The notes beneath the pieces are model-generated. The model did no database searches. It saw nothing but the letters and a program-made list of their open reading frames with translations, and had not been told where the DNA came from. 64,000 nt of DNA, from the NCBI RefSeq assembly GCF_012843675.1, contig NZ_JABAFO010000005.1, positions 1-64,000 on the forward strand, given 5' to 3'. This document shows, one piece after another, positions 1 through 64,000 of this stretch. This DNA comes from Lactobacillus sp. MRS-253-APC-2B. Lineage in GTDB: Bacteria > Bacillota > Bacilli > Lactobacillales > Lactobacillaceae. How positions within the stretch are numbered: position 1 is the first letter of the stretch; every line of letters starts with the position of its first letter. The translations under genes were made by a program, and so were the position numbers.

Positions 1-105
1 TTTGCATCAATCGTAATGATTGATGACCCTGCACATTTGTGTTCGTCGAAACTGTATTCAGTTTTCAAAGGTCTACCGTTGTTCGCTTATTTCAAGCAAG
101 CAACT
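1..105 (-). other. rRNA operon leader (16S beyond left edge)
   Basis: Read on the minus strand, this stretch contains the conserved element CTTTGAAAACTGAATA found in pre-rRNA leaders and spacers of Firmicutes. Near base 8-26 there is a short hairpin with ATCAATC/GATTGAT arms. It lies directly downstream of two strong minus-strand promoters and runs off the left edge, so the 16S gene should start beyond base 1. No mature rRNA sequence is visible here. Confidence 0.7.
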
Positions 106-110
106 TAATC

Positions 111-139
111 AGTTTAACAAATTGTCAACTACCTGTCAA
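111..139 (-). promoter_or_regulatory. rRNA promoter P2
   Basis: On the minus strand: -35 TTGACA (134-139), a 17-base spacer, -10 TAAACT (111-116). The strong consensus and tandem arrangement with P1 are typical of rRNA operons. Confidence 0.75.
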
Positions 140-228
140 GAACTTTTTTATTTAATTTATCTTGATAGTTAAGCGAGAAGTAGTCAACCTCAAGTGATCA
201 ACAACTCATCGCCGCGACAACGTTATCT

Positions 229-257
229 AATATAACGAGATTCCAAGCAAATGTCAA
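229..257 (-). promoter_or_regulatory. rRNA promoter P1
   Basis: On the minus strand: -35 TTGACA (252-257), a 17-base spacer, -10 TATATT (229-234). It lies about 118 bp upstream of P2 and has the same orientation. Confidence 0.75.
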
Positions 258-453
258 CGACAAATTCAAACTTTTTAAAAAAAGTCAATGAAGCAGAACA
301 ACTTTGCCGCCTCACCAGCAAAACGTTGCTCAATTGCCGAAGATTGTAATCGTTATCCATTTTTAACCATCGCTAGCTTTCGTGGTCATGAACCAGTACA
401 TTTTAAACCAGCTGCTGCCTTTTTAGTCAAACAAATTAAATTCTTGGCAAATC
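258..453. other. No convincing gene
   Basis: This stretch separates the rRNA promoters from the next terminator. An open frame starts on the plus strand near 288, but it runs through the terminator and into the coding sequence of the minus-strand gene. It has no good ribosome-binding site and no recognisable family. I see nothing else here. Confidence 0.5.
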
Positions 454-487
454 AAAAACGTGCCACCGTTATCAATGACACGTTTTT
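454..487 (-). terminator. Terminator of the DUF975 gene
   Basis: Arms AAAAACGTG and CACGTTTTT enclose a 16-base loop. It starts 2 bases after the minus-strand stop codon and ends in a T-run on that strand. Confidence 0.7.
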
Positions 488-489
488 GA

Positions 490-1479
490 TTATTTTTGAT
501 TTTCAACAATTGGTTCGCTATCGTCAACTGCCACTGACTCATCAGCAGCATCGTCATAAGCCTCGCCAGTCAATGCCTCAACTGGCTTGAAGGTCTTAAC
601 GAAAGCATCCTCAACCGAGATTGGCGATTGCGGCTTGCTTTGTTCATAAAATTGAGCCGTTGCCAGGTAGACAACCGGAGCATAAGCGCAAAAGCCCAGC
701 AGCATAATGATCAAGCCAGCATACATGATAAAGTAGATTGCCGTGTAGTTGCCGTAATAGGCTACTCCACCAAAAATCGCGCCCCAGACCAGCATCGGCA
801 GAAAGCTAACGACAAATTCAATCGTGAAAAACGACAGCTTCTTGCCACCCATAAAGCGGCGACTGGCCGTTAGAGCATGACGCATTGACTGACCCAAAAA
901 GGCTGGCTGTTGATCGCGATATAGCAATGGTGCCTGTGAGTATTCCAAAGTCTTCCAGAACGTAATCAAGAAGTTAACGATCCGAACCGCAATTACCAGC
1001 GCTTGATTCTTAGCTGCCAAGGCTGCCACGATATCCAACGGCAGCGTCCACAAGAAGATGAACAGACTGCTGTAAAGCGTCAGCCGCAACAGCTGGTTTT
1101 TATTCAGATGCTTAAAGTGCTTCCAGATCGTCGTTGCACTGACTTTTAGGTTCGGGTTCTTGATTTGATCCTGGTAGCTGTACAGGATACTCATGTTGAC
1201 AAAGTACATGCCAAACGTTACCAAGAACCACAGAATCAAGATACCTAATGCCTCAACCACGGCAAGCAGCACTTGGCTGATCATGCCGTACATAATCAGC
1301 ATCGTGGCATATCCCAGCATCATGGCGCTGCGCGTGAACAGCAGTGCCAAAAGGGCCGTCAACGCCAGGTAAAGCAGCGTGATGCCGGCAATTGGCCAAA
1401 CCGCAGCGTTATATTTGCCCTTCAGCGTACTCTTTAATTGGTTGATGAATTCTTTGAGAGGCAAGTGATTGCGTTTCAT
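490..1479 (-). CDS. DUF975 family integral membrane protein
   Basis: The 329-residue protein has about six hydrophobic segments (near residues 30-50, 55-80, 85-110, 140-160, 230-255 and 262-295). A basic N-terminal lead precedes them and the C-terminal tail of about 45 residues is acidic. The overall form matches DUF975 membrane proteins, whose function is unknown. I place the start at ATG 1479 because GAGGAGA lies 9 bases upstream; the frame extends 20 codons further to a GTG without a ribosome-binding site. It is a single-gene unit ending in its own terminator. No enzymatic motif is visible, so no function is assigned. Confidence 0.7.
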   Translation of the reverse strand: MKRNHLPLKEFINQLKSTLKGKYNAAVWPIAGITLLYLALTALLALLFTRSAMMLGYATMLIMYGMISQVLLAVVEALGILILWFLVTFGMYFVNMSILYSYQDQIKNPNLKVSATTIWKHFKHLNKNQLLRLTLYSSLFIFLWTLPLDIVAALAAKNQALVIAVRIVNFLITFWKTLEYSQAPLLYRDQQPAFLGQSMRHALTASRRFMGGKKLSFFTIEFVVSFLPMLVWGAIFGGVAYYGNYTAIYFIMYAGLIIMLLGFCAYAPVVYLATAQFYEQSKPQSPISVEDAFVKTFKPVEALTGEAYDDAADESVAVDDSEPIVENQK

Positions 1480-1730
1480 TAATTCAATTCTCCTCTTTTG
1501 CTTAATATCTTTAAAAATGTTCTTCGTGTATCTTAACACATCTTGAAAATTGTACCACTGTCACCGCCTATGCTTTACAAAGTCTTCACAAAATCACGAA
1601 TCCATTCCTTAAATAACAAGTTTTCCACGAAGCCGACAGCTGATCACCATTACTGAACCAAAACGTGCAAATCAAGCGCGATTGCCGATGTCAAGCACAA
1701 CCGCCCCGCTTACCTACTGATCTGTAAAGT

Positions 1731-1764
1731 AAAAAAAGACCCGCGAGCGATTCGCGAGTCTTTA
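1731..1764 (-). terminator. Terminator of gpmA
   Basis: The hairpin pairs TCGCGAGTC-type arms and is followed on the minus strand by a run of T residues (A-run at 1731-1737). It starts about 20 bases after the gpmA stop. The rest of 1480-1730 shows no gene. Confidence 0.8.
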
Positions 1765-1783
1765 AAGAACGTTTAAGAAATTA

Positions 1784-2470
1784 TTAGTACTTTTCCTTGC
1801 TCAAAACGTTCAGCTTTTCGTCGAAGTCGTAAACAACTGGTTGGCCGGTAGCCATTTCCAGGTTCATGATATCTTCGTCAGAAATGTTTTCGATGTACTT
1901 GGAAAGAGCACGCAGGGAGTTACCGTGGGCAGCAATGATTACGTTCTTGTTGTCCAACAGCTTTGGTGCAATTTCGTCTTGCCACAATGGAATAACCCGT
2001 TCCAGCGTAACTTTCAGGTTTTCACCACCAGGAATGGCACGTGGGTCCAGGTTAGCGTAACGACGATCCTTAGCTGCAGAGCCTTCGTCATCGGCACTCA
2101 GCAGTGGAGGCAGTACGTCATAGGAACGACGCCAAATGTGCACTTGTTCGTCACCGTACTTTTCGGCAGCCTTCTTCTTGTTCTTGCCTTGCAAAGCGCC
2201 GTAGTGACGTTCGTTCAGACGCCAAGTCTTGAATTCAGGAATCCAGAGTTGGTCGCATTCTTCCAGTGCGTAGTGCAGCGTCTTGATGGCACGCTTCAGA
2301 ACGGAAGTGTAGGCGTAGTCAAATTCCAGACCGTGTTCCTTCAGTGCCTTACCGGCAGCCTTTGCTTGTTCAACACCTTCCGGAGCCAAGTCAACGTCTA
2401 CCCAGCCAGTAAATTGGTTGGACTTGTTCCATTCACTTTTACCGTGACGAATCAGTACTAATTTAGCCAT
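1784..2470 (-). CDS. gpmA: 2,3-bisphosphoglycerate-dependent phosphoglycerate mutase
   Basis: The 228-residue cytosolic glycolytic enzyme interconverts 3- and 2-phosphoglycerate through a phosphohistidine. The N-terminus carries the phosphate-acceptor motif [10 protein letters not shown] (His9). [14 protein letters not shown] follows near residue 85, and the second catalytic His is in AAHGNSLR near residue 181. All are hallmarks of dPGM, and the length is normal for the family. The start is ATG 2470, preceded by AGAGG; the open frame continues 20 codons upstream without family similarity. It appears monocistronic, with a terminator just downstream. Confidence 0.95.
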
Positions 2471-2574
2471 TGTTCGTTTGACCTCTTTCTTCTTTATGGT
2501 AAGCCGTATATAAAATACACAACAATTCAAGATATATTTTAAATCAGATTTTCGTTTGTGCCAATAGCAAGCAC

Positions 2575-3000
2575 TTATTTATTGTGATGTTGTTCGCGAT
2601 TGTTTTGCCAGTGCATCAAAATCTCACCCACAATCAAGGCCAAAATTGCCAAGCACGTCAGCACGTTTTGCAATGGCGCTTCATGCTCGGCAATCAATCC
2701 CCGCAGCAAGGCCGTGATTCCTAAGCTGATCAAAAAGTCAGCTGCCAGGTGACCATGATTCTGCATAGCGGCAGCTGCCATCGCCAAAAACTCAAGCAGC
2801 AAAAAGAAATTGATCAAGCTGCCTAATATCGAGTCGATCGATATCTTAGCACCACTCAGAAACGGTGTCAGTTCAACCAAGTGCCATAATTCTACAAAAA
2901 TAAAGCAGATCAGACACAGCCCTAGAATTGCCATCGCTGCTTCCATAAAGCCTTCAAAAAAATTGCCAACACGCTTTGCCAGACGATCGAATTTTTCCAT
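2575..3000 (-). CDS. PsiE-like small membrane protein
   Basis: The 141-residue protein has four hydrophobic segments (about residues 18-42, 54-78, 85-105 and 110-130) and a His-rich C-terminal tail. The layout and the segment around [20 protein letters not shown] followed by [10 protein letters not shown] resemble the phosphate-starvation-inducible PsiE family, whose molecular role is unknown. ATG 3000 is chosen because GGAG lies 8 bases upstream; a GTG two codons earlier would sit too close to it. No terminator or partner gene is evident. Confidence 0.65.
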
Positions 3001-3148
3001 TGTCACCGCTCCATTTTCATTTTGTTGACCTTATCGTATCAAAAATTCAACGACCGTGGCAGGTTTTTAATAGCTTTCGCTGACGGGCGATCAGCTGCCT
3101 AAAGACCACACTTTTAGTTAATATGGCGCAGTGTGCCGCTTATTTTGC

Positions 3149-3178
3149 AAGGTCACCAATGTATAGTTGACCTTTTTT
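3149..3178 (+). terminator. Orphan plus-strand intrinsic terminator
   Basis: AAGGTCA and TGACCTT arms flank a loop of about 11 bases and are followed by a T-run on the plus strand. No plus-strand gene lies upstream. It may end a small RNA, limit antisense transcription, or be a chance hairpin. Confidence 0.35.
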
Positions 3179-3263
3179 ACCTAATTCCAGCATTCTTTTA
3201 ATTCGTCATGATTTTAAAATCAACTCAACCGCCTAAACCCAGCTGGCTACTGCCTAAACGATT

Positions 3264-4409
3264 TTAGGACTCGCCAAAAAAATCCTTGGCAATCTGCAGA
3301 TAGACTTGATCCGCCTGCAGATACTCCGCGACTGACAGCCTTTCATCAACCTGATGCGACATTTCTTCTTTGCCCGGTCCCCATTCAATGATTGGAAAAC
3401 GGTGTTCATCCAGTATGTAGCGCGAAGCATCCGAGGCACCGTGTGAAACGGCAAGCGGCAGCGATTGCTTAGCAACAGTTTGATATGATTGCTGCACCAG
3501 CGAAACGAATGGATCAGCTGGATCAGTCGCCATTGGCATAAAGCTGGCTACGACCTCTAATTCAAACCGACCGTCCGTTTCAGCGTTCAAACGGTCAACG
3601 ATAGTCTGCAGCCGGTTCTGCACTGCCGTATTATCAAATTCCAGAATCGTGCGGACATTACCTTCCAAATAAGCGTAATCGGGAATGGAATTGAGCTGAC
3701 GACCGCCGTGAAAGACCGTAACGCTGTGAATCAAGTGGCCCAAACTAGGGCTTTTTTCAACATCATCAAACGCGTGACGCTCATATTCAAAAAACTCCGC
3801 CAAATTGGCCACAGCATTAACGCCTAAGCTGGGATCTGAACTGTGAGCCAGATGACCATATGATTTGATGCGATAGTCAAACGAGCCGCTGTGTGCATAC
3901 TCCAGCCGGTTGGTCGTGGCCTCGCCAACGATCATTGCATCAACATCGTGCACCAATCTTTGCCGCGTCAATTCCAATGAACCCAGACCGCCAATCTCTT
4001 CATCAACCGTCGCCAACAAGCGAACCTTGCCATGCTTAGGCAGACCGGCTTCCTTAAGCTCAATCAAGGTATTGACCATTGCTGCCAAGCCGCCCTTCAT
4101 GTCAACGCTACCACGACCGTAAATAGCATCATCGATTACCTGACCACAAAATGGATTATGCTGCCATTTTTTGTCGTCACCAACATCAACTGTATCAAGA
4201 TGGCCGGCCAACGCCAGTACTGGTCCATTCTCTGTGCCGACTTCGGCCACCAGGTTCGTACGCCCCGCTGCCAGCGCAACCAGATTGGCCTCAATACCAT
4301 GATCACTCAATACCTGTTTAAGATATTCGGCAGCTGGCTGTTCATGACCATTAACCGTATTGATCTGGATCAGTTCCTGCAAAATGCTGAGCTTGACGCT
4401 ATCTTCCAT
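3264..4409 (-). CDS. M20 family metallo-deacylase (ArgE/DapE type)
   Basis: The 381-residue enzyme is of the zinc-dependent M20/ArgE/DapE/CPG2 class, which removes acyl groups from amino acids or hydrolyses small peptides. Expected metal and catalytic residues are present: HLDT (His70, Asp72), GRGSVDMKGG (Asp103), TVDEEIGG (Glu137/Glu138) and a C-terminal MSHQVDE His. The dimerisation domain lies at about residues 175-290. The start is ATG 4409 with AAGGA just upstream; the frame extends 8 codons further without a better site. The substrate cannot be told from sequence. Succinyl-diaminopimelate desuccinylase is the usual automatic label, but no lysine-pathway genes are nearby. Confidence 0.8.
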   Translation of the reverse strand: MEDSVKLSILQELIQINTVNGHEQPAAEYLKQVLSDHGIEANLVALAAGRTNLVAEVGTENGPVLALAGHLDTVDVGDDKKWQHNPFCGQVIDDAIYGRGSVDMKGGLAAMVNTLIELKEAGLPKHGKVRLLATVDEEIGGLGSLELTRQRLVHDVDAMIVGEATTNRLEYAHSGSFDYRIKSYGHLAHSSDPSLGVNAVANLAEFFEYERHAFDDVEKSPSLGHLIHSVTVFHGGRQLNSIPDYAYLEGNVRTILEFDNTAVQNRLQTIVDRLNAETDGRFELEVVASFMPMATDPADPFVSLVQQSYQTVAKQSLPLAVSHGASDASRYILDEHRFPIIEWGPGKEEMSHQVDERLSVAEYLQADQVYLQIAKDFFGES

Positions 4410-4453
4410 TTTTTCACGTCCTTTTACTCTCATTTCATTTTAATCTTATTTTA

Positions 4454-4482
4454 ATTTTAACACATGGAGCCAAAATCGCCAA
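4454..4482 (-). promoter_or_regulatory. Promoter of the M20 deacylase
   Basis: On the minus strand: -35 TTGGCG (4477-4482), a 17-base spacer, -10 TAAAAT (4454-4459), about 45 bp before the start codon. The rest of 4483-4658 shows nothing recognisable. Confidence 0.5.
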
Positions 4483-4658
4483 TGATTAAACATCGTTATT
4501 GCCAAACTTCAGCAAACAGCAAATCCTAAAAAAGCCTAATCAATCTGGCAGTTTAATCGTAGGTTGTACCGCGCCAATAACGTTTTGCCATCAACAGCCA
4601 ATCCATTTATTCAGATGCCACAATTGGCACCATGCTTACCAACTTTTTTGCCGACAAT

Positions 4659-4698
4659 AAAACGGTCGCCAATTCAAATTGAATCGCCGACCGTTTTA
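4659..4698 (-). terminator. Terminator of the purC-purD operon
   Basis: A long hairpin with AAAACGGTCG and CGACCGTTTT arms and a further paired AT-rich stem starts 14 bases after the purD stop codon. It is nearly symmetrical. Confidence 0.8.
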
Positions 4699-4712
4699 AT
4701 TATTCACTTTAG

Positions 4713-5969
4713 TTAGTTTTTCAAAGCCTTGTCACCAATATCATGACGATAGAAGCATTCTGGTTCATCCAATTTGGCCAGGTAGTCATAAACCTTGTCT
4801 TGAGCTTTTTGCAGATCAGCATCCTCACCAATCACCATTAAAAGCCGACCGCCATCACCGTGCAGATTATCAAGATGTCCCTTGACGTTGGCATAGTCAA
4901 TGGCAATGTCTTTAGCTGCCGGGAACGAACCAAGCGCCTGACCATGTACCGGCTTTTTAGGATAGCCCTTGGACGCCAGAATCACGCCCAAAACGGCCAT
5001 ATCGCGTTCCTCAATTGCCGGCATTTCTTGATCATTAACATTGGCATCGATCAGTTCGACCAGGTCCGTTTTCAGCCGTGGCAAGACGACCTGCGTTTCC
5101 GGATCGCCCAGCCGCACGTTATATTCAATGACTTTAGGGCCATCCGCCGTCAGCATTAGGCCAATGTAAATAATGCCATGGTAGTTGTAGCCGGCTTGAT
5201 GCAAACCGCTAACCGTTGGCTCCACAACCTCATCAATCATGCGCTGACGTTCGGCATCGCTCAGCTGTGGCAGTGGACTGTAGGCACCCATACCACCCGT
5301 GTTAGGACCTTTATCGCCATCGTAGGCCCGCTTATGATCCTGCGCCATTGGTAAAATCCGGTACTGATCATCCTGCACTACGACAAACATTGAGTATTCA
5401 GGTCCCACCAGACATTCTTCCAAGACCAGCTTTTCTTCCCCTAACTCAAACATTTCCGTAATCGTGTCCTCAGCTTCTGGTGTTGTCTGAGCGATCACGA
5501 CTCCCTTGCCGCCTTGCAGACCATTGGCTTTAATGACTACCGGCCGAGCAAAGTCGTTTAGCCCCGCCAATGCCGACTTCAGGTCCGTAAACGTCTCGTG
5601 CTTGGCAGTTGGCACGTGGTACTTGTTCATAAAGTTCAGCGCGTAGTCCTTAGAGCCTTCCAACTGAGCAGCTTCTTGATTGGGCCCAAAAATCTTCAGC
5701 CCGGCTTTTTGGAATGCATCCACGATCCCCGCACATAAAGCATCCTCAGGGCCAACAAACGTCCAGGCAATGGCTTGGTCCTTGGCAAACTGAATCAGCG
5801 CCTCAAAATCGTCTTCTTCAATGTTTAAAGGCACGATTCCCGCCGTTACCATGCCGATATTGCCTGGTGCACAATAAACCGTATCGACATGGGGACTTTC
5901 GTTGAGCTTTTTGGCAATGGCAAATTCCCGACCACCAGCACCAATTACCAGTAATTTCATCTTTTCCAT
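4713..5969 (-). CDS. purD: Phosphoribosylamine-glycine ligase
   Basis: PurD (418 residues) is the second step of purine synthesis: it joins glycine to 5-phosphoribosylamine using ATP. The N-terminal LLVIGAGGREFAIA loop, the ATP-grasp region with ANGLQGGKGVV (about residues 148-158) and RLGDPETQVVLPRL (about 286-300) are typical. The length is normal. The start is ATG 5969 with AGAGG 9 bases upstream; the in-frame ATG three codons in is too distant from that site. It is the last gene of the pur operon, but an intrinsic terminator lies between it and purH and no promoter is visible in the gap. Its expression probably depends on read-through. Confidence 0.96.
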   Translation of the reverse strand: MEKMKLLVIGAGGREFAIAKKLNESPHVDTVYCAPGNIGMVTAGIVPLNIEEDDFEALIQFAKDQAIAWTFVGPEDALCAGIVDAFQKAGLKIFGPNQEAAQLEGSKDYALNFMNKYHVPTAKHETFTDLKSALAGLNDFARPVVIKANGLQGGKGVVIAQTTPEAEDTITEMFELGEEKLVLEECLVGPEYSMFVVVQDDQYRILPMAQDHKRAYDGDKGPNTGGMGAYSPLPQLSDAERQRMIDEVVEPTVSGLHQAGYNYHGIIYIGLMLTADGPKVIEYNVRLGDPETQVVLPRLKTDLVELIDANVNDQEMPAIEERDMAVLGVILASKGYPKKPVHGQALGSFPAAKDIAIDYANVKGHLDNLHGDGGRLLMVIGEDADLQKAQDKVYDYLAKLDEPECFYRHDIGDKALKN

Positions 5970-5990
5970 ATTTGTAAAACCTCTTTACCC

Positions 5991-6021
5991 AAAAAAGTCC
6001 GCGAAAATCAATCCGCGGACC
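5991..6021 (-). terminator. Intrinsic terminator between purH and purD
   Basis: On the minus strand GTCCGCG and CGCGGAC arms enclose a 10-base loop and are followed by six T residues. It lies 12 bases after the purH stop and about 22 bases before the purD start. It should cut transcription ahead of the last gene of the operon. Confidence 0.75.
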
Positions 6022-6032
6022 TGCAAATGCAA

Positions 6033-7571
6033 TTAGTGGCGGAAGTGACGAACACCCGTCATTACCATGGCAATGCCCATTTCATTGGCCATGTCGATCG
6101 ATTCTTGATCCCGTACCGAGCCGCCTGGTTGAACAATGGCCTTAATCCCGTGTTCACCGGCAAACTTGACACAGTCATTGAATGGGAAGAAGGCATCAGA
6201 TGCCATTACCGTTCGACCATCAATGGCATCACCAGCATGCTTAACCGCAATCTTCAGTGAGTCGATTCGGTTAGGCTGACCAGAGCCCACGCCCAGCGTC
6301 CGTTCGTCGTTGGCAACCACGATAGCATTGGACTTGGTGTGCTTAACGGCCTTCCAAGCAAACATCATCGTTTTAAGCTGTTCTTCAGTTGGCTTGACGT
6401 CCGTAACGCATTCCCAGTCGTGCCAGTCTTCTTTAAGCGTATCCTGTTCCTGCATCAGCACCCCGCCCATGACAGAAACGACTTCATGACGCGTTGGCTC
6501 GTCTTTGGCTGAGAAGTCAACCTTGAGCAAACGAATGTTTTTCTTCTTGGCCAAAACAGCATAAGCATCGTCGTCAAAGTCAGGCGCAATGATGATTTCC
6601 AAGAAGATCTTGTGCATTTTTTCTGCCGTTGCCAGATCAACCGGCCGATTCAAGGCAATCACCCCACCGAAAATAGAAACTGGGTCAGCTTCATAAGCAC
6701 GATCCCAAGCCTGTTCCAGGGTTTCACCGCGGCCAATGCCACAAGGATTCATGTGCTTCATGGCAACAACGGTTGGTTCATCAAACTCGCGCACGCTGCG
6801 CAATGCCTCATCAGCGTCCTTGATGTTGTTGTAGGAAAGCTTCTTGCCGTGGAGCTGTTTGGCTTCAAGAATCGAGAACTTCTTAGGAATTGGATCCTCG
6901 TACAGCCAAGCCTTTTGATGACTGTTTTCGCCGTAGCGCATCGTATCCTTCAAATCGTAGGTCAGCGTAAGCTTTTCTGGGTCTTCCAAATCCAGCCGCT
7001 TCGTCAGGTACTGTGAGATCAACGCGTCATAGGCAGCCGTGGTCCGGAATGCCTTGGCCCCCAGCATCGTCCGCGTTTCCAGCGTCGTGTTGCCATTGGC
7101 CTTGATTTCATTGAGAACCGTTTCGTAATCGTTGATGTCGGTTACGATCGTCACGTCACGATAGTTCTTGGCTGCTGAACGAACCATCGAAGGGCCACCA
7201 ATATCAATGTTTTCAATAGCATCGGCCAGCGTAACGTCTGGTTTTTCGATGGTTTCCTTGAATGGGTACAGGTTGACACAGACCAGGTCGATTGGCGTGA
7301 TGTTTAATTTATCCAGGGTGTCCATGTGCTCAGCAACGTCACGACGCGCCAACAGCCCACCGTGAACATACGGATTCAGCGTCTTGACCCGACCATCCAG
7401 AATCTCTGGAAAGTGGGTTACTTCTTCAATACTGATGGTCTTGATGCCAGCTTCATCCAAGGTCTTCTTGGTCCCACCAGTCGAAACGATTTCAAAACCA
7501 TTTTCACTCAAGCCCTTAACGAAAGGCACCAGGTTGGTCTTATCAGATACGCTAACTAATGCACGTTTCAT
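6033..7571 (-). CDS. purH: Bifunctional AICAR formyltransferase / IMP cyclohydrolase
   Basis: PurH (512 residues) catalyses the last two steps to IMP. The N-terminal MGS-like cyclohydrolase domain (about residues 1-145) includes [15 protein letters not shown] and [15 protein letters not shown]-like sequence. The rest is the transformylase domain with LRYGENSHQ-like ([11 protein letters not shown]) and MKHMNPCGI motifs. Its ATG overlaps the purN stop by 4 bases (ATGA), implying translational coupling. 10-formyl-THF for this step would come from Fhs, encoded at 17.9-19.6 kb. Confidence 0.97.
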
Positions 7572-8158
7572 TGGTTGTTTTTCTCCTTTGCAATTCGTTC
7601 AGTCAAAATCTTCTTAACGGTTTCTGGATATAATTCGTGTTCAGTTTCATGAACCCGCGTTTCCAACGTGTCGACCGTGTCATCAGGATAGATTGGCACG
7701 TGCCGCTGGGCAATAATCGTCCCCGCATCCAGATTTGAATCAATGTAGTGAACCGTAACGCCGGTTTCTTTGCGATGATCGGCAAAGGCCCGCTCAATCG
7801 AATGCAGTCCTGGATATTCCGGCAGCCAAGCAGGATGCAGGTTGACGATGTTGCCTTCATACTTATCCAGAATCGTTGGCCCGATAATCCGCAGATAACC
7901 AGCCAGCACGATAAAGTCAATGTCGTATTTTTCCAACACCGTCATAATCTTTTCTTCGTAGGCCTGCTTGGATCCGCAAGACTTCACGGTAAAAGTTTCA
8001 TATGGAACGCCCAGTCTTTGAGCACGTTTAATTACATAAGCATCGGGGTGGTCGCAAAAAAGTAAAGCCTCTTTGCCAGGAATATCGCCATTTTGAAAAT
8101 GCTCAGTCAGCACTTCAAAATTGGTCCCGTTCCCCGAGGCAAAAATTGCCACGTTCAT
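7568..8158 (-). CDS. purN: Phosphoribosylglycinamide formyltransferase
   Basis: PurN (196 residues) transfers a formyl group from 10-formyl-THF to GAR. Visible motifs are the N-terminal [13 protein letters not shown], the folate-site AGYLRIIGP (about residues 86-94) and the signature [20 protein letters not shown] with catalytic His near residue 107. It starts 13 bases after purM and overlaps purH by 4 bases, so it is part of the same operon. No purT-type alternative is seen in the window. Confidence 0.96.
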
Positions 8159-8171
8159 GTTCTTGCCTCTT

Positions 8172-9218
8172 TTATTTAATAATCAGTTTTTCTTCATCAG
8201 CTGGTCGAGCCTGCAGTTGACCAATCTGCCATGAGTCTTCGCCAGCCTGCTTTAAAGCATCTTGAACGGCAGCAGCGTTTTCTGGCGCCACGGCTAAAAT
8301 CATCCCCAGCCCCATATTAAACGTGCCGTACAGATCATCTGCATCCAAATCGCCCATCTTTTGCAGATAGCTAAAGATCGGCAACTTAGGCCAGGCACTG
8401 GAATCAACCACGGCCTGCAGGGAATCAGCAAACATCCGCGGCAAATTTTCCGGCAGACCGCCACCGGTAATGTGGCTGACCCCGTGAATCAAGCCCTTTT
8501 TGATCAATGGCAACACCGGTTTGACATAGATACGCGTAGGCGTCAACAGTGCCTCACCAACCGTTTGGCCATTCAGTTCGGCCGGCTGATCACTGAGCTT
8601 AACGTCATGATCCTTAAACAGCACTTGGCGCACCAGCGAATAGCCATTAGAGTGAATCCCTGATGAGGCCAGACCAATCAAAACATCGCCAGCTTTTGGC
8701 AAGGCCGTCGTCAGCATCTTGTCTTGGTCAACAACGCCGGTCGCATAGCCGGCCAGATCGTACTCATCTTGACTGTACATATCAGGCATCTCGGCGGTTT
8801 CCCCGCCAACCAGAGCTGCGCCAGCTTGCCGACAGCCTTCTGCCACGCCAGAAACGATCTGAGCCATCTTATCTGGTGTGTTGTGTCCCGTTGCGATATA
8901 GTCCAGGAAAAACAGTGGTTCCGCGCCCTGTGCCAAAATGTCGTTGATGCACATCGCCACGCAGTCGATGCCGATCGTGTCATGCCGATTCAGCTTTTGG
9001 GCAATCAAAAGCTTGGTGCCAACGCCATCCGTACCCGAAACCAGGATCGGATGCGTCAAGCCGGCAACCGCGGTCAGGTCAAACATCCCGCCGAAGCTGC
9101 CGATCCCGCCGACAACGCCGGGACGGTCGGTTGAAGCAACGGCATCCTTGATTTTTTTTACCATTTCATAGCCGGCATTGACGTTGACGCCGGCTTCTTC
9201 ATAACGTTTCCGCTTCAT
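8172..9218 (-). CDS. purM: Phosphoribosylformylglycinamidine cyclo-ligase (AIR synthetase)
   Basis: PurM (348 residues) closes the imidazole ring to give AIR using ATP. Typical motifs are [11 protein letters not shown] at the N-terminus, [12 protein letters not shown] (about residues 59-70), the conserved [11 protein letters not shown] (about 138-148) and [14 protein letters not shown] near residue 245. The start ATG overlaps the purF stop in an ATGA junction, so the two are probably translationally coupled. Confidence 0.96.
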
Positions 9219-10684
9219 TTGGACAGTCGTTCCTTTCGCGCGCGCTTTTCTTGTTCATTCAATGACTTGAGATAGCCTTCTTCAAAATCATACAGTGGCG
9301 TTGGGTAGTCACCATTAAAGTAGGCCACCGTCAGACCGCCATATGGTGCATCACCGGCATCCGGAACGTTGATCGCCTTAACGACACCATCAACGCTTAA
9401 GAATCCTAACGAGTCGGCTTCCATCAATTTACACATCTCAGGGACGGAATAATGAGCCGCCATCAGTTCAGCTCGGTTGGAGACATCGATTCCATAAAAA
9501 CATGGGAAACGGAATGGCGGTGAGGCGATCCGCATATGAACCGACTTGGCGCCGGCTTCTTTCAGCATCCGCACGATCTGCTTGGAAGTCGTTCCCCGCA
9601 CGATCGAATCATCGACTACGACCACGTTCTTGCCGGCAACGACCCCGCGTACAGCCGAAAGCTTCATCTTAACGCCTTGTTCCCGCAATGCCTGCGTGGG
9701 CTGGATAAAAGTCCGAGCAACGTATTGGTTCTTGATCAGCCCCATTTCATAAGGCAGACCAGCTGCTTCCGCATAACCAGACGCCGCGGAAAGCGAAGAG
9801 TTTGGCACCCCAATGACCATGTCGGCATCAGGGGCTGGCTGTTCCTTGGCCAGCAGCCGCCCCATCTGCTTGCGGGCACTATGCACTGTTACACCATGAA
9901 TAATGGAATCAGGACGGGCAAAGTAGATGTATTCCATTGAACAGATGGCCAGCTTGGTGTCATCAGTATAACGATCTTCATGCAGACCATCCTTGTCGAT
10001 CACCAGCAGCTCACCTGGCTGGACATCACGAATCAGCTTAGCGCCCACGATATCCAAGGCACAGCTCTCACTGGTCACGACATAGGCTCCATTTGGCATC
10101 TGCCCTAAGCAAAGCGGTCGAATGCCATTGGGATCCAAAGCTGCAATCAGGCGATCCTTTTGCAGGAACAAGAAGGCAAAGCCCCCCTTAACCATATTCA
10201 GTGTCTTTTTTAAGGCCGGAATAAAGCCCATGTGAATGTTTTGCCGAATCAAATGAATCAAGATCTCGGTATCTGAATCCGATTGAAAAACGGCGCCGTT
10301 GTCTTCCAGTTTGCGACGCAGCGTGACGGCATTGGTCAGCTGGCCATTGTGCGCCATCGCAATGTCGCCATCATGAAAATGGAACAAAAATGGCTGCACG
10401 TTGTTGATCGAGTTGTGGCCACTGGTACCGTAGCGAACGTGACCAATCGCGGCATCCCCGACCAGGCGCTCCATATCGCTTGGATCGGCAAAGACTTCCG
10501 AAAGCAGGCCACGATCCCGGTGCTGATAAAGATGTTCGCCGTCAGTCGTGACAATCCCGGCCCCTTCTTGTCCACGGTGCTGCAGGTTGTGCAGACCGAA
10601 GTAGGTGACTCGGTTGGCTTCTGGCACGCCAAATACGCCAAAAACCCCACACTCTTCATTTAGTCCTTTGATTTCATTGCGCAT
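9215..10684 (-). CDS. purF: Amidophosphoribosyltransferase
   Basis: PurF (489 residues) makes 5-phosphoribosylamine from PRPP and glutamine, the committed step. An 11-residue N-terminal stretch precedes ECGVFGVFG; cleavage there would expose Cys12 as the Ntn nucleophile, as in the Bacillus-type enzyme. The PRPP loop [17 protein letters not shown] is intact. In Bacillus PurF two cysteines near the C-terminus bind a 4Fe-4S cluster, but the equivalent segment here reads [12 protein letters not shown] and lacks both, so the cluster is probably absent. The start is ATG 10684 with GGGAGGA 9 bases upstream. It overlaps the end of purL by 25 bases. Confidence 0.95.
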
Positions 10685-12888
10685 GGCAAAGCTTCCTCCC
10701 AAAGTTTTTGCATTTGAGCTACTGGCAAGTTGAGCTCAGCATCAGCCAGATGGACTTCCAGCCATTGCGTTGCTACGACCTCACCAGCTGGCATTGCATC
10801 GTCTTGCATGATTTCTTCAAAGGCCGCCACATTTTCTGGTGCCACACTGACCAGCATCCGGCCCGGCGTTTCACTGAAGAACTGCTTCTTATCCAGAGCG
10901 CGGAAATCAGCGTTTAAGCCCAGCTCCGTCTTAAAGACCGTTTCAGCAGCAGCTACGGCCAGACCACCCTCACTCAAGTCATGAGCGCTGGCTACCAGAC
11001 CGCTTTGTTCAGCTTGCAGCAGGCGGCTCAGGTAGTCATGGACGTGCTCCAGATCAAAGTCAGCCAGCGTGCCGGCAATATCACCCGTCATCATCTTCTG
11101 CAGTTCGGAACCGGCATAGTCATCGCCAGTCTTGCCGACCAGATACAGCTTGTCGCCAGCATGCTGAACGCGGGATGGGATGACGTACTTAGCATCCTTA
11201 ATCAAACCGACCATACCGACCATTGGCGTTGGGTAAATGGCCGAGCCGTTGTTTTCATTGTAAAGCGATACGTTACCGGAAATGACTGGCGTATCAAAGA
11301 CGCGGCAAGCTTCAGCCATCCCTTCGATTGAATGGTGCAGTTCCCAGAAGATTTCAGGATCGGTTGGGTCACCATAGTTCAGGCAGTCCGTAATGGCTAA
11401 TGGCAAAGCGCCAGAAGCAATAATGTTGGAGGCTGCTTCAACCAATGCAATCTTACCACCGACGTATGGGTTTAAGTAAACCAGGCGACCGTTGCCATCC
11501 GTCGTCATTGAAAGAGCCTTCTTGGTGCCGCGCACGCGAATAACACCGGCATCAGAACCAGGACCAACCACCGTTGAAGTCCGCACCTGTGAGTCATATT
11601 GACGCGTGATCCAAGACTTGTCGGCAATCGTTGGCTGCGTCAGTAATTTCTTGTAGACTTCAGCCACGTCATCGATCACTGGCGTCCAGTTGGCCTGTTT
11701 TTCAGCATCGATTAAGCGCTGTGGCTTTCGTTCTTCAGATTCAACTTCCAAAACGTCATCCGTCAACGTTGAAACCGGAATATCGCAGACTACCTGACCA
11801 TCATGGTGCAGCACGTATTGGTGACCTTCCGTGATCCGGCCAATCGTTACGACTTCCAGATCATAGTAGTCAAAGATCTTTTTAACGTCTTCTTCATGAC
11901 CCTTCTTAACACACAAAAGCATCCGTTCCTGAGACTCGCTCAGCATGATCTCATAAGCTGACATCCCAGGTTCACGCTGCGGTACCAAATCAAGATCCAG
12001 GTCCATACCTGAGTTACCTTCAGAGGCCATTTCGGCACTGGAAGAAACAATGCCAGCCGCACCCATGTCTTGGATGCCGACCAGCCATTCCGCATGGTCT
12101 TGAATCAGTTCCAGGCAGGCTTCCATCAGCAGTTTTTCCATGAATGGGTCGCCGACTTGAACGGCCGAGTGCTGTGACTCGTTGCCAGATCCAAAGTCAG
12201 CGGAGGCAAACGTTGCCCCGTGAATCCCGTCACGACCAGTCTTGGCCCCAACGTACATCACGGCGTTGCCAACCCCAGAAGCATTCCCTTCTTGTTGGTT
12301 CTTTTGGTCCATCAAGCCCACGCTCATGGCATTGACCAAAAGATTTCCCTTGTAGCAAGGATCAAAAGTCGTTTCACCAGCGACGGTTGGAATCCCCATA
12401 CAGTTGCCGTAGTCGCCAATCCCGCGCACAACGCCATCAACCTTCATGCGGGTTTCAGCATCGCTTAATTCGCCAAAGTGCAGCGAGTCTAAAGAAGCGA
12501 TTGGACGCGCGCCCATACTGAAGATGTCACGCAGAATCCCGCCGACCCCAGTAGCCGCGCCCTGGTATGGCTCAACCGTTGATGGGTGGTTGTGACTTTC
12601 GGCCTTGAAAACGACTGCCTGACCATCATCAATGTCAACGACACCAGCACCTTCGCCAGGGCCTTGCAAAACGCGATCATTTTTGTTGGGGAACAGACGC
12701 AGCACTGGCTTGGACTTTTTGTAGGAGCAGTGTTCCGACCACATTGCCGAATAAAGACCCGTTTCCGTGTAGTTTGGCAAACGGTGCAGCAGCTTTTCAC
12801 TGATGTAGTCATATTCTTTTTCGGACAGACTCCAGTCGAGATATGGCTTCTTTTCCTTAATTTCTTCAGGGGTCATTGCTTGCTTCAT
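10660..12888 (-). CDS. purL: Phosphoribosylformylglycinamidine synthase, large subunit
   Basis: This is the short Gram-positive PurL (742 residues), which works in a complex with PurS and PurQ to convert FGAR to FGAM. It has the two ATP-binding AIRS-like halves. Motifs include [14 protein letters not shown] (about residues 48-61), [25 protein letters not shown] (about 95-120) and the second-half [12 protein letters not shown] (about 648-659). GGAGG, which overlaps the end of purQ, serves ATG 12888. The gene overlaps purF by 25 bases. Confidence 0.97.
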
Positions 12889-12893
12889 TCTAA

Positions 12894-13574
12894 TTATGCC
12901 TCCGTCTTAACCGTGCCGTTTTCCAATAAAGACTTGAACAGCCGCAAACCGTCCGTCGAACCCAGCAGTGCTTCTACGGCCCGCTCTGGGTGGGGCATCA
13001 TGCCCAATACGTTGCCGCGCTTGTTGACGATCCCAGCAATGTTGCGCAAAGAGCCGTTGGGATTTTCACTTGCATAGCGGAACACGACTTGATGATTGGC
13101 TTCCAACTCATCCAAGGTTTTTTCATCCGCGTAGTAGCTGCCTTCACCGTGCGCGATTGGCAGGGCAATGCGTTCGTGAGCCTGGTACTGCGTGGTAAAA
13201 AGCGTATCGTTGTTAACGACTTCCAAAGGCACCGTTTCACAGACGAACTTTTGGCTGTCGTTTTTCTTTAGAGCACCTGGCAAAAGGCCCGCTTCCGTTA
13301 AGATCTGGAAGCCATTGCAGGTACCAAAAACCGGCTTGCCTTCATTAGCGAGCTTGATGACGGCCGGCATAACGTTGGCGAACCGAGCAATCGCGCCGGC
13401 CCGCAGATAGTCGCCATAGGAAAAGCCCCCTGGCAGCATAACCGCATCAAAGCCATCCAGACTCGTGGCCTTGTGTGAAACGTATTCGACATCAGCATTG
13501 CAGACATCGTGCAGGGCTGAATACAGGTCGATATCACAATTCGAGCCTGGGAATTGAATGACCGCAATCTTCAT
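12894..13574 (-). CDS. purQ: FGAM synthase, glutamine amidotransferase subunit
   Basis: PurQ (226 residues) is a class I glutaminase that supplies ammonia to PurL. It shows [12 protein letters not shown] at the N-terminus, [15 protein letters not shown] (about residues 50-64), the nucleophile in [13 protein letters not shown] (Cys near residue 87) and the C-terminal MPHPERA His/Glu. Its ATG directly follows the purS stop (TAAATG, no gap), and GGAGG lies inside the end of purS, implying coupled translation. Confidence 0.96.
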
Positions 13575-13823
13575 TTATTTCGCCTCCAGCACTTCAAACT
13601 TGTACGTTTCGATGTTGAAGTTGACCAGCAGTGATTCAGCCACTTCCTTAACCGTGTTTTCAACGGCTGCCTGATCGCCTTCAACCTGCAGATCAAAGAA
13701 CTTGCCAACCGTCAGACCCTTGACTTCTTCATGCCCCAACTGGTGGATGGCATTTAAAACAGATTCGGCTTGGGGATCAAAAACAGATTGCTTGTAGGTA
13801 ACGTAAATACGAACGGTAGTCAT
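13575..13823 (-). CDS. purS: FGAM synthase subunit PurS
   Basis: PurS (82 residues) is the small bridging subunit of the PurLQS complex. The sequence MTTVRIYVTYKQSVFDPQ and the segment EEVKGLTVGKFFDLQVE are characteristic. The start is ATG 13823, with AGGAGG 9 bases upstream lying over the purC stop codon. The frame extends 17 codons upstream into purC without similarity, so the longer form is rejected. Confidence 0.94.
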   Translation of the reverse strand: MTTVRIYVTYKQSVFDPQAESVLNAIHQLGHEEVKGLTVGKFFDLQVEGDQAAVENTVKEVAESLLVNFNIETYKFEVLEAK

Positions 13824-13827
13824 TTGA

Positions 13828-14544
13828 TTAGTCCTCCTTAACGGCTTCTTGCAGGCGTGCGTAAACTTCATCATAGGTCGTAGTCAGGTCAGCCAGGTTC
13901 TTGCGGAATACGTCTTTATCCATGTGGGCGTTGGTCTTGATATCCCACAGACGGCAGTTGTCAGGCGAAAATTCATCAGCCAGTACCAACGAGCCGTCTG
14001 AAAGCTTACCGAATTCCAGCTTGAAGTCAACCAGCTTCATGCCGGCCTTCTTAAACAGGGGCGTCAAAAGCTTGTTGCAACGCCGTGCCAGTTCCCAGCA
14101 TTGTTGGTATTCTTCATGCGTGCAGGCCTTAATGGCAACCGCGTCAGATTCATTGGCGAATGGGTCATCCAAAGCATCACTCTTGTAGAACGTTTCTTCA
14201 ACTGGTTCGGCCAATTCCATGCCGTCTTCCAGACCAAAGCGAGAAGCAAAGTGACCAGCGCAGACGTTGCGCGTAACGAATTCCAGTGGGAACATGTGAC
14301 ACTTCTTAACCAATTCTTCCTTTTCCGAAAGGCGCTTGATGAAGTGGGTTGGAATGCCGTTATCAATCAGGTATTCAAAAACCAGCGTTGAAATATCGTT
14401 GGCTGCTTCACCCTTTCCGTCAAAGTGGTCCTTACGCTTACCATTAAGCATCGTTGCCTGATCCAGGTAAACTACCCGTAAAACGTCAGGATCTTCGGTT
14501 TGCCACATTTGCTTTGCTTTGCCGGTATATAACAGCTTTTCCAT
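13828..14544 (-). CDS. purC: SAICAR synthase
   Basis: PurC (238 residues) condenses CAIR with aspartate using ATP. The N-terminus LLYTGKAKQMW, the ATP-binding VYLDQATMLNGKRKDHF region, EFVTRNVCAGHFASRFG (about residues 88-104) and VLADEFSPDNCRLWD (about 191-205) are all present. It is the first gene of the main pur operon, with AAGGAGGG 8 bases before ATG 14544 and a promoter about 80 bp upstream. Confidence 0.97.
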   Translation of the reverse strand: MEKLLYTGKAKQMWQTEDPDVLRVVYLDQATMLNGKRKDHFDGKGEAANDISTLVFEYLIDNGIPTHFIKRLSEKEELVKKCHMFPLEFVTRNVCAGHFASRFGLEDGMELAEPVEETFYKSDALDDPFANESDAVAIKACTHEEYQQCWELARRCNKLLTPLFKKAGMKLVDFKLEFGKLSDGSLVLADEFSPDNCRLWDIKTNAHMDKDVFRKNLADLTTTYDEVYARLQEAVKED

Positions 14545-14596
14545 TTTTGATTGCCCTCCTTATAGGCTAAAAACGAATTGATGAATTGGTTAACGG

Positions 14597-14752
14597 AAAA
14601 TTGTTCGTTAAATCCTGCTATTATCGTACGCATATTTTTAAAAATCGTCAAGCGTATAGCCGAACCTTTTTCGGTTTCTAATCATAAAATAATGGTTTTT
14701 ATAAGTTTAACGTTTAACTAAATCGCTATTTGAATTAAATTGTTCGTGTTTT
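14597..14752 (-). promoter_or_regulatory. Candidate PurR boxes upstream of purC
   Basis: Gram-positive PurR binds PurBoxes close to AWWWCCGAACWWT. An inverted pair, CCGAA/TTCGG, spans about 14652-14679 just upstream of the -35. Two further copies of the near-identical ACGAACAATTT (minus strand) lie at 14597-14612, inside the leader, and at 14737-14752. The purR gene is not in this window. Assignment is by motif and position only. Confidence 0.5.
14623..14651 (-). promoter_or_regulatory. Promoter of the purC operon
   Basis: On the minus strand: -35 TTGACG (14646-14651), a 17-base spacer, -10 TACGAT (14623-14628), about 80 bp upstream of purC. Confidence 0.6.
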
Positions 14753-14770
14753 GGCGGTTGAAAAGTAAAC

Positions 14771-14804
14771 AAAAAGCATCGACCCATCTGATCGATGCTT
14801 TTTT
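14771..14804 (-). terminator. Terminator of purE-purK-purB
   Basis: AAAAAGCATCGA and TCGATGCTTTTTT arms form a strong hairpin 14 bases after the purB stop. It separates this unit from the purC promoter. Confidence 0.85.
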
Positions 14805-14817
14805 AGTTTAATGATGA

Positions 14818-16116
14818 TTAATCGTCCAAGCCAACCCGCTTGAAGATGTCGTCAACATGACGCAGGTGCCAGTGGTAGTCAAAGGCATCATCCAAGTCTT
14901 CTTTGGTCAGCTGCTTTTGAATCGTTGGGTCAGCTTCCAGCAGTGGCCGGAATGGCACTTGTTCAGCCCAGCACTTAGCCGTGTATGGCTGAATCAGATC
15001 ATAGGCGTTTTCCCGCGTCATGCCAGACTTAACCAGCTTGAGCAGGACCCGGCCAGAGTAAATCAGACCCAGCGTCTTATCCATGTTCTTCTTCATGGTT
15101 TCAGGGAAGACGTCCAGATTTGCCAGGATCCGACCAAAACGGTGCAGCATGTAGTCCAAAAGCGCCGTCGTGTCTGGTAAAATCATCCGTTCAGCACTGG
15201 AGTGAGAAATGTCGCGTTCATGCCACAGTGCCACGTTTTCATAAGCCGTAACAACATGACCGCGCAATACCCGCGCACAGCCGCAGATATTTTCGGAGCC
15301 GATCGGGTTGCGCTTGTGCGGCATTGCTGAAGAACCCTTTTGACCCTTGGCAAAGTGTTCTTCAACTTCATGGATTTCCGTCCGTTGCAGAGAACGAACC
15401 TCGGTAGCCATTTCTTCTAGGCTGGTCCCAATCAAAGCTAAAGCAGCGATGTATTCAGCATGCAGATCACGTGGCAGCACTTGGCTGGAAACTTCTTGCG
15501 CGCGCAGTCCCAGTTTTTCGCAGACATATTGTTCAACGCGTGGGTCAACTTCAGCAAACGTTCCCACGGCCCCAGAGATCTTACCGGCTTCAACGCCAGC
15601 GGCCGCGTGTTCGAAGCGCTCATAGTTGCGTTTCATTTCAGAGTACCAGCGGGCAACCTTGAGACCAAAAGTCGTTGGCTCAGCGTGAATCCCGTGCGTC
15701 CGCCCCATGCAGACCGTGTACTTGTATTCATTGGCCATCTTTTTCAGGATTTCCATAAAGTCCTTGATGTCTTGACGCAGAATCTCGTTGACCTGCTTAA
15801 GCTGGTAGCCTTGAGCCGTATCAACGACGTCAGTACTGGTCAGACCATAGTGTACCCACTTGCGTTCTGGGCCCAACGACTTGGAAACGTCACGCGTAAA
15901 GGCGATCACGTCATGGTGCGTGACGGCTTCGATTTCTTGAATGCCTTCCACGGTGAATTTGGCGTTTTGCTTAATTTTTTCAACATCTTCTGCTGGAATC
16001 TTGCCCAGCTTGCTCCAGGCTTCATCAGCCGCGATTTCTACGGCCAGCCAACATTGATAGCGGGTTTCATCGCTCCACAGCTTCTTCATTTCTGGACGGG
16101 TATAACGATCAATCAT
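14818..16116 (-). CDS. purB: Adenylosuccinate lyase
   Basis: PurB (432 residues) cleaves SAICAR in the purine pathway and adenylosuccinate in AMP synthesis. It belongs to the fumarase/aspartase superfamily. The signature [16 protein letters not shown] (about residues 262-277) carries the catalytic Ser, and [15 protein letters not shown] (about 136-150) the catalytic His pair. The start [14 protein letters not shown] is standard; AGGAGA precedes ATG 16116. It follows purK by 12 bases and is the last gene of the purE-K-B unit. Confidence 0.97.
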
Positions 16117-16128
16117 TAATCTTTTCTC

Positions 16129-17283
16129 CTATTCATCGTCCCAAACATGGGAATCTTTAATTTGCTTCAAGGTTTCTTCAATATCATCGGTCAAAATCGT
16201 GACATGGCCCATCTTCCGGTTATGCCGAATCTCAGCCTTGCCATAGTCATGAAAATGCCATTGCGGATATTCATGAATCAAACGGCGCGTGCCAGCTACG
16301 TGTTGGCCTAAAACGTTGACCATTACGACTGGACTCAGCAGCTTAATCTTAGGCAGCGGCCAGTTGCAGATCGCGCGATTGTGAACCGCAAACTGTGAAA
16401 AGTTGCAGGCTTCAATCGTGTAGTGACCAGAATTATGTGGTCGTGGTGCCAGTTCGTTGACATAGAGCTGTCCATCGGCACCGACAAACATCTCAACACC
16501 CAAGATGCCTTTTAGATCAATGGCCGTGGCAATCTTTTCGGCCATCCGCTGAGCGCGCTGCTGCCATTCAACCGGCATGCGGGCCGGCACGATACTCAAG
16601 TGCAGAATTTCATGAGCATGAATGTTTTCACTGACTGGAAAGACGGTAATATCACCATCCGTATTGCGCGCTACCATGACTGAACATTCCATCTTAAATG
16701 GTACCCAGCCTTCCAGAATGTCATCGCCATACTGCAGCACTTCTTCAGTAATCGGGTCATTCAGGTCTTGCGCACTCTTTAAAACCATTTGGCCATGACC
16801 ATCATACCCGCCTTCGCAAGTCTTTAAGACACATGGATAGCCAAGTTTTGCTACGGCCGCGTTCAGATCAGCACGATTCTTGACCGCCGCGAATGGTGCC
16901 GTCTGCAGGCCTGCGTCGCGCAAAAACGTCTTTTCGCGAATCCGATTCTTGGTCGTGTATAAGAGATTGGTTCCCTGAGGAATGGCAACTTGATCAGCAA
17001 CGTCTCTTAAGGCCTGCAGATCAACGTTTTCAAACTCATAGGTCAAAACGTCAGCTCGCCGTGCCAGTTCTTTGATTGCCGTCACGTCAGCATAAGGCGC
17101 CACAATTTGATCATCAGCAGCCTGGGCGGCAGGACATTGTGGCGTCGGATCCAAAATAATAACCTTCATCCCGGCTGCCTTAGCAGAAAAAGCCATCATC
17201 TGACCCAGCTGACCACCGCCAATAATCCCGATCGTCTTGCCTTGCTCAATATAGGCTTCTGGATGCTTAGTCAAGTTCGGCAT
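16129..17283 (-). CDS. purK: N5-carboxyaminoimidazole ribonucleotide synthase
   Basis: PurK (384 residues) is an ATP-grasp enzyme that carboxylates AIR to N5-CAIR. It shows TIGIIGGGQLGQMMAFSAK near residue 16, CVLKTCEGGYDGHGQ (about residues 144-158) and NELAPRPHNSGHYTIEA near residue 265. The start is ATG 17283, overlapping purE by 17 bases. The frame continues 23 codons further upstream inside purE, but that part has no PurK similarity. Confidence 0.95.
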   Translation of the reverse strand: MPNLTKHPEAYIEQGKTIGIIGGGQLGQMMAFSAKAAGMKVIILDPTPQCPAAQAADDQIVAPYADVTAIKELARRADVLTYEFENVDLQALRDVADQVAIPQGTNLLYTTKNRIREKTFLRDAGLQTAPFAAVKNRADLNAAVAKLGYPCVLKTCEGGYDGHGQMVLKSAQDLNDPITEEVLQYGDDILEGWVPFKMECSVMVARNTDGDITVFPVSENIHAHEILHLSIVPARMPVEWQQRAQRMAEKIATAIDLKGILGVEMFVGADGQLYVNELAPRPHNSGHYTIEACNFSQFAVHNRAICNWPLPKIKLLSPVVMVNVLGQHVAGTRRLIHEYPQWHFHDYGKAEIRHNRKMGHVTILTDDIEETLKQIKDSHVWDDE

Positions 17284-17755
17284 TGCTGGCCACCGCCTTG
17301 TCATGCATTTCTTTACGGAAAGCCACAATCTTGTCTTGCAGGGCTTGGTCATTGATGCCTAAAATCTGAATGGCCAATAAGGCAGCGTTCTTAGCCCCAG
17401 CATTACCGATTGCCGTAGTGGCGACCGGAATTCCCGCTGGCATCTGCACGATGGAAAGCAGCGAGTCCATGCCGCCTAACGCCTTAGTCTGCCCCGGAAT
17501 CCCAATCACCGGCAATGGCGTGTTGGCAGCAATCATCCCTGGCAGATGAGCGGCCCCGCCTGCACAGGCAATAATAACCTTAACGCCATTTTCTGCCGCG
17601 TGCTGGGCAAAATCGAACATTTCATTTGGCATCCGGTGCGCTGAGATAACCTGCTTATCGTACTTGACGCCAAACTGATCCAAAATATCACATGCTTGCT
17701 TAACTGTTGGCCAATCGGACTTACTGCCCATGACCACGCTGATTTCACTGCTCAC
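17267..17755 (-). CDS. purE: N5-CAIR mutase
   Basis: PurE (162 residues) is the class I mutase that moves the carboxyl group of N5-CAIR to give CAIR. Motifs: VVMGSKSDWPT at the N-terminus, SAHRMPNEM (about residues 39-47) and CAGGAAHLPGMIA (about 66-78). A GTG start at 17755 has GGAGG 8 bases upstream; there is no earlier ATG in frame. It is the first gene of purE-K-B. Confidence 0.95.
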   Translation of the reverse strand: MSSEISVVMGSKSDWPTVKQACDILDQFGVKYDKQVISAHRMPNEMFDFAQHAAENGVKVIIACAGGAAHLPGMIAANTPLPVIGIPGQTKALGGMDSLLSIVQMPAGIPVATTAIGNAGAKNAALLAIQILGINDQALQDKIVAFRKEMHDKAVASNAELD

Positions 17756-17781
17756 AATGGCACCTCCTAAAAACTGTCTCT

Positions 17782-17858
17782 AGCATAGCAAAACTTTTCA
17801 GCAAAAACAAGATTTTTCACGAACCGGAATAAATAAGATAATTATAATGTTCGTCTTT
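17782..17858 (-). promoter_or_regulatory. purE promoter with an inverted pair of PurR boxes
   Basis: On the minus strand the promoter is TTGTTT (17805-17810), a 17-base spacer, TATGCT (17782-17787). Upstream, one box with core ACGAACATT spans 17844-17858, and a second in the opposite orientation with core CACGAACCGG spans 17816-17830. An inverted pair just upstream of the -35 matches the PurR control-region layout known from Bacillus. Confidence 0.6.
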
Positions 17859-17876
17859 AATACAATAGCTCCAACA

Positions 17877-17905
17877 CAAAAAAGAGCGCCTGCCGCGCCC
17901 TTTTC
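17877..17905 (-). terminator. Terminator of fhs
   Basis: A GC-rich hairpin with GCGC arms and a TTTTTT run on the minus strand, about 10 bases after the fhs stop. Confidence 0.75.
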
Positions 17906-17915
17906 TTTAGTGATC

Positions 17916-19577
17916 TTAGAATAAACCAGTAATGTTGCCTTCACCGTCAATGTGCATGTTAACGGCAGCTGGCTTCTTACCCAGACCAGGCATCGTCATC
18001 ACGCTGCCGGACAGAGCTACGACAAAGCCCGCGCCCAGCTTAGGAACGAATTCACGAATATGGAACGTAAAGTCGGTTGGCGCACCCAGTTCCGTTTGAT
18101 CATCGGTAAATGAGTACTGCGTCTTGGCAATGCAGACCGGCATGTTTTCCCAGCCCATTTCATGGAACTTCTTGAGCTGCTTTTGAGCCTTCTTGGAGAA
18201 TTCAACATCCTTGGCGCCATAGATGGTCTTGGCAATCGTATTGACCTTGTCTTCAATCGAGTCGCCTTCAACATCGTAAAGTTCATGGAAATCGCTTGGC
18301 TGATCAGCCAGTTTGACAACTTCCTTAGCCAGGTCAACCGTACCTTCACCGCCTTTAGCCCAGGCATCGGCCAGAACCACGTTGACTCCTAGTTCATGAC
18401 AGTTGTCTTCAATCGTCTTAATTTCGGCTTCAGTGTCAAAAGTAAAGTGGTTGATGGCAACAACGACAGGCAGGCCATAGCGCTGCATGTTCTTAATGTG
18501 ACGGTTCAAGTTGGCCAGGCCCTTCTTAAGCGCTGGCAGCTGTTCTTCCTTAAGATCGGCAAGTGCCGCACCACCATTGTATTCCAGTGCCCGTACCGTA
18601 GCCACGATTACCAGCGCGTCTGGCGTCTTGCCCAACACTGGCCGCTTGATGTCCAGGAACTTTTCAGCCCCCAGGTCAGCACCGAAGCCAGCTTCCGTAA
18701 CCGTGTAGTCCGCCAGCTGCAGAGCCGTCTTGGTAGCCAGAACTGAGTTGCAGCCATGGGCGATGTTGGCAAATGGGCCCCCATGAACGATTGCCGGCGT
18801 GTGCGCCAACGTTTGAACCAGGTTTGGCTTCAAAGCATCCTTAAGCAGAATCGTAATGGCATCGCTAAAGCCCAGTTCACCAACCGTAACTGGCTTTTGG
18901 TCATAGGTGTAGCCAACTACGATCTTGGAAATCCGCCGCTTCAAATCAGCCAGGTCCTTAGACAGACAAAGGATCGCCATCAGTTCGGAAGCCGCCGTAA
19001 TGTCAAAACCGGTTTCACGCGGTACCCCCTGCATAATGCCGCCCAAACCAGTAACCACGTGTCGCAGCACCCGGTCGTTTACGTCAGCCACGCGCTTCCA
19101 GATAATGCGGCGTGGGTCCAGATTCAGTTCATTGTCCCGCATGATGTAGTTGTCGATCAGAGCAGCCAGCGTGTTGTTGGCGCTGGTCAAAGCATGCAGG
19201 TCCCCCGTAAAGTGCAGGTTGATGTCTTCCATTGGTACGACTTGGCTGTAGCCACCACCAGTTGCACCACCCTTGATGCCAAAAACAGGTCCCATGGATG
19301 GTTCACGCATTGCAATTACGGTTTGGTGACCAAGCAGGTTCAAAGCATCACCAAGGCCAACCAGAACCGTTGACTTACCTTCACCAGCCGGCGTTGGGTT
19401 GATTGAGGTAACCAGAATCAGTTTGTGCTTCTTGTCTGGTGCTTCCTTGACTGGCAGATCAATCTTAGCCTTGTACTTGCCGTATGGTTCAATTTCATCA
19501 GTACTTAAACCTAATTTTTCAGCAATCTTAGTAATAGGCTCCATTTCAGCAGCATTGGCAATTTCTAGATCAGTCAT
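17916..19577 (-). CDS. fhs: Formate-tetrahydrofolate ligase
   Basis: Fhs (553 residues) makes 10-formyl-THF from formate, THF and ATP. It feeds the PurN and PurH steps encoded just downstream. The P-loop region [18 protein letters not shown] (about residues 55-72) and the folate-site segment [21 protein letters not shown]-like sequence (about 94-114) are typical, as is the length. ATG 19577 is preceded by GGAGG. It is monocistronic, with its own promoter and terminator, and carries a candidate PurR box in its leader, so it is probably co-regulated with the pur operons. Confidence 0.96.
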
Positions 19578-19600
19578 AGATGCGGTTCCTCCATTTCGTA

Positions 19601-19614
19601 AAAGCGAACATTAT
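19601..19614. promoter_or_regulatory. Candidate PurR box in the fhs leader
   Basis: The core GCGAACATT resembles the boxes in front of purE and purC. It lies about 25 bp before the fhs start and downstream of the recognisable promoter, so it could act as a roadblock or serve a second promoter. Confidence 0.35.
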
Positions 19615-19672
19615 AGCTTATATCAAGTTAAATAGGCTTTAATTTAAGTACATTCATAACAACAACGGCTTT

Positions 19673-19701
19673 ATTATGAAGTGTAAACCGTAAATTGTCA
19701 A
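19673..19701 (-). promoter_or_regulatory. fhs promoter
   Basis: On the minus strand: -35 TTGACA (19696-19701), a 17-base spacer, -10 CATAAT (19673-19678). Confidence 0.6.
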
Positions 19702-19707
19702 TATTAT

Positions 19708-19742
19708 AAAAAAAGCTCCATCCTATTTGAATGGAACTTTTC
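19708..19742 (-). terminator. Terminator of the liv operon
   Basis: An imperfect hairpin with CCAT/ATGG cores ends in seven T residues on the minus strand. It starts about 30 bases after the livF stop. Confidence 0.7.
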
Positions 19743-19772
19743 TACTATTATATACCCATTATTAAAGCGCTT

Positions 19773-20483
19773 TTAAGCCGATTCGCCAAGATAGGCTCGT
19801 TTAACCTTTGGATCATTCAAAAGCGTCTGTCCGCTGCCGCTCAGCTGAATTTCTCCCGAGGCAATCACGTAGCCTCGATCAGCAATCGAAAGAGCCTGAT
19901 GCGCGTTCTGCTCGATCAAAAGAATCGTGGTCCCTTGCGCGTTGATTTTTTGAATGATGTCGAAAACTTTCTGAATATAAATCGGTGCCAATCCCATGGA
20001 TGGTTCATCCAAAAGCAGCAGCTCTGGGTTAGCCATCATTGCTCGCGCCATTACCAACATCTGCTGCTCACCACCGGAAAGGGTCGCCGCGTCTTGGTGC
20101 TGGCGCTCTTTTAAAATCGGAAACATTTCAAAGATTTCCTGCAGGTGTTGATCAATCTGGTCGCGATTCTTTTGCAGATATGAACCCAACTGCAGATTCT
20201 CCATCACGGTCATGGCTGGAAAGACGTGCCGCCCTTCTGGAACCTGAGAGATTCCCGCGGCCACGATTTGCGGCGCCTTTTTTCCAATCAGTGATTCATT
20301 TTGATATTCAATGGAGCCCGACTGCGGCTTAACAATTCCCGAAATCGTCTTAAGAATCGTTGATTTACCCGCGCCATTCGCTCCAATTAAGGTCACGATC
20401 TCACCTTTTTTAACTTCAAAATCAACGTGACGGACCGCTTGAATCGCACCATAGCTGATACTTAAGTCCTTAACCTGCAGCAT
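19773..20483 (-). CDS. livF: Branched-chain amino acid ABC transporter ATPase LivF
   Basis: The 236-residue ATPase is the second of the two in a LIV-type importer. Walker A is GANGAGKST (about residues 35-43), the signature is LSGGEQQMLVMARAMM near residue 135 and Walker B is LLLLDEPSMGLAP. ATG 20483 is preferred because GGGAGG lies 8 bases upstream; an in-frame ATG two codons earlier is too close to it. It overlaps livG by 14 bases and is the last gene of livJ-H-M-G-F. Confidence 0.92.
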   Translation of the reverse strand: MLQVKDLSISYGAIQAVRHVDFEVKKGEIVTLIGANGAGKSTILKTISGIVKPQSGSIEYQNESLIGKKAPQIVAAGISQVPEGRHVFPAMTVMENLQLGSYLQKNRDQIDQHLQEIFEMFPILKERQHQDAATLSGGEQQMLVMARAMMANPELLLLDEPSMGLAPIYIQKVFDIIQKINAQGTTILLIEQNAHQALSIADRGYVIASGEIQLSGSGQTLLNDPKVKRAYLGESA

Positions 20484-21264
20484 TGGCATCACCTCCCAAA
20501 TATGCTTTGACAACGGCTGGATTCTGACTCACTTCTTTTGGCGTGCCACTGGCCAAAACCTCGCCTTGATCTAAAACATAAATCCGTTCAGCCAGGCTCA
20601 TCACCAATGACATATCATGTTCGATTAAAAGAACGGCCAGATTGTTCTCATCACGCAGCTGCCGAATCATCGTTGTCAGCTCCGCAGTTTCTTCAGGGTT
20701 CATCCCCGCGGCCGGCTCATCCAAAAAGATAATCTTCGGCTTGGTTGCCAAGGCCCGCACGATTTCAACGCGTCGCTGCATCCCGTATGGCAGCTTGTTG
20801 GCTGGACTGTCAGCAACCGCCGTCAAATGATAGCGGTCAATCAGCTTCTGAGCCGCGTCATTCATCTCGCGTTCAGTGCGGTAGTAGTGCGGCGTTCGAA
20901 TAATCGTACCCCAAAAACTTTCCTTAAACTGATTGTTCAGCGCCGCCATGATGTTTTCCCGCACCGTCATGTCGCCAAACAGCCGAATGTTTTGAAACGT
21001 CCGTGAGATACCATGCTGCGCAACACTGGTAGCACCCTTGCCGCTGACCTTATAGAAGCGACCATCATGACGGATGGCAATCGTGCCGCTGGTGGCTGGC
21101 AAAAGACCGCTCAACATGTTGAACAAAGTCGTCTTGCCAGCACCATTGGGACCGATTAAAGCGACCAACTCATTATCATAGATCGTCATCGAAACGTCAT
21201 TGACCGCTGTCAGTCCACCAAACTGCCGCGTAACGTTGCGAACGGTTAATAATTTCTCTGCCAT
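20470..21264 (-). CDS. livG: Branched-chain amino acid ABC transporter ATPase LivG
   Basis: This 264-residue ATPase pairs with LivF. Walker A GPNGAGKTTLFN (about residues 37-48), the long LivG-type insertion before the signature, the signature-like LPYGMQRRVEIVRALA near residue 158 and Walker B KIIFLDEPAAGMNP are visible. The C-terminal GTPKEVSQNPAVVKAYLG is characteristic of LivG. AGGAG precedes ATG 21264, 12 bases after livM. Confidence 0.93.
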   Translation of the reverse strand: MAEKLLTVRNVTRQFGGLTAVNDVSMTIYDNELVALIGPNGAGKTTLFNMLSGLLPATSGTIAIRHDGRFYKVSGKGATSVAQHGISRTFQNIRLFGDMTVRENIMAALNNQFKESFWGTIIRTPHYYRTEREMNDAAQKLIDRYHLTAVADSPANKLPYGMQRRVEIVRALATKPKIIFLDEPAAGMNPEETAELTTMIRQLRDENNLAVLLIEHDMSLVMSLAERIYVLDQGEVLASGTPKEVSQNPAVVKAYLGGDANAAG

Positions 21265-21276
21265 AGTTGCTCCTTT

Positions 21277-22242
21277 CTATGATTCAGCGGCAGCCTGCTT
21301 TTTGGCCGTACGTTTCGCCAGCCATTTGCCAATTGAAAACTCGCGCCGGCCCATCAAACCACTTGGCTTAGCAATCATAATGACAATCAGCATGACCGCG
21401 TAGATAACCATCCGCAGCGAGCCGAAGTTTTGCAGAACCGTGTCGATTGCGCCTAAGACGACGGCAGCAATTACGGATCCAGTAATGCTGCCAATGCCGC
21501 CTAAAACCACGATAATCAGAATCGAAACCGACTCCATGATGTTGAAGTTGCTTGGGGCAATACTCTGCAAGTAGGAAGCATAGAGTGAGCCGCCTACAGC
21601 TGCCAGTGACGCGCCCATTACAAAGGCCATTAATTTGTACTTAGTTGCGTTGATGCCCATGGCCGTGGCCGCCAGCTCGTCATTGCGAACAGCGCGAATC
21701 GCCCGGCCCGTCTTGCTGTGAACAAAATTGGCAACGATAATAATCGTCAGACACATCATAATGTAAACGAGCGGCCAAGTGGCAAGCTGGGGAATGTTAA
21801 AGAGCCCAGCCGGTCCATTGGTGATCTTTAAGTTATTAGCAGTCAGCCGAATGATTTCAGCCGCTCCCATCGTTGCAATCGCTAAATAGTCACCTTTAAG
21901 CCGCAAGGTTGGAACCCCAACGATCAGAGCAATCACAATCGTAATCACAATGCCGGTAATCATGGAAAAGATCAGTCCTGCAAATGTTGATTCAGTTTGC
22001 GTCATAATTCCCGTTGCATAGGCGCCAATTGCCATAAAGCCGGCATGACCCAGCGAAAACTGACCAGAAAAGCCCACGATCAGGTTCAGACTGACGGCCA
22101 GGATGATGTTGATGCCCATCATGACCAACATGTTCTCGATAAACGTATCAACCACGCCAGTCATTTCACCAGCATAGATAATGCCATATCCGGCTGCCAT
22201 GCAGACGAACCAGATGGCAATGGTCTGCCAACGTATTTTCAT
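21277..22242 (-). CDS. livM: Branched-chain amino acid ABC transporter permease LivM
   Basis: The 321-residue permease has about ten hydrophobic segments and belongs to the LivM half of LIV/HAAT importers. The family motif SLNLIVGFSGQFSLGHAGFMAIGAYATG-like sequence lies near residues 51-78. The EAA-like cytoplasmic loop AVRNDELAATAMGIN (about residues 184-198) would contact the ATPases. GGGAGG precedes ATG 22242, and the gene lies 12 bases downstream of livH. Confidence 0.92.
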   Translation of the reverse strand: MKIRWQTIAIWFVCMAAGYGIIYAGEMTGVVDTFIENMLVMMGINIILAVSLNLIVGFSGQFSLGHAGFMAIGAYATGIMTQTESTFAGLIFSMITGIVITIVIALIVGVPTLRLKGDYLAIATMGAAEIIRLTANNLKITNGPAGLFNIPQLATWPLVYIMMCLTIIIVANFVHSKTGRAIRAVRNDELAATAMGINATKYKLMAFVMGASLAAVGGSLYASYLQSIAPSNFNIMESVSILIIVVLGGIGSITGSVIAAVVLGAIDTVLQNFGSLRMVIYAVMLIVIMIAKPSGLMGRREFSIGKWLAKRTAKKQAAAES

Positions 22243-22254
22243 CTTCGCGCCTCC

Positions 22255-23133
22255 CTAAACCTTTTCTGGCTGCTTGTTGCCAAACAGACCTGCTGGCAAG
22301 AACAGCAACACGATAATTAAAACAACATAGACGGCTGCATCCTTGAAAGCTGAGAAGCCAATCGCCTGCATCAGTGATTCCAGACAGCCAATAATCACGG
22401 CCCCGACTGCCGCCCCTGGAATGGAGCCGACACCGCCAACGACTGCGGCGACAAAGGCTTTGATCCCTGGCGTCAGCCCCATCGTTGGTTCAATCGAGTT
22501 GTAGTACAGACCAATCAAAACGCCGGCCGCGCCAGCCATAGCCGAGCCAATTGCAAAGACAAATGAAATCGTACCGTTGATATTGATCCCCATCAGTTCA
22601 GCTGCCACGGGATCAGCCGCGGCCGCCCGCATTGCCCGTCCCATCTTGGTTTTCTTAACGATCAACTGCAAAATAATCATCAAAATAATCGTGGTTGCAA
22701 AGATCAACAACTGGATATTGGTTACCCGAATGCCGAACCATTCATAGTTAACCTGTTTGATCACCTGGGGAAAGTCACGAGTGTCGCCAGAGAACAGGAC
22801 CGACATGCCGTTTTCCAAAAAGTAAGACACCCCAATCGCCGTAATCAAAACGGCAATCCGTGATGAATGACGCAGCGGCCGATATGCGACAAACTCGATC
22901 AGCATGCCCACCAGAGCGCAGAAGATCATTGAGCCGAACAGCGCCATGATAAAGTTGAAATGCCAAACGTTGATCGTATAGTAGCCGAAGAACGCCCCCA
23001 GCATATAGACGTCACCATGCGCGAAGTGAATAATCTTGATAATCCCATAGATCATCGTATATCCCAAAGCCAACAGCGCGTAGATGCTGCCGAGCGAGAG
23101 ACCGTTGATCAGTTGCTGCATAAAGATTTGCAC
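22255..23133 (-). CDS. livH: Branched-chain amino acid ABC transporter permease LivH
   Basis: The 292-residue membrane permease is of the LivH type, starting with the typical GLSLGSIYALLALGYTMIYGIIKIIHFAHGD region (about residues 10-40). The ATPase-contacting loop MRAAAADPVAAELMGIN lies near residues 168-184. The start is a GTG at 23133 with GGGGG about 9 bases upstream; an ATG four codons further in is a weaker alternative. It follows livJ by 22 bases. Confidence 0.92.
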   Translation of the reverse strand: MQIFMQQLINGLSLGSIYALLALGYTMIYGIIKIIHFAHGDVYMLGAFFGYYTINVWHFNFIMALFGSMIFCALVGMLIEFVAYRPLRHSSRIAVLITAIGVSYFLENGMSVLFSGDTRDFPQVIKQVNYEWFGIRVTNIQLLIFATTIILMIILQLIVKKTKMGRAMRAAAADPVAAELMGININGTISFVFAIGSAMAGAAGVLIGLYYNSIEPTMGLTPGIKAFVAAVVGGVGSIPGAAVGAVIIGCLESLMQAIGFSAFKDAAVYVVLIIVLLFLPAGLFGNKQPEKV

Positions 23134-23155
23134 GGTTGGTGCCCCCTTTCTTTAA

Positions 23156-24346
23156 TTACTTAACAGTGTAGCCGGCGACAACCTTGCCATTGGTCATTTG
23201 TTCAACCGACATCTTCATTTGTGGGTCGTGGTGCTTGTTAACTGAAATCGTACCAGTAACTCCCTTCATGTTCTTAGTCTTAGCCAAGGCTTCCGTAATC
23301 TTGTTGGAATTGGTTGAGTTGGCCTTCTTGATGGCATTGGCAACCATCATCGTCGCGTCGTAGCCCAATGCAGAGTAGGTTGGTGCGGTTTGACCGTACT
23401 TAGCCTTGTATTCCTTCATAAACTTACGAGCTTCGGCATTGTTCTTAGCAGTAATCGTGGAGAATGGCGTCGTGTAGTAAACGTTGGTTGCGTTTGAAGC
23501 ACCGGCAATCTTGGCAAGCTTTGGATCTGCCATTCCACCAGAACCAATGATTGGGGCATTAATTCCGGCTTCACGAGCCTGCTTAATAATTACACCGACT
23601 TCAGAGTAGTAGCCCGGAACGTAGATGGCATCGATCTTCTTGTTCTTGATAGCCGTGATCAAAGAGCTAAAGTCCTTGTCGCCTTCTTGGAAATACTGCG
23701 TTGAAACGATCGTACCCTTAAAGTTCTTCTTAAATGCTTTGGCAAGTCCCGTCCCGTAGTCACTGGAGTTATCAGCCAAGATAGCTACGCGCTTAGCCTT
23801 CAGATGCGTGTTGGCGAAGTTGGCAGCCACTTGACCTTGGTAGTTGTTTTGTGCCTGGGCCCGGAAGACGTACTTTTGAACGCCACCCTTCTTAGTCCGC
23901 GTAAAGCTAGGATCAGCCGCGGTTGGTGAAACCAGTGGCACCTGCGCCTTAGTCTGGTTTGGAATAGCTGCCGTAGCCGCGTTGGTCGTTGCGGGGCCGA
24001 CCGTAGCAACAACCTTGTCCTTGGTGGTTAATTGTGAAGCAACCGAAGCCGCCGTTGAAGTTGAGGTCTTGTTGTCGCGCGTGATGATCTTGATCTTCAT
24101 CTTCTTGCCGTTAATCTTAATACCGCCGTTTTTGTTGATGTCGTGAACGGCAAGCTTGATCCCGTTTTCTTCTTGTTGACCATAGCCAGCGGCCGCGCCA
24201 GACAGTTCCATGTTGACCCCAACCTTAATCGTATTGCCTGAAGCTGAGTTGCCTTTTTGCGAACCAGTTGCGGAACATCCTGCTGCCATCATGGTCATGG
24301 CTGCCATCATTATGGCAATCCCCGTTTTCTTATTTTTAATCTTCAT
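23156..24346 (-). CDS. livJ: Branched-chain amino acid ABC transporter substrate-binding lipoprotein
   Basis: This 396-residue extracytoplasmic binding protein begins with a basic n-region, a hydrophobic stretch and the lipobox MAAGC (Cys24), so it is a membrane-anchored lipoprotein. The mature part is a Leu/Ile/Val-binding fold (periplasmic-binding protein class I), with VGVNMELSGAAAGYGQ-like sequence at its start and VGPATTNAATAAIP (about residues 116-129). It is the first structural gene of the operon; GGGGAG precedes ATG 24346. Specificity for branched-chain amino acids is supported by the Leu-rich leader peptide upstream. Confidence 0.92.
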   Translation of the reverse strand: MKIKNKKTGIAIMMAAMTMMAAGCSATGSQKGNSASGNTIKVGVNMELSGAAAGYGQQEENGIKLAVHDINKNGGIKINGKKMKIKIITRDNKTSTSTAASVASQLTTKDKVVATVGPATTNAATAAIPNQTKAQVPLVSPTAADPSFTRTKKGGVQKYVFRAQAQNNYQGQVAANFANTHLKAKRVAILADNSSDYGTGLAKAFKKNFKGTIVSTQYFQEGDKDFSSLITAIKNKKIDAIYVPGYYSEVGVIIKQAREAGINAPIIGSGGMADPKLAKIAGASNATNVYYTTPFSTITAKNNAEARKFMKEYKAKYGQTAPTYSALGYDATMMVANAIKKANSTNSNKITEALAKTKNMKGVTGTISVNKHHDPQMKMSVEQMTNGKVVAGYTVK

Positions 24347-24421
24347 AAGCCTGACTCCCCTTGTTTAATTTTTCTCATCATTCAATCAATCAAATATTTT
24401 GCTGACTGCATTTGATCAAAG

Positions 24422-24457
24422 AAAAAAGCCCTCATCCGCAATGGAATGAGGGCTTTT
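24422..24457 (-). terminator. Attenuator terminator of the liv operon
   Basis: On the minus strand the arms GCCCTCAT (24446-24453) and ATGAGGGC (24428-24435) form a strong hairpin followed by six T residues, about 75 bp before livJ. The 5' arm can pair instead with an identical ATGAGGGC at 24476-24483, which would form an antiterminator. That segment can in turn pair with GCCCT at 24497-24501, or with GCCCT at 24564-24568 inside the Leu codons of the leader peptide. Confidence 0.8.
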
Positions 24458-24529
24458 CTCAACCGGTATCGATCGGCCCTCATGCCAACAGAAAGAAGGG
24501 CTCAATCGCTGATCAGCAAAAATGCTTAA

Positions 24530-24619
24530 TCACGCAACCGGGTCCTTGACCTGCAGTAGCAGTAGGGCGTTCAATTGAAGAGCCATGTTGTTGAATTGTA
24601 CGAATAATTGCTTTTTCAT
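24530..24619 (-). CDS. Leucine-rich leader peptide of the liv operon
   Basis: A 29-codon frame begins MKKQLFVQF and contains ALLLLQV near its end, with four consecutive Leu codons (CTA CTG CTA CTG) at residues 19-22. AAGGAG lies 9 bases upstream of this ATG. It lies between the promoter and a terminator that has an alternative pairing. This is the arrangement of amino acid attenuators such as leuL: a ribosome stalled for lack of Leu-tRNA would cover the GCCCT at 24564-24568 and let the antiterminator form. An overlapping frame from an ATG five bases upstream (37 codons) has only 2 bases between it and the AGGAG and no Leu run, so I consider it less likely. Confidence 0.75.
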   Translation of the reverse strand: MKKQLFVQFNNMALQLNALLLLQVKDPVA

Positions 24620-24666
24620 GATCCATGGCTCCTTTCTTTTGCCGTAGTAAATATTTGATGTGTCTT

Positions 24667-24695
24667 AGTCTACGAGTTGATCATTAGAAAGTCAA
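24667..24695 (-). promoter_or_regulatory. liv operon promoter
   Basis: On the minus strand: -35 TTGACT (24690-24695), a 17-base spacer, -10 TAGACT (24667-24672). Transcription would start about 40 bases before the leader peptide. The stretch 24700-24895 behind it shows nothing recognisable. Confidence 0.6.
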
Positions 24696-24897
24696 CACGT
24701 TTTTTAATTCGTTTTTAATTTTGTCTTAATCAACAATTTAAAACGATTGCTTTTGAATGAGAATGACAATCCACAACTATCTCGCATTGCCCAACGCCGC
24801 CCTTCTCATATTGCCCACAATTTGCATAGATACGGATAATTTGCTCAAACAGCCGTAGTCGCTTGAGCAGTGATCATCTAATTACCAATTGGATAAT

Positions 24898-24935
24898 TAA
24901 AAACCAGCACCGATTTCCATCAATCCTGGTCTTTA
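24898..24935 (-). terminator. Terminator of the AI-2E family gene
   Basis: GACCAG and CTGGTTTTTA arms with a loop of about 22 bases directly follow the stop codon on the minus strand. Confidence 0.55.
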
Positions 24936-24938
24936 AAG

Positions 24939-25967
24939 CTATTCACTTTGTTTTTTGTCACCAATTGACTTTACGCCCATAATATCAAGCAGGAAAGTAA
25001 AGATCGGCACGCCAACGATCAAGCCCCAGGTACCAAACAGCTTTTCACTGACCATCAGCACTACGAACGTATAAAAGATCGGCAGTTCCGTGCGACTGGA
25101 CATAAACTTGGGATTCAAGACGTACGACTCCAACGCATGAATTGCAATAATCATAATGATAATGTAGATCACATCGCGAATGCCGCCGACCGAATAACCA
25201 ACCATGCTCAGCGGAATCAGTGAAATGATCACCCCAGCAACCGGCACCAGACTGAAAACAAAGACCATCAAAGCCAACGCCAGAATCTGCGGCATATGCA
25301 TAAACATCAGACAGATCGTCGTCAGCGCCGTATTGCAGAGCGCGATGAAGAACTGGGCCTCTAAGACCACGCCGAACGTATTGACGAACTTCTTGCCAAA
25401 AAAGTAGATATCCTCAAACAGCCAGCTGAACAGCTCACTAGTCAAAAACAGTCGGCTGAACGAATACATCTGCCTGAGCTCAATCGTATAAAAGAAACTC
25501 AGAATAAAAGACATCAAGAACGTCACTGCCATCTTCGTCAAACTGGTCAAGGTCGAAAAGGCCAGGTTGATGCCATGCTTGATCTGAGCCGTTACGGTTT
25601 TGGCACTAATGTAGTGATTGAGCTGTTTGATCAGCCAAGAACCGTCCTGTGACTGATAGAATTTCAAGACTGAATTAACCATCTTGATAATCTGCGTAAT
25701 CAGCAGTGGCAGGTATTTGGTCACCGCAAAATAAACCGCCGCGATCAAAACGGCATAGGTTACCAAGACTACCAGCAACGAGGGCAGTTTGGGAAGCCAG
25801 CGCTGCACGAAACGAACCCAATGCACTACAATGTATGTAAAGATAAACGTCAGCAGGATCGCGCTCAGCATTCCCCGCACCAAATAGAGCACCCAGATCA
25901 ACAGCGCCAACACCGCAAACCGCCTTAATGGTACGTTATCGATGAATCGATGCCATGCATTGACCAT
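24939..25967 (-). CDS. AI-2E family transporter (TqsA/PerM-like)
   Basis: The 342-residue integral membrane protein has about seven to eight hydrophobic segments and the layout of the AI-2E exporter superfamily: an N-terminal pair, a central amphipathic region, and a C-terminal block. The C-terminal block includes LALMVFVFSLVPVAGVIISLIP (about residues 225-246) and a conserved ESYVLNPKFM segment near 283. Members export quorum signals or act as cation antiporters; the substrate here is unknown. ATG 25967 has AGGAGG 6 bases upstream. The gene is divergent from cfa. Confidence 0.8.
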   Translation of the reverse strand: MVNAWHRFIDNVPLRRFAVLALLIWVLYLVRGMLSAILLTFIFTYIVVHWVRFVQRWLPKLPSLLVVLVTYAVLIAAVYFAVTKYLPLLITQIIKMVNSVLKFYQSQDGSWLIKQLNHYISAKTVTAQIKHGINLAFSTLTSLTKMAVTFLMSFILSFFYTIELRQMYSFSRLFLTSELFSWLFEDIYFFGKKFVNTFGVVLEAQFFIALCNTALTTICLMFMHMPQILALALMVFVFSLVPVAGVIISLIPLSMVGYSVGGIRDVIYIIIMIIAIHALESYVLNPKFMSSRTELPIFYTFVVLMVSEKLFGTWGLIVGVPIFTFLLDIMGVKSIGDKKQSE

Positions 25968-26088
25968 CCAATCCCTCCTATTTTTAGACAATTTAGCCTA
26001 AGTATAGCATGCAATGATGCAAATTCCGCCTAATTTTACTGCCTGGTGTATAATAACCTGCATACGGATTGGAAAGAAGGAAAAGCAC

Positions 26089-27270
26089 ATGTTGGAAAAG
26101 ACATTTTATAAAGTCTTGCTGAGCCGCTCATTTACCATCCCAGTCAAAATCGTATTCTGGGATGGCTCCTCAGTCGTTTACGGCAATGGCGAGCCGCAAG
26201 CAACAATTCGGTTCAACGAGAAGATCCCAGTGCGCGACCTGACCAAAAACGCTTCAATCGCTTTAGGCGAGGCCTTCATGGATAAGAAAATCGAAATTGA
26301 CGGCAGCATTCAAAAAGTCATTGAATCGGCCTACGAAAGCAAAGACAGCTTTATGCGCAGCAGCAAGTTCCGCCATATGATGCCCAAACAGAGTCATGGT
26401 GAAAAGGAAAGCGCCAGTGACGTCCAAAGCCATTATGACGTCGGCAACGATTTTTATAAGCTGTGGCTGGATGACACGCTGACCTATTCATGTGCCTACT
26501 TTACCAATGGCAACCACGATGACCTGACAGCTGCTCAAATGGCCAAGGTGCACCACATCATCAACAAGCTCCATCCACAACCAGGCAAGACGCTGCTCGA
26601 CATCGGCTGCGGCTGGGGCACCTTGATGCTGACGGCCGCGCGCGAATACGGGCTGAAGGTTACCGGCGTTACGCTGAGCAAAGAACAGTATCGTCTGGTC
26701 CAAAATAAGATTGAAGAAGAGCACCTGCAGGACGTCGCCGAGGTCTTATTGATGGACTACCGCGAATTAGGCGATCGAAAATGGGACTATATTGTTTCCG
26801 TGGGAATGTTTGAACACGTCGGTAAAGAAAACCTGGGTCTATACTTTAAAGATATCGCTCGCTATTTGACCAATAATGGCGTGGCTCTGATTCACGGGAT
26901 TACGCGTCAACAAGGCGGCGCCTACAACGGTTGGATCAATAAGTACATCTTCCCTGGTGGTTATGTGCCGGGCTTGCAGGAAATGGTTGGCCACATCATT
27001 GAAAATAATCTGCAGATTGCCGACATTGAAATGCTGCGCCGCCACTATCAGCGAACGCTTGAAATCTGGGACATGAACTTCAATGCCCATCGCGCTCACA
27101 TTCAAGATATGATGGGCGAACGGTTTACACGCATGTGGGATCTGTACTTGCAGGCGTGCGCGGCCTCATTTGAATCGGGCAACATCGACGTCATGCAATT
27201 CTTGATTACCAAGGGTGCATCCGGCAAGAACCTGCCAATGACCCGCGATTACATGAGCAATCAGCAATAA
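26089..27270 (+). CDS. cfa: Cyclopropane-fatty-acyl-phospholipid synthase
   Basis: Cfa (393 residues) methylenates unsaturated acyl chains of membrane phospholipids with S-adenosylmethionine, hardening the membrane against acid and solvents. The SAM motif [16 protein letters not shown] lies at about residues 165-180, [10 protein letters not shown] follows near 190, and MFEHVG and the C-terminal block with NRYYQRTLE-like sequence ([15 protein letters not shown]) are present. ATG 26089 is preceded by AAGGA. A TATAAT at 26049-26054 is the likely -10, without a clear -35. It is one of the few plus-strand genes and stands alone. Confidence 0.94.
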
Positions 27271-27273
27271 ATA

Positions 27274-27312
27274 AAAAGATCCGTCACGTTTTCAGTATGG
27301 CGGATCTTTTTA
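27274..27312 (+). terminator. Terminator of cfa, probably bidirectional
   Basis: AAAAAGATCCG and CGGATCTTTTT arms follow the cfa stop within a few bases. A/T runs on both sides let it also serve the converging minus-strand hydrolase gene. Confidence 0.85.
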
Positions 27313-27371
27313 TTTTGAAGATAAAGCTAGCGATAAATCTAATGTCAATGCTAGTCGCAATGGCCACCAAG

Positions 27372-27920
27372 TCAGGCAACGCCGGCAACGCGTTTTAGCT
27401 CCGTCAATGCTAGCGGAAATTCCGTAAAGCCATCACTGGTTAAGAAATGCCCACCATCTGGACGTACGATCAATTTGGCACCCAATCGATTGGCCATGGC
27501 TACACCAAACTGATATGGCGCAATGGGATCGTTTTGCGCTGTGATCACGGTCGCACGGCTGATCTTGGGCCGCACTTGGCGATAGTCAACCCCGCCCTGC
27601 ATGAATTCATCTAAACCCGCGTAGTCTGGCAGCGGCTGATCAAACGCCCCTACCAAAAGCAGGCCCACGTTCTTAACGTTATGCCGCGCCAGCCAGCGTA
27701 CTGCCGTTATGCAGCCCAGACTATGCGCTACCAGCGTAATGCCATCTTCAGCTTTGATTTGATCATCAACCGCTTGATTCCACGCTGCCGGTTGCGGGGC
27801 AAACGGATCGGGCAGCCAGAGTCGATCCAGCTCAATTTCCGGTCGTGCCGCTTTTTCTAGCCATGGGAACCAGTCATCATCGCGGGTGGAGGTCCCATGA
27901 ATCAAATATGCTTTTTTCAT
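27372..27920 (-). CDS. RBBP9/YdeN-type serine hydrolase
   Basis: The 182-residue protein is a small alpha/beta hydrolase of the RBBP9/YdeN group. It shows the N-terminal KAYLIHGTSTRDDDWFPWL, the nucleophile elbow VAHSLGC (Ser near residue 66), an Asp in TAQNDPIAPY and a catalytic His in DGGHFLTSDGF. ATG 27920 is preceded by GGGGAG at 7 bases. The physiological substrate is unknown. It converges with cfa and has no operon partner. Confidence 0.85.
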   Translation of the reverse strand: MKKAYLIHGTSTRDDDWFPWLEKAARPEIELDRLWLPDPFAPQPAAWNQAVDDQIKAEDGITLVAHSLGCITAVRWLARHNVKNVGLLLVGAFDQPLPDYAGLDEFMQGGVDYRQVRPKISRATVITAQNDPIAPYQFGVAMANRLGAKLIVRPDGGHFLTSDGFTEFPLALTELKRVAGVA

Positions 27921-27985
27921 CAAATTGCTCCCCTCGTTTTATCAATACTTGGCTTAATTATAAGATGAATCGCCCCAGCTAGCTT

Positions 27986-28097
27986 AACGCAAAATGAAAA
28001 AGCGCCATTTTCAGCCGGCGCGGACAGTTCCGACGCAAGGCAGCCCATGATGATTGGCCTCAGAACCCAGCCATCATACGCTTGAAAATGACGCTTC
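27986..28097 (-). repeat. Long inverted repeat with a structured apex after azlD
   Basis: Arms of about 16 bases (TGAAGCGTCATTTTCA against TGAAAATGGCGCTTTTTCA on the minus strand) enclose about 75 bases. The enclosed part contains a second hairpin built on ATGATGG and CCAATCATCAT. It ends in a short T-rich run, so it may be the azlCD terminator with an elaborate loop, a small RNA, or a miniature mobile repeat. Confidence 0.5.
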
Positions 28098-28114
28098 AAT
28101 TATTTGCAAATATT

Positions 28115-28492
28115 TTAAATCACCAAAGAAATCAGCCATACCGCGGCCAACCCGCCGATTACCGAAACGGCCATGGATCGCGTAAAGTAGGCCACGATCA
28201 TTACGATAACGGCTGCCAGGATCTGACTGACATGACCAAATGGCACAAAGGTGTAGGTCTTACTCATAAAGATCGACTTAACAACCAATGCCGTAAACAG
28301 ACTGACCGGCACGTACTTCATCCATTCGTTAAACCAGAGCGGAATCTTCCGGTTGGTAAAGAAACGCATTGGGAAGTAGCGCGGGATAAATGCCGCGAAG
28401 GCCGCGATCACGATGACGATCAAATGATAGGTCAGGTTGTGATGACTGGGCACCAATGATAGTACCGGCATACCAGTTAATAAATCACTCAT
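28115..28492 (-). CDS. azlD: AzlD-type branched-chain amino acid transport subunit
   Basis: AzlD (125 residues) has four hydrophobic segments and the conserved AAFIPRYFPMRFF motif near residues 34-46. With AzlC it forms a two-component exporter of branched-chain amino acids or analogues, as known for AzlCD and BrnFE. Its start lies 2 bases after the azlC stop, and GGAG is within the azlC end. A liv importer lies only 4 kb away. Confidence 0.88.
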   Translation of the reverse strand: MSDLLTGMPVLSLVPSHHNLTYHLIVIVIAAFAAFIPRYFPMRFFTNRKIPLWFNEWMKYVPVSLFTALVVKSIFMSKTYTFVPFGHVSQILAAVIVMIVAYFTRSMAVSVIGGLAAVWLISLVI

Positions 28493-28494
28493 GT

Positions 28495-29427
28495 CTATTT
28501 ATCTCCACTCGATTTCTTGCTCTCCTGCTTGACTGCTGCCGAATCACTGGCTGCCTCATCGGTTTTGGCATCATTTTGCAGTTTTTCTTGCAACTCGGCT
28601 TTCAGCTCGGCCTCAACCTCAGCTTCTCGGTCCTTTTCTTGGCGGTCGCTGATCGTATCACGCGATGAAGCCGGTCGGAACAGTTTGCGCATGATCCAGG
28701 CATCATCGGGATGATCAGAACGTTGGCGAACCGTATTTTCGATCATGAAACCAATAAACGAAGCAATCAAAGTCGCGATGATGATTCCCAGCGTGCTCTT
28801 GGTCAGACTCAAGAAGATGACTGCCAGTACCGCGGAAACCAGACTGATCAACAATGACAGGTGATTGCGCACCTGCATCACGATCATGTATAAGAACAGC
28901 GCCGTCAAGGCAAAGTCAACGATTTCCAGATCGATGTGCACGGCACTACCGATCAGACCGCCGACCATATTGCCCCCTGCCCATGATAAAAGCGAGTAAT
29001 GCTCAACCATTAAGGCATCTTTTGGCGTCCAGTTTTTGTCGGTCGCGAATTTCAGATAGTTGACGGCATAGTTTTCATCGTTCATCGAAACAGAAAACAG
29101 CCAGACGAAGCGCTGCGACTCGTTTTGCATATACTTGGAAAGACTTGATCCCAGCAATGCATAGCGAAGTTCCAAGAAAAACAGCGTCATAAAGATTGAG
29201 GAGATGGGTGCATCAAGCATCAACAGTGAAGCCAAGATGAATTGAGCCCCACCGGAGAAAACCATCACCGAAACAAGAAACGTCAGCAGGAAGTTCATCC
29301 CCGCGGCGTGTAACAAAATCCCACAGGCAACGCCAATTGGCACGTAACTCAGGCAAAGCGGCATCGAAACGCCTAAGACCTGCAGCCATCTGGCACCTTC
29401 TGGATTGATTTGCTGTGCTTTAGCCAA
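28495..29427 (-). CDS. azlC: AzlC-type branched-chain amino acid exporter with a C-terminal extension
   Basis: The first 235 or so residues form a typical AzlC membrane domain: VLGVSMPLCLSYVPIGVACGILL at the N-terminus, FSGGAQF near residue 58 and several hydrophobic segments. A hydrophilic tail of about 75 residues follows (residues 235-310), with alternating charged residues, EAEVEAELKAELQEKLQ in coiled-coil style and a Ser/Lys-rich end. Standard AzlC proteins stop before this. The start is a TTG at 29427 with GGGGGA upstream. A PurR-box-like sequence lies about 120 bp upstream. Confidence 0.87.
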   Translation of the reverse strand: MAKAQQINPEGARWLQVLGVSMPLCLSYVPIGVACGILLHAAGMNFLLTFLVSVMVFSGGAQFILASLLMLDAPISSIFMTLFFLELRYALLGSSLSKYMQNESQRFVWLFSVSMNDENYAVNYLKFATDKNWTPKDALMVEHYSLLSWAGGNMVGGLIGSAVHIDLEIVDFALTALFLYMIVMQVRNHLSLLISLVSAVLAVIFLSLTKSTLGIIIATLIASFIGFMIENTVRQRSDHPDDAWIMRKLFRPASSRDTISDRQEKDREAEVEAELKAELQEKLQNDAKTDEAASDSAAVKQESKKSSGDK

Positions 29428-29815
29428 AAAGTATATCCCCCAGCATTTAATTTAATTGTTTTTCATCTTTTATCTCGTATTCCTTTGAACACGATGCAAT
29501 TCCAGTCTAACATATTTAAATTTTAAAGAATACCAGAATAGCCCGATTTAGTTCGGTTTTTGCTGATCGTTAAGCAAGGGCAAGCTGCCAGCACGAACTG
29601 TTCATATGCAGCATTATCATGATCAGCCCATGCATACAATGCTGCCGACTCAAAAAATGCAGCACCGGCAGCCCGATCCTGCATTGATTTATGGCACCAA
29701 ATTCGCTGGGCGCCAGTCAGTTAATTTCAGCTGACCGGAGCCATGGCCGATCTTAGCTGACTCAGCTATCAATAATCACTCAACTGCCGGCATTTTACAG
29801 CCAGTAGTCACAATG
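29428..29815. other. Non-coding region with one PurR-box-like site
   Basis: No convincing gene in 388 bases. At 29546-29560 the minus strand reads AAAACCGAACTAAAT, a near-perfect match to the PurBox consensus. The remainder has many short GCAGC/GCTGC words and small inverted repeats (GTCAG/CTGAC near 29718-29740) without a clear structure. No confident azlC promoter was found. Confidence 0.4.
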
Positions 29816-30994
<1,179 letters not shown>

Positions 30995-31103
30995 ACTTTA
31001 CCCCCTAACCGCCCACGTAAATACCGCGAGCCTGCCGACCAAACATGATAAAAGGCCCAATGCCCATTTATCTGAGCGCCGGACCTTATCTAACAAATCA
31101 AAA

Positions 31104-31793
31104 CTAGTGGCTTTCAACCTTGTAGCCAACGCCCCACACCGTTTCGATGACCTTTTCGCCACCGGTAGCGGCTTCGATTTTATCGCGCAAGTGGCTGACG
31201 TGAACCATGACCGTCTTAGCCGAAACCACGGACTCCTGCTGCCAAACTCGTTCAAAAATATCATCCGCACTGAAAACACGGTTAGGATGACTGGCCAGCA
31301 GGTACAAAATTCCAAATTCCAGCGCCGTCAGCTGAATCGTATCACCCTTGAGCGTCTTGACCTCGTGGGAATCCTTGTTAATCACCAACGGGCCAACGTT
31401 CAAGACATCCGGCTCATCGTTGGTCAGATCGCCTTTACTCCGCCGCAGCAAGGACTTGACACGGGCCATGACCTCCAGGGGATTGAAAGGCTTGGTGACA
31501 TAATCATCGGCCCCCGTGATCAAGCCTTGAATCTTATCCATGTCCGTTGTCTTGGCCGAAACCACCAAAATTGGAATTGATGAATCCTTGCGCACCTGCT
31601 TGATAACTTCCATCCCGTCCATTTCTGGCATCATGATGTCTAGGATTACCAGGCTAATATCTGGGTTGGTGTTTAATTTGGTTAGGGCTTCTTTGCCGTT
31701 GTAGGCAGTGATTGGCTCATATCCTTCATTGCGGACATAGATTTCTAATAATTGAACGATGTCTTTATCGTCATCAACAATCAAAATTTTCAT
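31104..31793 (-). CDS. OmpR/PhoB-family response regulator
   Basis: The 229-residue regulator has a receiver domain (residues 1-120) with DDD at 7-9, phospho-acceptor Asp52 in LVILDIMMPEMDG and Lys in VTKPF. A winged-helix DNA-binding domain (about 128-227) ends in VWGVGYKVE. It pairs with the kinase just downstream. GAGGAG lies 8 bases before ATG 31793. A TATAAT at 31833-31838 on the minus strand is a possible -10. Targets are unknown. Confidence 0.92.
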   Translation of the reverse strand: MKILIVDDDKDIVQLLEIYVRNEGYEPITAYNGKEALTKLNTNPDISLVILDIMMPEMDGMEVIKQVRKDSSIPILVVSAKTTDMDKIQGLITGADDYVTKPFNPLEVMARVKSLLRRSKGDLTNDEPDVLNVGPLVINKDSHEVKTLKGDTIQLTALEFGILYLLASHPNRVFSADDIFERVWQQESVVSAKTVMVHVSHLRDKIEAATGGEKVIETVWGVGYKVESH

Positions 31794-31851
31794 AAGCCGT
31801 ACTCCTCATTTTTTCGTAATTTAGCTTCTTTTATTATAACGAGCCTAAAAG

Positions 31852-31879
31852 AAAAAAGCTCGCATCAGGCGCGGGCTTT
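31852..31879 (-). terminator. Terminator ahead of the two-component operon
   Basis: An imperfect hairpin (GCCCGCG with GCGAGC) followed by TTTTTT on the minus strand. It insulates the regulator gene from transcription through the IS debris. Confidence 0.55.
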
Positions 31880-31922
31880 AGAAATGTTTAAATTACAGTC
31901 GTTCCAGCGCGTGGTACTTCAA

Positions 31923-32208
31923 TTAAAACTTGGGCAGGAATCCTACGATTTTAATCGGGAGGGAAAATGCCCCTTTATTAGTATCGTAAGGCGCCATTTT
32001 CTTTTGAGAGGTGGTCACTTTTAGTCGTCTTTGGTTGGCAATATAGCGCTCTACAACCTCCTTGCTCATGTTCCCCAGTGTCCCCATGTAATAGCTACGT
32101 GACCACAAATTTATCATATAAAGTTTTAGCCGTTCTTCGATCAACGCCATATTGTCTGGCAATCTGACTAAAGTTTGGTTTGATATCCTCCTTCACGAAG
32201 AATCGCAT
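31923..32208 (-). pseudogene. Chimeric transposase remnants (IS200 TnpA tail, HTH head)
   Basis: On the minus strand, 32208 down to 32095 encodes a 37-residue head with FVKEDIKPNFSQIARQYGVD, a helix-turn-helix that may come from an IS21-type transposase. In another frame, about 32115 to 31923 encodes LWSRSYYMGTLGNMSKEVVE, which matches the C-terminal part of IS200/IS605 TnpA, followed by an unrelated tail. Neither is complete; the catalytic HUH motif of TnpA is missing. They are relics abutting the IS3 element. The HTH assignment is tentative. Confidence 0.5.
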
Positions 32209-32260
32209 CCTTTCAAAAAGGTACTGTGCCCTGTCAAGTTTACACATTAAATAATAAAAA

Positions 32261-33147
32261 TTAGTTGGCCTTGCCAAAACGGTATTCCGCTGCAGTAAGG
32301 TCATTTCTCTTCGCTGAGATAAATTTTTCAGTGAAATAGGTAATTCCTTCTCTAACTTGTCCTTCTAGTTCTAATAATGTTTGTGCTTTAGGCAGGTGTG
32401 CGATCCAAATAGCCTTAAAATCTGCCCACCAATGTTCTATTACGGCATTGTCAGCCGGTGTCCCTGGTGCTGAATAACTGTGTTGGGCATTATTAACTAC
32501 TAAATATTGATTAAATGCTTTGGAAGTATACGCCGCACCTCGATCAGTATGAATTAACGGAGCTAATGCTCCTTCCTTCATCCGTGCTTGCTCGAACACT
32601 TGAACTACTCCTTCAGCGGTTTCTGTAGGTGTAATTAACCAGCTTACTGGATATTGACCATATAAATCTAATACTACATGTAGACGAACTTTATTAAGCC
32701 GGATTCCGTAATTTAGTTCCGTCGTATCCGTAACCCAAACTTGGTTAGCTGCGGTTTGGTCAAATTGTCGGTTAAGAATATTTTCAGCTTCATAAGTTTG
32801 CTGGGCTTGAATACGTTTATGGGTTGGCTGGCGATAGTCAGCTTTGATACTATGGTCTTTCATAATGCGAATGACTCGTTTCTTATTGACGGTATAAGGA
32901 ATCTGATGACTTAACTTGATTAACCTAGTCATTTTGTCATAGCCAACGCTTTGCTTGTGTTCATTTTCTAACTGTTTAATCAATTGGAGAATCTCCGATT
33001 CTTCAATCTCATATTTAGTCGGTTCATGTTTCAGCCATTTGTAGTAAGCCTATCTAGTAATTCCAGCGACCTTGGTCAATTCACTAATAGAATAACCTTC
33101 ATTGTTCATTTCTTGAATCGCTTGATATCGTCCGGTCGTTTCACCTC
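32261..33147 (-). pseudogene. IS3-family OrfB transposase, amber-interrupted
   Basis: This is the DDE integrase part of the element. Reading from the -1 frame start, the protein runs to KVAGITR, meets TAG at 33050-33052 and resumes AYYKWLKHEP. Downstream the rve core is intact, with VWVTDTTEL, HTDRGAAYTSKAF and DNAVIEHWW supplying the DDE residues. An internal ATG at 32983 could still give a 240-residue fragment holding the catalytic core. Related IS3 elements have a sense codon at the TAG position. Confidence 0.75.
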
Positions 33148-33822
33148 CCGATTGCGTATTTCGACTAATTTTTTTGCAAAAGCGATTTGCAGCTCCCGTT
33201 CACGGTCACGAACTTCTAGCTCACGAACTCGTTTCCTTAGTCTTTCTAGTTCATTAGTGGGCTCTTTTCCTTTATTACGCCCATGGTTATCTTTTAGTAC
33301 TTCCCAGTCGCTATTTACTCGGTACTTCCGTACCCAAGAATAAACTCGTTGGTAACTAATATCATACTTCTCTGCAGCCGCTTTATAGTTATTGTTATGT
33401 TCAATTGCCCATCGGACAATCTGCCTCTTTTCATCAAAGGTTACTTTTCGTCCCATTTTTCTGACTCGCTTTCTCGTTGTCTGATTAACTCGGAGTTTGT
33501 CATTATTGTAACTGATAACCCATTGATGTAGTTGAGAAATATTTCTAATTTGATACTGCTGGAGAATTGCTTGATTAGTATACTTGCCAGAAAGATAAGC
33601 TTTTACAGCAGTTAACTTAGTCTCTAATGAGTACTTCTGATTATGCTTAGGTCTAATTAATCCTGCCAATCCAGCGAGTAGGAATTGCTTAATCCACTTA
33701 CTCATGTTTGCTGGTCGGACACCATGGTAATCGGAGTACACCGTTAAACCATAATCCGATTTCTGATAATCATGAAGTAATTTAAGCTTTTCAATAGTTG
33801 AATAACTTACAATGCAAAACAC
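33106..33822 (-). CDS. IS3-family OrfA
   Basis: A 238-residue DNA-binding protein with two helix-turn-helix segments (around residues 20-110 and 120-170) and a C-terminal coiled coil rich in Leu, Arg and Glu (about 190-225), typical of long IS3/IS150-type OrfA. It ends VEIRNREVKRPDDIKRF just where OrfB begins in the -1 frame. The likely GTG start is not well supported by a ribosome-binding site, as is common for these genes. Confidence 0.8.
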   Translation of the reverse strand: MFCIVSYSTIEKLKLLHDYQKSDYGLTVYSDYHGVRPANMSKWIKQFLLAGLAGLIRPKHNQKYSLETKLTAVKAYLSGKYTNQAILQQYQIRNISQLHQWVISYNNDKLRVNQTTRKRVRKMGRKVTFDEKRQIVRWAIEHNNNYKAAAEKYDISYQRVYSWVRKYRVNSDWEVLKDNHGRNKGKEPTNELERLRKRVRELEVRDRERELQIAFAKKLVEIRNREVKRPDDIKRFKK

Positions 33823-33966
33823 CCCCTAGGATTCACACTTTTATTATTTAAAGTGTCAACCCTAAGGGGTATTGTACGGGTTGCGCCTAACCCTTTTCTT
33901 ATTAAATTCAAAATGGTCATTAATTTTCCGGCACGTATGTATACGCTTTCTTCGATAACTAATAAG

Positions 33967-34004
33967 CAACCTTCTATACACGTCATCTCATGTATAGAAG
34001 GTTG
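33967..34004 (-). terminator. Terminator at the end of the EPS locus (after rmlD)
   Basis: The perfect arms CAACCTTCTATACA and TGTATAGAAGGTTG enclose a 10-base loop, 11 bases after the rmlD stop codon. Confidence 0.75.
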
Positions 34005-34014
34005 TTTCCAATTA

Positions 34015-34866
34015 TTAATGATTGTCTTGAATCTGGCTCATAAATTCCTGTAAAGCAGTTTGCCACGTTGGGATGGCAAATCCAGTAGCTTCCGCTTTTT
34101 TCAGGCTCATAATGGAATGACGTGGTCGATATGCCTTTTGCGGATATTCCTCAGAGGTGACTGGAGCAACCTCCACGTCTTTATCTTTCAAAATTTCACA
34201 GGCAAATTCATACCAAGAGCAACTATCTTCATTCGACAATTGATAAACGCCATATTCACAATGATGGTCAACCAGATACGTCATAAATTCTGCCAACGTC
34301 CGAGTCCAGGTAGGGCGGCCAACTTGATCATCAACTACTGTCAAGCGATCATGATCCTTAGCCAGGCGCAGCATTGTGTAGACAAAGTTCTTGCCATATT
34401 CGCCAAAGACCCATGAAGTCCGAATAATGTAATAATCAGTCATAGCAGCTTGAATAGCCTTTTCTCCAGCCAGCTTGGCTTTGCCGTACTCATTTTTGGG
34501 ATTGGTTGGATCGTCAACCTCGTATTCACTGGTTTTGGTACCATCAAATACATAATCCGTGCTAAGGTAAACCAACTTAGCACCAACTTTAGCTGCTACT
34601 TCAGCCAGGTTGCGAGTGCCATCTTCATTTACTCGCCAATTAATCTTCTTGCCTTCATCTTCAGCCTTGTCGACTGCCGTATAGGCCGCACAATGGTAGA
34701 TTACTGCTGGCTTAAGAGCCGTTACCTGTTCTTCAACTGCTTGACGGTCCGTAATGTCCATATCCTTGGCATCACGGGCATCATAAGCAATTCCGCGTTC
34801 ATCCAGTAAATGGCGCAATTCAGTCCCCAGTTGACCATTTGCGCCAATAATTAAGATTTTTGACAT
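34015..34866 (-). CDS. rmlD: dTDP-4-dehydrorhamnose reductase
   Basis: RmlD (283 residues) is the NAD(P)H-dependent last step of dTDP-L-rhamnose synthesis. It shows the Rossmann motif ILIIGANGQLGTEL (about residues 3-16), STDYVFDG (about 103-110) and the catalytic YGKAKLAGE (Tyr and Lys near 127-131). GAGGAA precedes ATG 34866. Its partners rmlA, rmlC and rmlB lie 15-18 kb upstream, at the other end of the variable part of the EPS locus. Conserved rml genes therefore bracket the AT-rich insert. Confidence 0.95.
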   Translation of the reverse strand: MSKILIIGANGQLGTELRHLLDERGIAYDARDAKDMDITDRQAVEEQVTALKPAVIYHCAAYTAVDKAEDEGKKINWRVNEDGTRNLAEVAAKVGAKLVYLSTDYVFDGTKTSEYEVDDPTNPKNEYGKAKLAGEKAIQAAMTDYYIIRTSWVFGEYGKNFVYTMLRLAKDHDRLTVVDDQVGRPTWTRTLAEFMTYLVDHHCEYGVYQLSNEDSCSWYEFACEILKDKDVEVAPVTSEEYPQKAYRPRHSIMSLKKAEATGFAIPTWQTALQEFMSQIQDNH

Positions 34867-34955
34867 AATAAATTCCTCATCACAATATTTATAATATATT
34901 CCAAAATTTACATCAGTGTTGGATTCGATTACTTTTTATACTACATATTGAAAAT

Positions 34956-35891
34956 TTAAATTAATTCTCTATAATCCGTAGCAGATAATATACCACAAAC
35001 TAAAACTACGGCAGTACATACAATGGTTGATTTAGTAATAATATGTACATCGTGAAAAAATAAGACTGTAAATATAACTGCCCAAGCAGCATATGTAACA
35101 TCTAAAGCCATTGCCTTTGATGGTCCAATTTTAGAAATGGCCTTGTAGTAAAAAAGATACGAAATTGTTGCAAATAATCCAGCCAAAGCAATAACTAATA
35201 CTACTTCTTCTGTTTTTGGATTAGTAAAAAGAGATATTACCAATGGCCAACCATTGATAATGGGAAGAATTATTCCTCCGTATACTATAGCAGAAGTTGT
35301 TTGCCGAATCTGAAGAGCATAAGCATCCTTAACATCATCATTTTTTAATGATTTCGCAAGAATAACAGCTTCAATTCCCCAACCAAAAGTACACATTATA
35401 ACGCCAATCAATCCCAATGATAGGTTTCGAACATTTAGAGCTGATGAGTTGCCAAGACCATAAACTCCTAAAAGAGTAATAAAAAGAAACATCCATTGAT
35501 ACCATTGCATCTTTTCTTTCAAAAAGAAATATGCTAATACAGCACCGACTGCTGGGAAAATGGCACTTGCTACAGCTCCAATAGACGGTCCAAGATTATT
35601 TACAGTTAAAACATATCCTGTCATTCCAACTGGTCCACCAATAATTGCAGCCAAAATTACAAATTTTCCGCTTGGTGTTTTTAGTATTTTCTTTACTTCT
35701 CCTTCATTGCCATGTAATGAATTATATAAAGTTGCCCAAATTGCCGAGAACCCATCATGAATAAACGTACTTACAAATGGTGCCAATGTGATTGCTTCTT
35801 GGGTACTTATAAAAGGCGTCATTTTTAATGCAATACCTAGTATTAGAGTTTCCAAAGCCCATGTAATTCCTGCAATAATTCCTGAAGTCAT
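34956..35891 (-). CDS. licB: LicB-type choline permease (EamA/DMT family)
   Basis: The 311-residue protein has ten hydrophobic segments in two EamA repeats. The N-terminal GIIAGITWALETLILGIAL, GGPVGMTGYVLTVNNLGPSI (about residues 84-103) and SKAMALDVTYAAWAVIF near residue 262 recall pneumococcal LicB, the choline importer of this family. Known LicB brings in choline for surface phosphocholine. ATG 35891 has GAGG 8 bases upstream. It is downstream of licC in the same direction, and the neighbouring cytidylyltransferase and kinase genes make the choline role more likely. Confidence 0.75.
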   Translation of the reverse strand: MTSGIIAGITWALETLILGIALKMTPFISTQEAITLAPFVSTFIHDGFSAIWATLYNSLHGNEGEVKKILKTPSGKFVILAAIIGGPVGMTGYVLTVNNLGPSIGAVASAIFPAVGAVLAYFFLKEKMQWYQWMFLFITLLGVYGLGNSSALNVRNLSLGLIGVIMCTFGWGIEAVILAKSLKNDDVKDAYALQIRQTTSAIVYGGIILPIINGWPLVISLFTNPKTEEVVLVIALAGLFATISYLFYYKAISKIGPSKAMALDVTYAAWAVIFTVLFFHDVHIITKSTIVCTAVVLVCGILSATDYRELI

Positions 35892-35921
35892 AATCTTCAC
35901 CTCAAAAAATTAAAACAATCA

Positions 35922-36647
35922 TTACTCATATTCTGAAACTTTCATTTCATAATGATTATCTTCTTTGGTTAATTCTAAATATGTATCAATTTCTTTTAAA
36001 TCTGTTTCCTTAATTTTAATTCCACACAGGTTATAGTCTTTGGGATGTAAAAACATCGCAATGTCGTCCCAATAAACATCAGTTATCTTATTTTGAATAA
36101 ACTCCTCTATTAATTGAGTTCTAAGCCTCAAAGCATCATTTTTTGTCCAATAAGAAATAGAATACAATCGCCAACCAGCAAATCCACCATTTCTTTTACA
36201 GCTTATTACTTGATTATCATTGTCTAAGGTTAATAACCATTCATCTGTTTTCTTAGTATAACTACATAAGTATCCTGATTGACGGAAACTTCTTTGTAAA
36301 ATTTCTTGATTCTCAATAATTTGATCTCCATCAAGAATTATCAAGTCATCATTTAAAACATCTCTAGCAACATAAAGAGATGATATATTATTTGCCGTAT
36401 CATAATAAGGATTTTCAATTAATGTAATATTGGAATATTTTTCTTTTAAAAAAAGAAATTTTTCTTTAAGGTAACCAACAACTATGTATATTTCAGTAAT
36501 TCCGTTAACTTCTAATCCAGTAATTACTGACTCAATCATTCTTACTCCATTAACTTTAATAAGTGGTTTCGGTGTAGTTAATGTTAAAGGTTGTAAACGA
36601 CTTCCGAAACCCGCTGCCATAATAATAGCTTTTTTTACTTTATGCAT
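35922..36647 (-). CDS. licC: LicC-like phosphocholine cytidylyltransferase
   Basis: The 241-residue nucleotidyltransferase starts KKAIIMAAGFGSRLQPLTL, the nucleotide-binding loop of the LicC/RmlA superfamily, followed by TPKPLIKVNG. The acidic metal-site segment LIILDGDQIIEN lies near residue 101. LicC enzymes make CDP-choline from CTP and phosphocholine. GGAG lies 7 bases before ATG 36647, and the gene overlaps the preceding kinase fusion by 8 bases, implying coupled expression. Because the fusion protein also has a LicC-like domain, one of the two may act on another amino alcohol. Confidence 0.75.
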   Translation of the reverse strand: MHKVKKAIIMAAGFGSRLQPLTLTTPKPLIKVNGVRMIESVITGLEVNGITEIYIVVGYLKEKFLFLKEKYSNITLIENPYYDTANNISSLYVARDVLNDDLIILDGDQIIENQEILQRSFRQSGYLCSYTKKTDEWLLTLDNDNQVISCKRNGGFAGWRLYSISYWTKNDALRLRTQLIEEFIQNKITDVYWDDIAMFLHPKDYNLCGIKIKETDLKEIDTYLELTKEDNHYEMKVSEYE

Positions 36648-38424
36648 TTTTCTTCTCCAAAACATCTAATACAAGTTTACTATATTCTTTAGCATATCTA
36701 TACTGCATAAAAGAGTATTCACCAAAATCTACCCCTAAAGTATTTTTATACTCACACCAATTGCTCCATAAAAGTCCACAAATTGCAACATATGCATATA
36801 TCTTTAGGCGTGTGTCATCAGGACAATTACCTTTATAGTAGGTATCAATCAAATTATCTAATTGATCACGTTCATACATTGAATAGATAGCAAACATAGC
36901 AATATCAACATCAGGATCTTGCATTGCAGCATATTCCCAATCAATAAGTACAATATCACCATCTTTCTTTAATAAGAAATTATCAGCATTAGCATCTATA
37001 TGGCAGAGCACAAATTGCTTATCTAAACTTTCAATATACTCTTTTAATTTCAGAATTCTGGCTTTGATTAGTAGGTAATCACGATAATTAGACGTTCCTT
37101 TCCTCAAGCCTTCGTAGAAATTAATTTTTTCAAACAAGTCAAAAGTAAAGTTAACTTTTAAACCTAAATGATGAAATTTGCGTAAATAATCCATGCACTT
37201 AGTCAAATCTTCTTGGCTATCACTGTTACAGGTTCTTGCACCTTCAATAAATTCACTAAGCTTATAACCGTTATCTGCATTAATATATAAGACTTTTTCA
37301 CCAATATTATGTTGAGACAAAAGATGGTAAACTTTGGATTCTTTTTTTCTACTGATCAGTTCACCGGTTCCTTCACCTGGAATTCGCATAATATAGCGTT
37401 TATTTTGACAAGTAAATTTAAAAGAACGATTAGTCATTCCTTTTTTTAAGAGTTTAATCTGACCAATCTCTTTATTATCTACACATAAAACAGATGAAAT
37501 AAGTTTTATGATTTGGTTATCTAATTGATTAGAATTTTCATCCAATTCACGTAATTCTTCATATGTATTGATTTCAGTTATTAAATTAGGAGAAACCACC
37601 AATCCATTAACAATATATCCTTCACTGTTTTCAAGAATCATTTCCCAATACTCATCATTGTTTTTGGGGTGTCCGACATAGTTTCTGAGCCTAGTTGTTA
37701 AAACATTCCCATCTTGTTCATTTAGATAGGCAATCCCTATCATTCTGTTTCCAAGATTTCCCTTCTTGACTTTCTTTAATTGAAGCTTTTTATTTAAAGT
37801 TATATTTGTGTTATAAACTTTTTCCTTGCTAACCATATACCAAGATTCAAGTTCATATTTACTAAAGGGATTAAGTTTAGCGTATATATCGCAAGGAATA
37901 ACATATGTATTTGAAAGCCCACTATTTCTACAAGCCAATGAGAGCGAATAGAGATTATTCATATCAGAATAATGATTGTTAACAATCATTTTCACCCCAT
38001 ATTTGTCAATAAGATATTCGTATCTCTCCTTCATAAAGCCAACTACAATTGTTATATCTTTTATTCCTACTTCATGAAGTTGGTTAATTAACCTCTCAAT
38101 TAAAAACTCTCCTTTAACTTCAATCAGTCCCTTAGGAAATTCTACATTCAAAGGTACCATGCGCATTCCATAACCGGCAGCCAGAATTATAGCTCGTTTT
38201 GGTTTTTGAAAAAGTGCTTTCTCAAAATTTAAGGTAAGATCTTTTTTTAAATACCCAATTTTTTCCAGAATACTTAAACTTTTATTTACTGTTCCTAATG
38301 AAAAAGACGTAGCTTGAGCTAACTTTCGCTGGGTCATCTTTCCATTATTATTGTTTGCTAAACATCGAAGGATCAAATTTTCTCTTGCGTTCATTTTATC
38401 AACCTTTACTGATTTTATGAACAT
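36640..38424 (-). CDS. Winged-HTH / LicC-like cytidylyltransferase / LicA-like choline kinase fusion
   Basis: A 594-residue protein in three parts. Residues 11-70: a winged helix-turn-helix of MarR-like type (MTQRKLAQATSFSLGTVNKS). Residues about 74-300: a nucleotidyltransferase beginning RAIILAAGYGMRMVPLN with FPKGLIEVKG. Residues about 305-590: a choline/ethanolamine kinase-like domain with the Brenner motif CHIDANADNFLL and LIDWEYAAMQDPDVDIA. It could phosphorylate choline and charge it to CDP-choline in one polypeptide, with the HTH adding possible DNA binding. ATG 38424 has GAAGGG 9 bases upstream; ATG 38394 is an alternative. LicC-LicA fusions are known from treponemes; the added HTH is less familiar to me. 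Confidence 0.78.
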   Translation of the reverse strand: MFIKSVKVDKMNARENLILRCLANNNNGKMTQRKLAQATSFSLGTVNKSLSILEKIGYLKKDLTLNFEKALFQKPKRAIILAAGYGMRMVPLNVEFPKGLIEVKGEFLIERLINQLHEVGIKDITIVVGFMKERYEYLIDKYGVKMIVNNHYSDMNNLYSLSLACRNSGLSNTYVIPCDIYAKLNPFSKYELESWYMVSKEKVYNTNITLNKKLQLKKVKKGNLGNRMIGIAYLNEQDGNVLTTRLRNYVGHPKNNDEYWEMILENSEGYIVNGLVVSPNLITEINTYEELRELDENSNQLDNQIIKLISSVLCVDNKEIGQIKLLKKGMTNRSFKFTCQNKRYIMRIPGEGTGELISRKKESKVYHLLSQHNIGEKVLYINADNGYKLSEFIEGARTCNSDSQEDLTKCMDYLRKFHHLGLKVNFTFDLFEKINFYEGLRKGTSNYRDYLLIKARILKLKEYIESLDKQFVLCHIDANADNFLLKKDGDIVLIDWEYAAMQDPDVDIAMFAIYSMYERDQLDNLIDTYYKGNCPDDTRLKIYAYVAICGLLWSNWCEYKNTLGVDFGEYSFMQYRYAKEYSKLVLDVLEKKNA

Positions 38425-38584
38425 ATAATAGACCCTTCATAATTATTTGTAAAGTATAAGCACACCCTAGTAACACATATTTTAACAACCAAACTGACCT
38501 TCTATACTTAAGCAATCTCAAATTGTACATTTTCGTGCATTTTTTGTATACTCACTTAAAAAAATAGAGGTGACGTTATGTCTA

Positions 38585-40271
38585 TAATTCCCTTAAGAGT
38601 GACACTTGAAATAATAAAAGTGTTATTCCTTAAAGGTTTTTTTATTTCAAGTTATTCGACAATGAATAGACTAGAGTTGCTTTATGGCTATCAAAAGACA
38701 GAATCCGGCCTCAAAGTATATGCCAATATGCATCATGTTAATCATGAATGCGATGACAATATGGATTCGACAGTTTCTCTTGCATGGTTTGGCGAGAGTT
38801 CGCCATCGTTCATTCAATCATCGCTATTCACTAAATACCAAGATTGAAACCGTCAAAGAGTATCAAGCCGGTTTCCCAGGTGAAAAAATCATTGAAAAGT
38901 ATGATATTCGTAGCCTCTCTCAACTAAAACAGTGGTCGGTCCAGTACAATAATGATGAACTAAAGACTAAGTCAAGAAAGCGAGTCAGAAAAATGGGTCG
39001 AAAAGTTAGTTTTGAAGAGAAATGCAAAATCGTACAGTGGGTCTTGGATCATGACAATGACTACCAAGAAGCAACAATTCAGTTTAATGTAAGCTATCAG
39101 CGTGTCTACTCATAGGTTCGCAAATACCATGAGGCAGCTGACAGTTGGGAAGCCTTGAAAGATAATCGCGGGCATCGCAAGCCTCAAAAAACTTTAGAAG
39201 AGATGACTGAAAAAGAGCGACTTGAAGCTGAAATTAAAAGACTAAAGAAAATCAATCGAGAAATGGAGCTTGAGATCGCATTTGTAAAAAAATTAGTCGA
39301 AATACGCAATCGGGGGTGAAGCGACCGGACGATATCAAGCGGTTCAAGAATTAATCAACGAAACCGCAAGTCCCGTTAGCGAACTGACTAAAATTGCCAA
39401 GGTTTCACGCAAATCATACTATCAGTGGCTCAAAAGACAGCCAACACAAAGAGAAATTGAGAACCAGGCAATTTTGGAAGCAATCTATCAGATTGAAAAA
39501 CGTCATCAGAACTGTGCTGGTTATAAAAAAGTAACCGCGATTTTGAACAATGAGAACGGGAAAAATCAAGAAATTCCAGAATACACCTTTTCGTTTGACT
39601 TTCGTATCAATATTAAGCGTGTGCGCCGAATCATGCGGAAGCACAGCATTAAAGCCGATGTCCGTCAGAAAAAGCGCAACCGCAAGCAGGAACAACAACA
39701 GTATCAAGAGGATAACTTATTGGAACGGAAATTTATTCAGGTAGCGCCGAATCTGGTTTGGGTGTCCGATACGACAGAACTAACCTATGGTCGCAACAAC
39801 AAGGTTCGCTTATACGTAGTTTTGGACTTGTATGATCGTTATGCGCTCAGTTATCATATTTCGCCAACTGAGACAGCAGAAACCGCAATGGAAGTCTTTA
39901 AACGTGCCGCCAAGCAGGCTGGGACGTTCGCACCAATGATTCATACCGATCGTGGCGCTGCCTATGCTTCAAAAGACTTTAACAACTACTTAACCAGAAT
40001 AGTAGGCACAGTCTCTCTGCGCCCGGCACTCCCGCAGATAACGCAGTGATTGAGCACTATTGGGGCGATTTTAAGTACATCTGGATGGCGCATCATTCAC
40101 ATCCGCAAACTTTGGTAGAACTGGAAGCTCTGGTTAAGCAAGGTGTCGAATACTTCAACACAGTCGAGATTTCCAGTACACGAAACAACCTCACCGCGGA
40201 GGACTTCCGCAATGAGGCCGTATAGACTAATTTTTTATTTTTTTAAGTGTTACCTTGACAGGTTACAGTAC
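38585..40271 (+). mobile_element. Decayed IS3-family element
   Basis: A second IS3-family copy, related to but clearly divergent from the one at 32-34 kb and on the opposite strand. orfA has a frameshift near 38745-38765 and a TAG at 39113-39115 where relatives have Trp (RVYSW). orfB, about 39320-40223, has a frameshift near 40005 just after the second catalytic Asp region (HTDRGAAYASKDF). The ends resemble those of the other element (ACACTT...AATAATAAAA). It is inactive and separates the choline-binding gene from the kinase fusion. Confidence 0.75.
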
Positions 40272-40305
40272 CCCTCACCAACACGATTTGACAAAGACCA
40301 TTTAA

Positions 40306-41541
40306 TTATCCAATGGCTTTATATGAGCCATTAGCATAGAAATAGTAATCTTTTCCGTTATTGTCTTTATAAACACCGTTTGCAGCCATTTCCCCACTAT
40401 AGTCAAAGTAGTACCATTGACCATTAATGAGACACCACTTATTGCTTGCAATTACTCCATTTGACTGAGCATAGTACCATTCGCCTTGATGCTTAACCCA
40501 TTTGCTTCTTAAATAAAGCCCATTTTGATCAAAATAGTATCTATTGCCATTTGAATCGGTTTCAAATCTTGCTGCAGCCATTTCCCCACCATAGTCAAAG
40601 TAGTACCATTGGCCACCGATGAGACACCATTTATTACTTGCAATCACTCCATTCGACTGAGCGTAGTACCAATTACCTTGATACTTAACCCATTTATTTC
40701 TTAGATATTTTCCATTTTGATCAAAATAGTATCTATTGCCATTTAAATCAGTTTCAAATCTTGCTGCAGCCATTTCTCCATAATAGTTAAAATAATACCA
40801 TTGGCCACCGATGAAACTCCACTTGTTGCTTGCAATTACTCCATTTGACTGAGCATAGTACCACACGTCTTGATGCTTAACCCATTTGCTTCTTAGATAA
40901 TGCCCATTTTGATCAAAATAGTATCTATTGCTATTCGAATCCGTTTCGAATCCTGCAACAGCCATTTCTCCATAATAGTTAAAATAATACCATTGCCCGT
41001 TTATACTGCACCATTCATTCTGCGCTAAGTTTCCATTCATCTTGGCATAGTACCATTCGTTATTTTTATGTATCCAAGAACTTCGTACATAACTACCATT
41101 GTTAAGAAAATGTTGTTCTCCATCAGAATCGATATAGAGAGAATAATGATTATTTGCATTTGAAGCAGACAATGTAGTAAACGACACATCTTCATTACTA
41201 ATGTTGCCTCGACCAGAGTCCATTTTATTTTGAGTATTATTATTTTCCAAATTGTTAACTGATGCCTTTTCATCATTTTCAAGATTTTGTTTTGAATCAG
41301 AATTCATATCATCTTGACTATCTTTATTCTCTGAACTACTACGATTCAAATTGCCAACTGAATTTTTATCATCACTATTTGCCACGACAATGCTATTTGA
41401 ATTACTTTTATTCGTATCTGATAATGTATCACTTTCACCAACATTTGGATTAGAAGTTAATGTATTATCGGCATAAGCTTCCACTTGCATTCCGAAGAAA
41501 AGCAATATAATACTACTTAAAACAAGAAAATATTTTTTCAT
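40306..41541 (-). CDS. Secreted choline-binding-type repeat protein
   Basis: The 411-residue protein has a signal peptide (residues 1-25, cleavage after AYA). A low-complexity linker rich in Asn, Ser and Asp follows (about 26-125). The rest is about twelve cell-wall-binding repeats (about 135-411) with the W...WYYF...G.MA pattern of choline-binding modules. A 64-residue unit recurs three times almost unchanged. There is no catalytic domain, LPxTG motif or membrane anchor. Choline-binding and glucan-binding repeats share this family; the lic genes on both sides favour choline. GGGGAG precedes ATG 41541. It may act as an adhesin or coat protein held on a phosphocholine-bearing polymer. Confidence 0.75.
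   Translation of the reverse strand: MKKYFLVLSSIILLFFGMQVEAYADNTLTSNPNVGESDTLSDTNKSNSNSIVVANSDDKNSVGNLNRSSSENKDSQDDMNSDSKQNLENDEKASVNNLENNNTQNKMDSGRGNISNEDVSFTTLSASNANNHYSLYIDSDGEQHFLNNGSYVRSSWIHKNNEWYYAKMNGNLAQNEWCSINGQWYYFNYYGEMAVAGFETDSNSNRYYFDQNGHYLRSKWVKHQDVWYYAQSNGVIASNKWSFIGGQWYYFNYYGEMAAARFETDLNGNRYYFDQNGKYLRNKWVKYQGNWYYAQSNGVIASNKWCLIGGQWYYFDYGGEMAAARFETDSNGNRYYFDQNGLYLRSKWVKHQGEWYYAQSNGVIASNKWCLINGQWYYFDYSGEMAANGVYKDNNGKDYYFYANGSYKAIG
40330..41010 (-). repeat. Tandem 192-bp repeats in the choline-binding gene
   Basis: Three nearly identical copies of a unit of about 192 bp (64 codons), with degenerate partial copies on both sides. Each codes for a pair of WYY-type modules and one RYYFDQNG segment. 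Such repeats can expand or contract by recombination and alter binding strength. Confidence 0.7.
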
Positions 41542-41655
41542 TATTCAATCACTCCCCTATGAACTATATCTTCCTTAATAGACAATAACTTCAGATATTT
41601 CCCATATACTACGTTTTTAAAAGTTTGACAGCTTTCATTATAATTTATATCGCAC

Positions 41656-41684
41656 CTTATACTAAGTAAAGATACGAATGTAAA
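41656..41684 (-). promoter_or_regulatory. Possible own promoter of the choline-binding gene
   Basis: On the minus strand: TTTACA (41679-41684), a 17-base spacer, TATAAG (41656-41661), about 115 bp before the start. The 290-base gap after licD shows no other feature. Confidence 0.4.
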
Positions 41685-41831
41685 CTTTTACCTATGCCAA
41701 AGATGATTAATCAACTGCAGTGTTGCTTATTTCTATAGGGTACTAATACATCGTTATACAAGAAAAAAACACAATATGTTCTCATAGTTTTGCTATTTGC
41801 AAGAATACTTTTTACTTCACTAAAATAATAC

Positions 41832-42653
41832 CTATTTTTTATAAGCATTATAATTATGATGACCAACTCTATCTTTTTCCTGAGGTAAAAGCATATAGTC
41901 TCCATATACATGTCTTAAAACAGCATCATAATTCTTAGGCACTCTAAAATTATAGTTTTCAAATGGTACAATTATATAATTATCAAACCATTTTCTTTCA
42001 AAAATATCCTTTATCCCCCCTGAAAGCCACACGATACAGCCAACATATTTACTGTAGTCATACTGTTTTTTTCGTGTTAGGCTCTCAAGTTTATCTTGAA
42101 TTTTGTCTTTTCCAATAAGTTTTGAAAAAATAAAAAAAGGATACTTTATAATTTTTCTTATTGGTTTAGTTGTAGTACCTAAAGTAAAATACTTACGAGT
42201 AGCTTGATAACAAATTGAGGACAATCGATCGCCCTTTAGTCCATATTTCAATGCCTCCTTTTTATTATTTCCTAAACCGTCAAAAGGATATATATCTATA
42301 AATACACCTAATCCGTACGATGCTTCATTCTGTGAATATGTAACATACCTATTATCACTAATCCTCGTAATCATATAAGGATAATCTTTATTTGTATCAT
42401 GATTAAACACTTCTAAGTTTGGATATTTGTTTATATTTTCATACAAATATTCCAATAAAGCATCATAGTCTGGCCTTGGCATCATTATATCTGTATCATC
42501 ATCCCAAGGAATGTACCCTTTATGTCTAATAGCACCTATTAAAGTACCATACATTAGATAGTATCGTAGGCCCTTCATTTCACATATATCTGCAATAGTA
42601 TGTAATAATTCTAAAGAGATCTTTTGTGTTTCTTTAACATTCAATTCTTCCAT
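41832..42653 (-). CDS. licD: LicD family phosphocholine transferase
   Basis: The 273-residue protein has the LicD core LRYYLMYGTLIGAIRHKGYIPWDDDTDIMM (about residues 30-58), with the acidic DDDTD nucleotidyltransferase-like site. LicD proteins transfer phosphocholine from CDP-choline onto sugars of cell-surface polymers. This is the attachment step that licA/B/C would feed. The ribosome-binding site (GGAAA) is weak. It follows the flippase gene in an AT-rich region, which suggests transfer from another genome. Confidence 0.85.
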   Translation of the reverse strand: MEELNVKETQKISLELLHTIADICEMKGLRYYLMYGTLIGAIRHKGYIPWDDDTDIMMPRPDYDALLEYLYENINKYPNLEVFNHDTNKDYPYMITRISDNRYVTYSQNEASYGLGVFIDIYPFDGLGNNKKEALKYGLKGDRLSSICYQATRKYFTLGTTTKPIRKIIKYPFFIFSKLIGKDKIQDKLESLTRKKQYDYSKYVGCIVWLSGGIKDIFERKWFDNYIIVPFENYNFRVPKNYDAVLRHVYGDYMLLPQEKDRVGHHNYNAYKK

Positions 42654-42700
42654 TGCTTTATCTTATTTCCTTTACTTTAATAATCAGTAGTCGACTTTTT

Positions 42701-44110
42701 TCAAAAAAATTTATTAACCAACTTTTTACCTGTATTTACAATCATATGCCTCAAATTACTATCAATAATCATTTGAATGAATAATATAGACATTGCAATT
42801 AAAAATACCAATATATCATCTTTAAAAATAAACAAAGTTAGATACGTTATGAAAAACAAAATATGTAATAATACAAATTTTATTACATTTAAGGAAATCT
42901 TCCCCATTTTCTTTATTTCCCTAAATCTTAAAAAAGATACTACAAAAAAAGATAATGCATTAGCAAGAGCTGCACCATTGGAACCAAGCAATTTAATTAA
43001 AATAATTGTTAATATGACATTAATAATTGCACCAATAATTGTCGTAACTAATATAGATACAGTCCTTTTACTTGCTGTATAAATAGTTCCCAAAAATGAT
43101 GCGATACTAGTATATATAACCGCTAGAACAAGCAATGGTGTGAGTTTCCACCCGACAAAGTAACTAGAACTCAAAATTATTTTATATAAGGGTTTAATAA
43201 TGGATAATATTCCAATCCCTGCAAAAAATAATATACTTATATACGATTCAAAAACTGTACTGATAAATTTTTTTCCATCTTTTTTTTCATATTCTTCAAC
43301 AACTGACATTTGCCATGATTGAAAAAAAACTGTGTTAACTGTAGTTATAATACCTGGAACTTTTCCAGCCATTGCGTATATACCATTAGCACCAGATCCC
43401 AACATCCCTAAAATAAAGACTCTATCGGAAGCTGAATTAAGCCACCAAGCTAAATTATTAGGCGTTAATGGTATTCCGTATCTCATCATTTCTTTAAGTT
43501 TGTTTTTACTAAATAAACTCACCTTAAAAAATTTTATTATATCTATACTATACGTAATGAACAAAATAGCCGCTACCTGACCTAAAATTAGCGACAACAT
43601 ATACCCCGTCATACCAAGTTTTACAAAAATTAGCAGTATAACATTGCATATCCCCATAACAAAAGTATTTATAATACCAGCAATGGCAAACGATCGAACT
43701 TCGCCTATTGCTCTTGAAAAGTTTGAAATCAATGAAAAAAGTAATGAAACTATCATGTAAATAGTAGTGTACATGATAGGATAGCCTTTGATAAAAAAAG
43801 ATAATATAAAGCCTATAAGGAAAAATAAACAACTAGATATAATCGACATAATCAACCCAGTGCTGAAAATTTCACTTTTATTTTCATTTTTATCTAGTGC
43901 AAATCTAAAGACAGAATCATATATTTCTAAACACGCAATGGGAAGTATTAACGATGTCAAGGTTGTTAACATATCTACCTTACCAAAATCATTAGTACTT
44001 AGCGTATAGGAATACACAGGCACCATAACAAATGACATTATTTTACTGCCAAAATTTCCTATAGCAAAAATAAGGGAATTCCCCATTAACTTCCTATATT
44101 TTTTTTCCAT
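42701..44110 (-). CDS. Wzx-type polysaccharide flippase
   Basis: The 469-residue protein has about 14 hydrophobic segments and the N-terminal layout NSLIFAIGNFGSKIMSFVMVPVYSYTLS of MATE-like polysaccharide flippases. It would move the lipid-linked repeat unit across the membrane. AGGAG lies 7 bases before ATG 44110. Very AT-rich codon use differs from the rml genes. Confidence 0.88.
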   Translation of the reverse strand: MEKKYRKLMGNSLIFAIGNFGSKIMSFVMVPVYSYTLSTNDFGKVDMLTTLTSLILPIACLEIYDSVFRFALDKNENKSEIFSTGLIMSIISSCLFFLIGFILSFFIKGYPIMYTTIYMIVSLLFSLISNFSRAIGEVRSFAIAGIINTFVMGICNVILLIFVKLGMTGYMLSLILGQVAAILFITYSIDIIKFFKVSLFSKNKLKEMMRYGIPLTPNNLAWWLNSASDRVFILGMLGSGANGIYAMAGKVPGIITTVNTVFFQSWQMSVVEEYEKKDGKKFISTVFESYISILFFAGIGILSIIKPLYKIILSSSYFVGWKLTPLLVLAVIYTSIASFLGTIYTASKRTVSILVTTIIGAIINVILTIILIKLLGSNGAALANALSFFVVSFLRFREIKKMGKISLNVIKFVLLHILFFITYLTLFIFKDDILVFLIAMSILFIQMIIDSNLRHMIVNTGKKLVNKFF

Positions 44111-44152
44111 TCATTGCTCCTAATCATTCAAAATCAAATTTTTTTGGATAAA

Positions 44153-45235
44153 TTATTCTCCTAATAATAATTTATCCAAATACATAAAATGCTTTTCAGA
44201 ATTTTTTACCTGCTTTTCTACGTTAACAACATATTTATTAACTCTATTTCTATCAATTTCTTCTATTGTAAGCCTAGCAAAATCATTAATTTTAACCTTT
44301 AACCCTTCAAAATTAATATCTTTTAACAAATTATCAGTCTTATTACTATAGCTAATGGGTAAGCAAGGAACACCATATACTAGAGACATAACGATAGAAT
44401 GAAACCTTGCTCCTATTAAATAATCAGCATTCTTTATATAAGTTAAAATCTCAGCAATGTTCCCATCATAATTAATAATTTTTATTTTTGATTTACTATT
44501 TTTAGCTATTTTTTCTGCAATGTTTAAATCACCTTCGTTTTCACATAGTGACATTAAAATAACTTCTAAATCTTTAGAATTATAATATTTTATTACTTCT
44601 AAATTTTTAGCTATATATTCATCCATGTTTTGGGTCTTTTCAATAACTTGCAAAATAACATAACCTTTTTTCGGTTCTTCAATTCCTTCAACATCTAGTT
44701 TTTTAATGCCAAATAAAATATCTGGAGCATAGTGGACATTATTTAGCTCACAAAAAAGGTTGTAAGATTCGTGATCTCTAAAAGAGATATAATCATATTT
44801 TTTAAATTCTTTTTTAAAAAAATCATAAAAGAAATCATCTTGATAAGGGCCAAAATTTGCACCTAAAATTAAATTTCTTTTATCAGGAACAAATAAATTT
44901 TTTTTCATGGTAAGATACTTTTTTATATGTTTATGATCAGGCTCAATAAATATTGATCCGCCAATTGTTACAATATAGTTAACTTTTCTTACCATCTGCT
45001 TATATAGAAAATCTCCATTATTCAATAATTTATCATCTAATTTAATTAGAATTCTTTGAAAAATACTTATTGAATGAATTTTGATATTCTGATTATTTTT
45101 AAAAGCTTTTAATTTGTTTATCTGACCTGCTATTATAAAATTTACATTGCGATACCTCTGAGCTAATAAACAGACAAAAGCATCATCGCCAAAATTTTTA
45201 GCAGCATAAAAATTCACAAAAACTTTTTTTGTCAT
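44153..45235 (-). CDS. Polysaccharide pyruvyl transferase family protein
   Basis: The 360-residue protein starts VFVNFYAAKNFGDDAFV, the typical N-terminus of the polysaccharide pyruvyl transferase family. A C-terminal ADYLIGARFHSIVMSLVYGVPCLPI (about residues 281-305) includes the conserved Arg-His site. Members add ketal pyruvate from PEP to sugars of exopolysaccharides. That would put negative charge on the same polymer that receives phosphocholine. GAGG precedes ATG 45235. Confidence 0.85.
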   Translation of the reverse strand: MTKKVFVNFYAAKNFGDDAFVCLLAQRYRNVNFIIAGQINKLKAFKNNQNIKIHSISIFQRILIKLDDKLLNNGDFLYKQMVRKVNYIVTIGGSIFIEPDHKHIKKYLTMKKNLFVPDKRNLILGANFGPYQDDFFYDFFKKEFKKYDYISFRDHESYNLFCELNNVHYAPDILFGIKKLDVEGIEEPKKGYVILQVIEKTQNMDEYIAKNLEVIKYYNSKDLEVILMSLCENEGDLNIAEKIAKNSKSKIKIINYDGNIAEILTYIKNADYLIGARFHSIVMSLVYGVPCLPISYSNKTDNLLKDINFEGLKVKINDFARLTIEEIDRNRVNKYVVNVEKQVKNSEKHFMYLDKLLLGE

Positions 45236-45304
45236 GGTAATCCTCTACTATACTCGATATATCAACTATACTTTTAAAAACTTCACTAAAATTATGCATT
45301 TTTA

Positions 45305-46447
45305 TTAATAATTAATAAAAGTATATGGTACTGTCATATCTATTCCAAGGAAGGCATAATGATACCACCAATAAAATGACATATAAATAATAAGCATAAG
45401 TAACAAACTATATTTATACCTTATTTTTTTAAATGCTTGCGCATAAGCCAGTATTTGAAACATTGAGAAATATAATGCTATTCTTCCTCCATATTGATTA
45501 GCTGATAGCACTGTAGATTCTGTATAAAACTGACTTGCTAAAATGGCACAAATAATCATAAGTATATAAAATTTATAATTATCTATATATTGCTTATATA
45601 CTCTCCAGTTTATTATTAATACAAGCAATCCAGGTAAATAATACAAAATTTGATTAGGTAAGAAAGAAGCCTTACTCATATAATTAGCATATTGACCTAG
45701 GCCTATAAATTTAAGCAGGTAAGTTAAATATTGTGAGCTAAATACAACTAATGTACCAATTACACTAAAAATTATTAATCTATAACTACTTCCTTCTAAT
45801 TTTAAATTTCTTAGCCTTTTTTTAGAGTATAAAAATTCATATAATCCTACCACTATAAATAGGATAACTGCTGATTTATGAAAAAAGAACGCTAATACTG
45901 TTAAAAATAAGAATTTAATTTTGTCATTATTAAACCAATAAAATACCGCAACCAAACCTACAGATACAGCCATTGATTGACGTATCATATTTAAAGATGC
46001 ATTGAAAAACATTAACTCAAATGTCAACATTCCAATCCATACAGAAGCTTTTTTCAATCTTCTCAATACGAAATAAATTGGATATATAATAAATAATTCA
46101 ACAACAAGCTGAGTCATTACAATGCTATGAAATACTTTAGTAACGATCCAAATAAGAAGTGTATATCCAAATTCAAATTGGGATATCTCCATAAGACGAT
46201 ACCCATTGGGAGGCATCCAAGAAGCATGCCAGTATTCCACAAAGTTATTAGCATACATCGCTGCATCTATTGATGGACGTAAATAGACACTTACATCTGT
46301 ACCAACGCTAATTCCTCTAAAGCCTGCTACCATACATAGCAATAAAATCCCTAATGCATCAACTATCCATCGATTTTTTTCTTTAAAAAAATCTCCACAT
46401 TTAAATAATATGGTAGATACTATAAAAGCAATTAAATATACATACAT
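45305..46447 (-). CDS. EpsG-like Wzy polysaccharide polymerase
   Basis: The 380-residue membrane protein has about ten hydrophobic segments and the EpsG-type features AGFRGISVGTDVSVY (about residues 41-55) and NMIRQSMAVSVGLVAVFYW (about 153-171). It is likely the polymerase that joins EPS repeat units outside the membrane. AAGG precedes ATG 46447, 14 bases after the glycosyltransferase gene. Confidence 0.85.
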   Translation of the reverse strand: MYVYLIAFIVSTILFKCGDFFKEKNRWIVDALGILLLCMVAGFRGISVGTDVSVYLRPSIDAAMYANNFVEYWHASWMPPNGYRLMEISQFEFGYTLLIWIVTKVFHSIVMTQLVVELFIIYPIYFVLRRLKKASVWIGMLTFELMFFNASLNMIRQSMAVSVGLVAVFYWFNNDKIKFLFLTVLAFFFHKSAVILFIVVGLYEFLYSKKRLRNLKLEGSSYRLIIFSVIGTLVVFSSQYLTYLLKFIGLGQYANYMSKASFLPNQILYYLPGLLVLIINWRVYKQYIDNYKFYILMIICAILASQFYTESTVLSANQYGGRIALYFSMFQILAYAQAFKKIRYKYSLLLMLIIYMSFYWWYHYAFLGIDMTVPYTFINY

Positions 46448-46461
46448 AATTCAAACCTTAT

Positions 46462-47484
46462 TTATAATAAACGTTTAGTTTTTAAATACATAATACGTAT
46501 GTGACCTATAGTATCTAGAATTCTCCAATCTTCATTATCGAGAATCTTTAATCTAATTTTTGTTTTAAGATCACTAAACTTATACACACTTTTTTTGTTT
46601 TTTATATTATCGATACTATTTTCGATTAACTTTTTATTTTCTTTTGTAAACAACCCAAAAATTCTAACCTCCGCAACAGTATTAAATAACTGCTTAATGA
46701 ATCTTTCAGTTGCCTTAAGTTGTACTTTTTCTCCTTCTCCATCCTTAAAAATTTTGTTAATTAATTTAAACATTTCATTATATATACATTGATTATTCTT
46801 AATAATGATTTCCGGATTTTTCTTTAATCTATTATCTGATGTATTACTATCAATATAGTAAATATATGTAACTTTTGGAATGTAATAGATTCTAGGCAAA
46901 CATTCAAGGATATTCATTAAAAATAATAAATCTTCACCTAAAACCATATATGTTTTAAATTCTATTCTATTTTCTTTTAAAAATTTATTCTTGATAAATT
47001 TACAACATGGGCCATTAACTTTACCATCTTGCGTGAGTCTCCAAACTATTTGCTCTACTTGTAATTTCCCTTTTACATTTGGTAAAACTGACCATACTTC
47101 TTTATTATTCCTATCCACAAATTCTAGATCTGTCATTATAAGATCAAAATTTTGGTCAAAAGGTATCCCCCTAAACGTATTAGCCGTAATCACATCATCA
47201 GAGTCAACAAAACAAATATAATCTCCATCAGCCTTTGCTATACCATAATTTCTAGCACTGCTAACCCCACCATTTTTCTTTTTATACAATTTAAAATTAT
47301 TGTGATATTTTACATATTCAGAACACCAAGAAGTATATTTCTCTTCTGACCCATCATCAATTATTAAACATTCTATTTCTAAATTAGCTATACTTTTGTT
47401 TTGAGCCACACGAATCGAATCAAAACATCTCTGTAGTTTGCTAATCTCAGTATTAAATACTGGAACTATTACATTTACTTTCAT
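46462..47484 (-). CDS. Family 2 glycosyltransferase
   Basis: The 340-residue GT-A enzyme has NVIVPVFNTEISKLQRC at the N-terminus, IDDGSEE (about residues 42-48), GGVSSARNYGIAKADGDYICFVDSDD (about 73-99) with the metal-binding DSD, and a C-terminal helical region. It adds one sugar to the EPS repeat unit; donor and linkage are unknown. AAAGG precedes ATG 47484. Confidence 0.9.
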   Translation of the reverse strand: MKVNVIVPVFNTEISKLQRCFDSIRVAQNKSIANLEIECLIIDDGSEEKYTSWCSEYVKYHNNFKLYKKKNGGVSSARNYGIAKADGDYICFVDSDDVITANTFRGIPFDQNFDLIMTDLEFVDRNNKEVWSVLPNVKGKLQVEQIVWRLTQDGKVNGPCCKFIKNKFLKENRIEFKTYMVLGEDLLFLMNILECLPRIYYIPKVTYIYYIDSNTSDNRLKKNPEIIIKNNQCIYNEMFKLINKIFKDGEGEKVQLKATERFIKQLFNTVAEVRIFGLFTKENKKLIENSIDNIKNKKSVYKFSDLKTKIRLKILDNEDWRILDTIGHIRIMYLKTKRLL

Positions 47485-47548
47485 AAAAAACCTTTAGTTA
47501 GATTCAAAACCATTATATTTTAGAGAAACTATACTATATATAAGAAAT

Positions 47549-48490
47549 TTATGAATTCATAAGTTTCTTATAATAGGTATTGTCTATTTTACTTTTATTA
47601 TTATCAAACTTATACGTCAACTTATGTATAGACGTTTGGCTTAATATACCCTTCCAAATATCTGGATCATATTCATCAAAAAGTCTAAGTAACAACATAT
47701 GTGGTGTTGCATTATCTGAAGGAATTACTGCTTTCCACTCATCTGGACAAGCTTCTATAGTCAATTGAAAAAAATCATGAAGCAAGAAGTAATCTACTAA
47801 ATCAGTATTTTCTTCCCAATATTTGTAAAGCAAGTCTCTTACCAAAATCAATATTTTATTATTTGAAAATGATGAAATAAACCAACTTGATATTACAGTT
47901 GAATGTCCATCTTTCCCTGGTTTTAGACACTGATACAAAAATAGCTTAGACTTCAAAATATAGTCGGGTACCTCATCACTATAATAGACAGTTGCATCTG
48001 TCCAAATACCACCATAATTTATAAGTAATTCTAATCTTATTAAGTCAGATAAATGAGTTTTGGTTATTAAACCATTATCGATTTTTTCCTGAATATAATC
48101 AGGAAATTTAATAAATGATTTATAATTTTTTTCTGTAATTAATACTACTTCTTTTTTTCCTTTATACGCCCTTTTCGCAGATTCATAGCACTTTTTAACT
48201 ATTGGAGGTGCGCTCTCAATTCCTTGATACCAACAAAACCATACTTTATTACCCATCTCTTCTTTTTTCTTTTTGAAATTAGAAATTTCATATTCTAAAA
48301 AATGGCCATATTTTTTCTTAAGATTTTGTTGAGTTTTTAATTCCGTAGAAAGTCGTAAAATTTCTAAAGCCGTCCTACTTTTTCCTAATAAAAAAAATTC
48401 ACATATCGCAGTAAATAAAGCACCATTTCTCCAATATTGCTTTATTAAATGAACTCCACCTTGCTTTTTAAAAGTTTCACTTAATTTCAT
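47549..48490 (-). CDS. Capsular polysaccharide synthesis glycosyltransferase (GT32-like)
   Basis: The 313-residue protein resembles the Caps_synth family. A helical N-terminal part is followed by KVWFCWYQGIESAPPIV (about residues 82-98), HLSDLIRLELLINYGGIWTDATVYY (about 144-168) with the DXD-type site and a C-terminal half of mixed structure. It probably adds another sugar. Its start overlaps the preceding rhamnosyltransferase gene by 14 bases. Confidence 0.82.
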   Translation of the reverse strand: MKLSETFKKQGGVHLIKQYWRNGALFTAICEFFLLGKSRTALEILRLSTELKTQQNLKKKYGHFLEYEISNFKKKKEEMGNKVWFCWYQGIESAPPIVKKCYESAKRAYKGKKEVVLITEKNYKSFIKFPDYIQEKIDNGLITKTHLSDLIRLELLINYGGIWTDATVYYSDEVPDYILKSKLFLYQCLKPGKDGHSTVISSWFISSFSNNKILILVRDLLYKYWEENTDLVDYFLLHDFFQLTIEACPDEWKAVIPSDNATPHMLLLRLFDEYDPDIWKGILSQTSIHKLTYKFDNNKSKIDNTYYKKLMNS

Positions 48491-49703
48491 AATTTCTGTT
48501 TCCTAAAAATGCTTGATTATATTCTTCAGTAATCAATTGCCAACTATAGGCATCTTTAATTCGTTGCTTAGCCTTGTTACCGAAACATTCAATCTGTTCA
48601 GGTGTCATTTGCTGAGTCTTATTCAATAACTCACTTAATGATCCTGAATCCTTAGTCCAATATAATGCTGCATCTTGGGCGACTTCGCGGTTAAAGCCGA
48701 CGTCATACAATAAATTCAGCTTTGTACTGCCAAGAGCTTCTAACAAGGACGGATTGGTACCGCCAACTGAATGTCCATGTAAGTAGCCAAATGCATTTTC
48801 TCGAATATATTTCAGCAATTCACCATCATAAACCGTACCGACAAACTTGATTCGTGCATCTTGATCAAAATGAGTCTCTGCCTTAAGGTCATCATAGAAT
48901 TGGTTATGTTCAACATTGGTAATCAATACTAAATCCTTGTCAACCTTACTCTTCATAAACTCTTTGATCATGGTTGCGTAATTGTTTTCGGGTACAAAAC
49001 GACCAACTACTAAGAAATAGTTGTTTTCTTGAACATTATGTTGCTGATACCAAGCTCGCACTTTAGCATCATCTGTTTTTAAGCTGGTTGCCGTTACATC
49101 AGCTCCATAAGCGATAAACGTAGTCTTGGGATGATATTTGGCATAGGTAGTCTGGATATATTTTTCAATATTAACTGAGTCACAAATTAGCAGATCAGCA
49201 TGCTTAACCATTCCAGCCTCGGAAACTTTCCAGTATTTCCGTACTGGCTTAGACCATTTAGCCCGCATCCATTCATGACCATCAGGATTAACAAAAACTT
49301 GTCCCCCAAGCTGATGCAGCTGCTTAACGTATTTATTTACAAACGGCCCAATTCGACAAGCCAAGACATAAACAATTGGATGCTTGATTTGTTGAAGTTT
49401 GATTTGTCGGATACATTCTTTAAATGCGGCAATATCATAGTAAATTGCTTGAGCTGATTTAAGCTTTTCCGAAACGTCAACCTTAAAACAATCGGCATTG
49501 TAATAGATAAAATGATGATCATCAATCGTCTTGGCGTTTGGCAGCTTGGTTTCGTCCATTGCTCCTTGGCCATTATATTTGCAGGCAATGTGATACTTAA
49601 TCTGCTTATTGTTACGATCAGTTTCAATCAGCTTTTTTAAAAAGGTCTCATATCCGCCATAGTTACCAATTCCTTTGGCACCAATAATAAATACGTCTTG
49701 CAT
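48477..49703 (-). CDS. Rhamnosyltransferase-like GT4 glycosyltransferase (DUF1972)
   Basis: The 408-residue protein has an N-terminal domain starting QDVFIIGAKGIGNYGGYETF, typical of DUF1972/Cps2T-type transferases. A GT-B C-terminal half follows, with VVGRFVPENNYATMIKEF (about residues 230-247) and HGHSVGGTNPSLLEALG (about 309-325). Relatives transfer rhamnose as the second sugar of the repeat. The gene lies directly downstream of rmlA-C-B. Its composition is intermediate between the rml genes and the AT-rich genes beyond. Confidence 0.85.
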   Translation of the reverse strand: MQDVFIIGAKGIGNYGGYETFLKKLIETDRNNKQIKYHIACKYNGQGAMDETKLPNAKTIDDHHFIYYNADCFKVDVSEKLKSAQAIYYDIAAFKECIRQIKLQQIKHPIVYVLACRIGPFVNKYVKQLHQLGGQVFVNPDGHEWMRAKWSKPVRKYWKVSEAGMVKHADLLICDSVNIEKYIQTTYAKYHPKTTFIAYGADVTATSLKTDDAKVRAWYQQHNVQENNYFLVVGRFVPENNYATMIKEFMKSKVDKDLVLITNVEHNQFYDDLKAETHFDQDARIKFVGTVYDGELLKYIRENAFGYLHGHSVGGTNPSLLEALGSTKLNLLYDVGFNREVAQDAALYWTKDSGSLSELLNKTQQMTPEQIECFGNKAKQRIKDAYSWQLITEEYNQAFLGNRNYEIK

Positions 49704-49802
49704 CCTTCGTTATCCATTCCCTTTTTCATATTAAAAATTTCTCCTACCCCAGTAACGAGACCTTCATAAGAGAAATTCAATTCATCTATGTGTTATCTGT
49801 TT

Positions 49803-51436
<1,634 letters not shown>

Positions 51437-51439
51437 AGT

Positions 51440-52309
51440 CTATTTCTCCTCTGCCAAACGCAATAAGTACTGACCATAGTCGTTTTTCTTTAATGGCTGT
51501 GCCAGTCGAATCAGTTGTTCTTTATTAATGTATCCCATCCGGTAGGCAATTTCTTCAATTGCCGCAACCTTCAGATTTTGCCGTTTCTCAATCGTGGCGA
51601 TAAAATTGGCTGCTTCCAGCATTGAGTCGTGCGTGCCAGTATCAAGCCAAGCATAGCCGCGACCCATCAACTGCACGTCCAGCTGGTCACGTTTTAAGTA
51701 CTCTTTATTGACATCAGTGATTTCTAATTCTCCTCGTGCCGATGGTTGAATATGCTTAGCAATCTCAACGACATCATTATCATAGAAGTAAAGCCCAGTC
51801 ACTGCATAATTGCTCTTAGGCTGTTTTGGTTTTTCTTCCAATGAGAGGGCATGCATATTTTCATCAAACTCAACGACGCCAAAACGTTTGGGGTCATTGA
51901 CATGGTAGCCAAACACCGTTGCCCCACTCTCTTTTCGCGCGGCATTTTGAACCAGCTTGGAAAGTCCCGAGCCATAGTAGATGTTGTCGCCTAAAACCAA
52001 TGCAACTGAATCATTGCCAATAAAATCTTCACCTAAAATAAATGCTTCGGCCAAGCCATTTGGATGTTCCTGTATTTGATAGGAAAAGCTCATTCCAATT
52101 TCTGAACCGTCCCCCAACAATTCTTCAAACAACGGCAAATATTCTGGCGTTGAAATTACCAAAACCTCACGAATCCCTGCCAACATCAAAGTTGACAATG
52201 GATAATAAATCATCGGCTTATCATAAACCGGAATCAATTGCTTAGAAATACCACGGGTAATTGGGTAGAGCCGTGTGCCGCTACCCCCGGCTAAAATAAT
52301 ACCTTTCAT
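51440..52309 (-). CDS. rmlA: Glucose-1-phosphate thymidylyltransferase
   Basis: RmlA (289 residues) makes dTDP-glucose. The nucleotide loop [16 protein letters not shown] starts at residue 3, with [16 protein letters not shown] and [13 protein letters not shown] (about 106-118) following. GLAWLDTG-like sequence ([15 protein letters not shown]) lies near residue 221. It feeds rmlC, rmlB and the distant rmlD. Confidence 0.96.
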
Positions 52310-52331
52310 TATCTATGTATTCTCCTAACTC

Positions 52332-52988
52332 CTAATATGCACTATTAGGAAAGATCATAATTTTAACCGTCATAAAGATAATCCAGCCGTCATACCAAAA
52401 ACTGGCTTTATTTATGTATTCAATATCTAAACTGACCATTTCATCAAAACTGGCCTTATTGCGAACCGTTGCCTGCCAAAGTCCCGTACAACCCGGCGTA
52501 ACCAACAATCGCTGCTTATCATAATCAGTATATTCAGCGACCTCGCTTGGTAGCGGTGGTCGTGGCCCAACCAGACTCATATCCCCCACGAGGACGTTAA
52601 CCAATTGTGGCAGTTCGTCTAAGCTGTATTTACGGATCCATTTGCCGGTTTTAGTAACCCGAGGATCTTCCTTCATCTTAAACATCGCACCTTCAACCTC
52701 ATTCTGGTCGAGCAGCTGTTGTTTAATCTGATCGGCATTCTGTACCATTGACCGAAATTTGTACATCTTAAATGGCTTTTCGTTTTTGCCAAGCCGAGTC
52801 TGTGAATAAAATACTGGACCACCATCTTCAAGCTTGATCCGCAATGCAATCACTAAAAACAATGGCGAAAGTAGCACTAAGGCAAGCAAGCTGGCAATCA
52901 AATCAAAGCCGCGTTTACAGACTCGATAAAACAGCCGCTTTTTTACGCGCTGTTGATTGACATATGCTTTAGTTTTTGTTGCCATCAT
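52332..52988 (-). CDS. Undecaprenyl-phosphate sugar phosphotransferase (priming enzyme)
   Basis: The 218-residue enzyme starts EPS assembly by placing a sugar phosphate on undecaprenyl phosphate. It is the short form with one membrane helix (about residues 28-50) and the catalytic domain: FYSQTRLGKNEKPFKMYKFRSM (about 80-101), SLDELPQLVNVLVGDMSLVGPRPPLP (about 142-167). Donor sugar (galactose or glucose) cannot be read from sequence. AGGAGG lies 9 bases before ATG 52988. Confidence 0.92.
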   Translation of the reverse strand: MMATKTKAYVNQQRVKKRLFYRVCKRGFDLIASLLALVLLSPLFLVIALRIKLEDGGPVFYSQTRLGKNEKPFKMYKFRSMVQNADQIKQQLLDQNEVEGAMFKMKEDPRVTKTGKWIRKYSLDELPQLVNVLVGDMSLVGPRPPLPSEVAEYTDYDKQRLLVTPGCTGLWQATVRNKASFDEMVSLDIEYINKASFWYDGWIIFMTVKIMIFPNSAY

Positions 52989-53044
52989 TACACGATTCCT
53001 CCTCCCTTAATCATCCTCTTTAGTCGAAAAGAGGGGCGAGGTTA

Positions 53045-53054
53045 CCCCCCCCCC
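53045..53054. repeat. C10 homopolymer tract (G10 on the coding strand)
   Basis: A run of ten C lies between the tyrosine phosphatase gene and the priming transferase gene. On the transcribed strand the run reads GGCG followed by G and pairs partly with CCTCGCC before TCTTTT, making a terminator-like hairpin. Such runs can change length by slippage and are also prone to sequencing error. Confidence 0.6.
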
Positions 53055-53069
53055 GCCTAATTTTCTTAA

Positions 53070-53840
53070 CTAAAAGAACCAAAAACGTTTCTTTTTAGGC
53101 AGCGGCTGCCAATCTAAATTAACCTGATCCCCATTAATAATGTCGCGCGCGTTTTGTTCATATGTATCGGCCAGCTCAGCACCAAATTCGCCACGCAGTT
53201 TCTGCAACGCTTCGCTGAGCTCATATTCGCGATGACTCAAGGCATGCGCGTCGGAGGCAAAGATGGCTCCCTGCCCGGCCTTGATCATACTGGTCGTCAC
53301 CTTTTCAATCTTTTTGCCGAACCGGCCCAGATAGCTGCTGGACGTCAATTGGGTCAGACATCCCTGTTCCAAAAACGGCTGCAGTCTTTCCGGATGTTCC
53401 AGCAGCTCGGCATTCCGTTCGGGGTGGACGATAATCGGCACGATACCTTGCTGCCGCAGCTTAAAAACCATTTCCTTCGCGTACTGCGGCACTTCTTGGC
53501 TGGGAAACTCCAGCAGCATGTAGCGCCCGCCTTCATCCGCGAACAAAATATCGTCTTTACGCAAGGCTTCCAATAGCTCGCCATTAATCCGAACTTCTTG
53601 ACCCGGAAAAACCGTTAATGGAATATCCTTTTCCTTCAAGGCTTGTTGAAAATCTGCCGTCAGCTGCAGTACATCGGCTTTATGATTGAGATAGTGCCCA
53701 TTCATATGATGCGGCGTCAATAATGCATGCGTTACGCCATCATTAACCGCGTCTTGAGCCAGTTTTAAAGAAGTCGCGAGGTCCGGTGAACCATCATCCA
53801 CGCCTGGCAACAAGTGACAATGTAGATCGACTAAAACCAT
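53070..53840 (-). CDS. cpsB: CpsB/Wzb-type PHP tyrosine phosphatase
   Basis: The 256-residue manganese-dependent phosphatase of the PHP family begins VDLHCHLLPGVDDGSPD, with further metal ligands in LLTPHHMNGHY (about residues 40-50), IIVHPERN (about 135-142) and FASDAHALSHR (about 194-204). It dephosphorylates the CpsD kinase tail to regulate EPS assembly. It follows cpsD by 30 bases. Confidence 0.93.
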   Translation of the reverse strand: MVLVDLHCHLLPGVDDGSPDLATSLKLAQDAVNDGVTHALLTPHHMNGHYLNHKADVLQLTADFQQALKEKDIPLTVFPGQEVRINGELLEALRKDDILFADEGGRYMLLEFPSQEVPQYAKEMVFKLRQQGIVPIIVHPERNAELLEHPERLQPFLEQGCLTQLTSSSYLGRFGKKIEKVTTSMIKAGQGAIFASDAHALSHREYELSEALQKLRGEFGAELADTYEQNARDIINGDQVNLDWQPLPKKKRFWFF

Positions 53841-53870
53841 CCTGATTCACCCTTCCTGCTTTTAATACGA

Positions 53871-54629
53871 CTAGTTTTCCGATTCCTTTTCATAGCCATA
53901 GCCATAACCGTAGCCATAGCCATAACCGTAGCCGGCGTCATCTTCTGGTACGACGTCATTCATAACGTAGCCTAATAGATGCGCTTGACTCATCTTCAAT
54001 AACTCAACGGCCCGCCGCACACCGGCTTTTTGCGTGACACCTTGGCGAACGACTAGAACCACGCCGTCCACGCTGCCCGCGATCGTTTGCGTATCGGTAA
54101 CTTCCAGCATTGGCGGCACGTCTAATACGACCAGGTCGTATTGGGCCTGCACGGCTTCCAAAAGCACCTTCATCCGTTGTGAGCTCAACAGTTCGGCTGG
54201 ATTTGGCGGTACCGCCCCGCTTGGCAGCAGGTCTAGTCCTTCAATGCCGCTTTCCTGAATCACAGCGTTCAAGTTGACTTCTGCCTGATCACTGCTCAAG
54301 ACCGTTGACAATCCTTCTTGACCGGTTAGATCAAAAGTCGAGTACAGCGTTGGGCGGCGCATGTCGGCGTCAATCAGCAGTACGCTCTTGCCTTCTTGTG
54401 CCCAGACAATCGCCAGGTTGGCCGCGACGGTACTTTTCCCTTCACTGATGTTAGCGGAGGTAAAAGCAATCGTCTTTAAGCTGCGGTCCACGGCCATGAA
54501 GTGAATGTTGGTTCGCACGGTCCGAAACTGTTCCGCGGCCACGCTCTTAGGCTTAGCCACCGTGATCAGCTTAGCGCCGTTTTTCATCGTACTATTGTCA
54601 ACTCGCGACTTGCGTTTGAATATCCCCAT
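53871..54629 (-). CDS. cpsD: CpsD-type tyrosine autokinase
   Basis: The 252-residue BY-kinase has Walker A SEGKSTVAANLA (about residues 62-73), Walker A' LLIDADMRRPTLY (about 87-99) and Walker B VVLDVPPMLE (about 165-174). The C-terminus is an uninterrupted Gly-Tyr alternation with seven Tyr, the autophosphorylation cluster. ATG 54629 is preferred over the ATG one codon earlier because GGAGG lies 6 bases upstream. With CpsC and CpsB it forms the phosphoregulatory module of EPS chain-length control. Confidence 0.93.
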   Translation of the reverse strand: MGIFKRKSRVDNSTMKNGAKLITVAKPKSVAAEQFRTVRTNIHFMAVDRSLKTIAFTSANISEGKSTVAANLAIVWAQEGKSVLLIDADMRRPTLYSTFDLTGQEGLSTVLSSDQAEVNLNAVIQESGIEGLDLLPSGAVPPNPAELLSSQRMKVLLEAVQAQYDLVVLDVPPMLEVTDTQTIAGSVDGVVLVVRQGVTQKAGVRRAVELLKMSQAHLLGYVMNDVVPEDDAGYGYGYGYGYGYGYEKESEN

Positions 54630-54641
54630 CATAACCCTCCT

Positions 54642-55499
54642 TTAGACTCGACGCGTCTGCGTGTTTTGTGAACGCCGCTTGATTGAGAAACCGTCATCCA
54701 AGTTGATGTGCGTGATCGTTCCCAAATTCGTCAAGCCCAATTCATCAACCATAAAGTCGTTGTCTCGAACACTGGTATCCATCAGATCCCGCATCAAGAC
54801 GATCATAAAGCTGAGCAGGAGGCCCAAAACAGCCCCCGCCAGCGTAAACAGCTTAACGTTAGGCGATGATGGCTTATTTGGCGTTGTGGCCCGTGCGACG
54901 ATCGTGACATTGTTGACGTTCATGATCTTCTTGATTCTGTTTTTAAAGACCTGCGCAATCGTATTGGCGGCCGCTGCCGACTTCTTAGGATTATCGGTTT
55001 CCACGCTGACGGAGAATACCTGTGAGTTGGTCTGCGTCTTGATCGTGATTGCGTCTGACAGCTGGCTGGTCGTCATACTGTAGCCTTGACCAGTGTGTTC
55101 CACCTTCGCTGGTTTGGCCGCGCTAACCAGCCGCTTGGTCCCATCGGCCAGCGTCTTGTACTTAGCTGGCTGGGCCTTGCGAATGACCTTAACTGGGTTG
55201 GCCAGTTCTTTTTTGGTTTCTTTCAAGATCACTGGGCTGGTAATGATGTCCTTATAGGTGTTGATCATTTGAACGTCGGCCTGCTGGTTGGCATAGGCTT
55301 GACCATTGGCATCATTATCGTGTTTTTGATTAACCAATAATTGCGTAGTCGCCGTGTACTTCGGCGTCATAATAAATTTTGAAACGATAAAGCCGGCCAA
55401 AGCCAAAACAATCGTACAGGTAATCAAAAACTTCAGATGTTTACGGCACAGATTGAACAGGCGTCGCAAATCGATCGTATTGTTGCTGCTGTTTTCCAC
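54642..55499 (-). CDS. cpsC: CpsC/Wzz-type chain-length regulator
   Basis: The 285-residue membrane protein has two transmembrane segments (about residues 33-52 and 222-243) flanking an extracytoplasmic Wzz domain, with PSSPNVKLFTLAGAVLG near the second. It is the adaptor that activates CpsD and sets polymer length. A GTG start at 55499 has AGGAGG 6 bases upstream. It follows the LCP gene by 12 bases. Confidence 0.92.
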   Translation of the reverse strand: MENSSNNTIDLRRLFNLCRKHLKFLITCTIVLALAGFIVSKFIMTPKYTATTQLLVNQKHDNDANGQAYANQQADVQMINTYKDIITSPVILKETKKELANPVKVIRKAQPAKYKTLADGTKRLVSAAKPAKVEHTGQGYSMTTSQLSDAITIKTQTNSQVFSVSVETDNPKKSAAAANTIAQVFKNRIKKIMNVNNVTIVARATTPNKPSSPNVKLFTLAGAVLGLLLSFMIVLMRDLMDTSVRDNDFMVDELGLTNLGTITHINLDDGFSIKRRSQNTQTRRV

Positions 55500-55511
55500 T
55501 TTTTTCCTCCT

Positions 55512-56522
55512 TTAATCAGTCACGCTGACGTGTTTAAGCTGCAGGGCATCGCGAATCTCATCCGACACGCGCTGCATTTCGCTGGTTGGCACGATTTCAA
55601 ACGACTCGCCGCCTTCACTGTCGCCATGGCCCTGCGCGTGGTCAGAAACCACTTTGCCATTGGCCTTGCGATACTTCATGGCTAACGTTGCCATGTCGCT
55701 GAACGTCAGATTAGTCTTGGACTGATCAGCAATTGAATTTAAGAATTTTTGGTTGAGCACTGACTTATATGAGGCAGCTTCCTTCACTAAAGCCGTGATG
55801 ACCAGGCGCTGGCGTTCTTGGCGGCCATAGTCGCCTTGCGGATCATCATAGCGCATCCGACTGAAGGCCAGGGCTTTGGCACCATTCATGTGGTACGTCT
55901 GGCCCTTTTTAAAGCTGTAGCCTTCATAGTCAAACGTCAATGGCGAAGTCACGCTGACGCCGCCAACTTGATTGATGGCTTTTTCCATGCCGCCCATATT
56001 GACCATTACATAGTAGTCAATTGGCACGTTAAAGTATTTTTGAACAGTATTGATGGTTTCTTTAACCCCACCATATGTATAGGCCGCGTTGATCTTAGCC
56101 GGTGAATATTCCGCGTAGCCAGGCAGATTAACCTTCATATCCCGTGGCAGGCTGACAATCGTAGTCGTCTTTTTTTGCGGATTGAGCGTCATCATCATGA
56201 TCGTATCCGTTCGCCCTTTATAGTCGCGGCCCAATGCTCCCGTATCGGTACCCAAGAGCAGGATATTGATCGGCTTGCCCTGTTTGAGGACCTTGTCAGC
56301 ATTTCGGTACGTCTTGGCGCCTGATTCGCTATACATATTATCTGTAGCAACGTGGACGTTTCGCCAGGCAACCCCCGCGAAAATCAAAGCGAGAATCACC
56401 AAAAGTCCAATAAATGACCACAAAATCTTCAAACCTAATCGTTTCCGACGATGGTGATGATGATGGTGGTGATGGTGGTGCGAATGGTGCACTGGTTGAT
56501 TTTGATTCGATTCTTCATTCAT
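55512..56522 (-). CDS. LytR-CpsA-Psr (LCP) ligase with a His-rich N-terminus
   Basis: The 336-residue membrane protein has one transmembrane helix (about residues 31-52) and an extracytoplasmic LCP domain: LLLGTDTGALGRDYKGRTDTIMMMTLNP-like sequence (about 89-116), SLPRDMKVNLPGY (about 123-135) and FSRMRYDDPQGDYGRQERQR (about 217-236) with the conserved Arg residues. LCP enzymes attach polymers to the cell wall. The cytoplasmic N-terminus holds a run of about twelve His, with a Ser inside, before RRKR. It is the first gene of the EPS operon. Confidence 0.93.
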   Translation of the reverse strand: MNEESNQNQPVHHSHHHHHHHHHHRRKRLGLKILWSFIGLLVILALIFAGVAWRNVHVATDNMYSESGAKTYRNADKVLKQGKPINILLLGTDTGALGRDYKGRTDTIMMMTLNPQKKTTTIVSLPRDMKVNLPGYAEYSPAKINAAYTYGGVKETINTVQKYFNVPIDYYVMVNMGGMEKAINQVGGVSVTSPLTFDYEGYSFKKGQTYHMNGAKALAFSRMRYDDPQGDYGRQERQRLVITALVKEAASYKSVLNQKFLNSIADQSKTNLTFSDMATLAMKYRKANGKVVSDHAQGHGDSEGGESFEIVPTSEMQRVSDEIRDALQLKHVSVTD

Positions 56523-56572
56523 ATTTACATAGTCCCATTTTTAAAAAAATTTTTACATCTACATACCTTAAA

Positions 56573-56601
56573 ATTATCTATGCTCAGCCCCCAAAAATCA
56601 A
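56573..56601 (-). promoter_or_regulatory. EPS operon promoter
   Basis: On the minus strand: TTGATT (56596-56601), a 17-base spacer, GATAAT (56573-56578), about 50 bp before the LCP gene. The -35 sits in the tail of the upstream hairpin. Confidence 0.55.
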
Positions 56602-56646
56602 GGCGCCAACCCCCTTATATACTGCTATATCAGGGATTAACGCCTT
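56600..56646 (-). terminator. Terminator upstream of the EPS operon
   Basis: On the minus strand AAGGCG-(TT)AATCCC pairs with GGGGTTGGCGCCTT around a loop of about 15 bases, followed by ATTTTT. It lies about 130 bases after the Ser-rich gene and just ahead of the EPS promoter, so it insulates the EPS operon. Confidence 0.65.
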
Positions 56647-56772
56647 ATTTATTAAACTTTTCATTTATTGTTTTATATGCACAGATGCATTACATTACCG
56701 CTCCACGTACGGATTATTTATAATTTATAAATAATTTTATTAAATAAATTTATTGGATAAAATTTTCATAGA

Positions 56773-57381
56773 TTATTGACTAATTCCACGCACTGTTAAG
56801 TCTTTATCAATGGTTTGGTCGCCGTTATGCGCAGTAACGTGGTACTTACCCGGCTTTTTAAAGTTATAGGTCTGATCAGCGCCTTGTGCGTTGCCGTTTA
56901 AGGTCGTCACCACGTTGTTATTACTGTCCTTGATTTCAAACTGGGTATTAGCTGGTGCCTTAAAGCTGACGGTCGCGTCTCCAGTCTTATTTAATGAAAC
57001 ATCGGTCGGAAAATCAACCTGTAGCTGACTGCTGGAACTCGATGAACTGGATGATGAAGATGATGAACCAGACTGTGAACTGCTGGCAGTCGAAGAAGCC
57101 GCCTTGGCAGTCGTAGAACTGGACTGAGCCTTGCTGATCTTGGTTGAGGCATGTTCGGTTGCTGATTGATGCTGCACCGTACCGGTTGTTTTGCCGTCTG
57201 GTGCTGTAAATGTGCCAACCAGGCCAATTACAAACAGAATGATCAGTCCCCAGTTCATCACTACCTGTCCTTTGCTGATTGATGCTTGGGCATTTCGTTT
57301 TAAGCGCCGGGTCTGGTAAATCCATACGGCAACAAAACAAATTGCGGCTAAAATCATCAACAAAATGAACAGTTTCTTCAT
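56773..57381 (-). CDS. Membrane-anchored protein with Ser-rich linker and Ig-like domain
   Basis: A 202-residue protein I cannot assign to a named family. It has two hydrophobic helices (about residues 3-23 and 43-60) separated by a basic segment. A Ser/Thr/Ala-rich linker with a long poly-Ser stretch follows (about 70-118), then a C-terminal beta-sandwich-like domain of about 80 residues (VDFPTDVSLNKTGDATVSFK, PGKYHVTAHNGD). The ribosome-binding site is poor. It may be an envelope protein; a link to the adjacent EPS operon is only positional. Confidence 0.55.
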   Translation of the reverse strand: MKKLFILLMILAAICFVAVWIYQTRRLKRNAQASISKGQVVMNWGLIILFVIGLVGTFTAPDGKTTGTVQHQSATEHASTKISKAQSSSTTAKAASSTASSSQSGSSSSSSSSSSSSSQLQVDFPTDVSLNKTGDATVSFKAPANTQFEIKDSNNNVVTTLNGNAQGADQTYNFKKPGKYHVTAHNGDQTIDKDLTVRGISQ

Positions 57382-57584
57382 TATTATATTCTTACTTTTT
57401 TGAAGTTTTACTAATTAATATCCTACCATATTATCAGATATTTTTTGACTGATTCAGATAACTGAAACAATCGGTATGTAAGTTAGGCCGCGTATTGCCA
57501 AAATTCTAAAGCAACCGTTCACCGCAAGCAATTATATCGTCCTGGCCTGCCACATCATCACTAAAGCATAGTATTTAAGACAGT

Positions 57585-57622
57585 AAAAAAAAGCGCCGGT
57601 TATCACTGACTCAGCGCTTTTT
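57585..57622 (-). terminator. Terminator of guaB
   Basis: AAAAAGCGCTG and GCGCTTTTTTT arms, about 15 bases after the guaB stop. The stretch 57382-57584 shows nothing else. Confidence 0.85.
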
Positions 57623-57636
57623 ATAATCTGAACTGC

Positions 57637-58803
<1,167 letters not shown>

Positions 58804-58891
58804 TTAAATATTAGCTACTACCTTACTAGGTTTTTAACGATTGGTCAACGAATAATCGTGATTCTAACATAATTCTAATAATATTTTTCAG

Positions 58892-58904
58892 ATCGTTCGG
58901 ATTT
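58892..58904. promoter_or_regulatory. PurR-box-like site upstream of guaB
   Basis: The minus strand reads AAATCCGAACGAT, a 12 of 13 match to the PurBox consensus, about 110 bp before guaB. A single site; PurR action here is inference. Confidence 0.35.
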
Positions 58905-58969
58905 AACACCTTTTAATCACTGTTTTAGGACCAAATCACAAATCTGTCGACGATAAATTCTGACGATTT

Positions 58970-59010
58970 AAAAAAGCACCGCGTTTCACGTGGAACCGCG
59001 ATGCTGATTT
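58970..59010 (-). terminator. Terminator of the DUF1129 gene
   Basis: On the minus strand AGCATCGCG pairs with CGCGGTGCT and is followed by TTTTTT, directly after the stop codon. The loop is the parS-like sequence. Confidence 0.8.
58982..58997. promoter_or_regulatory. parS site (ParB-binding)
   Basis: The minus strand reads GGTTCCACGTGAAACG, 14 of 16 positions identical to the ParB/Spo0J consensus TGTTCCACGTGAAACA. Only the two outer bases differ. It lies 2-3 kb from parB and noc, in the region near oriC where parS sites cluster. Confidence 0.7.
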
Positions 59011-59787
59011 TTATTGCCGTTGCTGACGGCGTGGTGAAAAGGCACTGGTAATGTGGTAGCGACCCCGCAGCCAAATGTCGATTGCAAAGGCAGCCACACC
59101 CAAGATCAGGTAGAACCATTGATTCAGGCGTGGGTTGACGCTGTTTGGCATCATAGCCGTCAGAATGTAGATCAGAATCCACATTACCAGACCGCTGACT
59201 ACCGTAACGATCCGGGCCCATAATGGCCGCTTGACGTACTTGCCCTCGGCGTTTTTGACCGGCAGCATGTACTTAGCAATCCAGCCAAACAGAATCCCAC
59301 CGGTAATAGCCACCAGAATAATTGAGGTGATCCCCATGTTACCATTGTGGGCTACCTTCATTGCTTGTGGCGAGATCCAGTCCATCAGCCCGAACATAAA
59401 GGTAAAGATGGCAAAGAACATGATCCCGTTATCCAGGGCCATCAGCTTTAATGAGGTTTGCGTCTGTGCCTTTTCCGTTGGTTCTGGATGCAGCAGAGCG
59501 TGGGCCCGCTGCGTTGGCGTACCAAATAAGCCACGGGCGGTTTGACCAGACTTTTGGCCTTCTTGCAAAGCTTTGATCGTTTCTTCAAGCATGGCTGGCT
59601 TCTTGGCCGGGTCGGCTCCTTGAGCGTCCAGCTGCTTGTTTAGTTGAAACATAAATTCTTCGTTTTTGCGCGTCAGATTATATTGCGTAAAGGCCCGTGC
59701 TGTTTCTTGACGTTGGTCTTTGGCATATTCTTTTTGTCGCTGGCCGGCAGCGGCATTACGTGGTTGTTGTTCTTTTGATTCAGCCAA
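59011..59787 (-). CDS. DUF1129 family membrane protein
   Basis: The 258-residue protein has a charged cytosolic N-terminal half (about residues 1-110, rich in Gln, Lys and Arg, helical) and a C-terminal membrane half with about four to five hydrophobic segments (about 118-138, 148-170, 188-210 and 222-238). This layout matches the DUF1129 family of lactobacilli, found beside ychF near oriC; the function is unknown. The start is a TTG at 59787 with GAGGA upstream. It ends in the terminator that holds parS. Confidence 0.75.
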   Translation of the reverse strand: MAESKEQQPRNAAAGQRQKEYAKDQRQETARAFTQYNLTRKNEEFMFQLNKQLDAQGADPAKKPAMLEETIKALQEGQKSGQTARGLFGTPTQRAHALLHPEPTEKAQTQTSLKLMALDNGIMFFAIFTFMFGLMDWISPQAMKVAHNGNMGITSIILVAITGGILFGWIAKYMLPVKNAEGKYVKRPLWARIVTVVSGLVMWILIYILTAMMPNSVNPRLNQWFYLILGVAAFAIDIWLRGRYHITSAFSPRRQQRQ

Positions 59788-59821
59788 GATGTTCTTCCTC
59801 TCTAGTTTAATGATTCAATGA

Positions 59822-60919
59822 TTAGACGTTGAAGCGGAACTCAACGATGTCGCCGTCCTGCATGACGTATTCCTTACCTTCCAAGCGCAATTTGCCGGCT
59901 TCCTTAACGGCCTGCGCACTGCCCAGCTCGTCTAAGTCGGCAAAGCTCATGACTTCGGCCCGAATAAAGCCGCGCTCAAAGTCAGAGTGAATGATACCGG
60001 CAGCCTGTGGAGCTTTGGTACCCTTCTTAAAGGTCCAAGCCCGCGTTTCGGGACCACCAGCCGTAAAGAAGGTTTCCAGTCCCAACAGCTTGTAGGCCGC
60101 GCGAATCAGCCGGTTTAAGCCGGGTTCTTCAACGCCTTCCATTTCCAGGAAGTCAGCCTTTTCTTCTTCATCCATTTCGGCGATCTGTTCTTCAGCTGCT
60201 GCCGCAACCCCGATAACCTCACCATCGCCTTTAACGTGTTCTTTGATGGCATCCATGTACTTGTTGGCATCCGGATCTGCCATGTCTTCTTCGGCAATGT
60301 TGGCTACGTAAAGCACTGGCTTGCTGGTTAACAAGAACAGCCCCTTAACGATTTTTTGTTCTTGATCGTTAAATTCGATCGAACGAACGCTTTGACCGTT
60401 TTCCAATACTGGCTTGATCTTGTTTAAGACTTCCAATTCAGCCAAGGCATCCTTGTCACGACCCTTGGCAGCCCGTTGAACCTTAGCCAAACGCTTGTTG
60501 ACGGCATCCAAGTCAGCCATGACCAATTCCAGATTGATCGTATCGATATCTTCAATTGGATCAACCTTACCCGAGACACTGGTGATGTCCGTGTCGTCAA
60601 ATGCCCGCACGACATGGACGATCGCATCGGTTTGGCGAATGTTTTCCAAAAATTGGTTACCCAGACCTTCACCCTTAGAGGCACCCTTGACGATCCCGGC
60701 AATGTCGGTGAACTCAAACGTGGTTGGCACGATCTTTTTTGCGGGAATCAGTTCTTGAATCCGTTCCAGGCGCTTGTCTGGCACTTCCACCATCCCCACG
60801 TTGGGTTCAATCGTGGCAAATGGGTAGTTGGCCATTTCGGCACCGGCCTTGGTAATAGCGTTAAACAGCGTGGACTTGCCGACGTTTGGCAATCCAACAA
60901 TACCTGCAGTTAAAGACAT
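59822..60919 (-). CDS. ychF: Redox-regulated ATPase YchF
   Basis: YchF (365 residues) is an Obg-family P-loop protein that prefers ATP and binds ribosomes. It shows AGIVGLPNVGKSTLFNAIT (residues 5-23), TDIAGIVKGASKGEGLGNQFL (about 71-91), and a C-terminal TGS domain ending EYVMQDGDIVEFRFNV. AGGAG precedes ATG 60919. It lies in the conserved oriC-proximal order DUF951-ychF. Confidence 0.96.
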   Translation of the reverse strand: MSLTAGIVGLPNVGKSTLFNAITKAGAEMANYPFATIEPNVGMVEVPDKRLERIQELIPAKKIVPTTFEFTDIAGIVKGASKGEGLGNQFLENIRQTDAIVHVVRAFDDTDITSVSGKVDPIEDIDTINLELVMADLDAVNKRLAKVQRAAKGRDKDALAELEVLNKIKPVLENGQSVRSIEFNDQEQKIVKGLFLLTSKPVLYVANIAEEDMADPDANKYMDAIKEHVKGDGEVIGVAAAAEEQIAEMDEEEKADFLEMEGVEEPGLNRLIRAAYKLLGLETFFTAGGPETRAWTFKKGTKAPQAAGIIHSDFERGFIRAEVMSFADLDELGSAQAVKEAGKLRLEGKEYVMQDGDIVEFRFNV

Positions 60920-60941
60920 GAAATTAATTGCTCCTTTTTAC

Positions 60942-61139
60942 TTAGTCTTCGTTTTCGGCGTGTTCCAGCACCTTTTTTAGATGCTTTTCAAAGTTTTGCC
61001 GTGACATCATGACGATATGGCCACAGCCCGTACACTGCAGCTTAACGTCAATTCCCGTCCGGATAATCTGCCAGCGATTCGTGCCGCATGGGTGCTGTTT
61101 TTTCATCTGCACGATGTCGTTTAGCTCATAGGTCTTCAT
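60942..61139 (-). CDS. DUF951 family protein
   Basis: The 65-residue protein has MKTYELNDIVQMKKQHPCG, then GTDVKLQCTGCGHIVMM-like sequence and a basic tail. Cys18, and the pair in CTGCGH near residues 36-39, suggest a small metal-binding fold. It is conserved between parB and ychF in Firmicutes, and its function is unknown. GAGGAG precedes ATG 61139, 15 bases after parB. Confidence 0.88.
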   Translation of the reverse strand: MKTYELNDIVQMKKQHPCGTNRWQIIRTGIDVKLQCTGCGHIVMMSRQNFEKHLKKVLEHAENED

Positions 61140-61154
61140 TCAAATCGCTCCTCT

Positions 61155-62030
61155 CTAGTCAAACTTGACTCCCAAAAGCTCCAAAATCCGCGTCAGGTCG
61201 TCATCCGAGGCATATGGAATCTCGACTTTGCCGCCTCGTTTATTAGCCGTCATTACAACCTTGGTGCCAAAGCGGCTCTGCAGCTGTTCTTCAGCTTCAC
61301 GAACGTAGGCTGGCTTTTTGGCAGTCGCCTTTTTCTTCGCCGGCCTAGCAGGCTTGACGGTTTGATTTTGTTCGGCCACCAGCTGTTCAAGCTGCCGCAC
61401 GGTCAGATTTTCCTTAACCGCGCGCTGCGCCAGCTTAACTAACGCCTGTTCATTTTTTAGCCCCAACAGCGTCCGGGCCTGCCCCATTGACAGACGGTGA
61501 TCTTCCAACATGTCCTTGACCGGCTGAGGCAGCCCCAGCAGTCGCAGATAGTTGGCGATATAAGGCCGGCTCTTGCCCAGTTTTTCTGCTACCTGAGCCT
61601 GGGTCAGCTGCAGGCGATCCATCAGCGATTGATAGGCCTGAGCTTCTTCTAGCGGTGTTAGATCCTCGCGCTGCAAGTTCTCCAAAACGGCAACTTCCAT
61701 CATCTGTGAGTCGCTCATCGTCCGGACTATGGCTGGAATCGTCGTCTTACCTGCCAGCTTGGAAGCCCGAAAGCGTCGCTCACCGGCAATAATCTCGTAG
61801 CGCGTTAGGTTTTCATCTGGCTGACGCAAAATAATCGGCTGAAAGACGCCTGATTCTTTAATCGAAGCGGCCAGTTCCTGCAAGGCGGCCTCATCAAAGG
61901 TACGCCGCGGCTGATATGGATTAGGCCGAATCGCCGTTAGTTCAATTTCTTCTACGCTTTGTTCTTGGCCTTGCTTGGCATCGTTATCGCCAAACAGCGC
62001 CGCGAGACTAAAGCTGTGTTTTTTTGCCAT
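61155..62030 (-). CDS. parB: Chromosome partitioning protein ParB (Spo0J)
   Basis: ParB (291 residues) is a CTP-dependent DNA clamp that loads at parS. It has the N-terminal domain with NPYQPRRTFDEAALQELA (about residues 37-54), EIIAGERRFRASKLAG (about 78-93), ENLQREDLTPLEEAQAY near 116, a helix-turn-helix (TQAQVAEKLGKSRPYIANYLRLL) and a C-terminal dimerisation domain. The extreme N-terminus, where Spo0J has the ParA-stimulating motif, reads KKHSFSLAALFGDN and is degenerate. No parA lies between it and noc. GGGAGG lies about 11 bases before ATG 62030. Confidence 0.9.
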   Translation of the reverse strand: MAKKHSFSLAALFGDNDAKQGQEQSVEEIELTAIRPNPYQPRRTFDEAALQELAASIKESGVFQPIILRQPDENLTRYEIIAGERRFRASKLAGKTTIPAIVRTMSDSQMMEVAVLENLQREDLTPLEEAQAYQSLMDRLQLTQAQVAEKLGKSRPYIANYLRLLGLPQPVKDMLEDHRLSMGQARTLLGLKNEQALVKLAQRAVKENLTVRQLEQLVAEQNQTVKPARPAKKKATAKKPAYVREAEEQLQSRFGTKVVMTANKRGGKVEIPYASDDDLTRILELLGVKFD

Positions 62031-62047
62031 GTATCGCTAGTCCTCCC

Positions 62048-62995
62048 TTAGTGCTTCGGAATGCGAATGGTAATCTCGTATGAATCCTCAGTATCTTTTT
62101 CACTGACCTTGGCTGCCACGCCGCTGTCTTTAACCAGCTTGATGGAATGCTTGATGGTGTTGACGGCAATGCGTGGATCATTGACCTTGATCGATTTAGG
62201 CTGTTTTTTCTTGGCCCGCGTTTTTTTAGCTGGCGTCTTAGCAGTCTGCTTTGCCGGTTCAGATGAAGCTTGAGCCGGTTCAGCAGCATCACTAGCTTCA
62301 GCTGCCTGCTCAAGAGCCTGTTGAGCAGCTTTTTCGGCACTGGTTGGCTTACCCAAGAGTCTAGCCACGGCATCTTCGGTTTCACGAACGTTCCAGTGCT
62401 GGTTGACGATCTCCATCAAAAGCGTGCGCTGCTGATCTTCGTCTAATCCCAGCAAGGCGCGACCATGCCGTTCAGTGATGCGACCATCTAAAATTGCATT
62501 TTGGACGGGTTTGATCAGTTTTAAAAGCCGCAGCTTATTGGCCACGAACGATTGACTCTTACCCATTCCCTTGGCCAGGGCTGCTTGAGTCAGGTTGTTG
62601 AATTCCATCAATTGCTTATAGGCCTGGGCTTCTTCTACCGGACTCAATTGAGCGCGCTGCAGATTTTCGATCAGCGCCAAGGAAGCCGATTCAGCATCAC
62701 TCATTTTTTCAACGATTGCCGGAATCTTTTCCCACTCCAGCAGCTTAACGGCTCTGAACCGCCGCTCGCCGGCAATAATCTCGTATTCGCCTGGGCGAAA
62801 CTCGCGCACTACGATAGGCTGCAGCAGACCGTGCTCACTGATCGTCTGGGCCAGCTCCTGAATCTCGGTCTGATCAAAAACCTTGCGGGGCTGATACTGG
62901 TTGGGCACGATGGCAGCAACCGGAATCTCAACGACTTGATTTTTGGTTTCGCTGGCGGCTTGGTGCTTGCCAAGGCCAAACAGTGAAAATGCCAT
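62048..62995 (-). CDS. noc: Nucleoid occlusion protein Noc
   Basis: Noc (315 residues) is a ParB paralogue that blocks division over the nucleoid. The N-terminal MAFSLFGLGK is a short amphipathic membrane-targeting helix as in Bacillus Noc. The CTPase/DNA-binding part has YQPRKVFDQTEIQELAQ, EIIAGERRFRAVKLLEW, ENLQRAQLSPVEEAQAYKQL and the helix-turn-helix GMGKSQSFVANKLRLL. An Ala/Lys-rich linker (about residues 222-262) precedes the dimerisation domain. It lies between rsmG and parB, as usual for noc. GAGG precedes ATG 62995. Confidence 0.88.
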   Translation of the reverse strand: MAFSLFGLGKHQAASETKNQVVEIPVAAIVPNQYQPRKVFDQTEIQELAQTISEHGLLQPIVVREFRPGEYEIIAGERRFRAVKLLEWEKIPAIVEKMSDAESASLALIENLQRAQLSPVEEAQAYKQLMEFNNLTQAALAKGMGKSQSFVANKLRLLKLIKPVQNAILDGRITERHGRALLGLDEDQQRTLLMEIVNQHWNVRETEDAVARLLGKPTSAEKAAQQALEQAAEASDAAEPAQASSEPAKQTAKTPAKKTRAKKKQPKSIKVNDPRIAVNTIKHSIKLVKDSGVAAKVSEKDTEDSYEITIRIPKH

Positions 62996-63019
62996 GTTTC
63001 AGTCCTCTTTTCTACTCAT

Positions 63020-63745
63020 CTACTCAATTGGCTGCTTGTTGGGTAACCCTGGGCGCCGAGGGTATTTTTTCGGCGTGGCGGCAACTTTTTCAATTACGAT
63101 CAAGTTGCGTTCCTCATCCGTACCAGGCAGCGTCAGCTTAGTCGTATGATCAACCTGACCGCCCAATGCTTTGACTGCCTTACCGCCCTTTTGCAGCTCG
63201 TCTTTAGCAGCACTGGCCTTATAAGCGATAAACTCGCCGCCGACCTTGACTGCTGGCAGGCACAGTTCGCTTAAAACCGACAGTCTGGCTACGGCCCGTG
63301 CCGTCACCACATCAAAACTTTCACGATATGGGCTCTTTTTGGCACTGAAGGTCTCAGCCCGATCATGAATCAAGTTGACGTCGTTTAGCCCCAGCTTATT
63401 GACTAAGTCGTCCAAGAATTTAATCCGCTTGTTCAATGAGTCCACGATCGTAATCTTTAACTGCGGAAAAGCAATTTTAAGCGGCAGCGATGGAAAGCCT
63501 GCTCCTGCGCCAATATCACACAGTGTCAAAGCCTCAGTCTGCAGCCGGGGTTCAGCTAAGGCTCCGGTCAGTGAGTCATAAAAGTGCTTGAGATAAACTT
63601 CTTTTTGATCCGTGATGGCCGTTAAATTGACATGTTCGTTGGTGGCCACCAGATCCTCGTAATAAGTCGCAAATTGAGCCATCTGAGAATCAGTCAGTTC
63701 AATGCCGTGATCCTGCAGTGCCCGTCGAAATTCTTCCGGTGTCAT
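63020..63745 (-). CDS. rsmG: 16S rRNA (guanine(527)-N(7))-methyltransferase
   Basis: RsmG/GidB (241 residues) methylates G527 of 16S rRNA using [20 protein letters not shown] (about residues 75-91), [15 protein letters not shown] (about 99-113) and [15 protein letters not shown] (about 146-160) are characteristic. AAGGAGG lies directly upstream of ATG 63745, just after a hairpin. It starts the rsmG-noc-parB unit. Confidence 0.96.
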
Positions 63746-63756
63746 AAGTCCTCCTT

Positions 63757-63780
63757 TGTGAAACAGGAAGATGTTTCACA
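63757..63780 (-). promoter_or_regulatory. Inverted repeat of parS half-sites in the rsmG leader
   Basis: Perfect 9-base arms TGTGAAACA and TGTTTCACA surround a 6-base spacer. Each arm contains one parS half (GTGAAACA or TGTTTCAC), but in everted order. It covers the expected 5' end of the transcript and ends 2 bases before AAGGAGG, so it could act as a DNA operator or an RNA hairpin. Confidence 0.6.
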
Positions 63781-63789
63781 TACTCCATT

Positions 63790-63818
63790 ACTTTACCCCA
63801 AAAAAGCCATTGTTTCAA
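63790..63818 (-). promoter_or_regulatory. rsmG-noc-parB promoter
   Basis: On the minus strand: TTGAAA (63813-63818), a 17-base spacer, TAAAGT (63790-63795). The predicted start is near 63783, at the edge of the everted parS repeat. Confidence 0.6.
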
Positions 63819-63934
63819 GCACTCCAACGATTTCCAGCGGATTTTTAAATGCCGTCGCGCTAGCTCGATAAACCCGCTGTCAGCCCCGTATCCAGCAACG
63901 GTAACGGACCATTTTCAACGTTGGTTCAAGATAC

Positions 63935-63980
63935 ACAAAAAGCCGGTTGAATCGCGGTTGGCGAATCAATCGGCTTTTGA
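63935..63980 (-). terminator. Terminator of the gene beyond the right edge
   Basis: AAAAGCCGATTGATTC and GATTCAACCGGCTTTTT-type arms form a long, nearly symmetrical hairpin with T-runs on the minus strand. In this neighbourhood the upstream gene is usually mnmG (gidA), which is not visible here. Confidence 0.7.
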
Positions 63981-64000
63981 TCTGAAAACTGGTCAGCCTT

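Follow-up and report, generated by a model that had tools for sequence, protein, structure and literature searches.

A candidate phosphocholine cassette beside a choline-binding-type repeat protein in an exopolysaccharide locus of a commensal lactobacillus

Phosphocholine is a host-like epitope recognized by C-reactive protein, by natural antibodies against phosphocholine, and by phage lysins that bind choline, and in pneumococci, it is stripped off by the enzyme Pce. A LicCA protein in which a cytidylyltransferase is fused to a choline kinase was reportedly described in Treponema denticola by Kent et al. in 2004. The pneumococcal LicD1 and LicD2 use teichoic acid precursors as acceptors (PMC6813931), and the choline-binding repeat follows the 20-residue motif GW-x6-WYY-x4-G-x-M (PMC5345100). 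One repeat family spans choline-binding and glucan-binding modules, and the two leading aromatics of a choline cage are usually both Trp, giving W-x6-WYY (PMC4929436). A survey published in 2023 of the phosphocholine genes in bacteria with reported phosphocholine expression makes no mention of lactobacilli (PMC10434233), and our literature search on phosphocholine in Limosilactobacillus found no paper, which is not proof of absence.

The window (the whole stretch of 64,000 nucleotides analyzed here) is located on contig 45 of a draft genome of 1.98 Mb that is 99.9% complete. Among named organisms, Limosilactobacillus mucosae DSM 13345 is closest, with a LicCA identity of 93%. We read the locus as a Lic-1-type phosphocholine cassette within a Wzy-dependent exopolysaccharide (EPS) locus, where the EPS would be decorated with phosphocholine and a choline-binding-type repeat protein (CBP) would hold on to it, and we put the probability of this reading at about two in three. 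Every Lic-1 feature that can be looked for in sequence was found, and the system would work like the pneumococcal one, in a new setting and not as a new kind.

Gene content and layout of the locus

The EPS locus, recognized as such in the sequence-only reading, occupies positions 34015-56522 on the minus strand and forms a full Wzy-dependent cluster reaching from an LCP protein to rmlD (Table 1). LicB, LicC, LicCA, the repeat protein, and LicD are all encoded on the minus strand within the stretch that this reading had given, its coordinates proving correct, and phmmer searches against the PDB together with Pfam bore out the identities of its four Lic proteins. The first half of the cluster runs from the LCP-type protein through Wzd/Wze/Wzb-like proteins, a priming transferase, rmlA, rmlC, and rmlB to a rhamnosyltransferase and a Caps_synth transferase, with the genes from LCP to rmlB named by inspection of the sequence. 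A GT2 transferase, an EpsG-type polymerase, a pyruvyl transferase, and a flippase follow, and then licD, the CBP gene, an IS3-type remnant, licCA, licC, licB, and rmlD, so that the lic cassette and the CBP gene are placed between wzx and rmlD. The CBP gene was found between licD and the other lic genes, where it had been said to lie, and its product matches Choline_bind_1 and Choline_bind_3. Three features had gone unmentioned in the earlier reading, namely the IS3-type remnant, the winged helix of LicCA, and the position of rmlD directly after licB.

Table 1. Coordinates of the EPS locus genes in the window and the basis of their assignment
Feature	Position	Strand	Basis
rmlD, EPS locus end	34015..34866	-	ORF; 66% to annotated rfbD
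LicB-type choline permease (DMT/EamA), putative	34956..35900	-	7b0k LicB E 2.2e-26; EamA; BCCT in this slot in 65 relatives
LicC-type CTP:phosphocholine cytidylyltransferase, putative	35922..36665	-	1jyk E 6.1e-30
LicCA fusion	36640..38424	-	4r77 E 1.5e-34; 1jyk E 8e-26; HTH_24
IS3-type transposase remnant, two ORFs	38578..40049	+	ORFs; similar copy elsewhere in genome
Secreted choline-binding-type repeat protein (CBP)	40306..41541	-	Pfam Choline_bind_1, Choline_bind_3; AlphaFold
LicD phosphotransferase	41832..42653	-	PF04991 E 6e-46
Wzx flippase	42701..44110	-	Polysacc_synt
Polysaccharide pyruvyl transferase	44153..45235	-	PF04230 E 3.7e-34
EpsG-family polymerase (Wzy)	45305..46447	-	PF14897 E 2.4e-34
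GT2 glycosyltransferase	46462..47484	-	PF00535
Capsular polysaccharide synthesis glycosyltransferase	47549..48490	-	PF05704 E 4.3e-81
Rhamnosyltransferase-type GT	48477..49703	-	56% to Cps2T of L. paracasei plasmid
rmlB, rmlC, rmlA (dTDP-rhamnose)	49803..52309	-	Inspection; rmlB 77% to annotated rfbB
Priming transferase, Wzb-, Wze-, Wzd-like regulators, LCP-type attachment protein	52332..56522	-	Inspection of sequence

The IS remnant lies on the opposite strand between the CBP gene and licCA, and the similar copy was found at L010 1153-2713. As it separates licCA from the EPS operon, licCA expression would depend on a putative promoter, a promoter-like box (10/12 consensus match) in a region ahead of licCA whose sequence is also conserved in DSM 13345. 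This box terminates at the listed LicCA start, and the true start is probably 38394.

The DSM 13345 contig with licD at its end leads, across 217 bases without a match, into the sequence that precedes licCA, with neither CBP nor IS there, and no CBP of the window kind was found above the cut-off elsewhere in that genome. Direct placement of licD before licCA was also seen in five further loci (L026, L033, L036, L038, and L087) as well as on pE1-2, a mobilizable plasmid of L. paracasei that has licD-licCA-licC-BCCT with the same EPS gene classes and no CBP there (LicD 63% and LicCA 45% identical to the window proteins). The licD-licCA adjacency is therefore probably the ancestral order, between which the window gained the CBP gene and the IS. 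Since DSM 13345 and the plasmid carry the cassette without a CBP at this site, the gene order marks the CBP as a strain-variable accessory, not a core function. The sequence-only reading had proposed a bacterium that decorates its EPS and displays its own CBP on it; the choline pathway and the choline-cage repeats speak for this, and the CBP as a core part of the system is contradicted by DSM 13345.

Probable choline uptake and activation

The solved LicB transporter was the sole PDB match of LicB in phmmer. Among the 80 lic loci, licC adjoins licCA in 65, and a protein of ~510 residues, classed in the BCCT transporter family after a Pfam check of two members (PF02028 E ~1e-123), comes next in 65. 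The order licCA-licC-transporter is thus conserved across lic loci, and the BCCT slot is occupied by a LicB-type permease in the window and in L012, L047, and L060. That unrelated transporter families swap at the same operon place is good evidence for choline as the substrate and, with the match to the solved LicB, points to a choline importer.

LicCA comprises a winged HTH (residues ~13-60; HTH_24 in Pfam), a LicC-like cytidylyltransferase domain (77-296), and a LicA choline kinase domain (303-578), with LicA and LicC as its nearest solved structures by phmmer. We aligned the window protein with 80 homologues from GTDB genomes, and the N-terminal extension was present in 80 of the 81. Residues lining the choline pocket of pneumococcal LicA include Tyr197, Trp251, Trp254, Tyr268, Asp176, and Thr29 (PMC4364537), and all six were matched in 81/81 aligned sequences, which at the sequence level indicates that the choline kinase has an aromatic pocket for its substrate. 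The position of Glu213 is taken by Tyr in all 81; at the Val178 position, 59 sequences keep Val and 21 have Asn, the window protein among the latter.

The best match of the stand-alone LicC was pneumococcal LicC, that to the PntC relative 6pd1 being far weaker. As far as the aligned motifs go, with numbering taken from the alignment, it retains the Asp residues and the Trp that align with pneumococcal LicC, so that catalytic and choline-side residues are kept, and match and residues together suggest a CTP:phosphocholine cytidylyltransferase. The Asp that follows the Tyr-Trp motif, as in pneumococcal LicC, is present in 54 of 66 LicC proteins and is replaced by Glu in the LicCA cytidylyl domain (81/81). 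Glu at this position is also found in PntC, a LicC-like enzyme that activates aminoethylphosphonate (AEP) (PMC6697681). As a lead only, the LicCA cytidylyl domain, with the residue type of AEP-using PntC, may therefore act on another substrate than LicC or serve in regulation jointly with the winged helix. No PEP mutase match over the cut-off was obtained in the genome, which does not fit PntC-type phosphonate tailoring.

CBPs of lic loci include cell-wall enzymes with GH25, L,D-transpeptidase, NlpC/P60, and amidase domains. Two in related loci contain a metallo-beta-lactamase domain, and the one tested, from Mordavella, has the domain of the phosphorylcholine esterase Pce/CbpE (2bib E 2.6e-60). 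The invariant choline cage, the two unrelated transporter families, and the Pce-like esterase in relatives make a choline pathway very likely, and we infer choline to be the actual substrate.

Repeat type and distribution of the choline-binding-type protein

The CBP (Choline_bind_1 E 7.5e-30, Choline_bind_3 E 9.4e-27) consists of a signal peptide, a disordered linker up to residue ~130, and a beta-solenoid with eight W-x6-WYY-x4-G units, with exact matches at residues 155, 176, 219, 240, 283, 304, 347, and 368. The Gly of the GW pair is replaced by S, E, or K, and every third unit is without Trp. No LPXTG motif was found in the CBP, which we call repeat-only because Pfam detects no catalytic domain in it.

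In the AlphaFold model, pLDDT is mostly ~90 over about residues 160-400 and the first 130 residues are disordered. Among the fold matches, the LytB choline-binding module from pneumococcus ranked first (Z 20.4; rmsd of 7.5 across 275 residues), and CbpJ (Z 17.5) and the glucansucrase GtfD (Z 15.9) were also matched. The model is thus a beta-solenoid of the choline-binding-module kind, a fold common to glucan binders, and because glucan-binding domains match as well, it supports the fold only. Fold comparison was therefore rejected as a means to tell choline from glucan binders.

Since choline and glucan binders share the repeat family, the CBP needed a separate test, for which we counted the second, upstream Trp in WYY hairpins. 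It is present in 8/8 hairpins of the window CBP, in 268/284 of CBPs from LicCA-positive Limosilactobacillus loci and in 26/28 from other LicCA-positive lactobacilli (94% across lic-positive lactobacilli), and in 435/472 from the GTDB lic loci. The corresponding counts are 0/21 in LicCA-negative Limosilactobacillus, 0/25 in large glucansucrase-like proteins of LicCA-negative Lactobacillaceae, and 1/22 in the window genome's remaining four repeat proteins. Two pneumococcal phage lysins scored 6/9; thus, the two-Trp rule is not absolute. Comparative evidence therefore supports repeats of the choline-cage type over the glucan type, in line with the earlier claim of choline-binding-type repeats, and choline binding is the likely function of the CBP.

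The other repeat proteins of the genome are of the YG type, are encoded on contigs C8 and C11, and by inspection have CHAP-, GH25-, and M23-like ends. A glucansucrase context for the CBP was rejected, these proteins being hydrolase-like with YG-type repeats. Counts of PF19127 were discarded as a separator of lic-positive and lic-negative genomes, as the window genome alone has 13 strong matches, mostly in YG-type proteins. The E-value to the window CBP was likewise abandoned as a sole measure outside the genus; giant glucansucrase-like proteins match this query as well, which made the two-Trp count necessary.

Within Limosilactobacillus, proteins similar to the window CBP (E <= 1e-20 at the genome level) occur in 7/8 LicCA-positive and 1/42 LicCA-negative genomes (Fisher p 6e-7, a value that ignores shared ancestry). 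By raw count, a CBP lies <=10 kb from licCA in 29 of 80 lic loci, and <=0.7 kb away in 12 of these 29. The genome survey that the sequence-only reading had called for thus found lic genes and repeats traveling together. In genome G072, an apparent exception, a diverged LicCA-like protein (choline kinase) proved to be encoded next to LicB, LicC, and a CHAP protein with GW repeats, and no choline kinase was found in G042 (86% complete), yet choline-type repeat proteins are present. A sample of 398 genomes of the phylum contained no other genome with a CBP-like protein at the cut-off, and such a repeat protein was absent from all 19 other genomes in which a choline kinase was matched.

Acceptor, alternative readings, and known systems

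LicD contains the full PF04991 domain with the motif GTLIGAIRHKGYIPWDDDTDIMM and is the only LicD encoded in the genome. It is 63-67% identical to LicDs standing directly before licCA in other loci. In both the window and L038, licD is beside wzx in the EPS locus, as expected for a LicD transferase at a glycan locus, and licD-licCA-licC also occurs within EPS loci of L. ruminis (L036) and pE1-2. Between the window and DSM 13345, the wzx, wzy, and GT genes from licD to the rhamnosyltransferase differ and licD is 91% identical, so the phosphocholine module appears to be retained while backbone genes change. The position of licD and the retention of the module amid this change are the main grounds on which we regard the EPS as the likely acceptor.

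In the proposed mechanism, LicB would import choline, the kinase half of LicCA would phosphorylate it, and LicC, perhaps with the LicCA cytidylyl domain, would form CDP-choline. LicD would then place phosphocholine onto a sugar in the repeating unit of the EPS, either ahead of Wzx export or at about that stage. The CBP would hold phosphocholine non-covalently via four to eight two-Trp cages and may thereby crosslink EPS chains and fasten them to the cell, or else present its linker. The Tyr in place of Glu213 and the cytidylyl Glu of LicCA, the missing CBP in DSM 13345, the IS remnant, and the 19 choline-kinase genomes of the phylum sample that lack such a repeat protein count against this reading.

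LicD could act on another acceptor, a teichoic acid or a lipid, the EPS-locus position being incidental. Pneumococcal LicD1/D2 do so on teichoic acid precursors, and the best NCBIfam match of our LicD is the diacylglycerol cholinephosphotransferase Mf1, far below the cut-off (110.8 vs 225). We consider this unlikely given the recurrence of licD in EPS loci, including those of DSM 13345, L. ruminis, and the L. paracasei plasmid, and the lack of a second LicD in the genome. Similarly unlikely is a CBP that binds glucan or the sugar backbone of the EPS, in the manner of YG-type repeats, on a surface polymer that does carry phosphocholine. Such binding would fit the shared Pfam family, a similar 64-residue period (TIGR04035 90 bits, cut-off 147.7), the close fold match to GtfD, and the Trp-less third units, but the two-Trp signature splits the classes cleanly, no WYY hairpin of the CBP lacks the upstream Trp, and the other repeat proteins of the genome fall on the opposite side.

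That the IS insertion has cut licCA-licC-licB off from transcription, leaving a decaying cassette and an unmodified surface, seems quite improbable. The remnant sits directly upstream of licCA in opposite orientation, but every lic ORF is intact and the conserved stretch before licCA keeps its promoter-like box. The handling of another amine, phosphoethanolamine or AEP, instead of choline is more doubtful still. It draws on PntC and on the Glu of the LicCA cytidylyl domain, against which stand the invariant aromatic cage of the LicA domain, LicB and BCCT transporters at one place, the lack of a PEP mutase match, the Pce-like esterase in related loci, and the Asp residues kept by the stand-alone LicC.

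The preferred reading, EPS decorated with phosphocholine and held by the CBP, points to a pneumococcus-like surface system in commensals. If true, the phosphocholine epitope is part of commensal biology beyond pathogens, lactobacilli gain a predicted non-covalent anchor for surface proteins, and EPS chemistry would depend on dietary choline; the gene set is also found on a mobilizable L. paracasei plasmid. A broader possibility, to which we give somewhat less than even odds, is a mobile phosphocholine surface module shared by commensal lactobacilli and gut Clostridia. It would comprise LicD, the wHTH-LicC-LicA fusion, a second LicC, an exchangeable BCCT/LicB importer, and often clusters of choline-binding hydrolases with a Pce-like esterase, making a choline-anchored surface of the pneumococcal kind a widespread commensal trait; the fused DNA-binding domain may sense choline status, and the LicCA cytidylyl domain would have a substrate other than that of LicC.

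Lic-1 itself is known, and what is new is a variant with CBPs that occurs in commensal lactobacilli and, where related loci are concerned, in gut Clostridia. The solenoid fold and Pfam repeat family of the CBP are shared with the glucan-binding (YG) repeats of glucansucrases and lactobacillus hydrolases, which unlike the CBP are without the upstream Trp of the choline cage and in this genome are separate proteins. The cytidylyltransferase-choline kinase fusion resembles LicCA of T. denticola, which feeds phosphatidylcholine synthesis, whereas the window LicCA is accompanied by LicD and an EPS locus. Haemophilus lic1 (licABCD) is likewise a compact cassette with a DMT LicB and LicD and no obligatory CBP, as in DSM 13345, but is associated with LOS instead of a Gram-positive EPS context and a fused LicCA. 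The enzymatic steps match those of the pneumococcal lic1/lic2 system with its CBPs (LicA, LicB, LicC, LicD1/2, LytA, LytB, CbpF, Pce), the enzymes are homologous, and both sides have choline-type repeats with two Trp and count hydrolases among their CBPs, to which loci related to the window add a Pce-like esterase. In build, the window CBP most resembles CbpF, CbpJ, or CbpL. Unlike in pneumococcus, the window genes belong to an EPS locus with only one LicD, a winged HTH precedes the fused LicC and LicA, LicC occurs a second time, and the cassette has just one repeat-only CBP beside it, which is absent at this site in DSM 13345.

LicCA and its neighbouring cytidylyltransferase

The N-terminal extension of LicCA is present in 80 of 81 homologues, and with its fused winged helix-turn-helix the LicCA enzyme possibly doubles as a choline-responsive regulator of the operon that encodes it. 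The true start of licCA is probably the Met at 38394. The cytidylyl domain of LicCA carries an invariant Glu where the stand-alone LicC (35922-36665) has Asp after Tyr-Trp, and the two may differ in substrate.

Features and their positions
Feature	Position	Remark
Winged helix-turn-helix of LicCA	residues ~13-60 of gene 36640-38424	fused to LicC-LicA enzyme
Promoter-like box	38425-38453	end abuts listed licCA start
Pce-like phosphocholine esterase, lic loci of Mordavella and probably Dorea	L016 8069-10210; L017 21346-22476	
Large secreted YG-type repeat proteins with CHAP-, GH25- and M23-like domains	L010 2794-15702; L011 1-1409	window's genome

Related lic loci

The assignment of the Mordavella gene as a Pce-like phosphocholine esterase was borne out by sequence comparison, and the same N-terminal sequence suggests that the Dorea locus probably encodes one as well. 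The mobilizable L. paracasei plasmid pE1-2 (L137) carries licD-licCA-licC-BCCT together with an EPS locus whose gene classes are those of the window locus.

Repeat proteins

The YG-type proteins (glucan-binding-type repeats) belong to a different anchoring class from the window's choline-binding-type protein. Choline-type repeats occur by the dozen around licCA in several Limosilactobacillus genomes (L102-L104, L106-L109), clusters which resemble the choline-binding protein repertoire of pneumococcus.
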